NCBI RefSeq assembly: GCF_900100875.1
Contig: NZ_FNKQ01000007.1
Span: 1-64,000 of the forward strand
From: Halopelagius longus
Lineage (GTDB): Archaea > Halobacteriota > Halobacteria > Halobacteriales > Haloferacaceae
Reading direction: 5' to 3'
DNA length: 64,000 bases
The position numbers were made by a program, and so were the translations under genes. Below are positions 1 to 64,000 of the stretch, one piece after another. The notes under the pieces are model-generated. The model had not been told where the DNA came from. It did no database searches and saw nothing but the letters and a program-made list of their open reading frames with translations. Position 1 is the first letter of the stretch. Each line of letters begins with the position of its first letter.

Positions 1-83
1 CCATGGAAGAGGCAGATGCAACGGTCGAAGCATCGACCATGGAAGAGGCAGATGCAACGGTCGAAGCATCGACCATGGAAGAG
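1..83 (+). repeat. 36-bp tandem repeat, about 2.3 copies
   Basis: Copies at 1-35 (cut by the window edge) and 36-71 are identical where they overlap; a partial third copy runs from 72 to about 83. The repeat lies in the 3' end of the truncated CDS and is a multiple of three. Confidence 0.8.
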
Positions 84-89
84 AAGTAG
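1..89 (+). CDS. 3' end of a CDS with an acidic repeat tail (partial)
   Basis: The frame is open from the window edge and stops at TAG 87-89. It consists of a 12-residue repeat, TMEEADATVEAS, present about twice, followed by TMEEK. The DNA repeat unit is 36 bp, so repeat gain or loss would keep the frame. Acidic low-complexity tails are common in haloarchaeal proteins. The body of the protein lies outside the window, so its function cannot be judged. Confidence 0.55.
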   Translation, partial: MEEADATVEASTMEEADATVEASTMEEK

Positions 90-1782
90 AACTCGACTGA
101 ATCGAAGAAGGGTTTAATTATCCCTTCTATTATTTTTCTCTGGCAATTCAAGCGACGGTCACAGAATTTTGCGATATCGGTAGATGACAGCTCGGCTACG
201 AGCCCGCGAGTCACTCAAAGCATCCGCAGTTGACTACCCACTAGATTGCGACAAGGGAGATCTTCAGAGGCTACTCTCAAACGACTCCTGGAAGTTGTCT
301 GGGCTTTCAGACACACCTCAGACCCAAGAGAATCTTTCAGCAAATGAGGCTGGTCTAAATTTTCCGCTTGAATCCACTCGTGAGCTAACACCGCTTAGTT
401 ACATCCACCTATTTAGCCTACCAGAAGTCCCTGAGGAAATTAGAAATATATCGCGAAGGCGTTAGACGACTCGTGATCAACTCGCAGAGTCGAACAAGTT
501 CTATCGAGCAGGAGCCGTCGATATCGTCATTCCTAAAGACGACCTGTTTACCGGCAACCGAACAGGCACAGACTGTAGTCTCCACTTCCACCGACACACT
601 CTCGTCTTAGTCAATAGCAGGATACCTTGGTAGAGATAGTTTTGAGATACTATAAGAGGAGGTTAGTTGATTATGCGTTCTCTGTGAGTGCGGATAGAGC
701 AACGTCATCATCAACGAACAGTCTATTTGTATAATATAATAATTTAAATTAAATCTCAATTCACCCATATCCGTTACAATACTAATACTGTAAGATTAGG
801 ATTTTCTTCTCAAGGGGGAAAGATTCCAGAGTGAGTAGAAAATAGACCTGCGCTCATCTTTCTCCTTTAGACCATTCGTGGGTCCAGAGACATCATCCTC
901 TACTATTCCATTCTCGTAGTCTCCCACAGTAACAGGTAGAACACCACTCAGTAATGTTAACGACCGCAACGACCGACTCACAGAACGGTTTCGTGCACCG
1001 AACTGCATCTATCCTGTTCCGCCTGCGGTATCGATATCGACCTGTAGTCTCTTGGAAACACGTTACTAGGAATTAGTTTGGCGTCTCAGACTTATTCCAT
1101 GACACTCAGTAAGAGTGGATGGGGGCTTGTAGGCCTCCCCATTTTTTAATTGGCTGTAAATATGAGTCGCTAGAGGAGGCCTGATCCCGGTGGCTCATCT
1201 GCGTGAGTTATCTTCTCTCTGTGCCATCCCACAGTTCATAGACTGAATTGGGACTGCCTTAGGAAGATACACTCATCACTATAATGAGCGTTTGCGGCAT
1301 TGATAGTATCGTAGGCTATAAAGTTTTGTTCGCGAGCGGCCTACAGCATCTCACGGATTTTCGACTCCGAGATGTTCTCATGCCATCGTGGCATTTGTGG
1401 CTTGTCTAGCTTTGTCTGCACGGCAGTTATACTTATTTCTTTGAGTGGCCGGATTTATCTTCACAGAGCGGGTCGAGTTCTTTGAGACTTAAGTTCCCTT
1501 ATCGTCTTATAGGGGTATCTATTCGGCTACCTCGGATACATAACTGATCTCCCCTCGGACACTACCGTCTTTCAGACTCAAACCGACTGAGTTCTTCATT
1601 CTCCGTATCTGTGGATTTGCGACCACATGTGGATTCTGTATAGCGGTATGTGATATATTTGATTAGTATAGCACGGATATGCGCTGATTTCGGAGGATGG
1701 AGGTCTGTGTGTACTGTTTAAGTATTGTAGTGTTCCACTTTTCCTTAAAAGAATAAGGAAAAGTGGGTTGTGGTAGGGTAAC
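90..1782. other. gene-poor, lower-GC stretch with no supported gene
   Basis: About 1.7 kb with no frame that looks haloarchaeal. The longest open frames (for example 184-465 on +, 796-1008 on -) are basic or mixed in composition and match nothing I recognise. The base composition is clearly lower in GC than the metabolic block to the right. This looks like decayed DNA between mobile pieces. No RNA gene was identified. Confidence 0.5.
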
Positions 1783-1835
1783 GCTGTACCCTCATCGGAC
1801 TCGATGCCATCCACGAAATCCCTGGGTTACAGCCC
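1783..1835 (+). repeat. 53-bp direct repeat, left copy (candidate att core)
   Basis: Identical to 50063-50115 over all 53 bases, in the same orientation and at the same distance ahead of the integrase start. The neighbouring coding parts of the two integrase copies have diverged, so the block is better conserved than the genes. That suits an attachment core or an essential regulatory element. Confidence 0.6.
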
Positions 1836-2078
1836 CCGAAACGCCCATCCTGTCACAAGAGGCCAACAGTGAACGTCGACGAGACGACCGAATTCACCGA
1901 GACTGTCGACCGCTACCTTCGCTCCAGCGGTGGCTTAAAGCAGTACCGCGAGACCGCCGAGACGGTCCTCAGACAGTTCGAGTCGTGGCTGCGGCGCCAA
2001 ACCCTCAACGGCTGACAGTAGTTGTGTACGCGATACAGAGGATGAGTTCAGCACGACGATCTCGTTTATTTCATACCG
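1783..2078 (+). pseudogene. internally deleted integrase relic
   Basis: This segment matches the intact integrase locus at 50063-51330. Bases 1783-1835 are identical to 50063-50115. The GTG start (1869) and roughly the first 43 codons then follow with scattered differences. Near 2000 the homology jumps to sequence that lies downstream of the intact gene's stop (around 51272 onward), including a shared stretch ending near a CTCGTTT-rich tail. The remaining frame (1869-2015) would encode only 48 residues of the N-terminal core-binding domain and lacks all catalytic residues. It is a deletion derivative of the same integrase family. Confidence 0.8.
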
Positions 2079-2213
2079 GCCCTACTGAACCAGCGGTTAC
2101 GTAGATATGCATATCTACCGAGCGCTAACTCCAAACGGTGGGAGTAGGAGGGCGAATCACCCACGTACAGATGAAGACTACATTTAACCGTGTTACCCAA
2201 CTACCGTTTGCCA

Positions 2214-3329
2214 ATGAGCCAACAGGGCGAACGCAGTGACCAACCGGGGACGCCGGATCTCGAAAGCGGCCTCGAGGCATTGCGTCAGAGTCCTGAGTTT
2301 CGCGGCCCGGCCGAATCCCTCGATGGCCACGACCACGCCAACGACCATTTTGCACTCATATATAAGAACCGAGACGAGCAGTTCGCGGCCGCCATCCCAT
2401 TCATCCACCAAGGGCTTGAGCAGGGTAAGCGATGCCTGTACATCGGGGATGACAACTCGAAAGCAGAAGTACTGGAAGCGATGCGGGCCCGCGGCATTGA
2501 CGTGGACGGTGCCCTTGACTCGGGTGCGCTCTCCGTCTACACGGAGGCGGACACGTACCGCAGGACCGGCACGTTCAATCAGGATGCGATACTGGAGTTC
2601 TGGGAGGACTCCCTAACGGAGGCAACAGACGAGGACGGCTACACGGGAATCAGGGCAGCCTCCGAGATGACGTGAGCGCTGGATGAGGATACGAGCCCCG
2701 ATCAACTGGTTGAGTACGAAGTGGCCCTCAACTCTCTGTTCCAGAACGAGGACTACACCGTCATGTGTCAGTATAATCGCGAGCGGTTCCCACCAGAGGT
2801 GCTCGAAGACGTCATCGAGACCCACCCGCACCTCATCCACGACAACGTGGTCTCTCACAACGTCTACTACACCCCACCCGAGGAGTTCTTCGGTCCCGAG
2901 CAGCCAGCCGACAAGGTTGATCGGATGATGGGGAAGCTGCGCGAGCAGACCGAGCGCAAGGAACACGAGCAGGCCAAACAGAGATTGTACGAGATCGTGG
3001 CCGATTCCGACAGGCCATTCGACGACAAACTCCAAGCGGTACTTGAGCTTGGCTGCGAGCGGTTCGACCTCGAATACGGCGGGATCGCCCGCATCGATCC
3101 GACGGCCGATCTGTTCGAGGTGGAGACCATACTAGGGGACCACGACCACCTCGTCCCGGGCAAGCAGTATTCGCTCTCCGAAACCTACTGCCAATTGGTG
3201 GCGGACGACGGAGAAACCGCTGCCGTCACCGACCCTGTAAGCGAGGGGTTCGAGGGGAAGACCATCGTGGAACGACTCGGTCGGATCAGCCAGACGGCGA
3301 GAACAATTCTCCAGACGAGTCTCGTATAG
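2214..3329 (+). pseudogene. MEDS/GAF sensor protein, nonsense-interrupted and 3'-truncated
   Basis: The ATG at 2214 begins a protein with a MEDS-type domain (methanogen/methylotroph DcmR sensory domain; residues about 40-230: HFALIYKNRDEQ, CLYIGDDN, GIRAASEMT) followed by a GAF domain (from about residue 260: RFDLEYGGIARID). A TGA at 2673-2675 interrupts the frame where family members have Trp (EMTW); the same frame continues cleanly to 3329. The GAF domain then ends early, with no histidine kinase or bacterio-opsin-activator-type HTH output domain after it. Such haloarchaeal proteins are usually cytoplasmic signal transducers. One base change plus loss of the 3' part best explains the state. 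Readthrough at TGA is possible but would still leave a truncated product. Confidence 0.75.
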
Positions 3330-3449
3330 AGCAACGGTTTGGTGGCAGTTCGGACGACACGAGACAATTTCTTGGCCTCAGAGACCAACTAGCTCCCGTG
3401 AGCCATCAATCCACGTCAGAGAGTGCGTCACAGGTGACTCTCTCGTTCT

Positions 3450-3674
3450 CACCCCCCGGACGACCGAACGGCAGAAGCACTCGATTCCCCGTCGTACCGT
3501 TCGTACCTCCGTCGAACGCGGTCGGGATCGGTGAGCGTCGGGGACGAGTGGGAGGAGTTCGTCAGCAGAGGTTGCGGGAGTACACGTGACGTTACTCTCC
3601 GCGTCCAGTCGACAGAGGGCGGTGAGGTGATCGGTGAAGAGACAGAGCTAGTCTTCGAACCGAGCCGCGATTGA
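3450..3674 (+). pseudogene. coding remnant of unknown family
   Basis: A frame with the acidic composition of haloarchaeal proteins (DEWEEFVSRGCG, GEVIGEETELVFEP) ends at a TGA near 3674. It has no start codon and is closed upstream by a stop, and a run of six C near 3460 suggests a frameshift. I do not recognise the family. It is probably the 3' end of a lost gene. Confidence 0.35.
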
Positions 3675-3794
3675 CTGAACTCGGGCGGACTGTCCTGTCG
3701 GGGCTTGTCCCGCTTCGCTGACGTGGATTCGTTCCTATCCGTGTCTACTGCCGCGACCCTCCGGTTTATTTTATTTCCACTACTATGGCTACGT

Positions 3795-3953
3795 ATGCCT
3801 GCGACGCTCGAAATCGCGTGCGAGAACGACGACTGTGAACTCGACATGGCGGAACTCCACTACACGTACGATATGCCCGACGACGTCACGGTCGATAACT
3901 TCCAGTGTCCGTACTGCGGCCAGTCGGATTCGCTTCGGGAAATCGAGCTTTAA
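3795..3953 (+). CDS. small zinc-finger-like protein
   Basis: A 52-residue protein starting at ATG 3795, preceded by a TTTATTTT promoter-like stretch about 25 bp upstream. It has two cysteine pairs, CENDDC near residue 8 and CPYC near residue 39, which would form a small zinc knuckle. Short CxxC proteins of this kind are common in haloarchaea and mostly uncharacterised; some are needed for stress or biofilm phenotypes. A longer open frame upstream adds residues without haloarchaeal character, so the internal ATG was chosen. Confidence 0.75.
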   Translation: MPATLEIACENDDCELDMAELHYTYDMPDDVTVDNFQCPYCGQSDSLREIEL

Positions 3954-3999
3954 CCCGAGAAAACCGTTCTTTGAACGTTCTTCCGGCCAGTCCATCTCT

Positions 4000-4515
4000 T
4001 CAGCGACCGTCGAGTTCGTCCTCGACCTCGTCGTAGTCGGGGAAGTCCGGCCACTGCGACGCGACCCATGCGTATCGAATCGTCTGTTCCTCGTCTACGA
4101 GGAAGACTGCAGGACGCGGCTCGCTGACGCCGGCCATCCCATCGAGGTCGTTGACGATACCGTACTCCTCGGCGACGCCGTTCTGCGGGTCGCTGAACAG
4201 CCGGTACCCCATCTCTCGTTCGTCGATGAACGTCTTGTGCTCGTACGGGGACGAGATCGAGAGTCCGACGATCGTGACGTCGTACTCGTCGTCCCAGGCG
4301 CGGTCGCGAAGTTCGTTCCAGATGTACGTCGCCGGGAAGTCTCCGTCCATCGTGTAGAACACGAGGAGGACCGGGCCGTCGGTAGTGAGGTCCGACAGGG
4401 CGACGTCCTCCCAGTACTCGTCGTTGACTAGTGGGCGGACGAAGTCCGGTGCTCGGGTCCCTTCCGTGGGGTGATCCGACTCGCCGAGTTCGACGACTTC
4501 GAAGTCGAGATCCAT
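4000..4515 (-). CDS. redoxin (AhpC/TSA-like) lacking the peroxidatic cysteine
   Basis: A 171-residue thioredoxin-fold protein. The N-terminal half has APDFVRPLV and LLVFYTMDGDFPATY, and the C-terminal half has PRPAVFLVDEEQTIRYAW, as in peroxiredoxins. Where peroxiredoxins carry the active Cys (T/SxxC after FYP) this protein reads DGDFP, and the whole protein contains no cysteine. It is therefore unlikely to be a standard thiol peroxidase. The upstream gene, a glutaredoxin-like protein at 4519-4794, ends 3 bp before this start, so the two are probably cotranscribed. The actual role, perhaps scaffold or chaperone-like, is unknown. Confidence 0.85.
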   Translation of the reverse strand: MDLDFEVVELGESDHPTEGTRAPDFVRPLVNDEYWEDVALSDLTTDGPVLLVFYTMDGDFPATYIWNELRDRAWDDEYDVTIVGLSISSPYEHKTFIDEREMGYRLFSDPQNGVAEEYGIVNDLDGMAGVSEPRPAVFLVDEEQTIRYAWVASQWPDFPDYDEVEDELDGR

Positions 4516-4518
4516 CGG

Positions 4519-4794
4519 TTACGCCCCCGTCCCGTAAGTTCTCTCGAGGTACTCGACAATGTTCGCCGATTCGGACATCGTCACACCCGTGTTTTCGTCG
4601 ACGATCGCCGGGACCGTTCGCTTTCCGCTAATGCGTTTGACGACGTCGCGTTCGGAGTGCATCGCCTCGACGAAGCGCGAGCGGTAGTCGAGGCCGTACT
4701 CGTTGAGAACGCGAACGACGCGCTCACAGAACGGACAGGCCTGAAGTCGATACAGCGTGATCGACGGTTCGTCTGTGGATTCGGAATCACTCAT
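4519..4794 (-). CDS. glutaredoxin / GST-N-domain thiol protein
   Basis: A 91-residue thioredoxin-fold protein with a CPFC active site (residues about 20-23; ITLYRLQACPFCERV). It also has the cis-proline segment RTVPAIVDENTG and a C-terminal helix SANIVEYLERTYG typical of the GST-N/glutaredoxin family. It probably reduces disulfides or handles low-molecular thiols; haloarchaea use gamma-glutamylcysteine in place of glutathione. It is first in a two-gene unit with the cysteine-less redoxin downstream. Confidence 0.88.
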   Translation of the reverse strand: MSDSESTDEPSITLYRLQACPFCERVVRVLNEYGLDYRSRFVEAMHSERDVVKRISGKRTVPAIVDENTGVTMSESANIVEYLERTYGTGA

Positions 4795-4862
4795 GGTGAC
4801 GTTGTCGTGTTATTGGATCGGTAGCGGGTAAATACTGGGCTGTCAGCAGTCTGCGTAGGGAG

Positions 4863-5052
4863 TCACGTTCCTTCGACGAGTCGTTCTAACTGCTATGGCG
4901 GGACCGAACCTCGCGCGGCGTACCCGTCGTAAGCGAACGTCGAGACACCGGTGACGCCGTGACGTTGCACTTCGGCAAACAGCTCTCGAAGGCGTCCACG
5001 GAGTTCGTCGTCTTCGATTGCAGCCCGAATTTCGTCGCCGTCGTGCCTAGAT
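4863..5052 (-). pseudogene. 3' remnant of a DsbA-family (FrnE-like) oxidoreductase, with in-frame TAG
   Basis: Reading the minus strand gives a C-terminal part typical of DsbA/FrnE-like proteins: IRAAIEDDELRGRLREL, GVTGVSTFAYDGYAARG, SVPP, then a TAG at 4893-4895, then QLERLVEGT and a TGA at 4863-4865. Family members have Glu between PP and QLERLV, so the TAG is a single-base change from GAG. The N-terminal part with the CxxC is missing, and a TAA closes the frame just upstream. It is a dead fragment between two live-looking redox genes. Confidence 0.65.
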
Positions 5053-5082
5053 ATTTACCGCGCAAATGCATGTATGTGAATC

Positions 5083-6102
5083 ATGAGCGAGGAGGACACC
5101 TCGGAGCAGTACGATGTCGTCGTCGTCGGTGGCGGTCCTGCGGGGATGACAGCGGCGCTGTACAGTACGCGGCTAGGTCACCAAACCGCGGTCGTCAGTC
5201 GGGGCGGCGGTCGAGCGGCGATGATGCAGGAGGTCCACAACCTGCTGGGCGTTCGCGAAGAAACCAGCGGCGCAGAGTTTCTCGGTATCGGATAGGAACA
5301 ACTTGAAGAGTACGGCTGCGACATCCACCGAGACATGGTCACATCGTGTTCCCGTGACGAGGACGGACCCATCCGACTGTCAGGTAACAGCGGCGACTAC
5401 GAGGCGGAGAGAGTGATCCTCGCCACCGGATTCAACGACGTCCGCCCTGAGCCGCCGCTTCCGCGGACCGGTCGCGGTCTCCACTACTGTCTCCACTGCG
5501 ACGCGTACATGTTCGTCGACGAGTCGGTCTACGTCATGGGTCACTCCGAGAGCGCCGCACACGTCGCGGGAATCATGCTCAACTTCACCGACGAAGTCGA
5601 CTTACTGACCCGCGGTGACGACCCCGAATGGAGCGACGAGACGGCGGAGATGCTCGACAACCACCCCATCGACGTCATCCACGAGGACGTCACCGGCGTG
5701 CAGAACGGCGAGGACGGTTGGCTGAAAGCGCTTGAGTTCGGCGACGGAACCGTCCGAGAGTACAAAGGAGGATTTGCTATGTACGGCGCGGAGTACAACA
5801 ACGGACTCGCCCGCGAACTCGGCTGTGAAACCAACGACGATGGGTCCATAAAAGTCGGTGACCACGGACAGACATCGGTCGAGAACGTCTACGCCGTCGG
5901 CGACTGCACGCCGGGCCACAACCAACTTCCCGTCGGGATGGGAGAGGGTGCCAAGGCCGACATCGACGTTCACTTCCAGTTGCGCGACTTCCCACGAGAT
6001 ATGAGCCTGCTCGAAGAACAGGGCCCGGTCCGCTCGAAGGAAGTTCCGGGAATACCGGACGAACTGCTCGAACAGGCGGTCGACTTCCACACGTACGACT
6101 AA
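5083..6102 (+). pseudogene. thioredoxin-reductase-like flavoprotein with in-frame amber codon
   Basis: ATG 5083 opens an FAD/NAD(P)-binding oxidoreductase: GGGPAGMTAALYSTRLG near residue 14, a thioredoxin-reductase-type CLHCD redox pair in the middle, and a C-terminal AVGDCTPGHNQLP FAD motif. At 5293-5295 a TAG follows FLGIG and the same frame continues with EQLEEYGCDIHRD to 6102. Both halves are otherwise intact, so only one codon separates this from a normal gene of 339 residues. A fragment starting at 5335 would lack the FAD-binding N-terminus. Either the gene died recently, the sequence has an error, or the stop is suppressed. Confidence 0.8.
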
Positions 6103-6132
6103 TTTCCGATTCGACGCCTCCCTCTGTGAGTC

Positions 6133-6744
6133 TCACTCAACACTCCGCTGCCATCGGTCGGGGACTAACCGGCGTCGGAGCAGATACGCGGTGACGACGA
6201 CGAGGGAGACGACTCCAATAATCGAGTATAGTTCCACTTCGGTGAGCGTTCGTGCGGCCTCGCCGATGGCGAGGACGAGAGCGGCTTCGAGAAAGTACTT
6301 CCCCCCTCGACCGAGAAGTGATGTGAGAACGTACGACCGAAGGTCGAGCCCGAGTACTCCCGACGCGACCGACAACAGTTCGTATCCCTCGGGGATCGGT
6401 GCGAACGCTCTGACCGAGAGAGTCACCAGCCCGTACCGTTCGAAGTATCTCTCTGCGCGGATGGCCCGTTCGTCGTCGAACCGGGATTCGAGGAGCGGAC
6501 GGCCGCCCTTACGACCGATTCCGTAGCCGACGAGACCAGCCGTGACGGAGCTGGCCGTGGCGATGGCCGCATAGACGAACGCGAGTTCCGGCTGAGCGAC
6601 CGCCAACGGAATGAGAACGAGGTCAGGTGGGACGGGCAAGAGACAGAATTCGAGAAACGCAACGGCGAACAGTCCGGGAGTACCGAAAGAAACAAAGAAC
6701 TCTCGCGAGAACGCGACTGGCGCGAGGATGTCACCCAGAGTCAC
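6133..6744 (-). CDS. VTT-domain (DedA/YqaA-like) membrane protein
   Basis: A 203-residue polytopic membrane protein with the VTT (SNARE-associated) domain. The first helix runs through FVSFGTPGLFAVAFLEFCLL, followed by the re-entrant glycine-rich GLVGYGIGRKGG and a C-terminal helix SIIGVVSLVVVTAYLL before basic RRRLVPDR. Proteins of this group act in lipid flipping or membrane stress resistance. It converges on the thioredoxin-reductase-like gene, with 30 bp between the stops. Confidence 0.85.
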   Translation of the reverse strand: MTLGDILAPVAFSREFFVSFGTPGLFAVAFLEFCLLPVPPDLVLIPLAVAQPELAFVYAAIATASSVTAGLVGYGIGRKGGRPLLESRFDDERAIRAERYFERYGLVTLSVRAFAPIPEGYELLSVASGVLGLDLRSYVLTSLLGRGGKYFLEAALVLAIGEAARTLTEVELYSIIGVVSLVVVTAYLLRRRLVPDRWQRSVE

Positions 6745-6962
6745 GTCGAAAGGTGTGTACGGCGAATCACAAGTACCCTTGGGCGTCGGACCGCGGAACG
6801 AGACGGTGGCCTCCTCTTACGCCTAGAAACCGGGAATCCCACCTTGGGACTCCGGGCCGGACTTCGTCCGACCCTGCAGTTTCACGATTTGTGCGTTCCA
6901 GGCATCTCCTACGTGGTAGTATCGGTTTGGCTGTCCTCTGGAGCAGTCAAACGCCTTCATCC
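6745..6962. other. intergenic, no feature seen
   Basis: The 218 bp between the VTT gene start and the HTH gene stop show no supported gene. Confidence 0.4.
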
Positions 6963-7457
6963 TCAGCCGTCAGAACGCTCAGAAACGGCTTTGAGCTTCT
7001 GTTTGTCAATTTCGTCGAGTAACCTAAACGCGTCGGTTACCCAAGTGAGGAGACACTCACGGTGGCGCCGTCGCATTTCGTTTGGGGAGACTGGAGAGTA
7101 CAGGTAAACTTGCCCGCCTTCATTGAGCGATTTTTTCCGACATTCAATAACCCCGAGTTCCCTCATCTGGGTGAGTTGCCGACTTACGGTACTCCGATTA
7201 TACTCTAGAGCAGTAGCGATCTCGTCGGTCGTTGCCTCTTCCTCCTCCACGAGATAGACACAGATATCCACTCCTGTTTGAGAAATACCGAATACTTGTG
7301 ACAAGAGATCCATTAGTGTAGGTTCGTTAACTGCGCCCACCTCTACGGGTTCCATCTCCTCGCCGCAGCACTTCTGTGCTGCGTTGCCGAGGGCGACAAA
7401 TTCGCACTGACGACAGGAATAGGCAGTAACTTGCGGATCGATATTCCCGGAGTTCAC
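6963..7457 (-). CDS. zinc-ribbon winged-helix regulator
   Basis: The N-terminal part has CRQCEF and KCCGEEM, a likely zinc ribbon. A winged helix follows (ATTDEIATALEYNRSTVSRQLTQ) and then an amphipathic C-terminal helix. The GTG at 7457 was chosen because a TATA-like run (TATTATTATA, 7480-7490) lies about 30 bp upstream, as expected for haloarchaeal leaderless transcripts. The frame stays open to 7592, but those residues are not haloarchaeal in character. It is divergent from the ferritin-like gene 245 bp away and is a candidate regulator of it. Confidence 0.75.
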   Translation of the reverse strand: MNSGNIDPQVTAYSCRQCEFVALGNAAQKCCGEEMEPVEVGAVNEPTLMDLLSQVFGISQTGVDICVYLVEEEEATTDEIATALEYNRSTVSRQLTQMRELGVIECRKKSLNEGGQVYLYSPVSPNEMRRRHRECLLTWVTDAFRLLDEIDKQKLKAVSERSDG

Positions 7458-7479
7458 ATTCAGTTCTCGAACGTAGAGA

Positions 7480-7492
7480 TTATTATTATACT
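7480..7492 (-). promoter_or_regulatory. TATA-like promoter element of the zinc-ribbon regulator
   Basis: On the minus strand this reads TATAATAATAAT, centred about 30 bp before the GTG at 7457. It supports the shorter start. Confidence 0.45.
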
Positions 7493-7702
7493 CTACCAGA
7501 AAGCATCTTATTGGTGTTAACGCTCCGTTATCCATTGGTGTATGAGTAGGCCGTTGCTGGGTAGCATACTGAAAACGGTTTAACCGTGACATGCTCTTGA
7601 GGAATTTACGACCGTCCTAACGGAGGCGGAAATGCGGCGTTAGCCCAACAACGATTCACTCGCACTAAATCGATCGGCGCTGACGGTTGGATTGTTGTAC
7701 AA

Positions 7703-9100
7703 ATGACTCAGCAAGATCAGACTCCCCCTGGAGAAGGCCCAGGCGAGTTCTTCAAACGTATCGGTACTAAGTTATCCCGGCGGTCGTTTATGGCTAATTC
7801 GGCAATTGTCGGAAGCGGAGTGCTCACCCTGTCAGCCTCTGGGACCGAGACTGCGGCTGCCACGGGCGGCGGAGACGATGGACATGGCAACGGCGGTCAG
7901 GTGACCCCGGGCGAGATCACCGACCTCGACGTCCTCCAGTTCGCTCTGACGCTCGAAAAGCTCGAATACACCTTTTACAGAGAGGGACTAGAGACGTTCG
8001 ACCAGGAGGCCATCAATCAATCCGAGGCGGCGGAGCGAACTGGCGATTCCGCCGAATCGATTCGCGCCCGCCTCGAAAACATCCGCGACCACGAAGAGGC
8101 GCACGTCAACGTCCTCACCGCCGTCATCGAGGCGCTCGGCGGTACGCCGGTTTCGGGCCTCGAGTTCGAGTTCCCCTACGACACCTTCGACGAGTTCATC
8201 GCGCTGGCGGCCGTGTTCGAGCCGCTCGGCGTCGACGCCTACGCCGGCGCAGCACCGCTCATCGATACGAAACTGCTCGTCCCCACGGCGCTATCGATCC
8301 ACAGCGTGGAGGCCAACCATGCGGCGTATCTCCGCGATCTCAACGGCGAGAACCCGGTTCCACAGGCGTTCAACAATCCGCAAACGATGGACTCGGTCGT
8401 CGCGCAGGCGAGTCAGTTCATCGTCGGTGTGGGAGACGATCAGCAGCTCTTTGCGGTGACCATCGAGAACGTCTCCGATTCTAACACGCTGAACACGTCG
8501 GAGGGAGCCCAACCGGTGCCGCTATCGCCGGGTGCGTACGCGGTGCACTCGGAGGGGAACCCCATCTTCACGCCTGGCGAACCAGCCTCGGAGGGTCTCG
8601 CACGCCTCGCCGAGGACGGGTTCCCGCTCCGCCTAGTCAACGAGATGGATATTTCGCTGTTGCAGGAGCTCGTCGGTGACGAAACCGTCTCCGAAAGGGG
8701 CTACTTCCTGTCGCTCGAGGGCGGACTACCGCCGCTGAACCCGGGCGAGTCGGCCACGTTCTATCTCACCGCGACCGAAGGCGAGGCCCTCTCGTTCGCG
8801 ACGATGTTCGTCCCGTCCAACGACGCCTTCTTCTCCCCCGGCGAAGAGGGTATCAGTCTATTCAGCAACGGATCGCCGGTCAGCTGCGACGCCACCGACC
8901 AGCTCACACTCTGGGACGCAGGGACCGAGGAGAATCAGCCTCCTGGCATAGGGGAGGATACCAAACCGAATCAGCCACTGACGGCGATTAACGTCGGACC
9001 GGACGAGGATAGGCCAGTTCAACCTATCGAAGAGGTTGACGATGAGTTCGAGTATCCCGAGGTTTCCGATGTGATTAACGTCACTATCGAGCCACAGTAG
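7703..9100 (+). CDS. Tat-exported ferritin-like / spondin-domain fusion
   Basis: 465 residues. A twin-arginine signal (KLSRRSFMANS, about residues 24-34) is followed by a ferritin-like four-helix domain (about 70-250). This carries iron-ligand-like motifs EKLEYTFYREG, RDHEEAHVNVL and HSVEANHAAYL, in the pattern E...ExxH...ExxH. The second half (about 250-430) matches the bacterial/archaeal Spondin_N family: VTIENVSDSNTL, LSPGAYAVHSEGNP, SFATMFVPSNDAFF, LWDAGTEENQPPG. The ferritin part may bind or oxidise iron, and spondin domains are extracellular adhesion or binding modules. Export through Tat fits folding with metal in the cytoplasm. It stands alone, with the zinc-ribbon regulator divergent upstream. 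Confidence 0.85.
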   Translation: MTQQDQTPPGEGPGEFFKRIGTKLSRRSFMANSAIVGSGVLTLSASGTETAAATGGGDDGHGNGGQVTPGEITDLDVLQFALTLEKLEYTFYREGLETFDQEAINQSEAAERTGDSAESIRARLENIRDHEEAHVNVLTAVIEALGGTPVSGLEFEFPYDTFDEFIALAAVFEPLGVDAYAGAAPLIDTKLLVPTALSIHSVEANHAAYLRDLNGENPVPQAFNNPQTMDSVVAQASQFIVGVGDDQQLFAVTIENVSDSNTLNTSEGAQPVPLSPGAYAVHSEGNPIFTPGEPASEGLARLAEDGFPLRLVNEMDISLLQELVGDETVSERGYFLSLEGGLPPLNPGESATFYLTATEGEALSFATMFVPSNDAFFSPGEEGISLFSNGSPVSCDATDQLTLWDAGTEENQPPGIGEDTKPNQPLTAINVGPDEDRPVQPIEEVDDEFEYPEVSDVINVTIEPQ

Positions 9101-9475
9101 GGTCGAGCAGATATCTCGACCCTCGTCGGCCGAGATTCGATCGAGTCTTCATAAACGGGGAGGCTATCCCCGAGAACACACCGTCCCACTCAAAGGAATC
9201 GCAACCCTCGCTCTGCTGGCTATCGTAGTCGTATTTAATACATCACCACTTGCCGTCGTCACCCCATCCCAGTTAGGACTCATCCTCGTTTGCGCTAACG
9301 GCGGTTCCATTCATCCCTTCAGCCGTACTTCTGCCCTACGTCGTGAGAGTCGCAACGATCTTACGAGGAACGACGCCAACGTCGTTGTTCACCGTTCCGA
9401 TCACAAGAAGTCAGTCGTCCAAGCAGTAATAGAGCTATTTGACTCTCGCTTCAAGGTATCCTCTGCGGGATCAAC
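9101..9475. other. intergenic, no clear gene
   Basis: A plus-strand frame near 9185-9290 reads as one hydrophobic helix (GIATLALLAIVVVFN) but has no start codon and no recognisable continuation. It may be a membrane-protein remnant; nothing else is seen. Confidence 0.3.
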
Positions 9476-9664
9476 TCACGAGAAGTGGGGAAGCACCTCC
9501 CGTTCGGCGAAGTCGATGAACTCGTTCTGATCCGGACCGAGGAGTTGGAGGTAGACGTGGTCGAATCCGGCATCCCGATACGACTCGATACGGTCAACGT
9601 ACGGTTGCGGGTCGGGACCGGTAACGGTACTCTCCGCGACGTCCTCTTCGGAGTGTAGCCTGCT
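9476..9664 (-). pseudogene. 3' remnant of an F420-dependent LLM-class oxidoreductase
   Basis: The minus strand encodes STVTGPDPQPYVDRIESY, then DAGFDHVYLQLLGPDQ, then a tail ending EREVLPHFS and TGA (9476-9478). This is the characteristic C-terminus of luciferase-like, F420-dependent oxidoreductases of the G6PD-related group. Upstream of about 9664 the homology stops; there is no start and no catalytic part. It is a dead fragment. Confidence 0.7.
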
Positions 9665-9791
9665 TGTCGATTTTAGAAATTCGAGGGGACGAACCGTGCA
9701 ATCCTCGGCGATTCTCCCCGTTCACCGTCTCTATCGTCCGTTAGAGTACTGTGTCGGATTTTGAGAATATGTTATCACGGCCACGATTCTC

Positions 9792-9813
9792 GTTACAGAT
9801 ATATGTCTGTAAC
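9792..9813. promoter_or_regulatory. perfect palindrome GTTACAGA-N6-TCTGTAAC
   Basis: The arms at 9792-9799 and 9806-9813 are perfect 8-bp inverted repeats. The core TTACAG-N8-CTGTAA recurs at 16271-16290. It lies about 175 bp beyond the stop of the minus-strand Tat protein gene, so it is not in an obvious promoter here. Confidence 0.5.
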
Positions 9814-9989
9814 GGGAACGTTCGGAAGCGTATCGTTCGCTCGGTATGTGCGCAGATTACTACATCGGCGCGGTACCGTGTCGGTACATCTCTACCACCA
9901 TCACCTCACGACGACGGATAGCGTCTGTACTACCGAACTGACGAAACTGCCGACGGCAACAGGAAGAAGAGAGGTCAGACCGAGGCCGA

Positions 9990-11771
9990 CTACTGCGACG
10001 TCTCTGTGTGAGTTGGGGCAGTCGAGTTCGGATTCGATTCGTTCCCCGTTCCCGTCGAGGTGTTCGTCTCCGAGTCCCCCGCGGTCCTCACTGGTTGGTC
10101 AGTCTCCCCGGGGACGCCCCGCCCGTCGTAGAAACTTCCGCCCCACTGCCCGATCCAGACGTCTTGGTTGGCGAGGTACAGCGCCTGAGCGGTCGTGAAC
10201 CGATCGTCAGTCACCTCCCACTCGTCGGCGTCGGCGAGGTACGTGACCTCTGTGTTGTAGACCGCGGCTTGACCGTACTTCCCACCCGCGTTCTGGGGGA
10301 GTGGAAGCACGTACCTCTCCTCCGGGTCAAGAGACGCCGGACGTTGGGCGCGCTGGAGTCTCCCGCGGTTAAACGTCTGGTTGAAATAGGTGGCGAAGAG
10401 GTCCTGAGCACCCTCTATATCGAGCACGGCGTCCGCCGCGTTCAGGCCGCCTGTAACGTCACCCGCGTCCCGTGCCGTGATGGTGTAGGTTTCGTCGTCG
10501 GTTCCCGTGGCGAACGTTCCGGCGTCCTCGTCCCAGAACTGTTCCATCATGCAGTTCAGGACGGCCCTCGCGGTGTTCTGGTGACTGACACCCTCGACCT
10601 GTGAAGCCCACAACAGACCCTGTCCGACGGCGCCCTGCGTGGCAGCCTGGTTCTCCGTACCGTTCTGGACCACGCCGTCGTCCGAGAGGTTGTCCTTGAT
10701 TAGGCTGGCGAGCGCGTTCGCGTACTCGGCGGCCCGTTCGCGCAAGGTTTCGCTTCCGGCGTGGGTGCCGTACCATCCCATTCCACCGAGCATCACGCCG
10801 ACATCCCGCGTGCTGCCCATCTCAACGACTTTCTCCGGCGGGAATGCGTTCATCGTGGTCTTCGCCATTCCGTCAAGGAGTTGTTGAAGCTTCTCCGAGG
10901 GGATGAGCGGCTTCGGATTGACGTACCCGTACCAACCGCCTTCGGCGAGACTTACCATGTCGGAGAGGAACCAGAGCATCGCCGCGTGCTGCATCGGTCG
11001 CGGTTCGGAGTCGACGACCTCCTTCTTCTTCGGGTTGTACCCCGACACGAGCAGTAGATTGTCGTCGTTCTTCGTGAGCGCGCCGTTACCGTCCGGCCCA
11101 CCGTCGACCAGCGTGGCCTTGATGGAGATCTGCGCAATCGTAGTGAGCATCTGCGCGCGGAACTTCGCCGCCATGTTCTCCGGGAGGAGTCCGAAGTGGT
11201 TCTGGAAGTTCTTCGCCCACGTGACGCCCTTCAGGTGGGTCCAAGCGACCGACGACGGGCTGACGACGTGCGACATCTCCTCGCGGTTCCACGCCATGGT
11301 GTTCGCGTGAATGCGCTGTACGGTAGGCGCCTCGCCGTGACCGTCTCCGTGTTGGTGTTTCCTGGAGTCAACGGTGAACGGCGCCACCGGCTTCTGAGTG
11401 AAGTGCGGGTCACCCTCGGTGAACGGTGCCATGTTCAAATTCGGATTCTTGATCGGCGGTTTATCGACCTCCGAGTGCTTCAGTATGGCCCGAAGCCGTT
11501 TTTTGAACATCTTCTTCTGTTGTTCGTTGTGCGGGAACAACACGCCCACACCGCTCACCGCGATCGTCGTGTTCATGTTGTACAACGAGTACCAGTACGA
11601 ATCCAGCGTTGCATCCTGCCACTCGTACGCGACATCCGGGGTCTCGGACTCCGCGCTCGTGAGACCGCTCATTCCCGCGACACCGCCCGCTGCTGCGGCG
11701 ATCTTGAGGAAACTACGCCGCGATGCTCCGTCGACTGTACGTTCGGTCCTTGAGTTATCGTCTCGTTTCAT
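9990..11771 (-). CDS. Tat-exported protein of unknown function, coupled to PQQ dehydrogenase
   Basis: 593 residues with a clear Tat signal (ASRRSFLKIAAAAGG) and a low-complexity Thr/Ser/Asn-rich C-terminus, suggesting a cell-surface or periplasm-like location. The body is helix-rich, with repeated patterns such as GVMLGGMGWYGTHAGSET and QGAVGQGLLWASQVEG that suggest an alpha/alpha toroid. I do not recognise a family or catalytic motif. Its ATG overlaps the stop of the upstream cupredoxin-PQQ dehydrogenase (ATGA at 11768-11771), so the two proteins are translationally coupled and may act together, for example as an enzyme and a binding or electron-transfer partner. That pairing is inference. 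Confidence 0.85.
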   Translation of the reverse strand: MKRDDNSRTERTVDGASRRSFLKIAAAAGGVAGMSGLTSAESETPDVAYEWQDATLDSYWYSLYNMNTTIAVSGVGVLFPHNEQQKKMFKKRLRAILKHSEVDKPPIKNPNLNMAPFTEGDPHFTQKPVAPFTVDSRKHQHGDGHGEAPTVQRIHANTMAWNREEMSHVVSPSSVAWTHLKGVTWAKNFQNHFGLLPENMAAKFRAQMLTTIAQISIKATLVDGGPDGNGALTKNDDNLLLVSGYNPKKKEVVDSEPRPMQHAAMLWFLSDMVSLAEGGWYGYVNPKPLIPSEKLQQLLDGMAKTTMNAFPPEKVVEMGSTRDVGVMLGGMGWYGTHAGSETLRERAAEYANALASLIKDNLSDDGVVQNGTENQAATQGAVGQGLLWASQVEGVSHQNTARAVLNCMMEQFWDEDAGTFATGTDDETYTITARDAGDVTGGLNAADAVLDIEGAQDLFATYFNQTFNRGRLQRAQRPASLDPEERYVLPLPQNAGGKYGQAAVYNTEVTYLADADEWEVTDDRFTTAQALYLANQDVWIGQWGGSFYDGRGVPGETDQPVRTAGDSETNTSTGTGNESNPNSTAPTHTETSQ

Positions 11772-13702
11772 ATGCTGTAACCGTCCGTCTCGGTTGTGGT
11801 CGTGGACTCGTTCTCCGCTTCGGACATCGCGGTTTCCGTTTCGGTTTGCGTCTCTGTCTCCGTCCCGGTATCTTCCGTCTCTTCCTCTGTCACACCGACT
11901 ATCTTGTACACTTTGCCCGTGTTCCCCGTCACGGCCGCCTTCTCCGTGGTAAGGACGTACAGATTACCCTCGTGATCGCGTCCGAACGACATGACGAATT
12001 CGCCGAGTTCGCCGTTTTCACGGCCCGCGATTTGGAGTTCCTCGATCGACCACATCTCATCGTCGTTCTCGGGCTCCGTCGCGGCGAACACGTCGCCAGC
12101 CGGCTCGGAGAACCCGCGGTTGCTCCAATTTCCGAAGACGTACTTTCCATCGAGCGGTGCCGTCGAGTCACCGACCTCCGTGGTCCCACCGGGGAGCGTT
12201 CCGTAGACGTAGCCGCCGATGACCGAGTTGCCGTCGATAACCGCCGTCGTCGTCTTGCGGTGACGGTACTCGATGATCGGGTTGAGCAGCGGTTCGCCTC
12301 CGCGGACGTCCTCGGGCGTCGAACTCGGACACTCGTCGGCCGGTTCGACCGGGTGCCCCGTACTAAAGCAGTGAGTTCCCTCTTTGACGTTCCAGCCGTA
12401 GTTCCCACCCTTCTCGACGATGTCAACCTCCTCGAAGAGATTCTGTCCGAGGTCGCCGACGAACAGGTCACCGTCGTTGAACGTCATCCGCCACGGGTTG
12501 CGCAGCCCCCACGCGTAGTATTCGTCACGACCCTCTTGGTCGATTAGGGGGTTGTCGTCGGGGATTGCGTACGCTCTGTCACCGTCCTCGTTGTCCACGT
12601 CGATGCGGTGAATGCCGCCGAGCAAGTTCTGGACGACGTCCTGACCGTTTCCGCCTTCGTTCTCGTCGTACCAATCGGAGACGTGTCCGAGGCCGGTGTC
12701 CCCCGCGCCGCCGCCGTCGCCCATCGGAACGTAGAGGTAACCGTCGTCCGGCCCGAAGCCGATTTGGCCGGCGTTGTGGTTGAGTTGCGGCGACGGGAAC
12801 GTCATGATGATGCGCTCCGAGTCGGGATCCCCTCGAGAGAGGTCCTCCGTCGCGCGGAACTCCGAAAGCACCTCCGTGTGGTCGTACTCGTGAGGGGTCC
12901 CCTCGAGGACCGGCGCGCTGTACCGAACGAAGAACCGCCGGTTCTGTTCGAAATCGGGGTGGAACGCCAACCCGAGAAGCCCGCGTTCGTCGTAACCGCC
13001 TAACTCCGGCGCACCGAGGTCCTCGGCGAAGAGTTTGTCGTCCACCGTGAGGAACGGTTCGTCGCGCAGGCCGTCCTCGTCGAGCACGTAAATCTGACCC
13101 GTCTGATCGAGAACGAACAGTCGGTCGTCCTCTTCGGGAGCGTATTCGAGCCCCAACGGGTGAGTGAGTCCGCCGGCGACCTGTTCGAGTTCGATCGTCG
13201 CGCCGGTCGGAATTTTGCGCTCGTCCTCACCAGCATCTGCCTCCGTCTCGCCGTTCCCCCCGACGTTATCGAACTGGCCGCGCATCGACCGGGGGTGAAT
13301 CTCGCAGTAGTACTCTCCCATGTTCTCCGTCGCCTCGAACTGGACGGTCTGAACGGCACCCTGCTCCGGTTCCAGTTTGGTGCGGAGAACCTGGTATCCT
13401 TCGTCGTCCACGATGACGAGGTTGTGCGTCTTACCGTCGACGTTCACCCACGTGATGGTGTACGTCTCTCCGGCTTTCACCTCCAGCGTCGGATTGGTCA
13501 CCCCCTCTATCGACGGGGGGGCTGCACCGATCCACCCCTCGACTTGGCCGTGGAGTTCAAACTGGTGGTTCTCTGCGGCGGCAACGTCTCCGAGACTGGC
13601 GAGACCACCGGCCACTACGGTCGATTTGAGAAACGTGCGGCGCGACGGATTCTCTAGCGGTAGTCGGTGGTCGGAACTTTCATCTGTCGTATTATCTTTC
13701 AT
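11768..13702 (-). CDS. cupredoxin-PQQ sugar dehydrogenase fusion
   Basis: 644 residues. A Tat signal (SRRTFLKS, 20-27) is followed by a cupredoxin domain (about 47-145) with type-1 copper ligands His93 (KTHNLV), Cys133, His136 and Met140 (YYCEIHPRSM). The rest is a soluble PQQ-dependent aldose dehydrogenase propeller: GLLGLAFHPDF, LNHNAGQIGFGPDDGYL with the PQQ-site His, AWGLRNPWRMTF, GNYGWNVKEGTHCF. Such enzymes oxidise sugars with PQQ; the built-in copper domain could take the electrons directly. A Thr/Glu-rich tail ends the protein. It is first in a two-gene operon with the unknown Tat protein. An inverted repeat, CCGTA-N8-TACGG, lies just upstream (13725-13742). No PQQ synthesis genes are present in the window. 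Confidence 0.92.
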   Translation of the reverse strand: MKDNTTDESSDHRLPLENPSRRTFLKSTVVAGGLASLGDVAAAENHQFELHGQVEGWIGAAPPSIEGVTNPTLEVKAGETYTITWVNVDGKTHNLVIVDDEGYQVLRTKLEPEQGAVQTVQFEATENMGEYYCEIHPRSMRGQFDNVGGNGETEADAGEDERKIPTGATIELEQVAGGLTHPLGLEYAPEEDDRLFVLDQTGQIYVLDEDGLRDEPFLTVDDKLFAEDLGAPELGGYDERGLLGLAFHPDFEQNRRFFVRYSAPVLEGTPHEYDHTEVLSEFRATEDLSRGDPDSERIIMTFPSPQLNHNAGQIGFGPDDGYLYVPMGDGGGAGDTGLGHVSDWYDENEGGNGQDVVQNLLGGIHRIDVDNEDGDRAYAIPDDNPLIDQEGRDEYYAWGLRNPWRMTFNDGDLFVGDLGQNLFEEVDIVEKGGNYGWNVKEGTHCFSTGHPVEPADECPSSTPEDVRGGEPLLNPIIEYRHRKTTTAVIDGNSVIGGYVYGTLPGGTTEVGDSTAPLDGKYVFGNWSNRGFSEPAGDVFAATEPENDDEMWSIEELQIAGRENGELGEFVMSFGRDHEGNLYVLTTEKAAVTGNTGKVYKIVGVTEEETEDTGTETETQTETETAMSEAENESTTTTETDGYSI

Positions 13703-14142
13703 GTTTTGGATTTCTCTTAATCAGCCGTAATCTTTTCTACGGCACGTATTGACCGGATACCCTCCGACCTATCTATCATCCATAACTATCATGACAATTC
13801 AACACAGGGCTATTCAATAAATGCAACGAGGATGTGCGACTGAGTCGCACAGAGCAGACAGGAGTTCAACTATACACACCGATGGAGGAACTCCTCGGTC
13901 GGGACTAGCCGGTTCGTCGACGCCGCTAACCGTCGAGTAGAGCGCAGAGAGCTATCCCTGCCTCCTATCCAATCGCGGCTACTGCCCCAGAAGGATTAGT
14001 GAACATACTCGGTCGTCGGGGAGAAGCGGCGGCGTTTTAACGTCCTTCCGACATCGTCCGGTAACTCGAAATATCGTACGCCGATCGATCGTCGATTCGG
14101 CATACGATCCTTCGTATTTACTACCCTCCCGATCTCCGTCGG
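13703..14142. other. intergenic between the two PQQ dehydrogenase genes
   Basis: No gene seen. It holds the promoter region of the cupredoxin-PQQ dehydrogenase (to 13743) and the 3' flank of the second dehydrogenase. Confidence 0.5.
13725..13742. promoter_or_regulatory. inverted repeat CCGTA-N8-TACGG upstream of PQQ operon
   Basis: It sits 22-40 bp before the dehydrogenase ATG and extends to GCCGTA/TACGGC (13724-13743). The geometry, CYGTA-N8-TACRG, is the same as at 16259-16276. Confidence 0.4.
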
Positions 14143-15912
14143 TTAGTTGTCAGCGGTTGTCTCGGTTCCCGACTCCGTCTCGCTGCTGTGACCCTCGTCG
14201 TCGGTCATCGTCGTTTCCTGACTCGTCTCCTCCTGGTCGGGCGGCACGATTTTGAGGACCTTCCCCGTTTCGCCCTTCGGAAGCAGTTTATCGTTGACTA
14301 GCACGTACAGTTCGCCGTCGTGGTCACGACCGAACTGACGAACGTAGTAGTCGGGCATTCCGTCCTCGTTCTCGACTACGTTCATCTGTGCCATATCCCA
14401 CAGTTCGTCGCGTGGGACCTCGTTCTTCTTGTTCTCTTTGTCGATTAGTGCGTCGCTTGGCATCTCGTCCTTACTGATCTCATCCTCCGACGGATTGATG
14501 AACTCGGACGGGACGTCCGGGTCGTCCGGGAAGTCAGGTTCTAAGTCCTCCAGCGTAACCTCTCCCTGTTGGCCGTCGGGTGGGGAAGCCGTGAGCAACC
14601 GCCCCTTCGACTGCTTCGGGTTCTTGAAGAACGCTCCATAGACGTACTTGTCTTGGAGTTCGGGGATAGCGTCGCCTTCGTAGCGGTGTCCCCCGATGAC
14701 GACTTCGCCGACTTTTTCGCCTTTGTACTCGTGCGGGAACTCCACGATGGGATCGATCAGGGGTTCGACGCCGTCGCCGGTTTTCGAGGGTGCGTAATCC
14801 GGACACTTCTTCGGCGGTTTGTCGTGATTCTCCGCGTCGAAGCAGTGGGTCCCCTCTTTGATGTTCCAGCCGTAATTGCCACCCTTCAGGACGATGTTCA
14901 CCTCCTCGAACAACGCCTCGCCGGCGTCCGCTTGGAACAGGTTCCCGTGCGAGTCGAACGAGATACCGAATGGGTTGCGAAAGCCCCACGCGTAGATTTC
15001 GTCGAGTCCGTCGGTGCCCACGAGCGGGTTGTCGTCCGGGATACCGTAGGGCTTGTCACCCTCCGTATCGTCCACGTCGAGACGGAGGATACTCCCGTAG
15101 ATATTCTCGCTTACGTCTTGGCCGTTTCCGCCGCCGTTGAGGCCGAACCAGTCGTCGACGTGGCCGTAGAAGGTGTCGTTTTTGCCGCCGCCGTCGCCGA
15201 TCGGGAAGTAGAGATAGTCGTCGGGACCGAACGCCATCGGCCCGGCGTTGTGGTTCATCTGCGGATGCGGCGTGTGGAGCAGCAGCCGTTCGCTCTCCGG
15301 GTCGGCACTATCCGTGTCCTCGTTCGCCTCGTACTCGGCAAGGACGGTGTAGTGGTCCCACCTATCGGGGAGTTCCTCGTCCGGCATGCCGCTGTAGTGC
15401 AGATAGAACTTCCTGTTCTCCTGGAAGTCGGGATGGAATTCGATGCCGAGGAGTCCTCGCTCGTCGTACTGGAGTCCGGGTTTCTCCGGAGGGAATTGGC
15501 CGTACATGTTCCCCAGTTCGACTATCCGATCTTTCACGCTGATGAACTCGTGAAGTTCACCGTCCTCGCAGTAGTACGCCTGCCCCGTCTGATCGGTGAC
15601 GAACCACCGGTCGCGGTCCTCCTCGGCGACGGCGAAGGACGTTGGAGCGGTCAATCCGCCGGCAACCTCCTCCAAGCTGACATCGACGCCCTTCTCGAAG
15701 AAACCGGCCGCTGCATCGTCGTCACCGCTCGAACTCTCTGTCGCGGCAACTACGGATATCGGAAGCGCCGCGGACGCGCCAATCGCACCCGTCGCCTGTA
15801 GAAGTCTCCGTCGTGAGGGGTTCCCTCCGAGTCCGTCAGTACCGTCTTCGGACTGTTCGTTCTTCTCTGTCTCTACGTCCTTCTCGGACTGTGTCGTGGG
15901 TTCGTCAGTCAT
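14143..15912 (-). CDS. Tat-exported PQQ-dependent sugar dehydrogenase
   Basis: 589 residues. The Tat signal follows a long acidic leader (NPSRRRLLQATGA, about 32-44). The six-bladed GSDH propeller has GLLGIEFHPDFQ, MNHNAGPMAFGPDDYLY, FPIGDGGG, AWGFRNPFGISF and GNYGWNIKEGTHCF, all matching the PQQ site of soluble aldose dehydrogenases and the paralogue at 11768-13702. Unlike that paralogue it has no cupredoxin domain, so it must pass electrons to a separate acceptor. The C-terminus is Thr/Glu-rich. It has its own promoter region, 430 bp divergent from the sorbosone-dehydrogenase-like gene. Confidence 0.92.
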   Translation of the reverse strand: MTDEPTTQSEKDVETEKNEQSEDGTDGLGGNPSRRRLLQATGAIGASAALPISVVAATESSSGDDDAAAGFFEKGVDVSLEEVAGGLTAPTSFAVAEEDRDRWFVTDQTGQAYYCEDGELHEFISVKDRIVELGNMYGQFPPEKPGLQYDERGLLGIEFHPDFQENRKFYLHYSGMPDEELPDRWDHYTVLAEYEANEDTDSADPESERLLLHTPHPQMNHNAGPMAFGPDDYLYFPIGDGGGKNDTFYGHVDDWFGLNGGGNGQDVSENIYGSILRLDVDDTEGDKPYGIPDDNPLVGTDGLDEIYAWGFRNPFGISFDSHGNLFQADAGEALFEEVNIVLKGGNYGWNIKEGTHCFDAENHDKPPKKCPDYAPSKTGDGVEPLIDPIVEFPHEYKGEKVGEVVIGGHRYEGDAIPELQDKYVYGAFFKNPKQSKGRLLTASPPDGQQGEVTLEDLEPDFPDDPDVPSEFINPSEDEISKDEMPSDALIDKENKKNEVPRDELWDMAQMNVVENEDGMPDYYVRQFGRDHDGELYVLVNDKLLPKGETGKVLKIVPPDQEETSQETTMTDDEGHSSETESGTETTADN

Positions 15913-16371
15913 GGTTCAGTTATTTTTGCTATCTCTCGTATCTGACGCTAGTCGGCATTCGTTCGGATGATCCGCATTCTGACGGCAAGCCCGGTTTCTA
16001 TCGAGCGGTAGACCCTCTGGTGCCTGTTTTGTCACCTCCTCAACACGGGGAATCTTTGCCCGAAGGTATAAAACTAGGGCAGTTGTGCAGAAACCTTAAC
16101 TACTCCAATTAAGGAGAATGCCCCCTAAGCAGTCGGATATCCGGACTGAAACGACCGTATATTGACTGAGATAACGACGATAAGAAGAACCTGAGAGACA
16201 AGACAGTCGAAGATGTGTCACTTTGGCGAACTTTAGCACTCCGGTAGTGTAGAAATGACTGTAACTTCCCTTACAGGCGTATGTCTGTAATACCTCCTCG
16301 TGTAGACCGAATAGTTACCGTCTGAGCCCTAAGCTTTAAGCAACTATGTGTGAACAAATCACAGACACCTT
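15913..16371. other. divergent promoter region, no gene
   Basis: The 459 bp between two divergent dehydrogenase genes have no supported CDS. The right part contains three CTGTAA/TTACAG half-sites (see 16259-16290). Confidence 0.5.
16259..16290. promoter_or_regulatory. triple half-site CTGTAA / TTACAG / CTGTAA
   Basis: CTGTAA (16259-16264), TTACAG (16271-16276) and CTGTAA (16285-16290) form two overlapping inverted repeats. They lie 80-110 bp upstream of the dehydrogenase start at 16372. The TTACAG-N8-CTGTAA part is shared with 9793-9812. It is a likely operator for an unknown regulator. Confidence 0.5.
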
Positions 16372-17961
16372 ATGGGAATTAAAACGAAGGCGAGGGAGAT
16401 ATTCACAAACGTCGTCTACTCTGCGGTGGCCGGAGGTACGAGTGTGAGTACGACGATGCTGTCGGAGCAACGGGAGGCGGTACGCCACCGATGGGCGAGT
16501 TGGCGTTTCCAATCGTCTTCGCGATTTCCGATGATTCGGCTTCCAGACGGCTACGAGATCGAAAAAGTGGCGGACGGACTCACGTATCCCACGTCTATCG
16601 TCTGGGACGACGAGGGCAACGCGTACGTGGCCGAAGCGGGCGGGGCGTTTCTCGACGAGGAGGACGCCTCGGCGCGAATTCTGCGCTTAGAAGGCGGAGA
16701 GGCGACAGAAGTCGTCAATCTGGACGACGAGATATATCCCGCCATCTCGGGGATGACCTGGCACGACGGTGCCTTCTACATCACCCACCGAGAGGATGAC
16801 CTGTCCGGAGCGGTGTCGAAGGTGACGCCGGACGGGGAGCGCACACAGATACTCGGGGGCATCGTCGACGCCAAGTCGGACCATCAGCTCAACGACATCC
16901 GGGTGGGAAGAGACGGGAGGATGTACGCCTGCTCCGGCATCGCAGGCAACTCCGGCTTCATGGATCAGGTCATGATTCCGTTCGTGCAGAAGGCCCCGGA
17001 CGGACACCCGACCGTCGCCGAGGATATCGTTCTCCGGGGCGTCAACATCGAACTCCCCGACTTCCGCGAGGGGGAGTCGGGAACCGTGCGAACGGGAGCG
17101 TTCGTCCCGTTCGGAACCGAAACGGAACCCGGTCAGGTGATCGAAGGACGCGATAAGTGCGGCGGCTCCATCCTCGCTTTCGACCCCGAGAACGCGGAGG
17201 ACACGGTCGAACCCCACGTGTGGGGGCTACGCAACGCTGTCGGCATCGCGTGGAACCGACGAGGCGAGATGTTCGTCGCCGAAAACGGCTACGACAACGC
17301 TCCCGGGCGGCCCATTGTCGACAACTACGACGCCACGTATCGAGTACGAGAGGGTTCGTGGTACGGTTGGCCCGATTTCACGGCCAACATGGACCCCGTC
17401 ACGAGTCCGAAGTACAAACCCACCTCCTCGGCGGTCGCGCCACCCTACATCGACGGCGAACGGCAGTCTCCGAAGCTGTCTTTCCTGATCGACCACGAGG
17501 CGAGCGGTCTAAAGCAGCCGGACAAATCGCTCGTCGCCGGCCTCCACGAGGTGAACTCGTCGCCGTCGAAGCCGGACGTCGCACCCAGGTCCTGGGGTGA
17601 GTACGCCGACCACCTGTTCGTCCCCGAGTACGGCGACCTCTCGTGGACCACGAACCCGCTCCGAGACAAACCAGCAGGGTGCAGAATTGCCGTCATCGAC
17701 ACGAAAGGCGACGGTAAACGAGTGCGGCCGTTCATCCAGAACGCAAAGCCGGGCCCGGCGTCGGTGCAGGGGCGCGCCGGGGAGGGACTCGAACGGCCGT
17801 ACGACGTGAAGTTCGGTCCCGACGGTGCGATGTACATCGTGGACTTCGGCGTGCAACGGATCAACCGCAACCGGATCGCGCAGGGTCACCTTCCGGTCGA
17901 ATGGGATCGAGAGACCGGCATGGTGTGGAAAGTTACCCCGACCGGCGCTACCAACCGGTGA
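16372..17961 (+). CDS. sorbosone-dehydrogenase-like beta-propeller protein
   Basis: 529 residues of NHL/GSDH-type propeller: GLTYPTSIVWDDEGNAYVAE, HQLNDIRVGRDGRMYACSG, VWGLRNAVGIAWNRRG, GSWYGWPDF and RPYDVKFGPDGAMYIVDFG. This is the arrangement of L-sorbosone dehydrogenases and related PQQ-type enzymes that oxidise sugars or aldehydes. No Tat or Sec signal is visible. The first about 55 residues lack family character, so translation could also start at the ATG at 16531 (MIRLPDGYEIEK). It is divergent from the second PQQ sugar dehydrogenase, with palindromic half-sites in the shared upstream region. Confidence 0.82.
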   Translation: MGIKTKAREIFTNVVYSAVAGGTSVSTTMLSEQREAVRHRWASWRFQSSSRFPMIRLPDGYEIEKVADGLTYPTSIVWDDEGNAYVAEAGGAFLDEEDASARILRLEGGEATEVVNLDDEIYPAISGMTWHDGAFYITHREDDLSGAVSKVTPDGERTQILGGIVDAKSDHQLNDIRVGRDGRMYACSGIAGNSGFMDQVMIPFVQKAPDGHPTVAEDIVLRGVNIELPDFREGESGTVRTGAFVPFGTETEPGQVIEGRDKCGGSILAFDPENAEDTVEPHVWGLRNAVGIAWNRRGEMFVAENGYDNAPGRPIVDNYDATYRVREGSWYGWPDFTANMDPVTSPKYKPTSSAVAPPYIDGERQSPKLSFLIDHEASGLKQPDKSLVAGLHEVNSSPSKPDVAPRSWGEYADHLFVPEYGDLSWTTNPLRDKPAGCRIAVIDTKGDGKRVRPFIQNAKPGPASVQGRAGEGLERPYDVKFGPDGAMYIVDFGVQRINRNRIAQGHLPVEWDRETGMVWKVTPTGATNR

Positions 17962-18012
17962 GACCGTACCCATGCACTACCTACTATCCACGACATCGGA
18001 GAACCACCTGCC

Positions 18013-18438
18013 ATGATATCGGGGAACGACGAAGACCTGGCGGCGCTTTTGCACGACATCATCGAGGAGTTTGGATGCACCTCGGGTACCCTCCACCGGG
18101 CGGAGGGGAACGAGCTGACTCTCGTCGCACACGAGGGCATCCCGGAACCCGTTCTCGCCAAGATCGAGACGGTTCCGATGGGGAAAGGGATGGCGGGGTT
18201 GGCGGCGGAGCGACGGGAACCAATACAGGTGTGCAACTTGCAGACGGACGACACCGGCGTTGCCGAACCCGGTGCGCGCGAGACGATGATGGAGGGTGCT
18301 ATCGCCGCACCGATCATCGGATCAGACGACGCGCTTGAAGGAGTCATCGGAATCGCCAAACCGGAACCGTACGAGTTCACGTCCACGGAACGAGACCGAT
18401 TACTGCGAGCAGGGACACGAATCGAGCAACGGCTGTGA
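18013..18438 (+). CDS. stand-alone GAF-domain protein
   Basis: A 141-residue single GAF domain. VPMGKGMAGLAAERREPIQV and VCNLQTDDTGVAEPGARETM match a family of free-standing GAF proteins also found in bacteria. It lacks the three conserved cysteines of free methionine-(R)-sulfoxide reductase, so that enzymatic role is not supported although MsrB and MsrA follow directly. It may be a small-molecule or redox sensor. The gene follows the dehydrogenase by 51 bp. Confidence 0.8.
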   Translation: MISGNDEDLAALLHDIIEEFGCTSGTLHRAEGNELTLVAHEGIPEPVLAKIETVPMGKGMAGLAAERREPIQVCNLQTDDTGVAEPGARETMMEGAIAAPIIGSDDALEGVIGIAKPEPYEFTSTERDRLLRAGTRIEQRL

Positions 18439-18557
18439 CCACCAAACGCGTTAGTGGCACTTCGAGAAGTAGACCGCATCAGGCACCCCAATCGTGTACG
18501 CTGAACAGCGCCCGTGAAAGATTGAAGCGGCTTCGGCTCGTACAGTTCTATCCTCCT

Positions 18558-18959
18558 ATGACCGACCAAGAGCGACTGCAGACAGACGAAGAGTGGAGAG
18601 AGAAACTATCGGCCGAGGAGTATCGGATCCTCCGCGAGAGCGGCACCGAGCCGCGCTTCTCGTCGGACCTGTTAGATGTCGACGAGGACGGGGTGTATCG
18701 ATGTGCCGGATGCGGTCAGGTACTGTTCGACGCCGAGACGAAGTACGGCGCCGACCACGCCTGGCCGAGCTTCTTCGACGCAGAGGAGGGAAGCATCGAG
18801 TTCCGCGAGGACCACAGTCACGGTATGACGCGAACCGAAGTCGCGTGTAGCAGGTGTGAGAGCCATCTCGGACACGTGTTCGACGACGGTCCCGAACCGA
18901 CCGAGAAGCGGTACTGCATCAACGGTGTCGCGCTCGACTTCGAGACGGACGCTGAATGA
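18558..18959 (+). CDS. msrB: peptide-methionine (R)-S-oxide reductase
   Basis: A 133-residue MsrB, which reduces the R-sulfoxide of methionine in oxidised proteins. Zinc-site pairs are at Cys49/Cys52 (RCAGCG) and Cys97/Cys100 (CSRC). The catalytic cysteine is Cys120 in RYCINGVALDF, and HAWPSFF is the substrate pocket. The ATG at 18558 was chosen because it gives the family's usual N-terminus; the longer open frame upstream is unrelated. msrA follows after 37 bp, so one transcript probably repairs both methionine sulfoxide forms. Confidence 0.95.
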   Translation: MTDQERLQTDEEWREKLSAEEYRILRESGTEPRFSSDLLDVDEDGVYRCAGCGQVLFDAETKYGADHAWPSFFDAEEGSIEFREDHSHGMTRTEVACSRCESHLGHVFDDGPEPTEKRYCINGVALDFETDAE

Positions 18960-18996
18960 GAAAGCACTGCCGCGCGGTCACGAACGATTTCCACCC

Positions 18997-19626
18997 ATGA
19001 ACCCCACTGCAACCACGATACGCGAGTACGATCAGAACGCACTAGATCGAGACGAGACCGAAACCGCAACGTTCGCACTCGGCTGTTTCTGGGGGCCAGA
19101 GGCGCAGTTCGGCGCGATGGACGGCATCGTCCGAACGCGAGTCGGCTACGCTGGCGGCACGAAACTGAATCCGACCTACCGCGAACTCGGAGATCAGACA
19201 GAAGCGTTCCGAGTCGATTACGATACCGACGACGTTTCGTACGCTGATCTCCTCGCCATCGTCTTCGATAGTCACGACCCGAACCATCAACCCCGAAAGC
19301 GACAGTACCAGAATATCGTATTTACTGACTCGCCGGAGCAGCGTGAGGCACTCGAAACGTACCTCGAAGCGAACGGGCTGGACGTCGATTCAATCGAGAC
19401 TCGGATCGAATCCCTCACCCGGTTCTACCCCGCCGAGAGCTATCATCAGAAATACAACCTCAAAGCAAAACAGTCGCTGTTAAACCCATTCGAGGAGGCG
19501 GGCTACGATGACGAGGAACTCCAAGAGTCGCCCGCAGCGGCGAAATTGAACGGGTACGCCGGGGGACACGATATCCCCGAAGAACACGAGATCGGTGCGG
19601 TTTTGGACCGGAGTCCGTCATCTTAG
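18997..19626 (+). CDS. msrA: peptide-methionine (S)-S-oxide reductase
   Basis: A 209-residue MsrA with the catalytic motif GCFWGPEAQF (Cys30), YAGG, and the substrate motif YHQKYNLK near residue 150. It reduces the S-sulfoxide of methionine. Together with msrB just upstream it forms a complete methionine-repair pair. This fits the oxidase- and redox-rich surroundings. Confidence 0.95.
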   Translation: MNPTATTIREYDQNALDRDETETATFALGCFWGPEAQFGAMDGIVRTRVGYAGGTKLNPTYRELGDQTEAFRVDYDTDDVSYADLLAIVFDSHDPNHQPRKRQYQNIVFTDSPEQREALETYLEANGLDVDSIETRIESLTRFYPAESYHQKYNLKAKQSLLNPFEEAGYDDEELQESPAAAKLNGYAGGHDIPEEHEIGAVLDRSPSS

Positions 19627-19713
19627 ATGCGAGTAGCGTCAACTGTAGAAGACAGATCAGTTACTGCTCGTGCCTTAGAACACTGCCCCCTAAAAAGCCG
19701 TAGTTTCGGTGCA

Positions 19714-19980
19714 TCACTTCCCTTCTCTCAGTTCTTCCCCGTGTTCTGCACAGAGAATGTCGCCCGTCTCGGTATGAAAAAAGAACTCATCGCCGGGGGT
19801 GATCTGCTCTCCGTCTTCGGCGCATCCATCTGCGTGCTTCAGAAAGTACTTCCCTTCCTCGCCTCCGGTTTCTAATCGCCCCGCCTGTACGGCAAATCGG
19901 ACGAGACCTTCCCCGATCTGAGTTCGGTCGGTCGTGTCCGCCGTCTCGAAGTGAATGACTGGCACAGGAATCACCTGCAA
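19714..19980 (-). CDS. small hypothetical protein
   Basis: Up to 88 residues, acidic, with FETADTTDRTQIGEGLVRFA and a C-terminal segment HTETGDILCAEHGEEL with one Cys and nearby His. I do not recognise the family. The start is uncertain: TTG at 19980, or GTG at 19974 or 19965. It converges on msrA. Confidence 0.6.
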   Translation of the reverse strand: MQVIPVPVIHFETADTTDRTQIGEGLVRFAVQAGRLETGGEEGKYFLKHADGCAEDGEQITPGDEFFFHTETGDILCAEHGEELREGK

Positions 19981-20152
19981 TCACCTACTGCTGCCAGATG
20001 GATAAAATCTCACTCGCGTTACTTCGCCGCCTTACTGGACTTCGAGTGGACTCCTTCGGTCGTCTGGACGGCGGTGGACACCAGCAAGCAGTTTCACGGA
20101 TCGCATCGGTATCTGGCGGTAGATTTATTGATTTCTCACGACGATCTGTACT

Positions 20153-20428
20153 ATGTCAGATTTCGGAGAACTGACCGCTGAAGTGCGTGGCGATATCGCG
20201 AACAGATTGTCCGAAGCTAGAGATACGCCCGTGTCGGTAACTCACGTTGAAAGTTCGCTTACGGATAATCAGATCGTCCTTTCGATCGAAGGGAATCCTC
20301 GAGAACTATTCCCGGAGCTGGACGATGAACTGAATTACGCCGAACTGTCGATGGTGGAACTAAAAATGTCCGTCACACCATCCAAGGAATTTGTCGATTT
20401 CCAAGATGCGGAACTCCCGGAGTGCTAA
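20153..20428 (+). CDS. small hypothetical protein
   Basis: 91 residues, acidic, with alternating strand-like segments (PVSVTHVESSLTDNQIVLSI, MVELKMSVTPSKEF). There is no recognisable motif. An AT-rich element (GATTTATTGATTT) lies about 25-30 bp before the ATG, typical of a haloarchaeal promoter. It is probably a single-gene unit. Confidence 0.65.
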   Translation: MSDFGELTAEVRGDIANRLSEARDTPVSVTHVESSLTDNQIVLSIEGNPRELFPELDDELNYAELSMVELKMSVTPSKEFVDFQDAELPEC

Positions 20429-20666
20429 TTACGGTACGCGAGCGCATCGTAGAACCGTTTTTTGTACGAATAGCGGTTGTCAAACTCCGGCGAACTCTCG
20501 GTCGATTAACTTCTGGCGGCTGGAGGGTCCCAAAAGGTCGGCTCGCCGACTTCGAGACCGAGGGGGTGAGTCGCAACACGATAGACAGGAGTTCGAGGAC
20601 CCCATCGAACGAGTCTTCCCAACCAAGTGAGCGCGATAGGTCCTTTGAGAAAGTCGGTAGAGACGC
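20429..20666. other. intergenic, nothing recognised
   Basis: About 240 bp with no supported gene. Confidence 0.35.
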
Positions 20667-22049
20667 TCACCCGTCGGTGAGAAGCGACGGCTCTTCGAAC
20701 GCCATCTCGACCTCGTCCAGAGTCCCGAGGAGGTCCGCTACCGTCGGAGCGACTGCGCGTGCGTCCACTTCGTCGTTTAAGACAAGTTCGGGTGCAGACG
20801 GTCCTCCGAGGGCGTACAGACCCCCGGCCGAGGGGTCGACTCTCCCGTGAGACCCACCGACTTTCGTGGGATCGAGCGACGCCAGTCCCGTCTCACCCAC
20901 GAAGAGTTCACAGGGGTCGAACCCCGGTTTCGCGTGGATGTCCATCTCGGTCGCGTACCGAGGGGCCTCGTCTCGATCGTGCCACCAGTAGTACTGAAAC
21001 CACGCGTCTCGTTCGGCAACGAGGACGACGTCGCCGGCGTTCGGGTGATCGATGTGGTGTTCGCGCTTACCGTCCGCACCCAGAACTCGCTCGACGCCGT
21101 CGAGTTCCGCTAACGCACTACGCGCTTTCTCCACGTGAGCGTCGTCGACGTACACGTGCGCTATCTGATGGTCGACCATCGCAAACGCCCGTGACCTCGC
21201 GAGGTCCACTTCTTGCCCCCCGCTTCCGTCGTCGGTCACCGAGAGCAGTCCCGCCGACCGGAGCGCGCGGTTCGGAAAGACCGGCGTCTCGACCGCATGG
21301 AAGCCGTATTCGCTCACGACGTTGACCACCGTCTCCTCCCACCGGTTGTCGGTCCGTAGTGCATCGAGGAACTCCCCGACTAGCTCATCGACCACCGCGA
21401 GTTCGGATTCGAGTTCGTCTCCCGGACCGTTCCGAAGTCCGGCGTAGTCGAGGTGAGGCACGTACACCCAGAGCATGTCGGGGTCGTACCGCTCTACTGC
21501 CTCTATGGCGGCGTTCAGTATCCACTCGCTGCTCTCCTCGTTGGCCATCGGTCCCCAGTAGTTGTGGAGAGGGAAGTGACCGTACTCCTCCTGCAGGTCG
21601 CCGTAGAAGTCGTCGGGGTTCGTCCAGCAGTTCATCTCGACGAGGTTGTCGTCCTCGTCTTCGATCGGCGACGGCGTCACGGCCACGTCTGCGGTCGTTC
21701 CGATGAGGTGTTGGAAGAAGAGGGCACCCGTCGTCAGTCCGGCGTCCTGAGCCGTCTCCCAGAGACGGTTTCGGTCGCCGCGGTCGCGTTCCCAGAAGGC
21801 GACTTCGTCTCGTTCGCGGTCGTACTGCCCGTTCGCGACGTCGCCGTGCTCCCTCGGCCCGCAGCCTTCGGCGAGGGTGGTCTGTACCGGGACGGTTACC
21901 GCAGGGAACGGCGGGCGTAGGGGCGCGACGGAGTCGAGGAGGCCGGCGAGATTAGGGGTCTTCTCCGTTCGGACGTGTTCGGGACGGAGACCGACGACGT
22001 CGAGAACGATCACCCGACCGGCACCGTCTGAGTGATCCACCGGTCTCAC
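20667..22049 (-). CDS. alkaline-phosphatase-fold phosphodiesterase (EboF-like position)
   Basis: 460 residues of the nucleotide pyrophosphatase/phosphodiesterase branch. VIVLDVVGL holds the first metal Asp, FPAVTVPVQTTLAEG the nucleophile Thr, VYVPHLDYAGL the Asp/His pair, and GGSHGRV the last His. Where many relatives have SDHG this protein reads VVSEYGF. The GTG at 22049 overlaps the stop of the inositol-phosphate synthase gene by 3 bases; a GTG at 22040 is an alternative. Most of the open frame upstream is antisense-like sequence and was rejected. Bacterial ebo clusters carry a similar enzyme with UbiA-like EboC, so it probably hydrolyses a phosphate ester in that pathway. Confidence 0.88.
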   Translation of the reverse strand: MRPVDHSDGAGRVIVLDVVGLRPEHVRTEKTPNLAGLLDSVAPLRPPFPAVTVPVQTTLAEGCGPREHGDVANGQYDRERDEVAFWERDRGDRNRLWETAQDAGLTTGALFFQHLIGTTADVAVTPSPIEDEDDNLVEMNCWTNPDDFYGDLQEEYGHFPLHNYWGPMANEESSEWILNAAIEAVERYDPDMLWVYVPHLDYAGLRNGPGDELESELAVVDELVGEFLDALRTDNRWEETVVNVVSEYGFHAVETPVFPNRALRSAGLLSVTDDGSGGQEVDLARSRAFAMVDHQIAHVYVDDAHVEKARSALAELDGVERVLGADGKREHHIDHPNAGDVVLVAERDAWFQYYWWHDRDEAPRYATEMDIHAKPGFDPCELFVGETGLASLDPTKVGGSHGRVDPSAGGLYALGGPSAPELVLNDEVDARAVAPTVADLLGTLDEVEMAFEEPSLLTDG

Positions 22050-23236
22050 TCCCCCGTGTGACTGTTCGCGTACTCTCGGAGGCGGTCGAACTGTAGGGAG
22101 AGATCGTGCTCGTCGACCCCCAGCGGTTGTTTGAAGAACGAGGCGAGTTGCGGCTGGAGTCCGGATTCGCCTCGTTCGTCCGCGAACGCGACGAGTCGAA
22201 CGAGGTCGAGTACGAGCGGTGCGGCGAGCGCCGAATCTGACCCCTCCCACGTGAACTGCATCTTCATCCGCGTCCCGAGGAACCCGTCGAACCTGATGTC
22301 GTCCCAAGCGGTCTTCCAGTCCGCTAGCGGCGGCGCGTAGTCGATACGGACGCGGTTGTGGAAGTCACCGTCGAGAATGCCTTCGAGAACGCCACCCTTG
22401 GTTTCGAGTTTCCCGGCCTCGTTCTCCTCGTCTTCGAGTACCTCGCCGTCCGCGTTCCCGAGAATGTTGTGCCCCTCCCACGAACGGACGCGCAGGTTTC
22501 GAGACGCGAACATCGGTGCGAGCGCCGACTTGACGAGCGTCTCACCCGTCTTCGCGTCGCGGCCCATGTGCGGGACTCCGTTTTTGTCCGCCAGTTCCAC
22601 GAGGCCGCCGAGCGCACTCCCCGTACTGGGAGTGAAGTTGACGTAGGGACGTCCGTCGACGAGTGCGGCGTACGCGTACAGCGAACTTGCCGGAAGGTCG
22701 CTGTCGTCGTCTGCCATCGCCCCCTCGAACGCCGAGAGCGTGTCGTACCGCTCGGGATTCGAAAGCGGGGGTTCGCTCGAAGCGGCGTTTACGACGACGA
22801 TTCTGTCGAGGTCGTTCTCTCGCGCGAACGAGCGGTAGTCGGAGCGAATCTGCTCGACGACGTCCTCGACCGACGGCTCTCTCAACGTCTCGTCCGCGAG
22901 GTCGGTGACGGCGTTTCCACAGTTGACCGCCGTACCGACTTCGATGCGCTCGTCGACCGCTTCGAGGTCTTCGCGGACTGCGTCCACGGTCTCTCTCGAT
23001 GGTATGCCGTTCTCGGACAGCGTACGCGCCGTTTCGAGGACGGACGTCCGTCGAATGTCGTGGCCGCCGAAGATCAACCGTTCGACGGAGGGGAGATCTA
23101 ACCGTGAGCAGGGCTCTCGTGCCGTCACCATCCCCGTCGTATCGGCTTCGCCGTGAGCAATCGCGCGCGCACCGACGATAGCCGTCGTCGCCACGTTACC
23201 GCGAGCGCCGACGATCCAGACGCCGGTCTTACTCAT
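22046..23236 (-). CDS. inositol-3-phosphate synthase family protein
   Basis: 396 residues of the myo-inositol-1-phosphate synthase family. GVWIVGARGNVATTA is the NAD-binding glycine loop, VVVNAASSEPP and PYVNFTPSTG form the active-site region, GRDAKTGETLVKSALAPMF is the catalytic lysine segment, and SWEGHNILGNADG follows. The enzyme makes inositol 3-phosphate from glucose 6-phosphate. In this setting a relative acting on another sugar phosphate is possible. It is translationally coupled to the phosphodiesterase downstream and divergent from the TatD gene (197 bp shared promoter). Confidence 0.9.
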   Translation of the reverse strand: MSKTGVWIVGARGNVATTAIVGARAIAHGEADTTGMVTAREPCSRLDLPSVERLIFGGHDIRRTSVLETARTLSENGIPSRETVDAVREDLEAVDERIEVGTAVNCGNAVTDLADETLREPSVEDVVEQIRSDYRSFARENDLDRIVVVNAASSEPPLSNPERYDTLSAFEGAMADDDSDLPASSLYAYAALVDGRPYVNFTPSTGSALGGLVELADKNGVPHMGRDAKTGETLVKSALAPMFASRNLRVRSWEGHNILGNADGEVLEDEENEAGKLETKGGVLEGILDGDFHNRVRIDYAPPLADWKTAWDDIRFDGFLGTRMKMQFTWEGSDSALAAPLVLDLVRLVAFADERGESGLQPQLASFFKQPLGVDEHDLSLQFDRLREYANSHTGE

Positions 23237-23433
23237 ACTGTACCCGGAGAGTCACACTGATCGGTTGTACTGCGTTCATCGCACACTATCCGTCTGTACG
23301 GAAACTCTAATCAACCCTCGGAAGGATCACCATCCGTGATTGTACTTCTAGTCCCTACGAACGGACAATTAAAAAACACATTCGTACCGAGGGCCAATTA
23401 CACCTAAACGTCTCTCTTCCGCATATTATCGCC
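23237..23433. promoter_or_regulatory. shared divergent promoter of the Ebo-like cluster
   Basis: The 197 bp between the synthase (minus) and TatD (plus) genes contain an AATTAAAAAA run at about 23367-23376 and no gene. Confidence 0.4.
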
Positions 23434-24234
23434 ATGCGCGTCATTGACCCTCACATGCACATGGTTTCTCGCTCGACGGACGACTACGAGCGGGCACGAA
23501 GTGCAGGAATCGAGTGCTGTATCGAACCAGCGTTCTGGAGCGGGACCGACAAACGGCATGCGGGGTCGTTCTTCGACTACTTCGAGCAGATCATCGAACA
23601 CGAGACCGAAAGGGCGGAACGAGTCGCCGGCATCGACCACTACGTTACGATAGCCCTCGAACCGAAGGAGGCGAACTACCCGGAGATAGCAGAGGAGATT
23701 ATGGAGAGAATCCCCGAGTACCTCAACCGGGACCCGGTAGTCGGCGTCGGAGAGATAGGCCTCGACCAAGATACGCCGGAGGAACGAGACGCCTTCCGTC
23801 GGCAGCTTCGAATGGCCGAAGAACGGGAGCTTCCGGTCATCGTCCACACGCCTCACACGAACAAACCGGAAGGCACGGAGACGATCGTCGATATGATCGA
23901 AGACGAGGACGTCACCCAAGAGCGGATAATCATCGACCACAACACCGAGAACACCATCGATACGTCGATACAGACGGACTGTTGGGTCGGCTTCACGCTG
24001 TACCCCGGAAAGATCGAGGACGACGCCGCCATCGACCTCCTCGAAGAGTACGGCACGGAGAAGATGATTCTCAACAGCGCGGCGGACTGGGATCCGTCGG
24101 ATCCGCTCGCCGTACCGAAGGCCCGCGACAAGATGCTCGACAGGGGGTGGGACCGTGAGGAGGTCCGGAAGGTTGTCTTCGAGAACCCCTACGAGTTCTT
24201 CGACCAATCGCCCAACTTCGATTACGAACCCTGA
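23434..24234 (+). CDS. TatD-family metal hydrolase (EboB-like)
   Basis: A 266-residue TIM-barrel hydrolase. DPHMHM (5-10) provides the first metal histidines, GVGEIGLDQ the Glu, IVHTPH and IIIDHNTENT the others, and ILNSAADW stands where amidohydrolases have the last Asp. Its start (MRVIDPHMHMVSRSTDDYE) resembles the TatD proteins encoded in bacterial ebo clusters more than DNase TatD. It is first in a plus-strand run with the EboE-like gene 14 bp downstream. Confidence 0.88.
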   Translation: MRVIDPHMHMVSRSTDDYERARSAGIECCIEPAFWSGTDKRHAGSFFDYFEQIIEHETERAERVAGIDHYVTIALEPKEANYPEIAEEIMERIPEYLNRDPVVGVGEIGLDQDTPEERDAFRRQLRMAEERELPVIVHTPHTNKPEGTETIVDMIEDEDVTQERIIIDHNTENTIDTSIQTDCWVGFTLYPGKIEDDAAIDLLEEYGTEKMILNSAADWDPSDPLAVPKARDKMLDRGWDREEVRKVVFENPYEFFDQSPNFDYEP

Positions 24235-24248
24235 GTACTACTTCGACC

Positions 24249-25079
24249 ATGCAATTCGGATTCTCAACCAACGCGTTCCGAAAGTACGGCCTCACCGAAT
24301 CCATCGAAGTCCTCGCCGACGCGGGCTACGACGGTGTCGAGATACTGCTAGATCAGCCGCACCTGTATCCACCAGAGGCCGACGAGGAGGAAGTCGAAGA
24401 GGTCGTACAGACGCTCGACGACCGTGAGATCGCAATCAGCAACTGCAACGCGTTCATGCTGACGGCCATCGAGGACTTTCACCACCCCTCGTTCGTCGAA
24501 CCGGACGAGGACTACCGCCGTCGGCGCGTCAAGTTCACCCTCGCCGCACTCGATACCGCCGCGGCGCTGGGGGCCGAACACATCTCCATCGAACCCGGCG
24601 GTCCCGTCCCCCATGACCACTCCCGCGAGTGGGCCACGGACACGTTCGTCAAGGGACTGACCGAGGTGTCGACCAAGGCCGAGGAGGTCGGCGTGGACGT
24701 GTTGGTCGAACCCGAGCCCGATCTGCTCATCGAGACGTCTGACGAGTTCCTCGAACTCATGGACCGCATCGACTCCCCGCGGATCGGATGTAACTTTGAC
24801 GCAGGCCACTTCTTCTGCGTTGGCGAGGACCCGACTGCGCTGGTCGAAAAGTTGGCGGACTACACGAAACACTACCACCTCGAAGACATCCCCGCTGACC
24901 GGACCCACGAGCACACGCAGCTGGGCGAAGGAGATATGGATATCGATGGATTCCTCTCGACGCTCGAAGACGTTGGCTACGACGGGTTCGTGACCGTCGA
25001 ACTGTATCCGTACGAGGAAACCGCCGCGGAGACGGCTCGAGACGCGATGGAGTACCTCGACGAGCACGGGTGGACGTGA
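24249..25079 (+). CDS. sugar-phosphate isomerase-like TIM barrel (EboE-like)
   Basis: 276 residues of the xylose-isomerase-like TIM-barrel family. GFSTNAFRKY starts strand 1, LGAEHISIEPGG and VLVEPEPDLLIET carry metal-ligand Glu, IGCNFDAGHFF the Asp/His, and YHLEDIPADRTHEH and TVELYPYEE close the site. This family includes EboE of ebo clusters. The product is unknown. The gene overlaps the EboC-like prenyltransferase start by 10 bp. Confidence 0.88.
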   Translation: MQFGFSTNAFRKYGLTESIEVLADAGYDGVEILLDQPHLYPPEADEEEVEEVVQTLDDREIAISNCNAFMLTAIEDFHHPSFVEPDEDYRRRRVKFTLAALDTAAALGAEHISIEPGGPVPHDHSREWATDTFVKGLTEVSTKAEEVGVDVLVEPEPDLLIETSDEFLELMDRIDSPRIGCNFDAGHFFCVGEDPTALVEKLADYTKHYHLEDIPADRTHEHTQLGEGDMDIDGFLSTLEDVGYDGFVTVELYPYEETAAETARDAMEYLDEHGWT

Positions 25080-26023
25080 GGGTGGCGCTCGGGCGGCCCG
25101 GTCTCAGGCGAACGCTCTCGGGATATGCGGCGCTCGTACGCGTACCGAATCTATTCACTGCGCCGCCGGACGTATTAGCGGGTATCGCCCTCGCAACTGC
25201 GGTCGGTACTTCTGTTTTGGTGACCGAGGCCCTCGGTGCAGCCGTCGCATCGGTACTCCTCTATGCGGGCGGGACGACCCTGAACGACTACTTCGACGCC
25301 GAAGTGGACGCCGAGGAGCGCCCTGAACGTCCCATCCCTTCGGGCCGTGTCTCGCGAACTACCGCACTTGCGTTGGGAACTGCGTTGCTCGTGAGCGGCG
25401 TCGCCGTGGCTTTCGTCGCTGCGGGGCTCTCTGCAGGGTTCGTGGCTGCACTCGTCGCCCTCGTCGTCGTGTTGTACGATGGCCCGCTCAAAGGTGGACC
25501 CGCGGGGTTCCTTGCGATGGGTACGGCTCGCGGACTCAACGTCACCCTCGGATTCGCCAGTACGTCCGCCATCGACCTCTATGCGGCGCCGTCCGTCACC
25601 GTCCCGCCGTGGCTGTTTGTGGTCCCGCCCACCGTCACTCTCTACGTGGCAGCGTTCACGTATATGGCGGCACGAGAAGCGACCGGTGCGGACAGACGAG
25701 CCGTCGTCGTCGCCGCGATGGGTGCAGCGATGGTCACGCCGGTTCCGCCCGTCGTCGTACTGAGTGTCGATACGGAACTCATCCTGGTCGGCGTCTCGAC
25801 GTTACTTGCGGGAGCCTTCATCACATGGACTGGCCGGGCGTTACAGAGGGCGTATCGCAATCCGAGCCCCGAAGTCGTCGGTCCGGCAATCGGGACTTGT
25901 GTCCTCGCACTTATCGTGTTAGACGCCGCGTTTGCCGCGGGGGAGGGTCTCGGTTGGGCGCTCGGTACGCTCTCGTTTTTAATTCCCGCCGCTGGACTGA
26001 CCCGTGCGTTCGACATATCATAA
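25070..26023 (+). CDS. eboC: UbiA-like prenyltransferase (EboC-like)
   Basis: A 317-residue polytopic membrane protein of the UbiA superfamily. The first Asp-rich motif is NDYFDAEVDAEERPERP (about residues 75-91), binding prenyl diphosphate through magnesium. The second region, VVLYDGPLKGGPAG, has a single Asp. About eight hydrophobic helices are visible. It starts at GTG 25070 inside the end of the EboE-like gene, so translation is coupled. In ebo clusters EboC is thought to attach a prenyl group to, or help move, an unknown precursor. The symbol rests on family and context, not on a demonstrated function. Confidence 0.85.
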   Translation: MDVRVALGRPGLRRTLSGYAALVRVPNLFTAPPDVLAGIALATAVGTSVLVTEALGAAVASVLLYAGGTTLNDYFDAEVDAEERPERPIPSGRVSRTTALALGTALLVSGVAVAFVAAGLSAGFVAALVALVVVLYDGPLKGGPAGFLAMGTARGLNVTLGFASTSAIDLYAAPSVTVPPWLFVVPPTVTLYVAAFTYMAAREATGADRRAVVVAAMGAAMVTPVPPVVVLSVDTELILVGVSTLLAGAFITWTGRALQRAYRNPSPEVVGPAIGTCVLALIVLDAAFAAGEGLGWALGTLSFLIPAAGLTRAFDIS

Positions 26024-26071
26024 CTCTATCAATTTTTAACTTATTTACGAACGGCTGTCGTGTCTCTCCAC

Positions 26072-26920
26072 ATGGTGCAATTAGCGTTCTCGACGAATGC
26101 GTTCACACGGTACTCGCTCCCCGAGGCGATACGTCGGATCGCCGACCATGGGTACGCCGGCGTCGAGCTTTTGGGAGATACGCCTCACGCGTACTTTCCG
26201 GAGTTCGACGACGACGAGCGAACGGCCGTGTTGGACGCCCTCGACGAAACTGGTCTCGAAGTGTCGAACGTCAACGCGAACACCGCGATGGGGTATTATG
26301 ACGACGCACCGCCGTCGTCGTTCTTCGACCCGAGTATCGTCACGGCTAACGACGGAGAGCGTGAGTGGCGCGTTGAGTACACGAAACGTGCGATAGACCT
26401 CGCAGAAGTGACCGATGCGCCCGCAGTTTGCGTCGCGACGGGCCGTCCGCTTCCCGGTAATCCGCCAGACCGAGCGTACGACTATCTCCGAGACTCCTTA
26501 CACGAGATTCTCGATTACGCCGAACCGCGCGGCGTTGAGGTGGGAATCGAGTTCGAACCCGAACTCCTTGTGGAGTGTACCGACGAAGTACTCGAACTCA
26601 TCGACGATATCGGCCGCGACTCGTTGGGGATTAATCTCGACATCGGTCACGCTGCCGTGTACGGGGAGGACCTCACGGAGACGATTCACCGCAGTGAGGG
26701 ACACATCACCGGCGTCCACCTAGAGGACATCGAGGGAGGGCGGCGAGGAAAGCACTATCATCTCATCCCCGAAGAAGGTGACTTGGATTTCGGGGCAGTT
26801 TTCGACGCATTCGACGATATCGCCTACGAGGGGTTCGCGACCCTCGAACTGTACACCTACCCCGATAAACCGGACGAGGCCGCGAAGGAGGCTTACGAGG
26901 CGCTCTCGGGACATGTCTGA
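26072..26920 (+). CDS. second EboE-like sugar-phosphate isomerase TIM barrel
   Basis: A 282-residue paralogue of the protein at 24249-25079. AFSTNAFTRYSLPEA, VEVGIEFEPELLVECTDEVL, LGINLDIGHAAVYGED, GVHLEDIEGGRRGKHYH and LELYTYPDKP mark the barrel and metal site. An AT-rich promoter-like stretch (TTTTTAACTTATTTA, about 26032-26046) precedes ATG 26072, so it may have its own promoter. Two such barrels in one cluster suggest two successive isomerase or hydrolase steps. Confidence 0.87.
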   Translation: MVQLAFSTNAFTRYSLPEAIRRIADHGYAGVELLGDTPHAYFPEFDDDERTAVLDALDETGLEVSNVNANTAMGYYDDAPPSSFFDPSIVTANDGEREWRVEYTKRAIDLAEVTDAPAVCVATGRPLPGNPPDRAYDYLRDSLHEILDYAEPRGVEVGIEFEPELLVECTDEVLELIDDIGRDSLGINLDIGHAAVYGEDLTETIHRSEGHITGVHLEDIEGGRRGKHYHLIPEEGDLDFGAVFDAFDDIAYEGFATLELYTYPDKPDEAAKEAYEALSGHV

Positions 26921-26925
26921 TCAAG

Positions 26926-27069
26926 TCAGACGAAACGTCCCGGACTCCGTTCGAATTCCTCCTTGTGCTCGTCTGAGCAGAACCGGTACCGCCTGTTTTC
27001 GTGCTGCATGCTGCTGTCCTCGGCCTCGTGCGTTTCCCCTCCACACACCGTACAAATGTCTTCATTCAT
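26926..27069 (-). CDS. TRASH/YHS-type small zinc protein
   Basis: 47 residues: MNEDICTVCGGETHEAE, then RFCSDEHKEEFERSPGRF. The CxxC...C...H pattern and FxxxPxxF ending are those of TRASH/YHS metal-binding domains, often linked to copper or other heavy metals. The ATG at 27069 was chosen because the upstream extension lacks any domain. It converges with the EboE-like gene, 5 bp apart. Confidence 0.75.
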   Translation of the reverse strand: MNEDICTVCGGETHEAEDSSMQHENRRYRFCSDEHKEEFERSPGRFV

Positions 27070-27405
27070 CGGTACAGAAACGTGTGGCACGGCGGAGAAA
27101 AAGGATGGTGGCTGATCATCTGTCACGATTCTGAAGAAGTTCGTGGAGGTGACGATGCACGAGATAGCTGGAGCGATCTGTTGATACACCCGACGAGCGT
27201 AATGATGAACGCTTCGCTCAGGAAGCGACGACAGGTGGTGGGCGAGTCGACATAGAGAGCGACCGCTCGGACGATTCATGTGACGACCTCACACCGGCGA
27301 GGACGATACCCTCTCGGACGAGGTAGATACGGCGACCACGGCGGTCGTGCGTTCTCCTCACGTCACCGGGGTAGCTTTCTACCGTACACGATAGAGTTAC
27401 TACGC
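27070..27405. other. intergenic, no gene seen
   Basis: The 336 bp between two divergent genes have no frame with haloarchaeal character. Confidence 0.4.
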
Positions 27406-28842
27406 ATGACAGAACCGTTCGTAGTCGTCGGTGGTGACGCCGCGGGACTGAGTGCGGCGAGTAAATTACGGAGGGAGGCCCCCGAAAGAGACGTCGTCGT
27501 CTTCGAGAAGGGCCGATGGGTGTCGTACGCACACTGCGGCACACCGTACTTCGTCAAAGGAGCGGTGGACGATTTGACAGATCTCCTATCACTGTCTCCC
27601 GAGGATGTCGAAGACCGCGGCATCGAACTCAGGCGAGAAGCGGAGGTAACGGCGGTAAATACGGACAAACGACTCGTGACCGTCGTTGACGCGGATGGGA
27701 CGGCGTACGAACAACCGTACGCAGAACTCCTCGTTGCGACCGGGGGGAGAGCCACCTCCGCGCCCATCCCTGGGATAGATCTCGATGGAGTGTTCACGAT
27801 GCACGGTCTCGACTCCGCAGCGACGGTCCGTGCGTACCTTTCGACCCCCGAGACGTTCACCGTCGATTCCCTAGGTGGCGGGGAGTTCGTCCACGAGGAG
27901 GCCGTCTCACGGTACGGTGCGATGGAGCCTCCGGAGGTGATGACCATCGTCGGCGGTGGATACGTCGGTGTCGAGATGGCCGAGGCGTTCTCTGCATGGG
28001 ACCTCGACGTCCACTTGTTCCAGCGCGGCGACCACCCCCTCACGCCGTTCGGTGAGGCCGTGGGAGAGCGCGTCGCGTCGCACCTCCAAGACTACGGCGT
28101 GACGCTCCACCTTGGCGAGGAGGTCGAGGAACTCCGAGGGAAAGAAGGGCACGTCTCCTCGGTCGTCTGTTACGACGGGAGCGAACTCGAAACCGACGGC
28201 GTCCTCGTCGGCATCGGTATTCGCCCGAACGTCGAACTCTTAGAGGGTACCGAGGTCGAACTCGGAGACAGCGGAGCGATAGCAGTCGACGAGTACGGCC
28301 GCACGTCGGTCGATGGCATCTACGCCGCGGGCGACTGCGCGGAGATGCCGCACGCGGTCACGGGCGACCCGGCGTGGATTCCACTCGGCCTCACTGCGAA
28401 TCGGGCCGGTCGCGCAATCGGGAAGACGATAGCTGGGGATCCGACGCCGGTCGGGAGCGTCGCTGGGACCGCCGTCGTCAAAGCGTTCGATCTCGAATGC
28501 GGCCGGACTGGAATCATCGACTGTGACGCCGCACGAGACGTGGGATTCGACCCGGTCGCGGAGACGATAACCGCCGGTTCTCGGTCGGGATACTACCCCG
28601 GCAACGAAGAGACGACGGTCACGCTCGTCGCGGACCGCGACAGCGGAAGACTGCTAGGAGGGAGTATTGTTGGCGAAGACCGCGCGGCCGTTAGAATCGA
28701 TACCGTCGCGACGGCTCTCGAGGCTGCCCTGGCTGTCGAGGAGGTCGAGCAGCTCGACCTGGCGTACGCACCGCCATTCAGCCCCGTTTGGGACCCGGTA
28801 CTCGTCGCGGCAAAGGTGCTCGGCGAGTCGCTGTCCGCCTGA
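27406..28842 (+). CDS. FAD-dependent NADH oxidase / CoA-disulfide reductase family protein
   Basis: 478 residues. The N-terminal FAD site reads VVVGGDAAGLSAASKLRR. The redox cysteine of the CoA-disulfide reductase/NADH oxidase family lies in SYAHCGTPYFV near residue 45. The NAD site is IVGGGYVGVEMAEAF and the second FAD motif is GIYAAGDCAEM; a C-terminal dimerisation domain follows. Members reduce CoA disulfide or oxygen with NAD(P)H. ATG 27406 gives the usual start; the open extension upstream is rejected. Confidence 0.88.
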   Translation: MTEPFVVVGGDAAGLSAASKLRREAPERDVVVFEKGRWVSYAHCGTPYFVKGAVDDLTDLLSLSPEDVEDRGIELRREAEVTAVNTDKRLVTVVDADGTAYEQPYAELLVATGGRATSAPIPGIDLDGVFTMHGLDSAATVRAYLSTPETFTVDSLGGGEFVHEEAVSRYGAMEPPEVMTIVGGGYVGVEMAEAFSAWDLDVHLFQRGDHPLTPFGEAVGERVASHLQDYGVTLHLGEEVEELRGKEGHVSSVVCYDGSELETDGVLVGIGIRPNVELLEGTEVELGDSGAIAVDEYGRTSVDGIYAAGDCAEMPHAVTGDPAWIPLGLTANRAGRAIGKTIAGDPTPVGSVAGTAVVKAFDLECGRTGIIDCDAARDVGFDPVAETITAGSRSGYYPGNEETTVTLVADRDSGRLLGGSIVGEDRAAVRIDTVATALEAALAVEEVEQLDLAYAPPFSPVWDPVLVAAKVLGESLSA

Positions 28843-28870
28843 AGTTACAGTCTACCTGCCGTACTCTCCC

Positions 28871-29176
28871 TCAGAGTTCGACGTCCGTCGCAGAGTCGAC
28901 GTCGAACTGGACTACTTTCGGTTCTCCGGTCAAGAGGTCGGGCAGCACTGATTCGAATTCTCGGAAGTGGTCCGTCTCCGCGTGCGCTTCGAACGCCTCC
29001 TCGTTCTCGTACCGTTCGACGAATCGGAGCACGTTCGGGTCGTCGATGTCGGTCGTAACCCGGTACTCGACGATACCGTCCTCGTCTCTGGAGTGCTCCG
29101 CTAGCTTTCGAGCTAATTCGAGAGCTTGCTCGCGGTTGTCTGGATCAATCGGGAACGTCGCGTGAACTACGATCAT
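28871..29176 (-). CDS. antibiotic biosynthesis monooxygenase (ABM) domain protein
   Basis: 101 residues forming one dimeric alpha/beta-barrel ABM domain: MIVVHATFPIDPDNREQALE, DGIVEYRVTTDIDDPN, FEAHAETDHFREFESV. Such proteins act as small monooxygenases or quinone/heme-handling proteins. ATG 29176 matches the family start; the longer frame is not used. Converges with the flavoprotein gene. Confidence 0.85.
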   Translation of the reverse strand: MIVVHATFPIDPDNREQALELARKLAEHSRDEDGIVEYRVTTDIDDPNVLRFVERYENEEAFEAHAETDHFREFESVLPDLLTGEPKVVQFDVDSATDVEL

Positions 29177-29252
29177 CTCGGCTATATCTCGACCGCTACT
29201 GACAAAAGCCCATCTCCGTCGTGCATCTTCCGCGCAGAAACGGATTACTGTT

Positions 29253-29420
29253 TCAGCGACCTCTGACGGGTCGGAGCACGCCAAATGAGACGACGAAGGC
29301 GCTGACCAGCACGAATACTTGCTTGGGGAGTCCGACTACCTGAAACACGGATATCGTCTCACTAAGGGTACCAGTAGTCCTCCCACGACCCACGCGAACG
29401 GAGGCGCTACTCCCGACAGG
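29253..29420 (-). pseudogene. frameshifted remnant of a small membrane protein
   Basis: Two minus-strand frames each give one hydrophobic helix (PPFAWVVGGLLVPLV, then VFVLVSAFVVSFGVL) and join only through a frameshift near 29345. There is no start codon. It is probably a dead two-helix membrane protein; the family is not recognised. Confidence 0.35.
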
Positions 29421-29828
29421 AAATATTAGAATACGTTTGTCGATTCCGTCTCCGAATCAATCACGTAGAGGTATCCATTCAGTTATCCACGATCGAACAG
29501 TTCGCCAGCTATGGCAGGTAATAACGATGCACAAGCGCGGTACCTTTACATTGTTATGCTTGTTCGCCTCGGCTTCTCGAACAGTACCGTCCGACAAAGG
29601 TTGAAAAGACGGTGACGGTCTACTTCACGTCGATTCGGAAGAGGACAGATACCGACGGTAAATTCACTCGGTTGGGTGAGCCGAACGAGCGACCGACGCG
29701 ACGGTAGTCAGTCCGACCGACGCCCCGTCCGTCTCGAACTTAGGTCCACCAGAGGCTGTTTCGCGGTAGTGTGATCGCCACGCACGAGAGCGAAGTACTT
29801 GGGGAACTGCACGGAAGAGTAAGTATCG
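29421..29828. other. intergenic, no gene seen
   Basis: The 408 bp ahead of the wHTH gene show nothing recognised. Confidence 0.35.
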
Positions 29829-30104
29829 ATGGTCGACAACGCTCCGGACGAACTTCGAGAGATGCCGCCGAGTGCGAAACTCGTCTTCGTCACGCTCCAC
29901 TACGAGGGCCCACTCACACAGGGCCAGATAGCCGACGAGTCGCTTCTCCCCACTCGAACGGTTCGATACGCGCTCGAGACGTTGCGCGAGGAAGACTTAG
30001 TCGAACGCCGGTTCTACATCCAAGACGCGCGGAAGCGCCTCTACGCTCTCACCGAGCGAGACGAACAGTCCGAGTCCGCCGAGAGGCGACGAGTAATGCC
30101 CTGA
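29829..30104 (+). CDS. winged-helix (MarR-type) transcriptional regulator
   Basis: 91 residues. The helix-turn-helix is GPLTQGQIADESLLPTRTVRYALETL, followed by the wing RRFYIQDARKRLYAL. These short wHTH proteins are widespread in haloarchaea and probably act locally. No target is evident; the nearest downstream gene is on the other strand. Confidence 0.85.
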   Translation: MVDNAPDELREMPPSAKLVFVTLHYEGPLTQGQIADESLLPTRTVRYALETLREEDLVERRFYIQDARKRLYALTERDEQSESAERRRVMP

Positions 30105-30433
30105 TCTTCGACTTCGAATAGAATACCGAAATGGTAGGTGGTCAGTGGTGACAGTAAGTCAGACATCTGCGTCGTGTTTGAGGAGAGAGTGAAAGCTCGG
30201 TTACCCAGTTACTCTCGCTTCACCGACGGCATCGCTTTCGACAGAGAGAAGACGGGTGATGAGTCGAGCCTCAGCCGTCGAACGCGTCCCGGTCGTGATC
30301 GTCCTGCCACGCGAAGGCGACCGAACGCCGTACAAACGCACGCTTACGCTGTGCATCTTCCTTTCTTGGTGCGTCCTCGTCTCCGTCGACTGACGCCCTC
30401 TCGGTCCGTGAAAAAGACTGAGACGCGGCGACC

Positions 30434-30790
30434 TTAGAACGTGATGACTTCGTAGCCGTCTTCGACGAGCGATTTGACGCTCGGGTGGCCGTCGTTCTCG
30501 TCTATCTGGACGACGCCCGCATCTTGGACCGCGTCGTTCACGCCGAAGGCGTTGGAACAGTACTTGCACGCGGATGCCTCGTCACGAACCGACTGATAGA
30601 GTTCGTGGTAGTCGCTATCCTCATCTTCGAGTTCGGGGATCCACTGCGTTCCTGCGCCGTCGAAGATGAGTTCGACTTCGTCGCCGTCGCCGTCTGCGAA
30701 CTCCTTCGCCGTCTCGAGACCGTTCACGAGTCGGCCGAGGTTACTGTGTCCGTCGGTACCTGCGAGGATGATGACTGCTGCTTTCGTCAT
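30434..30790 (-). CDS. DsrE/DsrF-like sulfur-relay family protein
   Basis: 118 residues with the DsrE fold: AAVIILAGTDGHSNLGRLVNG, then VELIFDGAGTQWIPEL, and a CKYC pair near residue 77 in ASACKYCSNAFGV. DsrE-type proteins carry sulfur or act in redox signalling. It follows the dihydrolipoyl-dehydrogenase-like gene on the same strand, 140 bp downstream, and may be cotranscribed. Confidence 0.85.
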   Translation of the reverse strand: MTKAAVIILAGTDGHSNLGRLVNGLETAKEFADGDGDEVELIFDGAGTQWIPELEDEDSDYHELYQSVRDEASACKYCSNAFGVNDAVQDAGVVQIDENDGHPSVKSLVEDGYEVITF

Positions 30791-30931
30791 TACGCACTCA
30801 CATAGGGAGCATAGCCCTAAATAGGACCCGTGGAAGTGTGTCCGCGGCGCATACCCAACGGTTCGGCGGTGTGATGTCCTCTCGGTGTGGAATCCGTTGA
30901 CAGAAAATCGCCTGAAAGCGGGGCAGGGGCG

Positions 30932-32377
30932 TTAGTGAGAATGGGAGTGAGAGTGACCGCCGTCGCCGCGGGTGAACTGCCCCGAGAACGCACGCTGGAC
31001 GACCTCCGAGAGGGCTGGATGGATGTGCACCGACTGTCTGATGTCCTGAACGGTACCTGACCCCGCCTTCATCGCGACGACCACCTCTTCGACGAGGTTC
31101 GACGCCTCCGGGCCGATTATGTGACAGCCGAGTATCTGCCCGTCCAAGTCGATGATGGCCTTCACGAATCCATCTGCTTTCATCGCACTTCCGCGCGCCG
31201 TCTGGTCGTACTGATAGATACGGGTCGCGTACTCCGCGTCCGCCGCGCGGAGGTCCTCCTCCCGCGCGCCGACGCCGGCCACCTCGGGCGAGGCGAACAC
31301 GGCGAACGGCATCGCGGTGTAATCGACCGGTTGGAGCTCGTCGCCGAAGATGTTGCGCGCGACGGCGGCGGCTTCGTGGTTCGCGCTGTGTTTCAACAGG
31401 TACTCCCCGACGATGTCGCCGAGGGCCCACACGCCCTCGGCGGTGGTCCGGAGGTACTCGTCCGTCTCGACGAATCCCCTCTCGTCGGTCTCTATCCCCG
31501 CCTCGTCGACGTCGAGCGTGTCGGTGTTCGGCCGCCGTCCGGCCGCGACGAGTAGCGAGTCCCCGGTCACGGTCACGGGTTCGAGATCAGCGTCCGGGTC
31601 CTCGTCGCCGTACGCGAACGGACGCGCCTCGACCGTCACGCCGTCGTCGGTTTCCGAGACTGCGGTCGCCTCGTAACCCGTGTGTAGCGTGAACCGGTCG
31701 GCGTACCGTTCGGTAAACTCCGCCGCGACGTCCTCGTCAGCCGCCGGAAGCAGACTCGGTCGCCGCCCGATTATGGTCACATCGCTTCCGAACGTCCCGA
31801 AGAAGTGCCCGAGTTCGGCGGCGATGTACCCGCCGCCGACGATGACGAGGTGCTCCGGCGGCGCCTCCAACTGGAGCGCTTCGGTGCTCGTCAGGTAGTC
31901 CACGCCCTCGATACCGTCGATGTCGGGAAGTGTCGGACGGGTCCCGGCGGCGACGAGGACCGTCTCCGCGCGGAGACGCGCCCCGTCGTCCTCCCCACCA
32001 CTCACTTCGACGGTTCGTTCGTCAACGAACTTCGCCTCGCCCTCGAACAACTCGTGCTGCGACGAGGATCGGAGTCCACGACGAATCGACTCGGAGTCCT
32101 CCTCGACGTCGTCGTTGACTTCCCGAACGATGTCCGAGAACGCGACGTCCGTCACGTCCGCGTCGATGTGGAACTCGCCGGCGCGCTCTATCGTTTCGAG
32201 AACGTCCGCGTGGTACAGCAGCATCTTCGAGGGGATGCAGCCCCGGTTGAGACACGTTCCGCCGAGCGCGCCTCGTTCGACGACGGCGACGGACTGTCCC
32301 TGATTCGCGGCCGCGTTCGCCACGTCGAGACCGGACCCGGACCCGATGACCAAGAAATCGAATTCCTCCATGCCCAT
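30932..32377 (-). CDS. dihydrolipoyl dehydrogenase / mercuric-reductase-like flavoprotein
   Basis: 481 residues of class I pyridine nucleotide-disulfide oxidoreductase. The FAD site is VIGSGSGLDVANAAANQG, the redox disulfide is GGTCLNRGCIPSKM, the NAD site is IVGGGYIAAELGHFFG, and the C-terminal catalytic His-Glu is HIHPALSEVV. It ends in an unusual His/Ser tail, GGHSHSHSH, which could bind metal. It is not next to 2-oxoacid dehydrogenase genes, so a stand-alone disulfide or metal reductase is likelier than a lipoamide role. ATG 32377 (or 32371) is the family start. Confidence 0.88.
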   Translation of the reverse strand: MGMEEFDFLVIGSGSGLDVANAAANQGQSVAVVERGALGGTCLNRGCIPSKMLLYHADVLETIERAGEFHIDADVTDVAFSDIVREVNDDVEEDSESIRRGLRSSSQHELFEGEAKFVDERTVEVSGGEDDGARLRAETVLVAAGTRPTLPDIDGIEGVDYLTSTEALQLEAPPEHLVIVGGGYIAAELGHFFGTFGSDVTIIGRRPSLLPAADEDVAAEFTERYADRFTLHTGYEATAVSETDDGVTVEARPFAYGDEDPDADLEPVTVTGDSLLVAAGRRPNTDTLDVDEAGIETDERGFVETDEYLRTTAEGVWALGDIVGEYLLKHSANHEAAAVARNIFGDELQPVDYTAMPFAVFASPEVAGVGAREEDLRAADAEYATRIYQYDQTARGSAMKADGFVKAIIDLDGQILGCHIIGPEASNLVEEVVVAMKAGSGTVQDIRQSVHIHPALSEVVQRAFSGQFTRGDGGHSHSHSH

Positions 32378-32511
32378 CGTGGTCACTCGAACGTAATAAA
32401 CGACTGCCGCTTTCGACAGTCGATGCACGACCGCTCGGACTCCGGCGAAGCGGCCCTTCGGTACGGCGACGCGTTCGGAACGAGACGAACGACGGTTCGA
32501 TCCGTATTCGG

Positions 32512-32715
32512 TTAGATTCGTAGTGGAGGAGTCGGATACCGACGCATCACCGAGAGGCGTTGTTGTTGGAAGCCCTCTTGTGCTGGGGCGTCGATGACGG
32601 TCCCATCGATGGTGTACCGGAACCCGTCGCAGGGACAGTTCCAACTCTCTCGCCGGCACCGCTCCACTTCGGTGTGCAACCGCTGTACGTACACCCTCCC
32701 GAAACGGCCCACCAC
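32512..32715 (-). pseudogene. remnant of a Rieske [2Fe-2S] domain
   Basis: The minus-strand frame reads RRESWNCPCDGFRYTIDG then TVIDAPAQEG, the second half of a Rieske domain as found at the C-terminus of haloarchaeal FAD-dependent oxidoreductases. The CPCH motif has become CPCD, losing the histidine ligand, and the first ligand pair is absent. It is therefore a decayed fragment. Confidence 0.6.
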
Positions 32716-32791
32716 TCGCCGTCATAGTCGCGATAGAACAGCAGGTCAGCTCAGGCCGAAGTTCTGAGCCCCCACACCGGGATAGGCAACG

Positions 32792-34654
32792 TCATCCGTC
32801 GTCACGAGAGACGGAGTCGCCGAGCCGAATTCCCATCGGCTCTGCCCCCGGCGACTCGTACCCTTGCACGTGGCCCAAATAGAGTGCGCTGTTGACGAGC
32901 CCGATGTGGCTGAACGCCTGCGGGAAGTTCCCGAGCTGTTCGCCGGTGTCGGCGTCTATCTCCTCGGCGAGGAGACCGAGCGGGCTCACGTACTCAATGA
33001 GGGATTCGAATCGGTCGACGGCCTCCTCGACGCGTCCGGAGAGCGCGAGTGCGTCGATCAGCCAGCACGAACAGAGGACGAACGCCCCTTCGTCCCCCGG
33101 CAGTCCGTCGTCGCCGTCGTACCGCTTTACGAGAACGTCTCCCTCCAAGAGACGGTCTTCTATCGCATCGATGGTGTTCTGCACACGCTCGTCGTCGAAC
33201 GGGAGAAAGCCGACGATAGGAATCAACAAACCGGTCGCATCGAGGGCGTCCGAGCCATAGGCCTGTACGAACGCGTCGGTATCCTCGTCGTACCCATTCT
33301 CGAGTACGTCCTCCTTGATAGTCTCGCGGGCGTCCCGCCACTCGTCGACGGGAGCCTCGTAACCGTAGGTCGTCGCGATGTCGATACCTCGGTCGAGCGC
33401 GACCCAACACATCACCTTCGAGTAGACAAACTGCCTCCCCGGGCCTCGGACTTCCCAGATACCGGCGTCGGGGTCGTCCCACACTTCGCGGACGTACTCG
33501 ACGATATCGTGAACGGCGTCCCACTCCTCGTCGTCCAACTCCCGGCCGAGTTCGAGCACCTCGTCGACCGCTAAGAGCAGTTCGCCGTAGATGTCGAGTT
33601 GTGTCTGGTCTGCGGCCCCGTTTCCGATGCGAACCGGACGAGAGTTCCGGTACCCGTTTAAGTGTTCGAGTTCCGTCTCTTCGAGGTCCGATTCGCCGTG
33701 GAGTCCGTACAGCGGTTGGATCTTCTCCGGTTCGTCCGCCTGACAGAGGTTCATGTACCACTCGAAGTACTCGGTCGCACCTTCGGAGTTACCGAGGCTC
33801 GATAGTGCCTGGACGGTGAATCCGGCGTCTCGGAGCCAGTTGAATCGGTAGTCCCAGTTTCTGACGCCGCCGATGTCCTCCGGAAGTGACGTCGTGGGCG
33901 CGGCCGCGATGGCCCCCGTCTCCTCGTGTGTGAGGAGTTTGAGCGCGAGTCCCGATCGTACCGCGAGGTCGTGCCACGGTCCCTCGAAGATGCAGCCCGA
34001 CCCTTCATCGCTGCAGGTGCCAACCCACTCCTCCCAGTAACTGACTGTGTCTTCGAGCGCTCCCTCCGGGTCCGCGTCGGCGTCCTCGGCGCCGGTGCAA
34101 CGGAGCAACAGCCACTCCGTGTCTCCCTCCTCGACCGCGAGCGTCCCGGTCACCCGGTTGCCGACGATCTCGAGGTCGGTTGTCGCCTCTAGAAGTGTTC
34201 GTTCGTCTTCGCCCTCGGCGCGGATCCCCTTCTCGGTCCGAACGAACGCGGGGTCGGCGCGGCCGTAGTCGAACCCCGGTTCGTACTCGACTTCGAGGTC
34301 GATACTCCCCTCGGCGCAGGTGACCTTTCGGTAGAGAACCTTCTTCGGGTGGTCGACCTTCCCCGCCGGAGGGAAGAAGTCGGTCACCGTCGCCGTTCCG
34401 TTCGCCGCGTCGAACGTCGTCTCGAGGACGTTCGTTCGCTCGACGTACTGTTGCGTCCCTTCGAACGGGACGGCCGGACTGACCTGGAATCGACCACCTC
34501 GCTCGGGGTCGAGAATCGCCGCGAGGATACTGGCACCCTCGACGTGGGGAAACGGGAACCAGTCGACTGACCCGTTCGGCGCGACGAGCGCGCACGTCTC
34601 CAAATTTCCGATAAATCCGTACTCCTTGATGGGGGTAAATTCTGTTTCGGTCAT
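32792..34654 (-). CDS. glycoside hydrolase family 15 (glucoamylase/trehalase-like)
   Basis: 620 residues. The N-terminal beta-sandwich begins PIKEYGFIGNLETCALV and the (alpha/alpha)6 barrel follows with GGVRNWDYRFNWLRDAGFTV (substrate-binding) and the C-terminal EEIDADTGEQLGNFPQAFSH that holds a catalytic Glu. Cytoplasmic archaeal and bacterial members hydrolyse trehalose or maltooligosaccharides. Trehalose turnover would suit a halophile, but the substrate is inferred. ATG 34654 starts the family N-terminus. It is divergent from the flavoprotein at 34728. Confidence 0.92.
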   Translation of the reverse strand: MTETEFTPIKEYGFIGNLETCALVAPNGSVDWFPFPHVEGASILAAILDPERGGRFQVSPAVPFEGTQQYVERTNVLETTFDAANGTATVTDFFPPAGKVDHPKKVLYRKVTCAEGSIDLEVEYEPGFDYGRADPAFVRTEKGIRAEGEDERTLLEATTDLEIVGNRVTGTLAVEEGDTEWLLLRCTGAEDADADPEGALEDTVSYWEEWVGTCSDEGSGCIFEGPWHDLAVRSGLALKLLTHEETGAIAAAPTTSLPEDIGGVRNWDYRFNWLRDAGFTVQALSSLGNSEGATEYFEWYMNLCQADEPEKIQPLYGLHGESDLEETELEHLNGYRNSRPVRIGNGAADQTQLDIYGELLLAVDEVLELGRELDDEEWDAVHDIVEYVREVWDDPDAGIWEVRGPGRQFVYSKVMCWVALDRGIDIATTYGYEAPVDEWRDARETIKEDVLENGYDEDTDAFVQAYGSDALDATGLLIPIVGFLPFDDERVQNTIDAIEDRLLEGDVLVKRYDGDDGLPGDEGAFVLCSCWLIDALALSGRVEEAVDRFESLIEYVSPLGLLAEEIDADTGEQLGNFPQAFSHIGLVNSALYLGHVQGYESPGAEPMGIRLGDSVSRDDG

Positions 34655-34727
34655 CGGTACACGTTCTTTGGCGTTTGCTCTGCCCGAATACAAAAGTGGG
34701 CCTGGCAACTATCCATAAACGAACATT

Positions 34728-36131
34728 ATGGATGAGTACGACCTAATTGTTCTGGGCGGCGGCACGGGGAACATCGTCGCGTCGGAAGCGAGCGAAGAGG
34801 GACTGGATGTCGCGTTGGTTGAACGGGACAGACTCGGCGGGACCTGCCTCAACCGCGGCTGTAACCCCTCGAAGCGGCTGATTCACAGCGCGAACGTCGC
34901 CGAAACCGTCAGAAACGCCGAGCAGTTTGGCGTCGATGCCTCAATAGACGATGTCGCGTTCGAAGACGTCGTGGACGGCGTCGCGGAGACAATGGCCGAA
35001 CTGGCGGAGTCGAAGGGCGAACGCGCCCGCGAGAACGACCGCCTCACGTTCTATCAGACGGAGGGACGCTTCGTCGACGCGCACACGATCGAGGTAAGTG
35101 GCGGCGACGGAACCGGCGGCGAGCAGATTTCCGCCGACCGAATCGTCTTGGCCGGTGGCTCTCGGCCGATGGTTCCCGGCTCCATCGACGGAACCGACCG
35201 AGTCGACTTTCTCACGAGCACCGACGTGTTGACCGGCGACGTCGACGAACTTCCCGACCGACTCGTAATCGTCGGCGGCGGGTACATCGCCGTCGAGATG
35301 GGCCATTTCTTCACCCAGATGGGTTCCGACGTGACCATCGTCGGCCACGGCGAGACGCTCGTCAACCGCGAAGACACGGACATCGCCCAGCAAGTCACCG
35401 AGGCGTACCGGAAGGAGCATGACCTCCGTCTGGGATACACGGTGACGGAGTTAGCCAAAGACGGCGGGGAGAAGCGCGTCATCGCCGAGTCCGAGAGCGG
35501 CGAGGAGATAACCGTCTCGGGGGACGAACTCCTCGTGGCGACCGGACGGCAACCGAACTCGGACCTCTGGAACGTCTCGGCCGCGGGCATCGAAACCGAC
35601 GAGAAGGGGTTCGTGGAGACGGACGAGTACCTCCGAACGTCCGTCGAGGGGGTGTGGGCCATCGGCGACATCGCCGGCAACTACATGTTCAAACATTCCG
35701 GCGACAAGGAGGCCGAGTACGTCGTCGAGAACGCCGTCCGAGGCAACGAACGGGAGGTGTCGTATCCGGGGATGGCTCACGCGATATTCGGGTCGCCGGA
35801 GGTGGGGAGTCTCGGGAAGACGGAGGGCGAGATAGACGAGGACACCGAGTACGACGTCGGGACGTACTCCTACGAGGAGCAGGCGTTAGGCGGCGGAATC
35901 GACAACAAGGGCGGGTTCGCGAAGGCTATCGTCGCCGACGACGGGGAGGTTCTCGGCGTCCACGTCGTCGGACCGGAGGCGTCGTCGCTGATTCACGAGG
36001 TGAGCACCGCCGTCGCCGCGGGCGCGGACGCGACGACCATCGCCGAGACTATCCACGTCCACCCGGCGCTTTCGGAGGTCGTTCAGGGCGCGTTCCGCGA
36101 AATCGTCGACGTCTCCGCGTCCGGAATCTGA
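34728..36131 (+). CDS. dihydrolipoyl dehydrogenase / mycothione-reductase-like flavoprotein
   Basis: 467 residues and a paralogue of the protein at 30932-32377. FAD site LIVLGGGTGNIVASEAS, redox disulfide GGTCLNRGCNPSKR, NAD site IVGGGYIAVEMGHFFT, catalytic HVHPALSEVVQGAF. It has no His tail and no partner dehydrogenase genes nearby. It probably reduces a low-molecular disulfide. It starts 73 bp from the divergent GH15 gene. Confidence 0.88.
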   Translation: MDEYDLIVLGGGTGNIVASEASEEGLDVALVERDRLGGTCLNRGCNPSKRLIHSANVAETVRNAEQFGVDASIDDVAFEDVVDGVAETMAELAESKGERARENDRLTFYQTEGRFVDAHTIEVSGGDGTGGEQISADRIVLAGGSRPMVPGSIDGTDRVDFLTSTDVLTGDVDELPDRLVIVGGGYIAVEMGHFFTQMGSDVTIVGHGETLVNREDTDIAQQVTEAYRKEHDLRLGYTVTELAKDGGEKRVIAESESGEEITVSGDELLVATGRQPNSDLWNVSAAGIETDEKGFVETDEYLRTSVEGVWAIGDIAGNYMFKHSGDKEAEYVVENAVRGNEREVSYPGMAHAIFGSPEVGSLGKTEGEIDEDTEYDVGTYSYEEQALGGGIDNKGGFAKAIVADDGEVLGVHVVGPEASSLIHEVSTAVAAGADATTIAETIHVHPALSEVVQGAFREIVDVSASGI

Positions 36132-36220
36132 CGCTCCGTTCGGGGTCCGTCAGGGGACCGATTTCCCGGCGGGGAGGGCCACAACGACTTTTCGCGTGCG
36201 AACCCTCGTTCAGAGGAGAG

Positions 36221-36997
36221 ATGGCACGCATCGCACTCACAGGCGCGTCGGGTAACGTGGGACGGGAAGTTCTCGACGCGTTCGGCGACGAACACACCGT
36301 CGTTCCGTTCACCCACTCGGAATCCGAGGAGATAGACAGCGAACCACTCGACGTGACCGACGCCGACGACGTGGAAGAGAAGATAGACAACGTTGACGTC
36401 GTAGTCCACCTCGCGGGGGCGTCCTCGCCAGACGCGGAGTGGGATACCGTCTCGCAGACCAACGTCGAGGGGACGAAGAACGTCCTCGACGCGATGGTCG
36501 AGAACGGCGTCGACCGGATGGTGTTCGCGAGTTCGAACCACGCCGTGGGGATGTACAACGCCGCCGACGAACACGACCCCGAGAGCATGACGCTGACCGA
36601 CGCGGAGACCGTTCGGGGCGACGCGCCGATGCGCCCGGACTCGTTCTACGGCGTGAGCAAAGTCGCCTGCGAGGGACTGACGGAGTTCTACGCCGCCCGG
36701 CACGGCCTCGAAGTCGTCAACCTCCGAATCGGGTGGTACATGAGCGCCGAGGACCTCGAATCCAACACCGGCGAAGAGGTGGAACCTGGAAAGGCCCGAT
36801 TCGCCCGTTCGGCGTGGCTCAGCCCCCACGACTGCCGAGACGTGCATCGGAAGGCCGCCTTCGCCGACCTCTCGGAGAGCCCGGCCACGGTGAACGCGGT
36901 GTCGCGGAACGACGACAGGTACTTCTCCATCACCGAGACGATGCAGGCCATCGGCTACGAACCGCGCGACAACGCTACTGAGGCCCTCGCCGAGTAG
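36221..36997 (+). CDS. NAD-dependent epimerase/dehydrogenase (extended SDR)
   Basis: 258 residues. The NAD loop is TGASGNVGREV, the catalytic motif is SFYGVSKVACEG (YxxxK), and NLRIGWYM is near the substrate site. The group includes haloarchaeal NAD-dependent glucose-6-phosphate dehydrogenase and uronate dehydrogenases, so a sugar or sugar-phosphate substrate is likely. A purine-rich GAGGAGAG precedes the ATG directly. The gene is 89 bp after the flavoprotein, probably in one operon. Confidence 0.87.
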   Translation: MARIALTGASGNVGREVLDAFGDEHTVVPFTHSESEEIDSEPLDVTDADDVEEKIDNVDVVVHLAGASSPDAEWDTVSQTNVEGTKNVLDAMVENGVDRMVFASSNHAVGMYNAADEHDPESMTLTDAETVRGDAPMRPDSFYGVSKVACEGLTEFYAARHGLEVVNLRIGWYMSAEDLESNTGEEVEPGKARFARSAWLSPHDCRDVHRKAAFADLSESPATVNAVSRNDDRYFSITETMQAIGYEPRDNATEALAE

Positions 36998-37122
36998 ACT
37001 ACCCACCGAGCGGTCCGGAGCCTCGCCGAACGTCACCTCACGATACCCCTCGTCGATCCCGTATCGTACGTCTGCGGAAACGAAGAAAAGCAGTGTTCGG
37101 TTGACGATCCGGTGTCTTACCC

Positions 37123-37956
37123 TTAAAGGAACGAGCGGAGTTCCTCGCGATAAGCGTCTGGCCGGTCCTGCATCACCCAGTGGTTCGCGTCGTCGAGTCC
37201 CTCCAGTTCGGCGTCGCTCAGGTCCTCTTTGAGGCGTTCTGCGTACGAGACGGGCTGGAATTCGTCGTTGGTTCCCCAGAGAAGAAGCGTCTCGGCGGAG
37301 ATGTTCTCGTAGTCGATTTCAGTCGTGTGGTTGGTGTTCGTCGCAATGGCGTTGCGACTCAGCGAAATCGCCGCCTCTTCGGACTGCCACTGCGCTTTCA
37401 TTCCCTCGACGTACTCCTCGCTCGGGTCGTCGCTGAAGAGGGTCTGTCGGAACAAATCGTCGAGCATCTCTTGAACGTCGTCGACGCTCATTTCGTTTAT
37501 CTTCGACGGCAGACCGAGGTCGACGATGGTCTGAATCGGCCACGAGTCGTACGCGATCGAGTTCGAGAGGACGAGTTCCTCGACCACGTCCGGTCGGTGC
37601 GACGCGTAGCGGAGGCCGACACCGCCCCCGAGGTCGTGCCCGACGAAGGAGATGGTCTCGATGTCAAGTTCGTCAAGCAACCCGTCGATCATCTGCTCCT
37701 GTGCGCGGATCGATCGGTCGAAGGAATCCTCCATCGAGGAGTTTCCGTATCCAACCATGTCGGGGACGATGACTCGCCGTTCGTCTTCCAACGTGGGTGC
37801 GACATCGCGCCAGAGGAACGACCACGTCGGAATCCCGTGCAGGAACACGACGGGGTTACCCTCGCCTTCGTCGTAGTAGGCCACATCGAGGTCGTGTCCA
37901 TCAACGGTGACGGTCGCCGATTCCTGTCGCTCCGTCCACTCAGTATGTCGTGGCAT
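37123..37956 (-). CDS. haloalkane-dehalogenase-like alpha/beta hydrolase
   Basis: 277 residues. VVFLHGIPTWSFLWRDVAP is the oxyanion-hole region, GHDLGGGVGLRYA the nucleophile elbow with Asp in place of Ser, and DDANHWVMQDRP holds the catalytic His. An Asp nucleophile fits haloalkane dehalogenases and epoxide hydrolases. The frame is open without a stop into the transposase fragment upstream (to 38415), so a 430-residue fusion could be made, but ATG 37956 gives the family's normal start. Confidence 0.88.
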   Translation of the reverse strand: MPRHTEWTERQESATVTVDGHDLDVAYYDEGEGNPVVFLHGIPTWSFLWRDVAPTLEDERRVIVPDMVGYGNSSMEDSFDRSIRAQEQMIDGLLDELDIETISFVGHDLGGGVGLRYASHRPDVVEELVLSNSIAYDSWPIQTIVDLGLPSKINEMSVDDVQEMLDDLFRQTLFSDDPSEEYVEGMKAQWQSEEAAISLSRNAIATNTNHTTEIDYENISAETLLLWGTNDEFQPVSYAERLKEDLSDAELEGLDDANHWVMQDRPDAYREELRSFL

Positions 37957-38030
37957 AGTCAGGTAGACGCCCGCCGCGTCCATAGTGCTTATTTCGTGGG
38001 AGTTGAGACAACACCTACTACAGGGGGCTA

Positions 38031-38415
38031 GAATGCGTAGTTTCGAAGAGTTAGTCAGTCGCGTCAGCCTTGAGAGATGGTCCGGGCCGGGAGTTTGTGT
38101 TCGAAATTCTAACTCGTCAGCTGTATCTTGCATCGATTCTTCTGGCTTCCGTGGGACCGACACACCAGCATCAGTCGCTTTGAGGAGGATCGTCCGTGCA
38201 GCGGTCTGGATCGTTTGCCTGAGATTTTCGGTGAAATGTTGATTCCAAGTTCGCCAAAGCGTCGATTGATCTGGAATCGTGTCGAATCCGAGTCGTACAC
38301 GGATTGTAGACGACTGATCGAGGAACTCAACGAGTGCTGTTTCGTGTGTCCGCCCGTGTAACTCCTTGAGAAGAAACGCACGAAACAGCTGCTCCACTCG
38401 CAAGAACTCGTTCAC
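38031..38415 (-). pseudogene. N-terminal fragment of an IS transposase, joined in frame to the hydrolase
   Basis: Reads EFLRVEQLFRAFLLKELHG, then ALVEFLDQSSTIRVRLGF, IPDQSTLWRTWNQHF and VSVPRKPEES, a helical N-terminal region typical of haloarchaeal IS4/IS5-superfamily transposases. The catalytic DDE part is missing. The fragment begins at the base after the halocyanin stop (GTG 38415), so its own start was probably lost. It then runs in frame into the dehalogenase-like gene. It marks a rearrangement boundary. Confidence 0.65.
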
Positions 38416-38832
38416 TTACTCAACCTTGACTGTTCCGACCATCCCTGAACTCTCATGTGGGATACAGAAGCACTTGTACCTGCCTGTTACTTCGAACGTG
38501 TGCTCGTAGGTCTCTCCGGGAGCGATAAGTCCCCCAGTCACATTGTTTCGGGCCGCTCGCTCGGAGTCAAACCCGCCACTCGCGAAATAGGCGGCGTCGT
38601 CCGGAATCTTCTCCTCGTAGGCGGTCACCGTGTGCTCGATGTCGCTTGTGTTCTTCCAGCGAAGGGACGCACCGGTAGTGATTGTTACTGTTGCCGGCGA
38701 GAAATCTGTCCCCTGCATCCCGATCGTTCGCGGAGATCTATCTCCACCGCTCAGACATCCGGCAGTTGCGACAGCTCCGGCTGTCACGCCGACCTTTTGG
38801 AGAAACGTCCGTCGATTAGTCTTGTGAGTCAT
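38416..38832 (-). CDS. halocyanin-type cupredoxin lipoprotein
   Basis: 138 residues. Tat signal NRRTFLQKVGV and a lipobox ending at Cys26 (ATAGCLSGG) place it on the outer face of the membrane as a lipoprotein. Type-1 copper ligands are His67 (IEHTVT), Cys123, His126 and Met131 (CFCIPHESSGM). It probably carries electrons to or from the multicopper oxidase. It is last in the operon multicopper oxidase, ZIP transporter, halocyanin (27 bp after the ZIP gene). A transposase fragment abuts its stop. Confidence 0.9.
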   Translation of the reverse strand: MTHKTNRRTFLQKVGVTAGAVATAGCLSGGDRSPRTIGMQGTDFSPATVTITTGASLRWKNTSDIEHTVTAYEEKIPDDAAYFASGGFDSERAARNNVTGGLIAPGETYEHTFEVTGRYKCFCIPHESSGMVGTVKVE

Positions 38833-38859
38833 TGATACGGAAACGAGGGGCTTGCCCTA

Positions 38860-40110
38860 TTAGAGGGCGACGAAGAGGTCGGTCACGTACATGATGCCGA
38901 AGCCGGCGAGTGCCGCCAGCAGGTTCGTGGCACTCGCGACGCGGCCGCCTGCGCGCTTGACCATCTGTGCGATCTCCCAGTTGACCTGGAGGATAGCACC
39001 GACGCCGAGCGCGAGGAAGAACGCGCCGACTGTCGGCGAGTAGGCGAGGCTCCCGATCCATCCGCCGAGGATAACCGGGGCGCCGGCGAGAAGGCCGAGT
39101 GCACCGAAGTGCGACGCCGAGGGGCGTTCCTCTCGGGCGACGGGCGCGACGACTGCCGGCCCCTCGGTCACGTTGTGGAGCATGAACCCGACGATCAGGA
39201 ACGTGCCCAGCGAGACGCGTCCGAGGGCGAACGAACTCCCGATCGCGAGGCCTTCCGCGAGGTTGTGGAGGCCGATACTTAGTGCCACGAGGTAGGCGAT
39301 CCAGAGCCCACTACTCGCGCGCTCGTCGCCGGCGGCGGCGCGGCCTTCGCGCCACGCGCTCACCGACTGGACGAGGAACAGCGCGCCGACGATACCGAAC
39401 ACGACGAGCGCCGTTCCCTCGTACGCACCCGGAATCTTGTGGGCGATCTCGAAGGCTTCGATCCCGGCGTCGACGGCGAGGAAGCCGAGCACCCCGGCGG
39501 CGAACAGGAGGATCGCGTGCAAGCTGTGGTCACTCATCGACTTGATGTAGGGATACCACAGCATCCCGAGCAGGACCGGGATGATACCGACGAAGAGGCC
39601 GATGAGCGCTAGTGTCCACAGGAATCCGAGACTGAACCCGGGTGACTGGCTGGGGGCGACGATGGTGTGGTGAATGGTCGTTCCATCCGAGAGCACGAGC
39701 GCTGTGTTGAGGTCCCACCCGGGGTTCCAGTGGTAGGGCACCACGATTTTGGCACTCTCCATCGGGGCAAGCGTCTGGTCACCGCCGGCACCCTTCACCT
39801 GGAAGTCCCAGTAGGCCTCGTCCATCAGGACCTGTGCGACAGTCACCGGCTGAGGCCCGTTGTTGGTCACGTGGAGAACGACCGTTTCATCGTTCGGTAG
39901 CGTCGCGTGCGTGACCGTCACGTCCGGAAGGGGCTGGCCACTCTGGACGCCCGCGAGTGGTGACGTGAACGCGAACACCCCGAGGACGAGGGCCAGCAGG
40001 ACGATCGGGAGGAGTGCGGCGGCCCACCGTGGAAGGCCGAAGGGTCGATCTGTTTCATTCGCTGTCTGCACGCCGCCGTCCGTCGTCGGAGAGTCGTTGC
40101 TATCGGTCAT
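38860..40110 (-). CDS. ZIP-family divalent metal transporter with extracellular N-terminal domain
   Basis: 416 residues. A first membrane helix (WAAALLPIVLLALVLGVFAF) is followed by an outside beta-domain of about 120 residues (VTVTHATLPNDETVVLHV), then ZIP helices with IGLHNLAEGLAIGSSF and FMLHNVTEGPAVV, the two HNxxEG metal-transport motifs. ZIP proteins import Zn, Mn or Fe. The start codon at 40110 lies directly against the multicopper-oxidase stop, so both are cotranscribed. The extra outside domain could receive metal from the oxidase or halocyanin. Confidence 0.9.
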   Translation of the reverse strand: MTDSNDSPTTDGGVQTANETDRPFGLPRWAAALLPIVLLALVLGVFAFTSPLAGVQSGQPLPDVTVTHATLPNDETVVLHVTNNGPQPVTVAQVLMDEAYWDFQVKGAGGDQTLAPMESAKIVVPYHWNPGWDLNTALVLSDGTTIHHTIVAPSQSPGFSLGFLWTLALIGLFVGIIPVLLGMLWYPYIKSMSDHSLHAILLFAAGVLGFLAVDAGIEAFEIAHKIPGAYEGTALVVFGIVGALFLVQSVSAWREGRAAAGDERASSGLWIAYLVALSIGLHNLAEGLAIGSSFALGRVSLGTFLIVGFMLHNVTEGPAVVAPVAREERPSASHFGALGLLAGAPVILGGWIGSLAYSPTVGAFFLALGVGAILQVNWEIAQMVKRAGGRVASATNLLAALAGFGIMYVTDLFVAL

Positions 40111-41364
40111 CTAGACCACCTCGAAGAAGCTCATCCAGCCAAGTTCCGCGAACTCCGAGACGTGGGCGTGGAACATGTACAGCCCGGGCTGGTGGTCGGA
40201 GTAGTCGAGCTCGATAATCCCCCGCTGGGCCTGTGCCTGCATGATGGTGTCCACGGTCTGTCGCGTCGGCATCAGGGTCGTGCCGTGGTCGTAGTAGTCG
40301 AAGAACTGCGAGTGGGTATGGAACGAGTTGATGAGGTCGAACTCGGTGGCGTTCGAGAGATAGATACGAATCGGCTTCTGTCCGTCCACCTGAATCGGGC
40401 GGATGGACTCACCGGGCTTCCAGTTCCCCTCGCCGTCGGTCTCGCCGACACCGTACGCGAACGCCCGCGTGTTGGCGGCGTACACCTCGTTGCCGCCGTC
40501 GAAGTTGGTGTCGAAGCTGTTCATCACCATCACGAGCTCCTGCACGTCGTCGTTCTCGGGATATTCGTGGTTTCGAGTCTTGGCTTCCGCGACGAGTTTC
40601 TCGCGGAGCTCGCTGGTCATCGGTCCCTGGTAGTTGACGTAGTCGCGCGTGTTCTCCCGCACGCGCTCGGGGTCTGGGTCGACGATGATCGTCCCGTAGA
40701 GCCCACGGTGGATGTGCTCCTTCAGCGGGAGCGAGTGGCAGTGGTAGAAGTGCGTGCCGGCAGGTTGGGCGATCCACTCGTAGGTGAACGACTCACCGGT
40801 GTCGAGGACGCCCGGGCCGTTCTGCGGAATCCCGTCCATCTCCGGGTTTAGGTTCCGAAGGTGGGGGTGAATCGTGTGCGCGTGGCGGCCAAGGTTCTTG
40901 AACTTGACCCGGATGAGGTCGCCCTCGACGGCACGGAGCGTCGGGCCGGGCACTTGCCCGTTGTACGCCCATGCGGGGAACTCGACGCCCGGCGCGATGG
41001 TGATAGTCGTGTCGACGGCGGTGAGTTCGAACTCGCGCACCGTCCGCCCGTTCTCCTCGTACACGCGCTGCGGGACGTTGTCCTGTCCGTCCTGCCCCGT
41101 GTTGAACGACCGCAGGAACTCGTGGGGGTCGAAGTTCTCGTTTCGGTACTCGCCGACCGCACCGAAGTTCCCGTGTTCTTCGTGGTCGCCGCCGCCCGCT
41201 CTCGCCGTCGAACTCCCGATACCGAGGGCCGTACTACCGGCGGCACCCAGTCCGCCGAGGAACGACCGTCGGTCGGTCAGCAGCTCGGTGTCGAGGCGCT
41301 CGACGAGCCGGTTCTGCAACTCTTCGGTCATCTCTGCCGCGTTCTCGTAGTCTATCTCTCCCAT
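40111..41364 (-). CDS. two-domain multicopper oxidase
   Basis: 417 residues. Tat signal DRRSFLGGLGAAGS near residue 31. Copper motifs: HTIHPH, HFYHCHSLPLKEHIHRG in domain 1, HTHSQFFDY and MFHAHVSEFAELGW in domain 2. This layout is that of two-domain laccases or copper nitrite-reductase-like oxidases, acting outside the cell to oxidise metal ions or phenolics. It is the first gene of the operon with ZIP transporter and halocyanin, and a TTAG-N6-CTAA site (41412-41425) lies about 50 bp upstream. A role in Mn or Fe oxidation linked to uptake is inference. Confidence 0.92.
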   Translation of the reverse strand: MGEIDYENAAEMTEELQNRLVERLDTELLTDRRSFLGGLGAAGSTALGIGSSTARAGGGDHEEHGNFGAVGEYRNENFDPHEFLRSFNTGQDGQDNVPQRVYEENGRTVREFELTAVDTTITIAPGVEFPAWAYNGQVPGPTLRAVEGDLIRVKFKNLGRHAHTIHPHLRNLNPEMDGIPQNGPGVLDTGESFTYEWIAQPAGTHFYHCHSLPLKEHIHRGLYGTIIVDPDPERVRENTRDYVNYQGPMTSELREKLVAEAKTRNHEYPENDDVQELVMVMNSFDTNFDGGNEVYAANTRAFAYGVGETDGEGNWKPGESIRPIQVDGQKPIRIYLSNATEFDLINSFHTHSQFFDYYDHGTTLMPTRQTVDTIMQAQAQRGIIELDYSDHQPGLYMFHAHVSEFAELGWMSFFEVV

Positions 41365-41411
41365 CGTTCATCTCCGTTGAATATTTTGATTGGTCGGTTC
41401 ACAACTGTGAG

Positions 41412-41425
41412 TTAGAGAGGTCTAA
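41412..41425. promoter_or_regulatory. candidate DtxR operator TTAG-N6-CTAA ahead of multicopper oxidase operon
   Basis: Reads TTAGAGAGGTCTAA, an inverted repeat with arms TTAGA/TCTAA. It lies 48-61 bp before the ATG at 41364. The same pattern occurs at 42218-42231. An 11-base stretch, ATTGGTCGGTT, lies beside both (41389-41399 and 42206-42216). Confidence 0.6.
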
Positions 41426-41508
41426 ACTTATATCTGATGTTTGATAGTTTCGATAGAATCTAATCCAGGTCGTCGTGGGCGACCGTGCTCCCCCGCTTCT
41501 CGGTCTGA

Positions 41509-42207
41509 CTACGCAGGGAAGTCCTCGGAGCGCGCGTCGCCAGCAACTGGGCGCACGCGGATGTGTTCGAGGACATCTCGGGGGAGTGAGGCGGCTTCGT
41601 CTTCACAACGTGGTCGAATCGTGACCATCCCGAACGGTGCGACTTCGGTGACGGTGACCTCTGTTCCTGGAGTGATATTGTGCTCGGAGAGGTAGCGGAG
41701 GACGTCCGAGTCCTCGTCGCTCACCCGTTCGACCACGACGACGTCGCCCTCGTCGTATTCGGTGATTGATTCGCCCCGCGCTTCCTCGACCGGGTCGAGA
41801 TTCTCCTTCGGAATCGGGTCACCATGTGGGTCGACGTCCGGATTGTCGAGGAGTTCGGTGACGTGCTGAATGAACTTCTCGCTGATGTGGTGCTCGAGCT
41901 CGTCGGCCTCTTCGTGGACTTCGTCCCACTCGTACTCGAGGTGCTCGGTGAGGTAGGCTTCGAGGAGACGATGATGGCGAATGATCTCCAAAGCGACAGC
42001 TTCGCCCTCTGAGGTCAGCCTCACACCCTTGTACTTCTCGTAGTCGACGAGATTTCGCTCACCTAACTTCTCGATCATACTCGAGACGGTCGGCGGTTTG
42101 ACCCCGAGCCGGTCGGCGATTTCGGAGGTCTTTACTCGTCCGTCGGTCCGGCTTTGAAGCTGGTAAATCGCCTTGAGGTAGTCCTCCATAACGGCGTTTA
42201 GTATCAT
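41509..42207 (-). CDS. DtxR/MntR-family metal-dependent repressor
   Basis: 232 residues. MEDYLKAIYQLQ and TSEIADRLGVKPPTVSSMIEK form the winged helix; HHRLLEAYL and VHEEADELEHHIS form the metal-binding and dimer domain; the C-terminus is an SH3-like FeoA domain (EGDVVVVERVSDEDSDVL). Where DtxR has Cys102, this protein has an acidic residue, which points to MntR-type manganese or mixed Mn/Fe sensing. The palindrome TTAG-N6-CTAA precedes both this gene and the multicopper oxidase operon, so it probably controls both. Confidence 0.9.
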   Translation of the reverse strand: MILNAVMEDYLKAIYQLQSRTDGRVKTSEIADRLGVKPPTVSSMIEKLGERNLVDYEKYKGVRLTSEGEAVALEIIRHHRLLEAYLTEHLEYEWDEVHEEADELEHHISEKFIQHVTELLDNPDVDPHGDPIPKENLDPVEEARGESITEYDEGDVVVVERVSDEDSDVLRYLSEHNITPGTEVTVTEVAPFGMVTIRPRCEDEAASLPRDVLEHIRVRPVAGDARSEDFPA

Positions 42208-42217
42208 TGGTCGGTTT

Positions 42218-42231
42218 TTAGAAGGGGCTAA
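42218..42231. promoter_or_regulatory. candidate DtxR operator TTAG-N6-CTAA ahead of its own gene
   Basis: Reads TTAGAAGGGGCTAA, 11-24 bp before the ATG at 42207. It would overlap the transcription start and allow autoregulation. Confidence 0.6.
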
Positions 42232-42813
42232 CTATTGTATTTGCCGGTCGTAAAATAGTATAGGGTGGATGAAGTAAGGCCGTCTCGTACACGAACTTCG
42301 TCATTCGGACCGGCTGACACAACTTCACTCGGCGTCGAAGACGGGGTCATCTCTTCTGATTAGTTATATTTCTAGTGTCGGAGAGTACCTTCGTAGATCT
42401 ACCAGACGAGCATCGAGAAATGATTGGAAGGACGGTCAGGTGAATCTCTATGCATTGAGAACACTAGTCTCATCTTCTCTATTTCGGGACAGGTGGAGTT
42501 TGCCGATGCGGTAATGTGTTCTTTGTTTTGGGCGACGATGCGGCCCTGACACGGTACGTCGAGGAACCGGTCGTACCTTCGAGAGTCGTGACCCCTCGTC
42601 GACGTGACCGCCAAAGAGATGGGTGCACTGCTCGCGACGAATTCACTGTGCTCTCCAGAGTTGACGATGTGCAGGCCGCCGACACTCAGAGTCGATTTCT
42701 AGTGAGATACCGAACCATCCCCTATTCGGAGTGATGGAGTAAAGATGGATACGGGTGTGGAAAACGGAGTTCGCGCTGCCGAGGCAGAGGAGTCGATGAA
42801 CGACAGAAGACGG
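42232..42813. other. intergenic, no supported gene
   Basis: About 580 bp. Several overlapping frames of 60-70 codons exist on both strands near 42480-42730, but none has family character. One of them may be a decayed fragment. Confidence 0.35.
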
Positions 42814-43533
42814 CTAGCCGCCTCGGAGTTCGACACAGTACTCGCCGGCGAACGGGTGTCGGTAAGGAATGTCCAGACGTTGATACACCACCGGGGGGAT
42901 AGCGATATCCGCGAGGACGATAGTTGCGTCGAGTATCTTCAGCCCCGTCTTCGGTAACGCAAGCGTTACGACGGTGTCAGGAGTGACGGCCGGGCCGGGC
43001 GTCTCGCCGGTGGACGCGTCAAGTCCGGACGGCACGTCTAACGAGACGACAGTCTCTGCCGATTCGACCGCCGGAACGAGTTCGGCGGCCTCACCGCGAA
43101 GGGAGCCGGACAATCCGTATCCGACGAGTGCGTCGACGGCCACGTCTGCTGCGTCGAACGCATCGAGTTCTGCGGGGTCCCGCGTCACCGCGACGTTCAT
43201 CGCGTCCACGACTTCGTGCTGTGTCGCGGCAACGCCGTCGAGGTCGGAGGAGTCCCTGTCGAGGACGACGGAGACGTCGATATCGCGGTTCGAGAGGTGG
43301 CGGGCGGCGACGAGACCACCACCTCCGTTGCCGCCGTTTCCGGCGTAAATGACGACGTTCTCGGCGTTCCGTCGCAGAACCTGCCCCGCCAGATTTCGGC
43401 CGGCGTTCTCCATCATCGAGAGCAACTGGAGTCCGACTTCCTCGACGGTGACGCGGTCAACATCGCGCATCTCCGAAGCGGTGACGGCTGTCAACGGAAT
43501 CCCGTCTTTCGTCTCGAAAGCGGCTTCGTCCAT
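42814..43533 (-). CDS. nnrE: NAD(P)H-hydrate epimerase (YjeF_N domain)
   Basis: 239 residues. TASEMRDVDRVTVEEVGLQL, ENAGRNLAGQVLRR, YAGNGGNGGGGLVAARHL (nucleotide loop), VDALVGYGLSG and LDVPSGLDASTG match the N-terminal domain of YjeF. It interconverts R and S forms of damaged NAD(P)H. The dehydratase half found fused in many organisms is absent. ATG 43533 is used; the longer frame upstream is not coding. Confidence 0.88.
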   Translation of the reverse strand: MDEAAFETKDGIPLTAVTASEMRDVDRVTVEEVGLQLLSMMENAGRNLAGQVLRRNAENVVIYAGNGGNGGGGLVAARHLSNRDIDVSVVLDRDSSDLDGVAATQHEVVDAMNVAVTRDPAELDAFDAADVAVDALVGYGLSGSLRGEAAELVPAVESAETVVSLDVPSGLDASTGETPGPAVTPDTVVTLALPKTGLKILDATIVLADIAIPPVVYQRLDIPYRHPFAGEYCVELRGG

Positions 43534-43789
43534 GTCCGTAGTACGGCGACCGATCTCAAGGGTTGTTCGGTCCAGGTTGGCGATGCTTTCGAGCAGCATC
43601 CGAACCGGTCGGTGAAGTCTGGCACGGGTTCGTCGCGGCCGAGTTTGATCTAGCGGTACTTCGGCGTTCGCAGTCCGTGTTGCGGAACCTACACGACTTC
43701 GAATACTGAGGCTTGACGAACAGCATTCGCTCAGGCGGATACCGTTCGGGTACGCGGGACGGCTGACCTCAAGAGTAGATTCTCGATAG

Positions 43790-44296
43790 CTACGGTACGT
43801 CTCCGGGCATCGGTCCTTTCGTCCACCGCCCGGTGACCGTCCCACAGTCGACGCAGACGGCGACGATACTGTCCTCGTCCGCATCTCCACCGGCTCGTCG
43901 TTCGAGAGTCGAATCCGTCTGCGTCTCGCAGGATGGACAGTCACGGAGCTTCACTTGGTGACCGTATTCGAGCGGAGCACCGAGTGCGAGGGCAACGACG
44001 GGCTCTTCGCCGCGGTTCCACCCGCGCTGGAACTCCCCCGGCGGGAACCGAATAATTTCACCGGCGCCGACGTCGACATCTCCGTCTTCGGTCTCGAACG
44101 TCGCGGTCCCGGCTTGCACGTAGAACAGTTCCTCCTGTACTTCGTGACGGTGATAGGCGAACGAGAAGCTGTCTCCGGGCTCCAGTTCGTAGTAGTTGAT
44201 GGCGAGGTCGGTCGCTTCGAGAGGCTCGGTGAGTTGACGCATGACCGCCGCCGGTTGCAACGAGTTCTCGACGTCGTCGATACGAATCTTCTTCAT
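43790..44296 (-). CDS. cupin protein with C-terminal zinc ribbon
   Basis: 168 residues. The cupin domain has HRHEVQEELFYVQAGTATFE and GEIIRFPPGEFQRGWN with the metal-binding His/Glu pattern. A C-terminal ribbon has CPSC and CVDC pairs (LRDCPSCETQ, VAVCVDCGTV). Its function is unknown; cupins of this type bind small molecules or metal. ATG 44296 is the natural start. Confidence 0.85.
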   Translation of the reverse strand: MKKIRIDDVENSLQPAAVMRQLTEPLEATDLAINYYELEPGDSFSFAYHRHEVQEELFYVQAGTATFETEDGDVDVGAGEIIRFPPGEFQRGWNRGEEPVVALALGAPLEYGHQVKLRDCPSCETQTDSTLERRAGGDADEDSIVAVCVDCGTVTGRWTKGPMPGDVP

Positions 44297-44450
44297 GCGC
44301 CGGAACACGAGAGGCGGTCCTAAAAACGATACTCTCTGCGGTTGTCCGCGTTTCAAGAGGTGTCTTCAACTGGCCAACGCCGTCAGTCAGCGACCCCACC
44401 ATTACAAAATCCATCGCCACAGTCATTGATAGCCAGCCCAACTAACGCAC

Positions 44451-44657
44451 ATGGAACGTAAGACGATCTCCGTCACCGGCATGTCGTGTAACGGCTGCGA
44501 GCAGAACGTCAAGAGTGCCCTGCAGAACATCGAGGGCATCACCCGGATCGATGCCGACCACGAGGGCGACACCGTCGAACTCGTCGCCGAGGACGACGTC
44601 GCGGACGACGACATCGAGGCCGCCATCGAAAATGCGGGCTACGACGTGGAGGCCTAA
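44451..44657 (+). CDS. heavy-metal-associated (CopZ-like) metallochaperone
   Basis: A 68-residue HMA fold with VTGMSCNGCEQNVKSAL; the CxxC binds Cu(I) or a similar soft metal. It converges on the P1B-type ATPase and the two stop codons overlap (44654-44657). It probably delivers metal to that ATPase. Confidence 0.92.
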   Translation: MERKTISVTGMSCNGCEQNVKSALQNIEGITRIDADHEGDTVELVAEDDVADDDIEAAIENAGYDVEA

Positions 44658-46927
44658 TCAGCGGCCGTTCCTTCTTCTGCGATCCCGCCTGCATCGCCGC
44701 TTTCGACGGTGAAGTCGGTGTTGACGCCCTCGCCGGAGACGAGCTGACCGGCGAAGTTGTTGGCCAGCACGGCTGACACGGATAGTACCATCGCGACCAT
44801 CGCGAATACAGGATGAACGAGCCCCGTTGTTGCGGCGGTAACGCCGACACCGTTGAAGGTAAAGGCGGTGAGAAGGTTCTGCCGCGTCTTCCGGTAGCTC
44901 TCCTCGCCGATCTCGTAGGCGTCCATCACGCCGCCGAGTCGGTCGCCCATCAGCACGACGTCGGCCGATTCGATGGCGATATCCGTCCCCGCACCGATGG
45001 CGATTCCGATGTCGGCCTGCGTGAGTGCGGGCGCGTCGTTGATTCCGTCACCGACCATCGCAAGCCGGTGTCCTTCGTCCTGCATGCGACCGACCTCCCT
45101 CCGCTTCTCGTCCGGCAACACGTCGGCCATGACGCGGTCGATGCCGACTTCCTCGGCGACTGCGCGGGCCGTTCGCTCGTTGTCGCCGGTGATCATCACG
45201 GGCGCAATGCCCGCGTCCTTCATCCGCTGGACCGCCGCGGCGGCGTCGTCCTTGATCTCGTCGCCGATGCCGATCAGGCCCACGAGATCGTTGCCACGGA
45301 CGACGCCCGAAATCGTGAGACCGCGATGCTGGAGGCGCTCAACCTCGTCGCCAGCCCATGAGAGATCGACGCCCTCGTTTGTGAGCCAACCCGGTTTGCC
45401 GACCAGCACGTCCTCGCCGGCGACGGTCGCTCGGACGCCCTTGCCGGTGACCGAGTCGAACGACTCGGGGTCGACGTACTCCACACCCTGCCCGTCGGCA
45501 CGGTCGAGAATGGCGTCGGCGAGCGGGTGTTCCGAGAACGCCTCCGCGCTCGCTGCCATCGCCAGCACGTTATCCTCCTCTCCGTCGAACGCGACGACCT
45601 CGCTGACGGCGGGCTTGCCGACGGTGATCGTCCCCGTCTTGTCGAGGATGATGTGGTCGACGTCGGGGGAGATCTGGAAGGCGTCACCGGAACGCATCAG
45701 GATGCCGCGGTTCGCGGCCTTTCCGCCGCCACGGATTAGGGCCAGCGGCGTCGCCATTCCGAGCGCGCACGGGTAGCCGAGGACGAGGACGGCCAGCGCC
45801 GCGAAGGCTCCACGCTGGACGTTCGGACCGGCACCCCACGCGAGTGGCGCGACAACCCAGAACGCGAATGATAGCGCGGCGATGGTCAGAACGGTGGGGA
45901 CGAAGTACCTGAGGACGCGGTCGGCGAGCTGGATGATCCCGGGCTTCATTGCCCGCGCCTCTTCGATCTCGTGGGCGACCTGATTCAGAAACGCGTCCTC
46001 GCCGGTCGCGGTCACCTCGACGAGGAGCGTGCCTGTCTCGTTGACGCTGCCGCCGATCACCTCGTCGCCGGCGGATTTCTCCTCGGGGATGGACTCACCG
46101 GTGGCAACCGACTCGTCGACGGTCGATTTGCCGTCGACGACTTCGCCGTCGACGGGGACGTTCTCGCCGGGTTTGACGCGGACGCGGTCGCCGACTTTTA
46201 GGTCGTCCACCGGGACTTCCTCAACGCCGTCATCGGTGACGCGGCGTGCGGTGTCCGGTCGGAGGTCGAGGAGGCTTTGGACGGCCTGCGACGCCCGCGT
46301 GCGGACGATGAGGCTGGTGTACTCCGAGAGGATGTGGTAGGTGGTGATGAACACGGAAACCGCGAAAAAGTGGACGGTCGGGAACCCCGGAAAGACGGAC
46401 AGGCCGAGGAACCCACCGAGCAGGCCGGCAAACGCGCCCGCCTCCAACAGGACGTGCTGATTGAAGATACCCCGACGGAGGCTCTGGTAAGCCTTCTTCT
46501 TGATGTAGCGGCCAGGGCCGAACATCGTGCCCAGCGCTAGAGCAAGCGTAGCGAGATCCATCACCGGCGACTCCGACTCGAAGCGGCCCATCACGAAGAC
46601 CATCCAGGCCATCAGGGCGGCGACGACGATGGACGCACTCCCCGCAAGGACGAGGCGGCGCTTGCCGTCGGCGAGTTCGGCCTGTTGATCCTCGTACTGC
46701 TTCTCCTTGTCCGGGTCGCGGATGGTATACCCGAGGTCGCGGAGCGTGTCCTTCACTTCGACCTCGCCGATCCGGTCGTCGTCGTACTGGACGAGTACCT
46801 CCTCGTGGGCGAGACTCACGTCCACGTCGGTGACGCCGTCGGTGCGGCGGTATGCCTTCTCGATGCTCTCCGCGCAGAACGAGCAGGACATCCCGCCGAC
46901 GTTGAACTGTTTCTGTGCCGTTCCCAT
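44654..46927 (-). CDS. heavy-metal P1B-type ATPase, YPC variant
   Basis: 757 residues. An N-terminal HMA domain (GGMSCSFCAESIEKAY) is followed by membrane helices, an actuator loop with TGESIPEEK, a phosphorylation site DKTGTITVGK, HPLADAI and GDGINDAPALTQADIG. The transmembrane metal motif that is CPC in CopA reads YPC here (VLGYPCALGMATPLAL), so one metal-ligand cysteine is replaced by tyrosine. It should export a soft metal, but specificity may differ from copper. The regulator at 47061 is divergent and the chaperone gene converges at the 3' end. ATG 46927 is the family start. Confidence 0.92.
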   Translation of the reverse strand: MGTAQKQFNVGGMSCSFCAESIEKAYRRTDGVTDVDVSLAHEEVLVQYDDDRIGEVEVKDTLRDLGYTIRDPDKEKQYEDQQAELADGKRRLVLAGSASIVVAALMAWMVFVMGRFESESPVMDLATLALALGTMFGPGRYIKKKAYQSLRRGIFNQHVLLEAGAFAGLLGGFLGLSVFPGFPTVHFFAVSVFITTYHILSEYTSLIVRTRASQAVQSLLDLRPDTARRVTDDGVEEVPVDDLKVGDRVRVKPGENVPVDGEVVDGKSTVDESVATGESIPEEKSAGDEVIGGSVNETGTLLVEVTATGEDAFLNQVAHEIEEARAMKPGIIQLADRVLRYFVPTVLTIAALSFAFWVVAPLAWGAGPNVQRGAFAALAVLVLGYPCALGMATPLALIRGGGKAANRGILMRSGDAFQISPDVDHIILDKTGTITVGKPAVSEVVAFDGEEDNVLAMAASAEAFSEHPLADAILDRADGQGVEYVDPESFDSVTGKGVRATVAGEDVLVGKPGWLTNEGVDLSWAGDEVERLQHRGLTISGVVRGNDLVGLIGIGDEIKDDAAAAVQRMKDAGIAPVMITGDNERTARAVAEEVGIDRVMADVLPDEKRREVGRMQDEGHRLAMVGDGINDAPALTQADIGIAIGAGTDIAIESADVVLMGDRLGGVMDAYEIGEESYRKTRQNLLTAFTFNGVGVTAATTGLVHPVFAMVAMVLSVSAVLANNFAGQLVSGEGVNTDFTVESGDAGGIAEEGTAAD

Positions 46928-46981
46928 CTCGATTCGTCTTTGCCGGGCGAGGCCCATAACCATTATGACGCAGATTATAGC

Positions 46982-46996
46982 GGTGTCAGATACACC
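46982..46996. promoter_or_regulatory. inverted repeat GGTGT-N5-ACACC between ATPase and regulator
   Basis: Perfect 5-bp arms in the 133-bp divergent promoter region. It is a plausible operator for the cysteine-containing regulator at 47061. Confidence 0.4.
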
Positions 46997-47060
46997 AGAT
47001 CATAGTGAGATATGTAGCGTTACTCTTACTATCGTCGTTCACCTAGCCGACAGTAAGGAA

Positions 47061-47615
47061 ATGGCCCTGCTTGAATCCGACGTGCCGATCCGCGAGGTTG
47101 TCACGACCAACCCCGAGAAGGCGAAGGCCCTCGAGAACGATGTGCGAGCGAAGATACTGGACATGCTCGCTGACGAGGAGATGACGATCGAGGGAATCCA
47201 CGAGGAACTACAGCGTCGCGGCGAGGAGAAGGCCGAGACGACGGTGCGCCACCACGTGAACGTCCTGAAGGACGCCGAGATGGTCGAGATTGCCCGACTC
47301 GAAGAGGCCGGCGGCGGCACGCGGAAGTACTACAAGTCGAACACGCGCGTCTTCTCCTACGACCTTCCGGAAGGGGCCGACGAAACCCTCGCGGGGACGC
47401 AGGCAACCGCAACCGAGGGGTTGGAGTCGCTCGTCGAGACGCTGTACGAAGACCACGGCGACGAGATCGAGGCAGTCGCCCACGAGTTAAAGCCCTGCGA
47501 GTACTGCGAGACCCAGCACTACGAGGAGTTCGTCCTTCGAGAACTGTTAAATCGCGCCCTCATCAACCTGAGCGAGACTGGCGTACTCGACGACGTGTTC
47601 AGCGGGAGTGACTGA
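47061..47615 (+). CDS. winged-helix metal-responsive regulator (ArsR/TrmB-like)
   Basis: 184 residues. The wHTH is in AKILDMLADEEMTIEGIHEE and ETTVRHHVNVLKDAEMVEI, with wing RKYYKSNTRVFSYDL. The C-terminus has HELKPCEYCETQHYEEF, a CxxC...H cluster that could sense metal. Divergent from the P1B ATPase, so it probably controls the ATPase and itself. ATG 47061 is preceded by AAGGAA. It converges with merA, with a 4-bp gap. Confidence 0.87.
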   Translation: MALLESDVPIREVVTTNPEKAKALENDVRAKILDMLADEEMTIEGIHEELQRRGEEKAETTVRHHVNVLKDAEMVEIARLEEAGGGTRKYYKSNTRVFSYDLPEGADETLAGTQATATEGLESLVETLYEDHGDEIEAVAHELKPCEYCETQHYEEFVLRELLNRALINLSETGVLDDVFSGSD

Positions 47616-47619
47616 CCGC

Positions 47620-49065
47620 TCACTCGACGCAACAACTCATCGTCGACGTGTCGCGCCGGAACGCCTGACAGGCGTGCTTGAACGCCTCGCTGAACGTCGG
47701 GAACGGGTGGATTGTGTCGATGATGTCGTCGACGGTGAGGCCGAACTTCACGGCCAGCGTCGCCTCGGGAATCATGTCGGCGGCACGCGGCCCGACCATA
47801 TGGACGCCGACGATCTCGTCGGTTTCGTGGTGTTTCACGACCTGTACCAGTCCGCGGGTGTCCTCAACAGCCTTCGCCTTCGGGACGTCTTCCATCTCCA
47901 CCGTCCGGCAGGTGCAGGTGCCGTGTTCGTCCATGTACTCGAGTTCCGTCGTCCCGACGGCGGCGACCTCCGGGCTCGTGAACACCACCTTCGGGACGGC
48001 GTGGTAGTCGATGGTCGCGCCCCCGTCGCCGAAAGCGTTTCTGACGGCGTGGTTGCCCTCCTTGGCGGCGACGGTCTCCAGCATCGGTTCGCCGATGCAA
48101 TCTCCGGCCGCGTACACGTCTAAATTGTCAGTCTGGAACTCGTCGTCCACGACAACGGCACCCGATCCGTCGGTTTCGACGCCAACCTCGTCCAGTCCGA
48201 CATCGTCGGTATTCGGGCTGACGCCGGTGGCGACGAAGAGGTCGCCGGCCGTGAACGTCTGCGAGGCACCGGCGACAGCAGCCTCAACGGTGACGTCGTC
48301 GCCCGTTTCGCCGCCTTCGGAGACGCGACGGATGTCTACGTCCGTCTCGACGGTGATTCCCTCCGCCTCAAAGCACCGCTGGAGTTCGCGCCCGAGTTGA
48401 CCCTCCATCTCCGACAGAACGCGGCTCGACCGCTGGAGGATCGTCACGTCCGTCCCCATGTGGTGGAGGATCTGACCCCACTCCATCGCGACGTATCCGG
48501 CACCGATCATCACGATGCTCTCGGGGAGGTCGCGGCGTTCCAGGATACTCTCGCTAGTTTCGTAGCCCACCGCGTCGATGCCGTCGATGGGCGCGATGTC
48601 CGGGGAACTACCGGTCGCGACGAGCGCCTTCTCTCCGGCAATCGTCGTGCCAGCGTCGGCGCCGTTGACGACCTCGATGGTCGCGTCGTCGACGAGGCGG
48701 CCGTATCCCTCGTAGATGTCCGTACCGAAGTGTTCCGCCACGTCGACGTAGTTCTGTTCGCGGAGCGAGGCAACGATCTCGTCCTTCTCGTCGATGGCCG
48801 CCGCCCAGTTCGTGACAGGCTGGTCGTCGTCGTATTCGACCGCGTCGAAGGGGTTGTGCGGCGGCTCGTGGGCCGTCTTCCCCACTTCGAGGAGGTGCTT
48901 GCTCGGGACACAGCCGACGTTCACGCACGTCCCGCCGAGTGGCAGTCCGGTGTTCACCATCGCAGTCGAGAGGCCTCGCCGGTCGGCCTCCGTGATGGCC
49001 GCGAAGGCCGCTGCGCCACCGCCGAGAATCACGAGGCCGTACGATCGGGAGGTCGTCATGTTCAT
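47620..49065 (-). CDS. merA: mercury(II) reductase
   Basis: 481 residues. FAD site VILGGGAAAFAAITEADRRG, redox disulfide GGTCVNVGCVPSKHL, NAD site MIGAGYVAMEWGQILHHMG, and the C-terminal Cys pair MSCCVE diagnostic of mercuric reductases, which passes Hg(II) to the active site. The N-terminal HMA domain of some MerA is absent. It reduces Hg(II) to volatile Hg(0) in the cytoplasm. The divergent HxlR-type gene is the likely regulator. No merB or mer transport gene is seen. Confidence 0.93.
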   Translation of the reverse strand: MNMTTSRSYGLVILGGGAAAFAAITEADRRGLSTAMVNTGLPLGGTCVNVGCVPSKHLLEVGKTAHEPPHNPFDAVEYDDDQPVTNWAAAIDEKDEIVASLREQNYVDVAEHFGTDIYEGYGRLVDDATIEVVNGADAGTTIAGEKALVATGSSPDIAPIDGIDAVGYETSESILERRDLPESIVMIGAGYVAMEWGQILHHMGTDVTILQRSSRVLSEMEGQLGRELQRCFEAEGITVETDVDIRRVSEGGETGDDVTVEAAVAGASQTFTAGDLFVATGVSPNTDDVGLDEVGVETDGSGAVVVDDEFQTDNLDVYAAGDCIGEPMLETVAAKEGNHAVRNAFGDGGATIDYHAVPKVVFTSPEVAAVGTTELEYMDEHGTCTCRTVEMEDVPKAKAVEDTRGLVQVVKHHETDEIVGVHMVGPRAADMIPEATLAVKFGLTVDDIIDTIHPFPTFSEAFKHACQAFRRDTSTMSCCVE

Positions 49066-49137
49066 CTATAGTTTGCGACGCGAAGTTATTATACTGCGGA
49101 GTCCAAAGCTGTGGAGTAGGTTGGAGGCTTCAAAGTA
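49066..49137. promoter_or_regulatory. divergent merA / HxlR promoter
   Basis: A 72-bp spacer with GTTATTATAC (TATA-like for either direction) and two similar direct repeats, TGCGGAGTC and TGTGGAGTA, 16 bp apart, which might be regulator half-sites. Confidence 0.35.
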
Positions 49138-49497
49138 ATGGCAGACGCTAGTTCTTCACCAGAGCCGACGTGCGACGTGGATGGGACGTGTTACTGTCCG
49201 TTGACGGGCGTGATCAACACTCTCAGTCGAAAGTACGCGATGCAGTTGGTAAGCATCATCGGCGCTCACGACTCGCTTCGCTTCGCCGAAATCGAAGACC
49301 ACCTCACGAGTGCCAGCACCTCGACGATATCGAAGCGACTGGACGAGTTCGAGGAGGCGGGATTGGTCTCGCGGACGCAGTACAACGAGATTCCGCCGCG
49401 CGTAGAATATGCGCTGACGGAGGACGGTCACGAGGTGAGCACGCGCCTCGAACCACTACTCGAATGGGCGTCGGAGACTGACGATTCGACTGTGTAA
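49138..49497 (+). CDS. HxlR-family regulator, likely mercury-responsive
   Basis: 119 residues. N-terminal CDVDGTCYCPLTGVINTLSR has three cysteines; the wHTH runs through LRFAEIEDHL and TSASTSTISKRLDEFEEAG. HxlR regulators sense thiol-reactive compounds through such cysteines. The position divergent from merA supports control of mercury reductase; the metal is inferred. Confidence 0.87.
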   Translation: MADASSSPEPTCDVDGTCYCPLTGVINTLSRKYAMQLVSIIGAHDSLRFAEIEDHLTSASTSTISKRLDEFEEAGLVSRTQYNEIPPRVEYALTEDGHEVSTRLEPLLEWASETDDSTV

Positions 49498-50062
49498 TTT
49501 TCCTCTATGCTTCATTTTTGGGTTGCCTTTCGAGGAGAGAGTTCGTACGATTCTCCCGGGAGGAGGGTGCCGACGAGGTGAAAGTCCACGTGATTCTCTT
49601 GCCGAAATGCGACCGATTGAGATAGAGTAATTTCGAAGAATTTCGTGATGACCGGTCATCGATTGTGACTGTGAACAGCGCCCTGACGCTGCTGAAAAAG
49701 CAGACAGCGTTGGGTAGGCTCCGTCTGGTTTCGACGGCTGCCCGGTGGTGAGCGGCAGGTCTCTCCTGACGCTCGCAGTCTACTGGGACTAGTTAAGAAT
49801 AAACCGGCTATCAGGGCGGAAATCACAGCGCTCTGCCTTCCTCAATTCGGCGAAATCCACGCACCAGAGGTGCTCTATACCGTGTATAGTCTCAACTTCC
49901 ATCCCCTCGCTTATCGATATAGCGGAATGAAGTTTACTAGTGTTGGATGGGACGTTAAGACGCCGAATTCAGCAGCTACAGCGCGGCTATGAGAAATATC
50001 GGATTGCAGAATTTCCACTTACGCGTACGTTCATACACGTAAGTAGATTCAAGGGGGTCGCT
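49498..50062. other. intergenic before the integrase, no gene
   Basis: 565 bp. No frame of haloarchaeal character was found. GC-rich stretches near 49680-49790 have weak hairpin potential. Possibly IS debris; not identified. Confidence 0.35.
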
Positions 50063-50115
50063 GCTGTACCCTCATCGGACTCGATGCCATCCACGAAATC
50101 CCTGGGTTACAGCCC
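50063..50115 (+). repeat. 53-bp direct repeat, right copy (candidate att core)
   Basis: Identical to 1783-1835. It ends about 34 bp before the integrase GTG and contains a small inverted repeat (GGGTTACAGCCC). It may be the attachment core, or the integrase promoter/leader. Confidence 0.6.
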
Positions 50116-50148
50116 ACGAAACACCCATCCCGCCAGAGGAAGCCGACG

Positions 50149-51243
50149 GTGAACGTCGACGACGCGACCGAGTTCACCGAGACGGTTGACCGCTACCTCC
50201 GCTCCAGCGGTGACTCCAAACAGTACCGCGACACCGCCGAGACGGTCCTCGGGCAGTTCGAGACGTGGCTGCGGCGCCGCGACCTCGACTCCTTCGAGGC
50301 CCTCGAACGCGACGGCGAACAAATCATCCGCCGGTACGCTGACCGGCTCAACCAGCGCGTCGACGCCGACGGTATCGCCGCCTCGACCGCACAGATGTAC
50401 TACAACGTCATTAGCGGGTTCCTCGGGTTCTGCGTTCGTGACGGCGTCCTCTCGCGGAACCCAGCAACGACGGACCGTGCCCGCGAGCCCTTACCCCGGG
50501 ATGACCAAGACCGCACCCAGCAGTTCTGGACACCGGACGTCCGACAGCAGCTGGTCGAGTACACGAACGACCGAGCGTCCGAGGCTATCGAGGAGGACGG
50601 CCTCGACGCGACGCAGGCGGTCCAAGAGCGGGCGTTCATCCACGTTCTCGCGTACACGGGTGTCAGAGGCGCAGAGGTTTTTCGAGTGAGCGGTGACGAC
50701 CGTGAGGGCCGGCAGGGACTGACGTGGAGTCGTGTAGACCGCGAGTCGTGGACGTTCCGAGTCTGGGGGAAATCGCAGTCCTGGGAAGACGTCTCGGTGC
50801 TAGAGCAAGCACGAGACGCTATCGAACGGTGGTATCGCGTACAGAATCCGCCGACCGACGAGTGGCCGGTGTTCCCGACGGATCACGCCCCCTCGAAGTA
50901 CGCCGCTATCCGAGAAGCGCGAGAGGACGGTGAAGACTTGCTCGCAGACGCTGACGTGGATGCAGTCCTTCGGGAGTACGAGATTGCACCGCCGGCGATC
51001 ACGACCCACGGTGCCCGGAAGGTACTGGCGCGAATCGCCGAGAACGCCGGCGTCGAGGTAGACGGTGAGGCCCCCAAACTTCACGGTGCTCGTCGCGGAC
51101 TCGGTGATACGCTGTTCCGGAAGGACCGGGGACTAGCGTCGGACATCCTACGGCACAGTAGCCTCTCGGTCACGAAACAGGCGTATTCACACATCGACGC
51201 TTCTGAGCGAGGGGACGCGGCGAGCGAACTGCTTGATGAGTAA
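50149..51243 (+). CDS. tyrosine recombinase/integrase
   Basis: 364 residues from GTG 50149. The N-terminal SAM-like core-binding domain (FTETVDRYLRSSGDSKQY) is followed by the catalytic domain with Arg in YTGVRGAEVF, a His/Arg box in LHGARRGLGDTLF, LRHSSLSVTKQ and the nucleophile Tyr in QAYSHID. It would insert or excise an element at an att site. The relic at 1869-2015 is a diverged N-terminal fragment of the same gene. Confidence 0.92.
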   Translation: MNVDDATEFTETVDRYLRSSGDSKQYRDTAETVLGQFETWLRRRDLDSFEALERDGEQIIRRYADRLNQRVDADGIAASTAQMYYNVISGFLGFCVRDGVLSRNPATTDRAREPLPRDDQDRTQQFWTPDVRQQLVEYTNDRASEAIEEDGLDATQAVQERAFIHVLAYTGVRGAEVFRVSGDDREGRQGLTWSRVDRESWTFRVWGKSQSWEDVSVLEQARDAIERWYRVQNPPTDEWPVFPTDHAPSKYAAIREAREDGEDLLADADVDAVLREYEIAPPAITTHGARKVLARIAENAGVEVDGEAPKLHGARRGLGDTLFRKDRGLASDILRHSSLSVTKQAYSHIDASERGDAASELLDE

Positions 51244-51359
51244 CCCCGGAAGAGGCTATGGGTGGCTCTGGTAAAACCCTCAATGGATGACAGTAGTAGT
51301 GTGCGCGATACAGAGGGTATATCCATCATGGAGACCTCGTTTGTTTCGTCATCTATCCG

Positions 51360-51887
51360 CTAGCTGCTGGACTTGACAGGCTCTGTCGTCGGAGCGAGGA
51401 AGTCCCATTCACGGATGGCGAAGCCAACGATCTGGATACGCCGCTGAAGGTGCTCCCACTCGCGGGCAATCTCACGGCGACGGTCTTCCTCGTCAGCGTC
51501 GAGGGACTCGTCAGCGTCGAGGGACTCGTCAGCGAGCGTCCCGCGAAGCTGGTTCGGTGATTCGACATCGAATTCATCCTCCCAGTCGCGAATCTGCGTC
51601 TTCATCTCGGCGAGACGGTCTGTAAGCTCCTCGACGGTATGCCCGCTGTCTCGAAGTTGTATCGCTTCTTGGATCGCTTGGCGGCGGTAATCAGGGTAAT
51701 ACGTCGTGTGGGTCCCGCTTTTGTCACGATGGAGGATCCCATCGTCGACGAGGCGTTCGAGGACGCGTTTGGTTGGTTCGTGTGACCAGCCCGCTTCGGA
51801 GGCGATCCAGTTTGCTGTCTGCGGCTCCGACAGCTGCCGGGAGACCATCCGCACGCGATCTTCACCCGTGGTCTGGTGTTCCATCAA
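51360..51887 (-). CDS. haloarchaeal wHTH protein (DUF7342-like), integrase-associated
   Basis: 175 residues. The N-terminal winged helix is in RMVSRQLSEPQTANWIASEA and KRVLERLVDDGILH, with TYYPDYRRQAIQEAI as wing and linker, then a coiled-coil-like segment (RLAEMKTQIRDWEDEFDVES) and a helical C-terminus. An 18-bp tandem repeat encodes DADESLDADE. Proteins of this family often lie beside integrases or transposases in haloarchaea, probably as local regulators. It converges on the integrase. Confidence 0.8.
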   Translation of the reverse strand: MMEHQTTGEDRVRMVSRQLSEPQTANWIASEAGWSHEPTKRVLERLVDDGILHRDKSGTHTTYYPDYRRQAIQEAIQLRDSGHTVEELTDRLAEMKTQIRDWEDEFDVESPNQLRGTLADESLDADESLDADEEDRRREIAREWEHLQRRIQIVGFAIREWDFLAPTTEPVKSSS

Positions 51888-52265
51888 GTCCCCGGAACGA
51901 GTCGTCTTCGGTCATACTACACATATCGAGCTTGGTCCTTTGCTATCGCCCGACCTCAGCTGAGGAGAACTAGCGTATACTCGTAGTCGAGTGAAGCAGC
52001 GTCGTGAAGTGGTTGCAGCATTCGTGCTTACTCAACGGCGTCGGGGAACGTGGACGTGATCGTGATTACAGGCAGAATCCGGGCCACTTCCAAAACCAGG
52101 GATAACGTTAGATTTCCAGGTATAGAATCCTCATATGGCCAGTACCGTACAGTAGAATATCTGCATATTGTATTCCGCTATACAAATTCTCAGCCGGGGC
52201 TCTACCTAGGAATTACCCCCCGGCACCAAAATCGAGCCCAACTGTAATTCCGGCGCTCACCGCTG
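51888..52265. other. intergenic, no gene seen
   Basis: The 378 bp between the wHTH gene start and the partition operon 3' end contain nothing recognised. Confidence 0.35.
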
Positions 52266-52682
52266 CTATTCGTCGCCGAGTTCGGAAAGCCGTGTCCGGA
52301 TTTCATCAGCATCCGCCTCGGAGAGTGCCTCAAGCCCAAACTGCACAAGGAGCGGGTAGAAATGGCGGTTCTTCTTGAACTCGTCCCGGCCTGCTTTTCG
52401 GAGTTTCAACTGGGACTCGAGGTACGTATCCTCCATCTCATCAAGGATGTCGTCCGGGATGTAGATCGTCCGCCCGTTCCATTCGTCCTTGATATTCGTC
52501 TTCGTTTTGTTCGTTCCGTTCGCTCCGTTCGTCTCACTCATTGCATTCGATTCGAGCGTTTCAGTCGATGAACTCGGTTTCTCCGGTTCGTCCACCTCAC
52601 TCACTTCGCTGGAATCGCCCTCATCAGCCTCATCTTCGTAGTTACCCTCGATGCCGGAGGCATCTCCCCAGCCGTCGGTCAT
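52266..52682 (-). CDS. ParA partner protein (candidate centromere-binding)
   Basis: 138 residues. An acidic, Ser-rich N-terminus (about 1-65) is followed by an Asn/Thr repeat (NGANGTNKTKT) and a C-terminal helical domain with TIYIPDDILDEMEDTYLESQ that may form a ribbon-helix-helix-like DNA-binding unit. It overlaps the parA stop by 4 bp (ATGA), as a ParB-type partner would. The Asn/Thr repeat is encoded by the same 9-base DNA unit that is repeated upstream of parA. Confidence 0.75.
   Translation of the reverse strand: MTDGWGDASGIEGNYEDEADEGDSSEVSEVDEPEKPSSSTETLESNAMSETNGANGTNKTKTNIKDEWNGRTIYIPDDILDEMEDTYLESQLKLRKAGRDEFKKNRHFYPLLVQFGLEALSEADADEIRTRLSELGDE
52499..52534 (-). repeat. four 9-bp units inside the ParA-partner gene
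   Basis: Units TCTTCGTTT, TGTTCGTTC, CGTTCGCTC and CGTTCGTCT (plus-strand reading) share the NNTTCGTTY pattern of the upstream array. Nine bases equal three codons, so the array is read as TNG-ANG-TNK-TKT-type tripeptides. Confidence 0.6.
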
Positions 52683-53497
52683 GCTTCTACCTCCTGAGGA
52701 GCGGGCTTCTCAAACGTCTCGTCGAACAGGTCGGCAATCTCGTTGAACAACTCGCGAGCATCCTCCACGCGCTTGTTCTCCTTACCAAAGCCGAAGACGG
52801 ACACGCCTTCACCGATGGACTGGGAGAGGTCGGTCCGCTTTGGAATCTCGAAGACAGGGAGCGAATACGCTGAGTTGATCTCCTCGATAGTCTTGCGGTG
52901 CTCCGCGTTCTGCTCAACACGATTGCAGACAATTGCGAGACGGTTGATGTCACCGTACGCCTGTTCGAGTGAGCCTAGCTGCTTCGCGAAAATCTGGAGG
53001 CTGTTTGCGTTGAGTTTCTCGGGAATGACGGGGATGACGACATTGCCGGTCGCGACGAGGGCGTTATCGGTGAGGACGTTCAGGGAAGGCGGTGTATCGA
53101 CGATGATGTAGTCATAGTCCCTGTCGAGTTCGTCAAGTGTCATCCCCAGCCGTTCCCTACTCTTTGGCGCTTCCAGGAGCGTCTGGATGTTCTTGTTGTT
53201 CGCGAGCTTCTCACTCGCGGGGAGGATGTCGAACTCCTCGTGCTCGACGATGATGTCGTTCACCGACTCCATCTGATCGAAATCGAGGACGTCGAATAGC
53301 GTTGTGCGGTCAGTGTCGTAGTACAGATCGTTGTAACCGAGCGAGCAGGTGAGTCCTCCGTGATAGTCGATGTCGACCAGAAGGACGTCGTGGTCCCGGG
53401 CGGCCAATGCCCCGCCAGTATGAATGACGTCGGTCGTCTTCCCTGCGCCTCCCTTCTGATTCGCTACGGTGATTCGTGCGGTGTCTGTGTCGGTCAT
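52679..53497 (-). CDS. parA: ParA-family partition ATPase
   Basis: 272 residues. The deviant Walker A is NQKGGAGKTT (13-22), followed by LLVDIDYHGGLTCSLG and DYIIVDTPPSLNVLTDNAL. Segregates low-copy replicons together with a DNA-bound partner, here the gene overlapping its 3' end. Upstream (53518-53798) lies a cluster of 9-bp repeats that may be the centromere. Confidence 0.92.
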   Translation of the reverse strand: MTDTDTARITVANQKGGAGKTTDVIHTGGALAARDHDVLLVDIDYHGGLTCSLGYNDLYYDTDRTTLFDVLDFDQMESVNDIIVEHEEFDILPASEKLANNKNIQTLLEAPKSRERLGMTLDELDRDYDYIIVDTPPSLNVLTDNALVATGNVVIPVIPEKLNANSLQIFAKQLGSLEQAYGDINRLAIVCNRVEQNAEHRKTIEEINSAYSLPVFEIPKRTDLSQSIGEGVSVFGFGKENKRVEDARELFNEIADLFDETFEKPAPQEVEA

Positions 53498-53517
53498 ATC
53501 CTTCGTTCCTCTTAATT

Positions 53518-53798
53518 AATTCGTTTCGTTCGTTTTGCTCGTTCTGTTCGTTTCGTTCAGTGAGGTTGTTTCACTCGGTGAGAGGATTACTACGATGTTA
53601 AAACCAACTGTTCGTTCTGCTCGTTGAAGAGAATTCGTTCGTTATCATCACTCCCTTCGTTACGTTCGTTTCCCTCGTTTCAATCAGCGATTCTATGGAT
53701 CCGACCGTACGCAAACAAGTTCGTTAGTGGAATTCCGTTCATCACCCTCGTTCGGTTCACTCTATTCGTTCCATTCGTTTTGTTCGTTCCCATCGTTT
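53518..53798. repeat. 9-bp repeat array NNTTCGTTY upstream of parA (candidate centromere)
   Basis: Three clusters of degenerate 9-mers: 53518-53562 (5 units in tandem), 53609-53680 (six units, three of them contiguous at 53654-53680) and 53718-53798 (AGTTCGTTA, then six contiguous units at 53745-53798). The regular spacing, the location directly upstream of parA and the repeat in the partner gene suggest a centromere-like binding region. Confidence 0.65.
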
Positions 53799-53947
53799 CC
53801 AAGAAGGTGCCGACCTTTCAGTAATTCCACATCGAAGCCTCCCTCAATCTCCCAGACACCTGTGATACCAAGACAAAGCAGTGCCAGGGCCCAGATAGCA
53901 CGAACGCCGAGTTGATTTAAGCACGTATCACCAACCCTTCTGCACAG

Positions 53948-54835
53948 ATGGCTCGTCTCGTTTACTATCACCATCCCCAAGCCGAGAACTTCTCGCTAAA
54001 GTATAGCTCGGCTTCTCAATCTGAGATTCTTTCTCGTCGTAAGGATTCGGACGGTGCAACGAAGCTCATCGGCTATCCGTTTGATACCCCCGTCTATGCC
54101 CTCTATGAGAGCGACACGGAGATCAAAGACGCAAACGAGATTGATTTCGACCAGAAATGGCTCAGCGATCGACTCGCCGAGCTCCCCCGTGAGGGGCAGG
54201 TCGTCGCATTTCGATTAGTGGAATTGCTCGAAGCGGCTGTAGACGTGAGAGAAGAAGAAGAGTTCCGCCTCTACAAGGAGTTTGAACCACAGAAGATTCG
54301 GCAGGCACTCAACCACGTCTCATGGGGCGCACCACTCCCACAGGTCGCCGGTGAGGTGATGTCAAATCTCATTCTCCGGCATTCGCTGCCGAATGCGAAT
54401 CATCGAACGGGAATTGCGATGCTGCAGTTCTGTATCGAGAGTGTTGAGCCAGATTTTGAAATGCCTCGCACTCACCTCGATGATGAAACCTGGCAGGAGT
54501 GGGTTGATCCCTATATCGTCGACTCGAAGCGCCTCATCACTATTCGTCGGAACAACATTCGGTTCAAGCAACTGCAAGAGCTTGGCGTCGACCTTGTAGA
54601 GCGAAAAGACGGGATTCAGATTCAGTTAGACGAGTTCGAGCTGGATATGCACTGGCGTGACGCACTGTCGACGTACGCCACTCGCCACGAAGACCACTGT
54701 ACGGAGTTTGCTCGGGCAGTCCTTGAGCGCGCAGAGCGAGACGATCTTTTCGAGAAAGCGGGGCCGACAAAGCAGGAGTTCATCGACTATCTAGAGTCTG
54801 GGCTCGTCGAACGGGATTTCAGAGAACTGTTTTGA
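53948..54835 (+). CDS. Fic/Doc-like protein
   Basis: 295 residues. The central segment LILRHSLPNANHRTG (about 141-155) resembles the Fic/Doc active-site loop (HxFx(D/N)xNxR), with His145, Asn151 and Arg153 in place. The N- and C-terminal parts are helix-rich and not recognised. Fic/Doc enzymes transfer nucleotide or phosphate groups to target proteins and often act as toxins. A 34-residue gene converges at its 3' end. The assignment rests on the motif alone. Confidence 0.6.
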   Translation: MARLVYYHHPQAENFSLKYSSASQSEILSRRKDSDGATKLIGYPFDTPVYALYESDTEIKDANEIDFDQKWLSDRLAELPREGQVVAFRLVELLEAAVDVREEEEFRLYKEFEPQKIRQALNHVSWGAPLPQVAGEVMSNLILRHSLPNANHRTGIAMLQFCIESVEPDFEMPRTHLDDETWQEWVDPYIVDSKRLITIRRNNIRFKQLQELGVDLVERKDGIQIQLDEFELDMHWRDALSTYATRHEDHCTEFARAVLERAERDDLFEKAGPTKQEFIDYLESGLVERDFRELF

Positions 54836-54940
54836 TCAGTCGCGAAGCTCTGCGACCGACTGGCCGACCTCTCGGACGTGGTCACTTCGCTCGAGGTCGA
54901 GTTCCTCAGCGAGGTAATCAACTGTCTCTTCGAGGCTCAT
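54836..54940 (-). CDS. very small acidic protein next to Fic/Doc-like gene
   Basis: 34 residues: MSLEETVDYLAEELDLERSD then HVREVGQSVAELRD. The stop codon directly adjoins the Fic/Doc-like stop (54833-54835). Two amphipathic helices are likely. It could be an antitoxin-like partner, but no family is recognised. Confidence 0.45.
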   Translation of the reverse strand: MSLEETVDYLAEELDLERSDHVREVGQSVAELRD

Positions 54941-55015
54941 ACCTGAAGGAAGCGCTCCGAGCGGTATAAACCTAGTGCTGTACTAGCCACTCCGGCTCGA
55001 CAGCGGATCGAAGAA

Positions 55016-55183
55016 TCAGAGAAGCTCGAAGAGACGGCTCTGCTTTGGGTCGTATTCGAATTCGTAATCGCCTGCTAGTTCCCGCCCATCGACGTTGCGG
55101 TACTCGGGACTGCCCGAGCAAATTGATACAGAGGAATTTCTCGCTCCAGAACTAGTCGTCTGCCCGACTGCCGGCACTTTCAC
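55016..55183 (-). CDS. small hypothetical protein
   Basis: 55 residues from GTG 55183. The C-terminal half, EYRNVDGRELAGDYEFEYDP then KQSRLFELL, has clear haloarchaeal composition. The N-terminal half with ICSGSPE is less convincing, so this may be the 3' end of a longer lost gene. Confidence 0.4.
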   Translation of the reverse strand: MKVPAVGQTTSSGARNSSVSICSGSPEYRNVDGRELAGDYEFEYDPKQSRLFELL

Positions 55184-55199
55184 CTGAGTATGTGAACAA

Positions 55200-55305
55200 C
55201 GTACTCTCCACGCGGGGAGAGGAAGCTGCCCTCGGGGGCAGAGGGAATGGCCCGACGCCCCACGGAGGAATCTCGCCGTTCACGGTGGGGAGGATGTCAA
55301 AGAGC
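55200..55305 (+). ncRNA. GC-rich multi-hairpin element, candidate omegaRNA/right end of an IS200/IS605 element
   Basis: Contains consecutive stems CTCTCC-ACGCGG-GGAGAG, CTGCCC-TCGG-GGGCAG and a CCCCAC/GTGGGG pairing, then GGAGGATGTCAAA. The order and the conserved-looking core GGGAATGGCCCGACGCC resemble the 3' ends of haloarchaeal IS1341-type tnpB genes, from which the guide RNA (sotRNA/omegaRNA) is made. No tnpB is present upstream, so this would be a solitary right end. The identification is from memory of such sequences and not from a search. Confidence 0.45.
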
Positions 55306-55588
55306 CCTTAACTGGTATCCGATAGGTGGATTTCGACTGGAATACCGGGAAGGCAACTATGGTAGCAGAGAGAAGACGACCGGTGTTGCCAGTATTGCCA
55401 ATAATCTCGTTGTTTAAGTACCTCTCTCACTCCACTATTGCCAGTAACGAGGAGAGGATGAACGGGAGGACAGAAACTACCACGCATCTAGTCTAGTTAC
55501 TGTTATTTAGACCTACTACAGCTAGCTGAATTTTCTCTAGTGCGGATTTGGTTGAATGCATATTGTATTAAGAGTATCGCTATCTAGA

Positions 55589-55609
55589 GAGGGGGTCAAC
55601 GACCCCCTC
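55589..55609. terminator. perfect hairpin in the origin region
   Basis: A 9-bp stem GAGGGGGTC / GACCCCCTC with loop AAC. It may be a terminator or an origin structure; no gene ends immediately before it. Confidence 0.35.
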
Positions 55610-55625
55610 CAGTTGTTACGAAGGT

Positions 55626-55645
55626 TTACTGGCAATAGTGGAGTG
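55626..55645 (+). repeat. origin recognition box copy 2
   Basis: TTACTGGCAATAGTGGAGTG, inverse of 55428-55447 and identical to 57200-57219. Confidence 0.75.
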
Positions 55646-55754
55646 TGTGTGTTTTATAAGTAGACGCAATACTGGCAGAACTGGTTCGAGTGGTGGGTTA
55701 GTGGTGATACTGGAACCCGTGGTTTTATGATGGCTCTTCGTCTTGGGTCCGCCT

Positions 55755-57011
55755 ATGGGCCGATTCAATCGAGAATCGTTCATCATCCAGGACAAAGACG
55801 TCCTCCGTGATGATTACCAACCAGAGACACTCGAGGAGCGGGACGAAGAACTCGACGAATATGCGGCCGCTCTCCGTCCCGTCATTCAGGGCTGGCAACC
55901 GAACAACGTCTTTCTCTATGGCGTTACCGGCGTCGGGAAGACCGCTGCTACACACGATCTTCTCGAGGAACTGCAGGAATCCGCCGAAGAGTACGATGAC
56001 GTTGATCTCAACGTTATCGAACTCAACTGTACTGGCTGCACTACTTCTTATCAGGTAGCGGTCAATCTCGTGAACGAGATTCGTTCACCGTCGCACCCTC
56101 TCACTACTGTCTCATCCTCACGGGAACCGATGAGCGAGACTGGTTACCAACAGAAACGCATCTTCAACGAACTCTACAACGACCTCGAGTCGGTTGGGGG
56201 GACGATTCTCGTTGTCCTCGACGAAATCGATAATATCGGCTCGGATGACGATATCCTATACGAACTCCCGCGGGCACGGTCTCAGCTGGATCTCAACGTG
56301 AAAATCGGTGTTATCGGTATCTCGAACGATTTCAAGTTCCGAGAAAATCTGTCTCCGAAGGTGAAAGATACACTTTGCGAAGAGGAGATTCTCTTTCCTC
56401 CTTATGATGCAAACGAACTGCGAAACATTCTTCGACAACGTGCTGATATCGCACTTCACAGCGATGTTCTTGAGTCAGATGTAATCCCGCTATGTGCGGC
56501 GTTCTCGGCACAGGATTCAGGGTCTGCTCGCCAGGCACTCCGTCTATTACGGAAAGCTGCTGACATCGCTGAGAACGAGGCAATGGCCGGTGGCGAGGCG
56601 AAGATCACGGAGGAACACGTCCGGGAAGCTGAGCATCAAATTCAGCGCCAGCAGGTTGTCGAAGGAATGCATTCGTTGACTCGCCAGGGTCAATACGTAC
56701 TACTGACGGTGTGTCAGCTAGCCGCTGAAGGCGAAACTCCTGAACGCACGAAGTTAATCTATCAACGGTATCAGAAGATACTACGGAATCATGGGACTGA
56801 CCCGCTAAAACGGCGTCGAGTTCATGACCACCTATCGGATCTGAGCCTACACGGTATCTTACGGCTCGTCGATTCGACTGGTGGACGTGGTAACTACAAC
56901 GAGTACGAGCTAGATGTTTCGCTCTCATCTGCGTTGGATGCGCTCGAGAGTGAATTTGGAGATCTTACTGAGATCCGTGAAACCGCAAAGAGGCATCAAG
57001 TTCTGGATTGA
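55755..57011 (+). CDS. cdc6: Orc1/Cdc6 replication initiator
   Basis: 418 residues from ATG 55755. Walker A GVTGVGKTA (about 56-64), Walker B LVVLDEIDN, sensor region GISNDFKF, arginine-finger segment GSARQALRLLRKAADI, and a C-terminal winged helix (LIYQRYQKILRNHG, RRRVHDHLSDLSLHG). Binds origin boxes and loads the replicative helicase. Three identical 20-bp boxes flank it on both sides, so origin and initiator form one unit. Its codon use is less GC-rich than the metabolic genes. Confidence 0.93.
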   Translation: MGRFNRESFIIQDKDVLRDDYQPETLEERDEELDEYAAALRPVIQGWQPNNVFLYGVTGVGKTAATHDLLEELQESAEEYDDVDLNVIELNCTGCTTSYQVAVNLVNEIRSPSHPLTTVSSSREPMSETGYQQKRIFNELYNDLESVGGTILVVLDEIDNIGSDDDILYELPRARSQLDLNVKIGVIGISNDFKFRENLSPKVKDTLCEEEILFPPYDANELRNILRQRADIALHSDVLESDVIPLCAAFSAQDSGSARQALRLLRKAADIAENEAMAGGEAKITEEHVREAEHQIQRQQVVEGMHSLTRQGQYVLLTVCQLAAEGETPERTKLIYQRYQKILRNHGTDPLKRRRVHDHLSDLSLHGILRLVDSTGGRGNYNEYELDVSLSSALDALESEFGDLTEIRETAKRHQVLD

Positions 57012-57230
57012 GATGGGTACCATCGAAACCAGTAGTGCCAATACCCTCTCCACCTTTGCCAGTAAAACGCCAACCGACGGTGCCAGTTTCTCCAGTACCC
57101 TCTCCGGTATTGCCAGTAACCTCTCTTCTAGTTAACCCGATTGGGTAACACCAGAGCTGTCGTTGCCAGTTTCTTTCACCCGAGCTTCGTCTCCCGGTTT
57201 TACTGGCAATAGTGGAGTGTCTGACAACAC
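57012..57230. repeat. origin boxes right of Orc1/Cdc6
   Basis: The full box TTACTGGCAATAGTGGAGTG is at 57200-57219, and partial TGCCAGT(A/T) motifs recur at about 57057, 57081, 57111 and 57162. An imperfect palindrome GTTAACCCGATTGGGTAAC lies at 57129-57147. No gene is supported here. Confidence 0.65.
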
Positions 57231-57275
57231 CTCTGAGAAATCGCATCTGCGGGAATGCGGTAATCTCCGAATGGA

Positions 57276-57599
57276 CTACTCATTGGGGGTGACCGGTCCT
57301 TTATATTTTGATTTGATTTTGTCCCCCTCTCTCCACTGCCAGTAGTAATAGCGATTGTCGTTGATTTCTTTGATCGTGATCGTCGCCTTTGCGGGGACGT
57401 CGTCCGGAAGATCATCAGGCCGTTCCTTACTGTCGCTCTCGTCTGACTCCTCCTCAAGACGATCCTCACGCTCCTTGTGCTCGGCCAACGCCTCGGCGTA
57501 GCGGGCAACGTCCCTGAGACGTTCCGGTGGACACTCGTTGAGACTGTTTACTATCTCTGTTGGAAGGTCCGATGATGGGGTCGGTGGTTCGGAAGACAT
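57276..57599 (-). CDS. small Orc-neighbour protein of haloarchaeal plasmids
   Basis: 107 residues. An acidic, helical N-terminal part (PPERLRDVARYAEALAEHKE) and a C-terminal TITIKEINDNRYYYWQWREG with KIKSKYKGPV. The C-terminal segment is a compact strand-rich motif seen in small proteins near replication genes; function unknown. An inverted repeat TTAACCAAC-N23-GTTGGTTAA lies 15-55 bp upstream. Confidence 0.75.
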   Translation of the reverse strand: MSSEPPTPSSDLPTEIVNSLNECPPERLRDVARYAEALAEHKEREDRLEEESDESDSKERPDDLPDDVPAKATITIKEINDNRYYYWQWREGDKIKSKYKGPVTPNE

Positions 57600-57613
57600 T
57601 GGGAATTCTCGTG

Positions 57614-57654
57614 TTAACCAACACGGAACGACGATTCATACTTTTGTTGGTTAA
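57614..57654. promoter_or_regulatory. TTAACCAAC-N23-GTTGGTTAA, copy 1
   Basis: Arms 57614-57622 and 57646-57654, ahead of the gene starting at 57599. Confidence 0.55.
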
Positions 57655-57787
57655 GACGATGCTAATTTGGTCATTTTGAGCCGTATATTGGGATCTCGTC
57701 CGTAGTACTCTCAGATCGACTTCACAACTTATCAACGGGAAAATCTGCCAGCCACAGAGTATGATTCTCGTCCGCTACCAGTGGAGG

Positions 57788-58201
57788 CTACTGCTCTTCA
57801 GGACGAGGCGCATCCTCGTACTTGACCATCTTCTCGGGTTTGTCGGAGATGGTTTCGTAGATTTGTTGAAGCGTCTCCTCAGCGGCGAGCAGATTGTGTT
57901 CCTCGAGGAATGTCCGTCCCTTCTCGGTGAGACCGTAGAACTTCCAGGGATAGCCCTGTCGGCGCCGGTCGTCGTCGAGTGCGACCTCCCTGACGATGCC
58001 GGCGTCGATCAGCTTTTGGATGTGCTTGTAGACGGTGGCATCGCTGACGCTAGGGTTGAGCTCCTCGAGTTCATACATCGAGGGCAGTTGCTTCGGGTGC
58101 TGAAGGATGTTACTGATGAGCGCGAACCGGGTCTGCTGGGTGACGAAGTGGACGAGCTCGCGCGTTTCCGTCTCCTCAGTAATCCCTCGGTCAGTATTCA
58201 T
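57788..58201 (-). CDS. winged-helix regulator (PadR/MarR-like)
   Basis: 137 residues. HTH in NILQHPKQLPSMYELEELNP and SVSDATVYKHIQKLIDAGIV, wing RQGYPWKFYGLTEKGRTFL, C-terminal dimer helix. ATG 58201 was chosen; the upstream extension covers the operator. A perfect 10-bp palindrome (58229-58252) overlaps its promoter and a TTAACCAAC-N23-GTTGGTTAA element lies at 58277-58317, so it is probably autoregulated. Confidence 0.87.
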   Translation of the reverse strand: MNTDRGITEETETRELVHFVTQQTRFALISNILQHPKQLPSMYELEELNPSVSDATVYKHIQKLIDAGIVREVALDDDRRRQGYPWKFYGLTEKGRTFLEEHNLLAAEETLQQIYETISDKPEKMVKYEDAPRPEEQ

Positions 58202-58228
58202 ACGATACAGTTCACGTCCTGGCAGTGA

Positions 58229-58252
58229 GTAGTTTACTCTATAGTAAACTAC
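58229..58252. promoter_or_regulatory. perfect palindrome GTAGTTTACT-CTAT-AGTAAACTAC
   Basis: 10-bp arms with a 4-bp spacer, centred about 40 bp upstream of the regulator ATG at 58201. It would cover the TATA/BRE region. Confidence 0.65.
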
Positions 58253-58276
58253 GCTGGAGTACACTCAGATGCACAC

Positions 58277-58317
58277 TTAACCAACGTGTGGCGGATTCTC
58301 TATCGAACGTTGGTTAA
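58277..58317. promoter_or_regulatory. TTAACCAAC-N23-GTTGGTTAA, copy 2
   Basis: Arms 58277-58285 and 58309-58317, the same 23-bp spacing as copy 1. It lies between the regulator and the 3' end of the ArdC-like gene. Confidence 0.55.
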
Positions 58318-58329
58318 ACTGGTGAGAGA

Positions 58330-59256
58330 TCAGTCTTCGAGAACCGCAATAATTTCCTCTGCAGTTCGGCTGATCCGGCTGAGACGATCGCGGACGACTT
58401 CTGAATCGTCTGATTCCCAAGCAGCAAGATAGAACGCCGATCCACTCGTGTTGAGCCCATAGTACCGCCCGACAATGTACGCTACAGCTTCCGCCTCGAC
58501 TTCGCGTTTCGAGCGCTCTATATCGTCATCAACGTCGAAGTGGAGCAAGGCGTGCGCGTACTCGTGAATCACTGTCCGGGCGAGGTCCGCATCGTTCTCG
58601 CGGTCTCGAACCTCGACGAGAGGCTTGGCGTCGGCGAGACTCAGCCGTTCACAGATACCCTTCGCCTCTCCGGGTGACCATTCCCGTTCAGGAACAATCT
58701 GAACTGTCACTCCGAGGTCGTCAGCAGCGTCAGTCAACTGGCCGACGAGGTCGTCGGCGTCACCGGTCGCCACTGTGCCGAGTTCCGGAAGCGGCTCACC
58801 TTCGGTCTGGGAGATGTCGAATACCGGCGCGGGTCTGAACCCGACAAGGCCCTTGGACCACTCCTCGGGCGGCGTCTTGTCGTAATCACAGTCACTGTCC
58901 TCATGATAACTTGGCGAATTCTCGCATTCTGGGCACTGCTTCGTGATGATCGGGGCCCAAATCCAGATGGCCTGCTCGCCTTCCTTGACGTGCCGGTCGA
59001 ACTCCTCTTGCCAGGTTCGATAGCCAGCGACCTTCGTCGCTTCGGGACACTGGCGCTTGATCAGGAGTGTATTTCGATACGAGTAATCGTGGAAGCGACT
59101 CTGGACGTCGAGCCACTCCTGGAACTCCGCGCTGGCCTGCGCGTCATCGACGTCGGCGACGAGTTCATCAATCCATGCTTCGATGGTGCTGTTCATCTCG
59201 TCCGATCGAGTGTCGGTCTGATCGAAGGAGACCGACGAATCACTGGTCGTAGCCAT
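58330..59256 (-). CDS. ArdC-like protein with M78-type zinc metallopeptidase domain
   Basis: 308 residues. The N-terminal half resembles the ArdC/ssDNA-binding domain (WLDVQSRFHDYSYRNTLLI, GYRTWQEEF, EGEQAIWIWAP). A cysteine-rich insert (CPECENSPSYHEDSDC) may bind zinc. The C-terminal peptidase has VIHEYAHALLHFD (231-235) and a downstream Glu in EVEAEAVAYIVG. ArdC proteins protect incoming plasmid DNA from restriction during transfer; a similar anti-defence role is inferred. A 56-residue gene lies just upstream on the same strand. Confidence 0.85.
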   Translation of the reverse strand: MATTSDSSVSFDQTDTRSDEMNSTIEAWIDELVADVDDAQASAEFQEWLDVQSRFHDYSYRNTLLIKRQCPEATKVAGYRTWQEEFDRHVKEGEQAIWIWAPIITKQCPECENSPSYHEDSDCDYDKTPPEEWSKGLVGFRPAPVFDISQTEGEPLPELGTVATGDADDLVGQLTDAADDLGVTVQIVPEREWSPGEAKGICERLSLADAKPLVEVRDRENDADLARTVIHEYAHALLHFDVDDDIERSKREVEAEAVAYIVGRYYGLNTSGSAFYLAAWESDDSEVVRDRLSRISRTAEEIIAVLED

Positions 59257-59344
59257 TGTGTTCACCGAATCAACTTCACGGCGGCTGCATCAGTTCAGGA
59301 CGCGCCGCACCCCTCGGGGCGTACAAAAAAACCCGAGCTGTCGG

Positions 59345-59515
59345 TTATCGGAGTTCGTGGGGTTCGTCAGCGAAGCCGACTGTAACGAGGTACTCGAGGA
59401 ACTCATCGAACTGCTCAACATCGCTGGGCGTGTCGGTCGCAAGGTGACACGCCCATTCGATGGCCCACCGGAAGGCGGGATCCGTTCCGCCTTCGCTTAA
59501 CCTACAACTAAACAA
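59345..59515 (-). CDS. small protein upstream of ArdC-like gene
   Basis: 56 residues, clearly coding in composition: FRWAIEWACHLATDTPSDVE, QFDEFLEYLVTVGFADEPHE. The only usable start is TTG 59515, and a TTA codon stands where an ATG would be expected five codons later, so the start may have been damaged. It lies 88 bp before the ArdC-like gene and overlaps copy 3 of the N23 inverted repeat. Confidence 0.5.
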   Translation of the reverse strand: MFSCRLSEGGTDPAFRWAIEWACHLATDTPSDVEQFDEFLEYLVTVGFADEPHELR

Positions 59516-59537
59516 TTCAACCGGATGTGTTGGTTAA
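59497..59537. promoter_or_regulatory. TTAACCTAC-N23-GTTGGTTAA, copy 3 (one mismatch)
   Basis: Arms 59497-59505 and 59529-59537, spacing again 23 bp. Confidence 0.5.
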
Positions 59538-59621
59538 GGTTCGTTTCTCTTACTCGTACAAGTCGTCTCGCGCATCTAGCGCCGGATCGAAGCGACGGCA
59601 AGCAAAATCTAGGTTCGCAAC

Positions 59622-60143
59622 TCAGTCATCCCCAATGTTGGAGATGTAGTTCGAAAACCTGTCGGTATAACACCCTTCCAAGAATTTGTCAAACCGATCT
59701 GCACTACTGTCCTCACAGACGTCGTATTCGACTTTGACAACCGTCTCCACCGCGTGGTGGGTATTCCCTTTGCCATCCTCTACAACAAACGTGAGGTTAT
59801 TCGTCCCAGCCGCCCTGAGGCTTTCGCCGGTACTAATGTTGAATTCAATAGGTACAGATTCGCCACTACTGAGGTGGCCGATGTCTCCTTCTCCGTCGAC
59901 CTCGAGGTCTTCGCCACCGTCAAAGACGAGGATGTTGACGTCTTCTATTGCACGCTTCCCCGTGTTCTCAACAGTAACCGAGACGTTCCCCGAGTCGTCC
60001 GTGTTCAGTGTGGCAGGGCCATCTATCGAGATTTCTAATACATCTCCATTAAGAACGTCTTCTGGGGCGTTACCGGGGAGAGCAGCAGCAGAAGAGGACA
60101 CGACCAAAAGCACCACAAGTGCTATCGCGAGAAGCTTTTTCAT
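59622..60143 (-). CDS. secreted CARDB-like protein
   Basis: 173 residues. Sec signal peptide KKLLAIALVVLLVVSSSAAA followed by one Ig-like CARDB/NEW3-type domain (NVSVTVENTGKRAIEDVNIL, GESVPIEFNISTGESL). Two cysteines near the C-terminus (VCEDSS, EGCYTD) could form a disulfide. Probably extracellular, with a binding or surface role. A perfect 17-bp palindrome lies about 42 bp upstream (60185-60201). Confidence 0.8.
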   Translation of the reverse strand: MKKLLAIALVVLLVVSSSAAALPGNAPEDVLNGDVLEISIDGPATLNTDDSGNVSVTVENTGKRAIEDVNILVFDGGEDLEVDGEGDIGHLSSGESVPIEFNISTGESLRAAGTNNLTFVVEDGKGNTHHAVETVVKVEYDVCEDSSADRFDKFLEGCYTDRFSNYISNIGDD

Positions 60144-60184
60144 TATCTACTATGTGACAATCATCTAGTGTAATAAGTTTGTCT

Positions 60185-60201
60185 CCTGTATAGTATACAG
60201 G
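60185..60201. promoter_or_regulatory. perfect palindrome CCTGTATA-G-TATACAGG
   Basis: 8-bp arms around one base, 42-58 bp upstream of the secreted-protein ATG (60143). Confidence 0.5.
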
Positions 60202-60322
60202 CTTCTTGCGCTGACCCTGTAGACTCCGTGAGAGTAGGGCGAGTCCTTACTAACGACGTGATTTTCGCATGAGTCCGCAACCGCGATATGAGCACAGTCG
60301 CTTCGTCTCACCGACTACGACC

Positions 60323-60558
60323 ATGAGTGACAACTCCACCACCGACAATAAATCGAACTCGAACGAACCGCAGGCGCTCAAGGCACCCGCCTCGACGACG
60401 CGGTCGCTGAGTACACGCCATCCCTACACGATCGACGTGCTGGCGATCATCCTGGTGCTCGCCGGCGTCACCCTCGCGCTCGCGTATGCTGGGCGTTCGG
60501 GCCCGCGACCATCCGCGAGGCCGCCGACGCGTTCCGAGGAAATGGGGGCGACAAGTGA
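60323..60558 (+). pseudogene. single-pass membrane protein, frameshifted
   Basis: ATG 60323 gives MSDNSTTDNKSNSNEPQALK and a membrane helix (TIDVLAIILVLAGVTLALAYA). The frame then leaves haloarchaeal composition, while the next frame continues sensibly as WAFGPATIREAADAFRGNGG to TGA 60556-60558. One base lost near 60490 explains this. Family unknown. Confidence 0.55.
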
Positions 60559-60646
60559 ACTTCCCCGCTGATGCGGCGTGGCGGGCGTTCCTCGTATCAG
60601 GGATGTGGTGAGAGGAGTCCGTTTTTCTGACTCGTCGAGCTTGGTC

Positions 60647-61045
60647 TTATGCACTCACTTCGGTTCCCTCACCATCAACGCCGAGATCGTACTTGACGTG
60701 GATATCGTTGTACCAGACGACCGGTCGCTTCGACCTGCCGTCTTCTTCGAATTTGACGAGGCCGAGTTCAGCAAGATCGGTGAGCGAGTTCGAGACGTTC
60801 TTGATGTCACGGTCGACGAGTCGGGCTAACTCGCGTTGGCTACTCGGCTCTTCGCGAGCGATCGTCCGGATGAGTTCGAGATTCTTCTCGCTCAGGATGC
60901 GTGCGAGTGCGGCCTCATCGGGGAGTGAGACACCGTACTGGTCCTCAGTTATTTTGCCTTTATCGGCGCGTTCTGCGGCGTCGAGGACGTGTTCTGCGAA
61001 GTCTTGGTCCGATTCGACTCGGACTACGAGGGTATTGCTTGGCAT
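60647..61045 (-). CDS. HVO_A0114-type wHTH protein, probable antitoxin
   Basis: 132 residues. MPSNTLVVRVESDQDFAEHV opens the protein; the winged helix is in ELIRTIAREEPSSQRELARL and DIKNVSNSLTDLAELGLVKF. This haloarchaeal family is often encoded directly after TumE/DUF6516-type genes, as here (35 bp after 61081). It probably represses the pair and neutralises the toxin. ATG 61045 is the family start. Confidence 0.82.
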   Translation of the reverse strand: MPSNTLVVRVESDQDFAEHVLDAAERADKGKITEDQYGVSLPDEAALARILSEKNLELIRTIAREEPSSQRELARLVDRDIKNVSNSLTDLAELGLVKFEEDGRSKRPVVWYNDIHVKYDLGVDGEGTEVSA

Positions 61046-61080
61046 GGTAGGACTTTCTTTTTGGGATGGCACTCAGTCGT

Positions 61081-61374
61081 TTAGAGGTCAATTCCGGCTT
61101 CGTCTAGGAACCGTTGAAGCAACGGTTTCACGCCCGGGGAGTCGATTTCTTCGACGCTCCCTCCATCGTGGCGTTCGTGAACGCCGTGCTGGTTGTCGTA
61201 TCGGAGGATGGGATTCTCGGCTCTTTTCTTCCCGTATTGGAACCTGTATTTTACTCCCTCCGGGGATTTCTCCGATTTCAGGACAGAGAGGATGCGGATG
61301 TTGACAATTTCGTCCCCTTTCTCACGGGTTTCGTCGATGACTACTTCGACGTCGTCTTCGGGTGCCATCTGCAT
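61081..61374 (-). CDS. TumE/DUF6516-type protein, probable toxin
   Basis: 97 residues. DEIVNIRILSVLKSEKSPEG, VKYRFQYGKKRAENPILRYD, NQHGVHERHDG. The YRFxYG...RYDNxHGxxxRH pattern matches the DUF6516/TumE group of type II toxins. The wHTH antitoxin candidate follows 35 bp downstream. A GTTGGTT/AACCAAC inverted repeat (61406-61423) precedes the start. Confidence 0.75.
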   Translation of the reverse strand: MQMAPEDDVEVVIDETREKGDEIVNIRILSVLKSEKSPEGVKYRFQYGKKRAENPILRYDNQHGVHERHDGGSVEEIDSPGVKPLLQRFLDEAGIDL

Positions 61375-61405
61375 ATGTTGGTGATATTGCCAATACTATG
61401 GGGAC

Positions 61406-61423
61406 GTTGGTTTAGTAACCAAC
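61406..61423. promoter_or_regulatory. adjacent inverted repeat GTTGGTT-TAGT-AACCAAC
   Basis: Uses the same half-site as the N23 elements but with the arms next to each other. Lies 32-49 bp upstream of the TumE-like start. Confidence 0.45.
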
Positions 61424-61432
61424 AATAGAGAT

Positions 61433-61519
61433 GTGACGTTCTTCGAGCCCCAGAGCGGAGATGCCGTCGAACTCGGGGACGGGGACTACGTCCTCGAGTT
61501 GGGGGTCATCGTGTTCTGA
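61433..61519 (+). pseudogene. C-terminal coding remnant
   Basis: A short acidic frame, TFFEPQSGDAVELGDGDYVL then ELGVIVF and TGA (61517-61519), has haloarchaeal composition but no recognisable beginning. Probably the 3' end of a lost gene. Confidence 0.3.
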
Positions 61520-61525
61520 CGCCAG

Positions 61526-61759
61526 TTAGACGAGGTTGTACTTGAGGACGAGGAACACGAAGCCTACGAGAAGCGCCAGCAGCCCGATTTTTGCGAGTAC
61601 GGATTCGAATCTCGTCGTGAGGTGGGGAACGCCTACTGCGGGCTGTCCCCGTACGCCGTCGACCGCACCAAGGGCTACGTAGATCGCCCCAAGAAGGGCA
61701 ACCGCTCCAAACGCGGCTTCGACAGGCCCAATACCAAATATCATGACTTTCGCCTCCAT
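61526..61759 (-). CDS. small two-helix membrane protein
   Basis: 77 residues from ATG 61759 (ATG 61744 possible). Helices FGAVALLGAIYVALGAV and VLAKIGLLALLVGFVFLVL. Function unknown; a similar-sized membrane protein is encoded divergently at 61856. Confidence 0.65.
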   Translation of the reverse strand: MEAKVMIFGIGPVEAAFGAVALLGAIYVALGAVDGVRGQPAVGVPHLTTRFESVLAKIGLLALLVGFVFLVLKYNLV

Positions 61760-61855
61760 TAATGTTAGGTGAGTGCCAGAACTGCATAAGTGCCTCGCCG
61801 GAACTGCGGACATAGTGGTCAAACACTTAAATTGAAAAGTCTCTAACTATAACAT

Positions 61856-62101
61856 ATGTCCGTAGGCCCTGACAATCCCATAGTGAATTTGCTATTTGGA
61901 AATGTAGTGTACGTACTCGGCCTTCTCATACTCACCTCTATCTTCCAAGTCACACCAGAGGCCGCCGTCCAAGGCGCATTTCAGGGAACGGCCCCTTCGC
62001 TCCTCAATGCGTATCTTCTGGTTGGTGCGATGTTGGGGGCCGTAGATATTCTCGTGGTCCTCACCCCTTTTCTCTCGCTGGCAGGCAGCAGTGGATGGTG
62101 A
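61856..62101 (+). CDS. small two-helix membrane protein
   Basis: 81 residues. Helices NVVYVLGLLILTSIF and NAYLLVGAMLGAVDILVVLT. No family recognised. Divergent from the small membrane protein at 61526 and convergent with the wHTH gene. Confidence 0.6.
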   Translation: MSVGPDNPIVNLLFGNVVYVLGLLILTSIFQVTPEAAVQGAFQGTAPSLLNAYLLVGAMLGAVDILVVLTPFLSLAGSSGW

Positions 62102-62120
62102 AGTACCTCCTGAGGAGAAA

Positions 62121-62462
62121 CTACTCTTCGAGGTGTCCGTCGCGCTCAAGCAGAGCCTGCAGCGTGACACCGTCGAGTTTGTAGAGAAGCTCTGCGATAT
62201 CGTTCTCCTCGTTGAGTCGGTACCGCTGTCGCGCCTCCGACTGTCGCGTCTCCTCGACGATCCTGACGTCGACGAAGTCGTCGATGTGGTCGTACACCGT
62301 CGACCGAGCGATCCCCGCCTGTCGGGCGATTTCACTCACGTTCAGCTCGTACCCTCGTTCATCGACGAAGACGCTCAGAATTCGCACTCGAGCTGGCTTC
62401 CCAAGTAACCACACCAACGGCGTGTCATCCGCGAACGCCTCGGACTCCTTCTGTTGTTCCAT
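62121..62462 (-). CDS. winged-helix regulator
   Basis: 113 residues. PARVRILSVFVDERGYELNV and SEIARQAGIARSTVYDHIDD form the wHTH; EETRQSEARQRYRLNEENDI is the wing region. A typical haloarchaeal plasmid regulator. Divergent from the gene at 62568. Confidence 0.87.
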   Translation of the reverse strand: MEQQKESEAFADDTPLVWLLGKPARVRILSVFVDERGYELNVSEIARQAGIARSTVYDHIDDFVDVRIVEETRQSEARQRYRLNEENDIAELLYKLDGVTLQALLERDGHLEE

Positions 62463-62567
62463 CTCAATTATAACATCGTCCTAGGGGCACATAAGTGCAC
62501 TGTGCAAACTGCAATAGTGTATACTACAAGCAACACATATGGTGTCATACTACTACAATACAGAGAG

Positions 62568-62846
62568 ATGGGAAGTCAAGCGAACAGAAATCGGATCGTG
62601 CGCAAAATGCTCCGGAAGCGAATCGTTGGCGGCCACAACAAGCAAATCGACACCATCGTCAATATGGTCCTCCCGTCTCACGAACAAGGCCGTGGGCGGC
62701 AGTTGCTTGAGGAGCTGGTAACCGACCCCGACGCACCGATTGAAGCCTACGGCGGCCAACGAAACGCCGTCCGTCTTACCAGTATCTCAGACGCCGTGGA
62801 CTACCTGAAAGAAAACGGCGGCGACGTGCCCTTCGGGTTCGACTAA
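62568..62846 (+). CDS. small hypothetical protein
   Basis: 92 residues. A basic N-terminus (NRNRIVRKMLRKRIVGGHNK) could bind nucleic acid; the rest is QLLEELVTDPDAPIEAYGGQ and ISDAVDYLKENGGDVPFGFD. Family not recognised. ATG 62568 fits the haloarchaeal composition; the longer frame upstream does not. Confidence 0.65.
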   Translation: MGSQANRNRIVRKMLRKRIVGGHNKQIDTIVNMVLPSHEQGRGRQLLEELVTDPDAPIEAYGGQRNAVRLTSISDAVDYLKENGGDVPFGFD

Positions 62847-63077
62847 ACCCGAGGGCCACTACCGTTTGAAGAAGTGCAGGCATATCCGCCGGTGGGAGTT
62901 CGGGACTGTCGAGCGCGACATCCCACAGTATTTTGATAGCAACATGCGGTTCGCGGAGGACACGTAGATACATTACAACGATTGCCTCAGATCTCGGTTA
63001 TTCGCTGTGCGAGTTAGCGGAGGACAACTTCTGATTGCAATTCAAAACAGTACCGGGAGCTGATCAGTCCTGGCACT
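62847..63077. other. intergenic, no gene seen
   Basis: 231 bp without supported coding sequence. Confidence 0.35.
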
Positions 63078-63341
63078 CTACTCGCTTTCAGCCTCCGGTT
63101 GAATCTGTCGAACGTCTTCAGCGAGTCTGTGGAGATACTCTCGAAGCACCTCCATATCGTCTTGGGCTTCCTCGAGGGTTCTCGCTTTCACCTTTCCCTT
63201 GATTTTGTCTTCATCACGTGTGCCCTGGCCGCGTTTGATCTGAACGGTGATGGAGACGCCGGTATCACTGCGTTCGATATATTGCGTTTCAGGAGGCTGT
63301 TCATCGGTTGCGTCGTTCGTGGACTAATTGGATTCTGGCAT
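63078..63341 (-). pseudogene. DUF7389-like small protein with early in-frame TAG
   Basis: The minus strand reads MPESN, TAG (63324-63326), then STNDATDEQPPETQYIERSD, TGVSITVQIKRGQGTRDEDK and IKGKVKARTLEEAQDDMEVL to TAG at 63078. The body matches a common small haloarchaeal family (YVERSD.GVSLTVQLKRG.GTRDQDK). No alternative start precedes the conserved part, so the single stop at codon 6 should silence it. Confidence 0.6.
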
Positions 63342-63485
63342 TGCTAAGAATGGATGAGTCGTTTAGCGCGCTGTGCGCCACTGTCGATGGAAGCAAGGAG
63401 GATCGCTTACGCGCTATCTCAATAGGAGAGTACGTGAGAACGCGTGTTCAGCTCCCCCACATGAATTAGTGATCTACAGCAGATC

Positions 63486-63977
63486 TCAGAAGTGAACGTC
63501 AGCGGGTACGATCCAGAGGTTCTCGCTCTCCTCAAGAACTCGGTCTAACTGTTCCCGGTGACGGATCCCATTTGCGTACTCGTTGTACAGGAAGATCGTC
63601 GGTCCGTTGTATGCTCCCACTTGGTAGAATGCGTGCCGAGCGAGGTCCTCGTCACGCATAATCTCCTCGGCGGTGAGGTTGTCGAGCGCCTCTTTCACCC
63701 GTTCGAGATTACGTTCGAACTCCTCCTTTGTCGCTTCCCACCCACGGTCAAGCAGTTCTTGGCCAGTGTTCGAGTCAACGGGCGCAGCGATCGGGAGATC
63801 ACCCCAACGCGCCTTGCCTGCGACGGAGGTGCCCTCTTCATCGAACGTGACATAGTAATCAAAGACGGCGCAGGAGTGCAGGTCTGCACCCACTAACTGG
63901 TCGAACACCGTCCTTCCGGTGGCTAACGCGTCGTCCTGCGTCGATGCCTCTACCAGCGCGTAGATGACCATGTGCAT
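63486..63977 (-). CDS. hypothetical protein
   Basis: 163 residues from ATG 63977 (GTG 63986 or ATG 63971 also possible). MVIYALVEASTQDDALATGR, FDYYVTFDEEGTSVAGKARW, FLYNEYANGIRHREQLDRVL. Resembles uncharacterised proteins of haloarchaeal plasmids; an alpha/beta fold is likely. The upstream context lies outside the window. Confidence 0.7.
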   Translation of the reverse strand: MHMVIYALVEASTQDDALATGRTVFDQLVGADLHSCAVFDYYVTFDEEGTSVAGKARWGDLPIAAPVDSNTGQELLDRGWEATKEEFERNLERVKEALDNLTAEEIMRDEDLARHAFYQVGAYNGPTIFLYNEYANGIRHREQLDRVLEESENLWIVPADVHF

Positions 63978-64000
63978 CTCGAACACCTTGAAGCGCCGAC

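Follow-up and report, generated by a model that had tools for sequence, protein, structure and literature searches.

A compact MIPS-type Ebo-like gene cluster in Halobacteria

The locus described here, which lies within a 64,000-nucleotide stretch of DNA from Halopelagius longus (the whole of the stretch analysed, called "the window" below), is a compact Ebo-like system of the MIPS (inositol-phosphate synthase) type and not a canonical ebo operon. The reading that we favour, with a probability of roughly 0.55, is that it constitutes an inositol-type Ebo-like system making a membrane-anchored cyclitol carrier or cofactor for neighbouring extracytoplasmic copper or quinoprotein oxidases; this model draws on which genes are present, how far they are conserved and co-occur, the families and key residues of their products and the enrichment of certain neighbours, the chemistry being inferred from these.

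The ebo cluster itself (eboA-F) occurs in Bacteroidetes, Cyanobacteria, Proteobacteria and the plastids of eustigmatophytes, and in scytonemin synthesis by Nostoc both EboA and EboE are essential. In Nostoc Ebo mutants the scytonemin monomer is not passed on to the periplasmic enzyme ScyE (PMC6282210), while Yurchenko and colleagues proposed that the ebo product is a cyclitol derived from sedoheptulose 7-phosphate (PMC5133447). No published mention of ebo in haloarchaea, or of MIPS within ebo clusters, was found in a literature search that left subscription journals and preprints outside its range.

Gene content and layout

The earlier note had grouped six genes, separated by short gaps or overlapping, between positions 20667 and 26920, and this grouping is borne out by the coordinates, by the Pfam assignments and by two overlaps, namely the GTGA shared by the MIPS stop and the phosphodiesterase start and the 10 bases common to the genes for TIM barrel E1 and UbiA (Table 1). 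The genes form a divergent pair of transcripts, one running from MIPS to the phosphodiesterase and the other through TatD, TIM barrel, UbiA and TIM barrel; the phosphodiesterase start is closer to 22049 than to 22307, the start of the longest open reading frame. No exporter or flippase is present in the cluster.

Table 1 Features of the six-gene cluster and of associated genes in the window
Feature	Position	Strand	Basis
Exported protein, plastocyanin-like and glucose/sorbosone dehydrogenase domains; associated, not core	11768..13702	-	PF07995, PF00127, sub-threshold Tat signal
Glucose/sorbosone dehydrogenase-type protein, twin-Arg N terminus; associated, not core	14143..15912	-	PF07995 1.9e-32
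Beta-propeller, partial ScyD/ScyE-family match; associated, not core	16372..17961	+	NF033206 67 bits, cut-off 80
EboF-type phosphodiesterase (nucleotide pyrophosphatase/phosphodiesterase superfamily)	20667..22049	-	Pfam PF01663 4.5e-48
MIPS	22046..23236	-	Pfam MIPS 5.7e-49
Intergenic region common to both divergent transcripts, 197 bases	23237..23433	.	sequence
EboB-type TatD-family metal-dependent hydrolase	23434..24234	+	Pfam TatD 1.5e-18
Short TIM barrel E1 (ketose-epimerase/isomerase fold, not EboE)	24249..25079	+	PF01261 (AP_endonuc_2) 1.8e-47
EboC-like UbiA-superfamily membrane prenyltransferase	25070..26023	+	Pfam UbiA 5.7e-19; NF035940 EboC best family
Short TIM barrel E2 (E1 paralog)	26060..26920	+	PF01261 (AP_endonuc_2) 7.7e-43

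Family membership of the six proteins

A kinship with ebo had been suggested for most of these proteins, and it holds for TatD on the evidence of a tree, for the phosphodiesterase on that of motifs and for UbiA as a best match lying below the cut-off, but not for the TIM barrels. The TatD protein is 40-45% identical to bacterial EboB and, in the phylogeny that the earlier note had called for, falls in a clade with bacterial EboB and apart from archaeal TatD (support 100). The phosphodiesterase, 35-45% identical to bacterial EboF, carries the EboF-specific motifs YxPHLDY, SEYG, DHQxAHV, DIHxKPGxDP and GSHGR, which the genome's own paralogs lack.

For UbiA, a tree that included the genome's own paralogs gave long branches and no usable placement, and the protein was assigned by its HMM scores and residue pattern instead. 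EboC (NF035940) is the best-scoring family at 189.3-189.6 bits, below its cut-off of 250 bits, as against 71.9 bits for the next-best UbiA of the genome. The first motif, NDxxDxxxD, is kept, whereas the second, DxxxD, is reduced to a single Glu (E203), as it is in other EboC proteins in both haloarchaeal and bacterial alignments; the next-best paralog retains this second motif. In the AlphaFold model (pLDDT 87) the nearest solved fold is that of digeranylgeranylglyceryl phosphate (DGGGP) synthase (6m31), with which the cluster protein has the UbiA fold and the first Asp-rich motif in common, although it lacks the second and belongs by HMM score to another family. To our knowledge the acceptors tried so far with EboC have all been aromatic, with no cyclitols among them. 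In vitro, the EboC protein Ubi-297 acts as a farnesyltransferase (PMC9235831).

The closest solved structure to the MIPS protein is the archaeal myo-inositol-1-phosphate synthase of Archaeoglobus fulgidus (1u1i, E 1e-86), to which it is similar over its full length and with which it shares the catalytic lysines and Asp/Asn residues; the A. fulgidus enzyme serves other inositol compounds, whereas the cluster MIPS is tied to the Ebo-like set. It is also 45-48% identical to the MIPS of Streptomyces ebo clusters.

The two TIM barrels, 38% identical to one another and similar to IolI, IolO and fructoselysine epimerase (E1 having the metal tetrad E-D-H-E), had been described as EboE-like. They are not of the EboE family: both fall outside the EboE clade with a support of 100, and EboE is absent from the 37 genomes that carry the cluster. 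E1 is sister to a UbiA-adjacent TIM barrel of Desulfobacula, the next nearest being planctomycete proteins encoded beside UbiA or MIPS, while E2 is sister (support 94) to gammaproteobacterial TIM barrels that lie beside a UbiA-EboA-TatD-EboE-phosphodiesterase series. E1 and E2 are separate short TIM families, flanking UbiA or adjoining MIPS in Planctomycetota, Desulfobacula and Gammaproteobacteria.

Canonical Ebo members not found

That neither EboA nor EboD is present, as had been noted from the window, proved correct over the range searched: the EboA model NF035938, which does match Actinomycetota and others, found nothing in the window's genome or in the other 36 cluster genomes, and the model for an EboD-type cyclase (DHQ-synthase superfamily, PF01761) found nothing in the window's genome, to which that search was confined. 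The searches with Ebo models that had been suggested therefore gave a divided answer, EboC being the best family for UbiA, albeit below the cut-off, and EboA and the long TIM barrel EboE (NF035939, no match at 1e-20) going unmatched in all 37 genomes. A single Deinococcus EboG, tried by tblastn as a possible stand-in for EboA, had no match in the haloarchaeal loci searched with it, though EboG is short and poorly conserved. Since EboA and EboE are missing here, functional equivalence with the Ebo proteins of Nostoc is not to be assumed.

Conservation in Halobacteria

Of 292 Halobacteria genomes sampled, 37 (about one in eight) have an EboC-like UbiA and 38 have MIPS, namely all of those 37 and one more. 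This co-occurrence in 37 of the 38 MIPS-bearing genomes (Fisher p 3.4e-46), which answers the analysis proposed in the earlier note, and the fact that all six families recur as a group in the majority of 37 further haloarchaeal loci place the six-gene set far beyond chance; the set is thus kept in other genomes of the class. In the window and in the 37 loci, MIPS, UbiA, a short TIM barrel, TatD and the phosphodiesterase occur in one genome, with UbiA adjoining the short TIM barrel. The divergent layout is that of most haloarchaeal loci, one (L069) having all its genes co-directional. Haloferax prahovense and H. massiliensis are among the species that bear the cluster.

Comparison with bacterial clusters

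In common with the ebo cluster (eboA-F), the haloarchaeal one brings a hydrolase, a prenyltransferase, a ring-former and TIM-barrel enzymes close together, and its TatD, UbiA and phosphodiesterase are of the EboB, EboC and EboF types. It differs in being archaeal, in having MIPS as the ring-former and two short TIM barrels of other families, and in that EboA, EboE and (in the window's genome) EboD were not found.

A MIPS-bearing Ebo-like cluster is, however, not the archaeal trait that had been supposed, as MIPS is present in ebo-like clusters of Streptomyces, Nonomuraea, Planosporangium, Haloactinopolyspora and Gemmatirosa. Annotated actinobacterial clusters have MIPS in place of EboD, alongside EboA, TatD, EboE, UbiA and the phosphodiesterase, and clusters with an annotated EboD-type cyclase have no MIPS. 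The actinomycete SCO3242-type cluster (for example in NZ_CP108303 and NZ_CP109116), which consists of MIPS, UbiA, TIM barrel, EboA, TatD, EboE and phosphodiesterase, resembles the present one in setting MIPS beside UbiA, a short TIM barrel, TatD and the phosphodiesterase, but it keeps EboA and EboE, has only one short TIM barrel and is transcribed in a single direction; near one such cluster lie genes for a ScyD/ScyE-family protein and a multicopper oxidase.

Planctomycete, Desulfobacula and gammaproteobacterial genomes have MIPS along with the remaining set. The TIM-UbiA-TIM-phosphodiesterase loci of Adhaeretor mobilis, Aeoliella and a Desulfobacula MAG match the haloarchaeal arrangement in having UbiA, two short TIM barrels and the phosphodiesterase; as here, EboA and EboE were not found in these genomes (several planctomycete ones with MIPS elsewhere among them), MIPS is present, and TatD was found in several. 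They differ in that MIPS, and often TatD, lies elsewhere in the genome and that the second TIM barrel is nearer to the actinomycete one. The occurrence of MIPS in planctomycetes was not accepted as proving that they have ebo clusters, since most of their MIPS loci are unclustered, and the planctomycete link to the Ebo-like set rests only on the UbiA loci.

Secreted oxidases in the neighbourhood

Secreted neighbours of the glucose/sorbosone-dehydrogenase, multicopper-oxidase or PQQ type adjoin 22 of 40 haloarchaeal loci, as against 3 of 60 control regions from the same genomes, these classes having been picked after inspection of the loci; they occur in 13 of 19 genera, and no secreted oxidase was recognised beside the remaining 18 loci. 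The family of the plastocyanin-like protein at 11768..13702 is among those enriched. Tat-signal open reading frames in general show no clear excess (13 of 40 loci, 14 of 60 controls), so that the enrichment is one of particular families and not of exported proteins at large. This neighbour enrichment is a new observation, and by analogy the oxidase-type neighbours may be said to recall ScyE of scytonemin synthesis. A ferritin-like protein (7703-9100) and a protein of unknown type (9990-11771) were considered as homologs of the ferritin-like/hypothetical pair adjacent to bacterial ebo, and as no similarity was found this link was rejected. Some loci have a 3-keto-disaccharide hydrolase fusion nearby.

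Proposed function and alternatives

In the favoured reading MIPS would, as predicted from its conserved active site, cyclise glucose-6-phosphate to a myo-inositol phosphate; the TIM barrels and TatD may isomerise or trim this cyclitol, the EboC-like UbiA would add a prenyl chain (judging from the family, probably geranylgeranyl in haloarchaea) and thereby make it membrane-bound, and the EboF-type phosphodiesterase would presumably hydrolyse a phosphate ester. A prenylated inositol-phosphate product is plausible. The anchored cyclitol might then allow the adjoining copper or quinoprotein oxidases to act on their substrate, much as ScyE depends on the Ebo proteins when scytonemin is made.

It could instead be that the product of MIPS goes into archaetidylinositol or di-inositol phosphate and that UbiA serves as an additional ether-lipid (DGGGP) synthase, as the nearest solved relatives of both proteins would allow. 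This we consider very improbable, given that the genome has other UbiA proteins (far lower in score against the EboC model), that the cluster UbiA has lost the second Asp motif which its paralog keeps, and that such pathways are not known to involve TatD, EboF or a pair of TIM barrels; the inositol-lipid part was rejected when a search of the window and of all 37 loci found no CDP-alcohol phosphotransferase motif. Were the TIM barrels, TatD and phosphodiesterase to process inositol-like compounds or keto-sugars delivered by secreted dehydrogenases, with UbiA a mere passenger, the resemblance to IolI, IolO and fructoselysine epimerase would be accounted for, as would the glucose/sorbosone dehydrogenases and the hydrolase fusion near some loci; but MIPS is a biosynthetic enzyme, the conserved set has no inositol dehydrogenase, and UbiA is as constant as the other members and, in Halobacteria and Planctomycetota alike, has a TIM barrel on either side, all of which makes such a role unlikely. 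Much the same may be said of translocation as proposed for Nostoc, whereby the Ebo-like proteins would move some haloarchaeal metabolite without synthesising a product themselves: the secreted oxidases beside haloarchaeal clusters are consistent with it, yet soluble enzyme families account for five of the six proteins and the remaining one is folded like a prenyltransferase, the conserved set includes no transporter, and the loci were not found to adjoin any biosynthetic gene cluster in common, so that we hold this too to be improbable.

If the preferred reading, a membrane-anchored cyclitol made for oxidases outside the cytoplasm, is extended to both domains, Ebo-type systems in Bacteria and Archaea might quite generally make a prenylated cyclitol for secreted copper or quinoprotein oxidases, with an interchangeable ring-former (EboD-type cyclase or MIPS) and, in haloarchaea, a cyclitol derived from inositol; this we put forward only tentatively. 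The present set appears to extend Ebo-like systems to Archaea and ties them, across domains, to copper and quinone enzymes that are secreted; as both the substrate and the product of MIPS are known, it offers a defined entry point to what the ebo genes make. Members of Haloferax, for which genetic methods are established, are among the carriers of the cluster.

Gene organisation and conservation

The six genes at 20667-26920 of the window (see the table) adjoin one another as the earlier note had described, with a GTGA overlap between the phosphodiesterase start and the stop of the inositol-phosphate synthase (MIPS) gene, and a 10-base overlap between the genes for the UbiA-type prenyltransferase and the first of two short TIM barrels, E1. 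The contig comprises 115,664 bases of a 3.87-Mb genome; at both ends of the window (1-2000 and 52001-64000) the G+C content drops from about 0.60 to 0.47-0.55, which suggests that these are acquired stretches on the 115-kb contig.

Genes of the Ebo-like cluster (positions in the window)
Gene	Position	Strand	Pfam assignment
MIPS	22046-23236	minus	strong
Phosphodiesterase	20667-22049, start overlapping the MIPS stop	minus	strong
TatD	23434-24234	plus	strong
TIM barrel E1	24249-25079	plus	strong
UbiA	25070-26023	plus	strong
TIM barrel E2	26060-26920	plus	strong

A clear UbiA ortholog was found in 37 of the 292 Halobacteria genomes sampled (at least 141 bits, one of these genes being divided between two contigs; matches in the remaining genomes reached at most 54 bits), and MIPS is present in all 37 and in one more, giving a Fisher p value for co-occurrence of 3.4e-46 over 292 genomes, related species among which are not independent. 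In most of the haloarchaeal loci, compared using some 17 kb fetched around each ortholog, the six families are all represented, usually in two divergent transcripts as here, so the set is conserved in other genomes; in one locus (L069) all six genes are co-directional, while some loci are truncated where their contig stops and in some MIPS and the phosphodiesterase lie elsewhere. The set is spread patchily over at least 16 haloarchaeal genera, the replicon being a named plasmid in Halobaculum, Halocatena, Haladaptatus and Natronococcus. The cluster is a real, conserved system, and no earlier report of it was found in the open literature searched. Haloarchaeal MIPS genes also occur without Ebo-like neighbours (L130, L131, L132 and L134), Halorussus aquaticus having both such a lone copy (L131) and a clustered one (L125).

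Relationship to the canonical ebo cluster

Three of the proteins have counterparts among those of the bacterial cluster. TatD is 40-45% identical to bacterial EboB and, in answer to the question of where its phylogeny would place it, groups with EboB and apart from archaeal TatD (support 100), TatD of other archaea in the phylum being at most 33% identical to it. The phosphodiesterase is 35-45% identical to EboF and shares with it the motifs YxPHLDY, SEYG, DHQxAHV, DIHxKPGxDP and GSHGR, of which SEYG reads SDHG in the genome's own paralogs. For UbiA, HMM ranking favours EboC (189.6 bits) over the SCO3242 family (167.6) and all others (at most 82); NDxxDxxxD is retained, and in alignments a single conserved Glu takes the place of the second Asp-rich motif, as in most bacterial EboC. 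Among solved structures, its AlphaFold model (pLDDT 87.3) is closest in fold to DGGGP synthase.

The remaining Ebo proteins were sought with profile searches. EboA gave no match in the window's genome or in the other 36 cluster genomes, although that model detects it with 143-172 bits in actinomycetes, gammaproteobacteria and some planctomycetes; EboE gave none in the 37 (398-444 bits in genomes elsewhere), and no DHQ-synthase-type cyclase of the EboD superfamily was found in the window's genome. The absence of EboA and EboD noted earlier therefore holds, over 37 genomes and this one genome respectively. Since EboA, EboE and (in this genome) EboD were looked for and none was found, the cluster is a variant and not a canonical ebo operon. 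E1 and E2, on the other hand, had been taken for EboE-like proteins and are not, both falling outside the EboE clade (support 100). The sister of E1 is a Desulfobacula TIM barrel adjoining UbiA, with planctomycete TIM barrels adjoining UbiA or MIPS next in the tree, while that of E2 is a group of gammaproteobacterial TIM barrels adjoining UbiA. Both retain the Glu-Asp-His-Glu tetrad known from ketose epimerases and isomerases that depend on a metal.

MIPS in place of EboD

MIPS aligns along its length with the A. fulgidus enzyme (E 1e-86), and D227, N257, D263, K276, K280, K308, D334 and K369, which align with catalytic residues there, are invariant in haloarchaeal and Streptomyces members. 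The inositol-synthase cluster supposed to be archaeal is indeed present in haloarchaea, but MIPS also stands in for EboD outside archaea. On Streptomyces plasmids it occurs together with SCO3242-family UbiA, TIM, EboA, TatD, EboE and phosphodiesterase genes, Nonomuraea, Planosporangium and Haloactinopolyspora have similar clusters, and in Gemmatirosa MIPS occurs with TIM, UbiA, TatD, phosphodiesterase, EboE and EboG. No MIPS was found in stretches with an annotated EboD-type cyclase from Aureibacter, Azospirillum, Deinococcus, Mycetohabitans, Salipiger and Ketogulonicigenium.

Among bacterial MIPS, the closest to the haloarchaeal proteins come mostly from planctomycetes, and most of these lie outside clusters. 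In the same genomes, however, among them Adhaeretor and Aeoliella, the EboC-like UbiA gene stands between two short TIM barrels, with a phosphodiesterase gene usually coming after, and several genomes with such loci gave no EboA or EboE match in profile searches. The haloarchaeal set can therefore be described as the six-family set of such planctomycetes, of which Adhaeretor has all six families, gathered at one place. Yurchenko et al. (PMC5133447) reported eboD to be missing from two of three Planctomycetes, with the ebo genes unclustered, and MIPS may explain that absence.

Proposed pathway

The most likely scheme, of which the gene-level statements are the sole part shown, is that MIPS would make a ring, which the TIM barrels and TatD would alter; UbiA would then anchor the product in the membrane and the phosphodiesterase would remove phosphate, and the end product would serve extracytoplasmic oxidation. 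Prenyl transfer by an EboC-type UbiA is well founded, because one EboC is a farnesyltransferase active in vitro on quinolines (PMC9235831); a cyclitol as the acceptor is not well founded.

Secreted redox neighbours

To the left of the cluster lie genes for an exported protein that combines plastocyanin and glucose/sorbosone dehydrogenase domains, for another dehydrogenase of this type, and for a beta-propeller that partly matches the scytonemin-linked ScyD/ScyE family (67 bits, cut-off 80). Glucose/sorbosone dehydrogenase, multicopper oxidase or PQQ-type genes occur within about 8 kb of the cluster in 22 of 40 loci, as against 3 of 60 control regions of similar size drawn from other parts of those genomes (p 1.7e-8, with the families picked after looking and two queries taken from the window itself); they are found in 13 of 19 genera, the median p value at one locus per genus being 2e-6. 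The dehydrogenase match covers only about 100 residues in five loci, where it is probably the copper domain. Given this choice of families and queries, and since generic Tat-signal genes are not enriched near the clusters relative to control regions, the link to secreted oxidases is a lead, short of proof. One Streptomyces cluster has next to it both a ScyD/ScyE-family gene and one for a multicopper oxidase that shares 33% identity with the haloarchaeal enzyme.

Several further neighbours may be mentioned. Redox proteins of twin-Arg or beta-propeller type are crowded at positions 9990-18000 of the window, adjoining the cluster; besides the two dehydrogenases and the propeller named above, they include one of 593 aa whose N terminus is of twin-Arg type and which matches no Pfam or NCBIfam model. 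A protein with ferritin-like and spondin domains, encoded at 7703-9100, has a twin-Arg N terminus too; it shares no homology with the ferritin-like genes that neighbour ebo genes in bacteria. The EboD-type ebo genes of Bacteroidota, Betaproteobacteria and Cyanobacteria are adjoined by a conserved pair, a hypothetical protein (about 590-675 aa) and a ferritin-like one, with 33-40% identity (L084, 3171-6231; L226, 1668-4750; L227, 10981-14262). Finally, a haloarchaeal stretch with an Ebo-like cluster (L042) encodes nearby, at 3243-6785, a 1180-aa fusion protein that joins 3-keto-disaccharide hydrolase and glucose/sorbosone dehydrogenase domains to laminin-G and dockerin domains.
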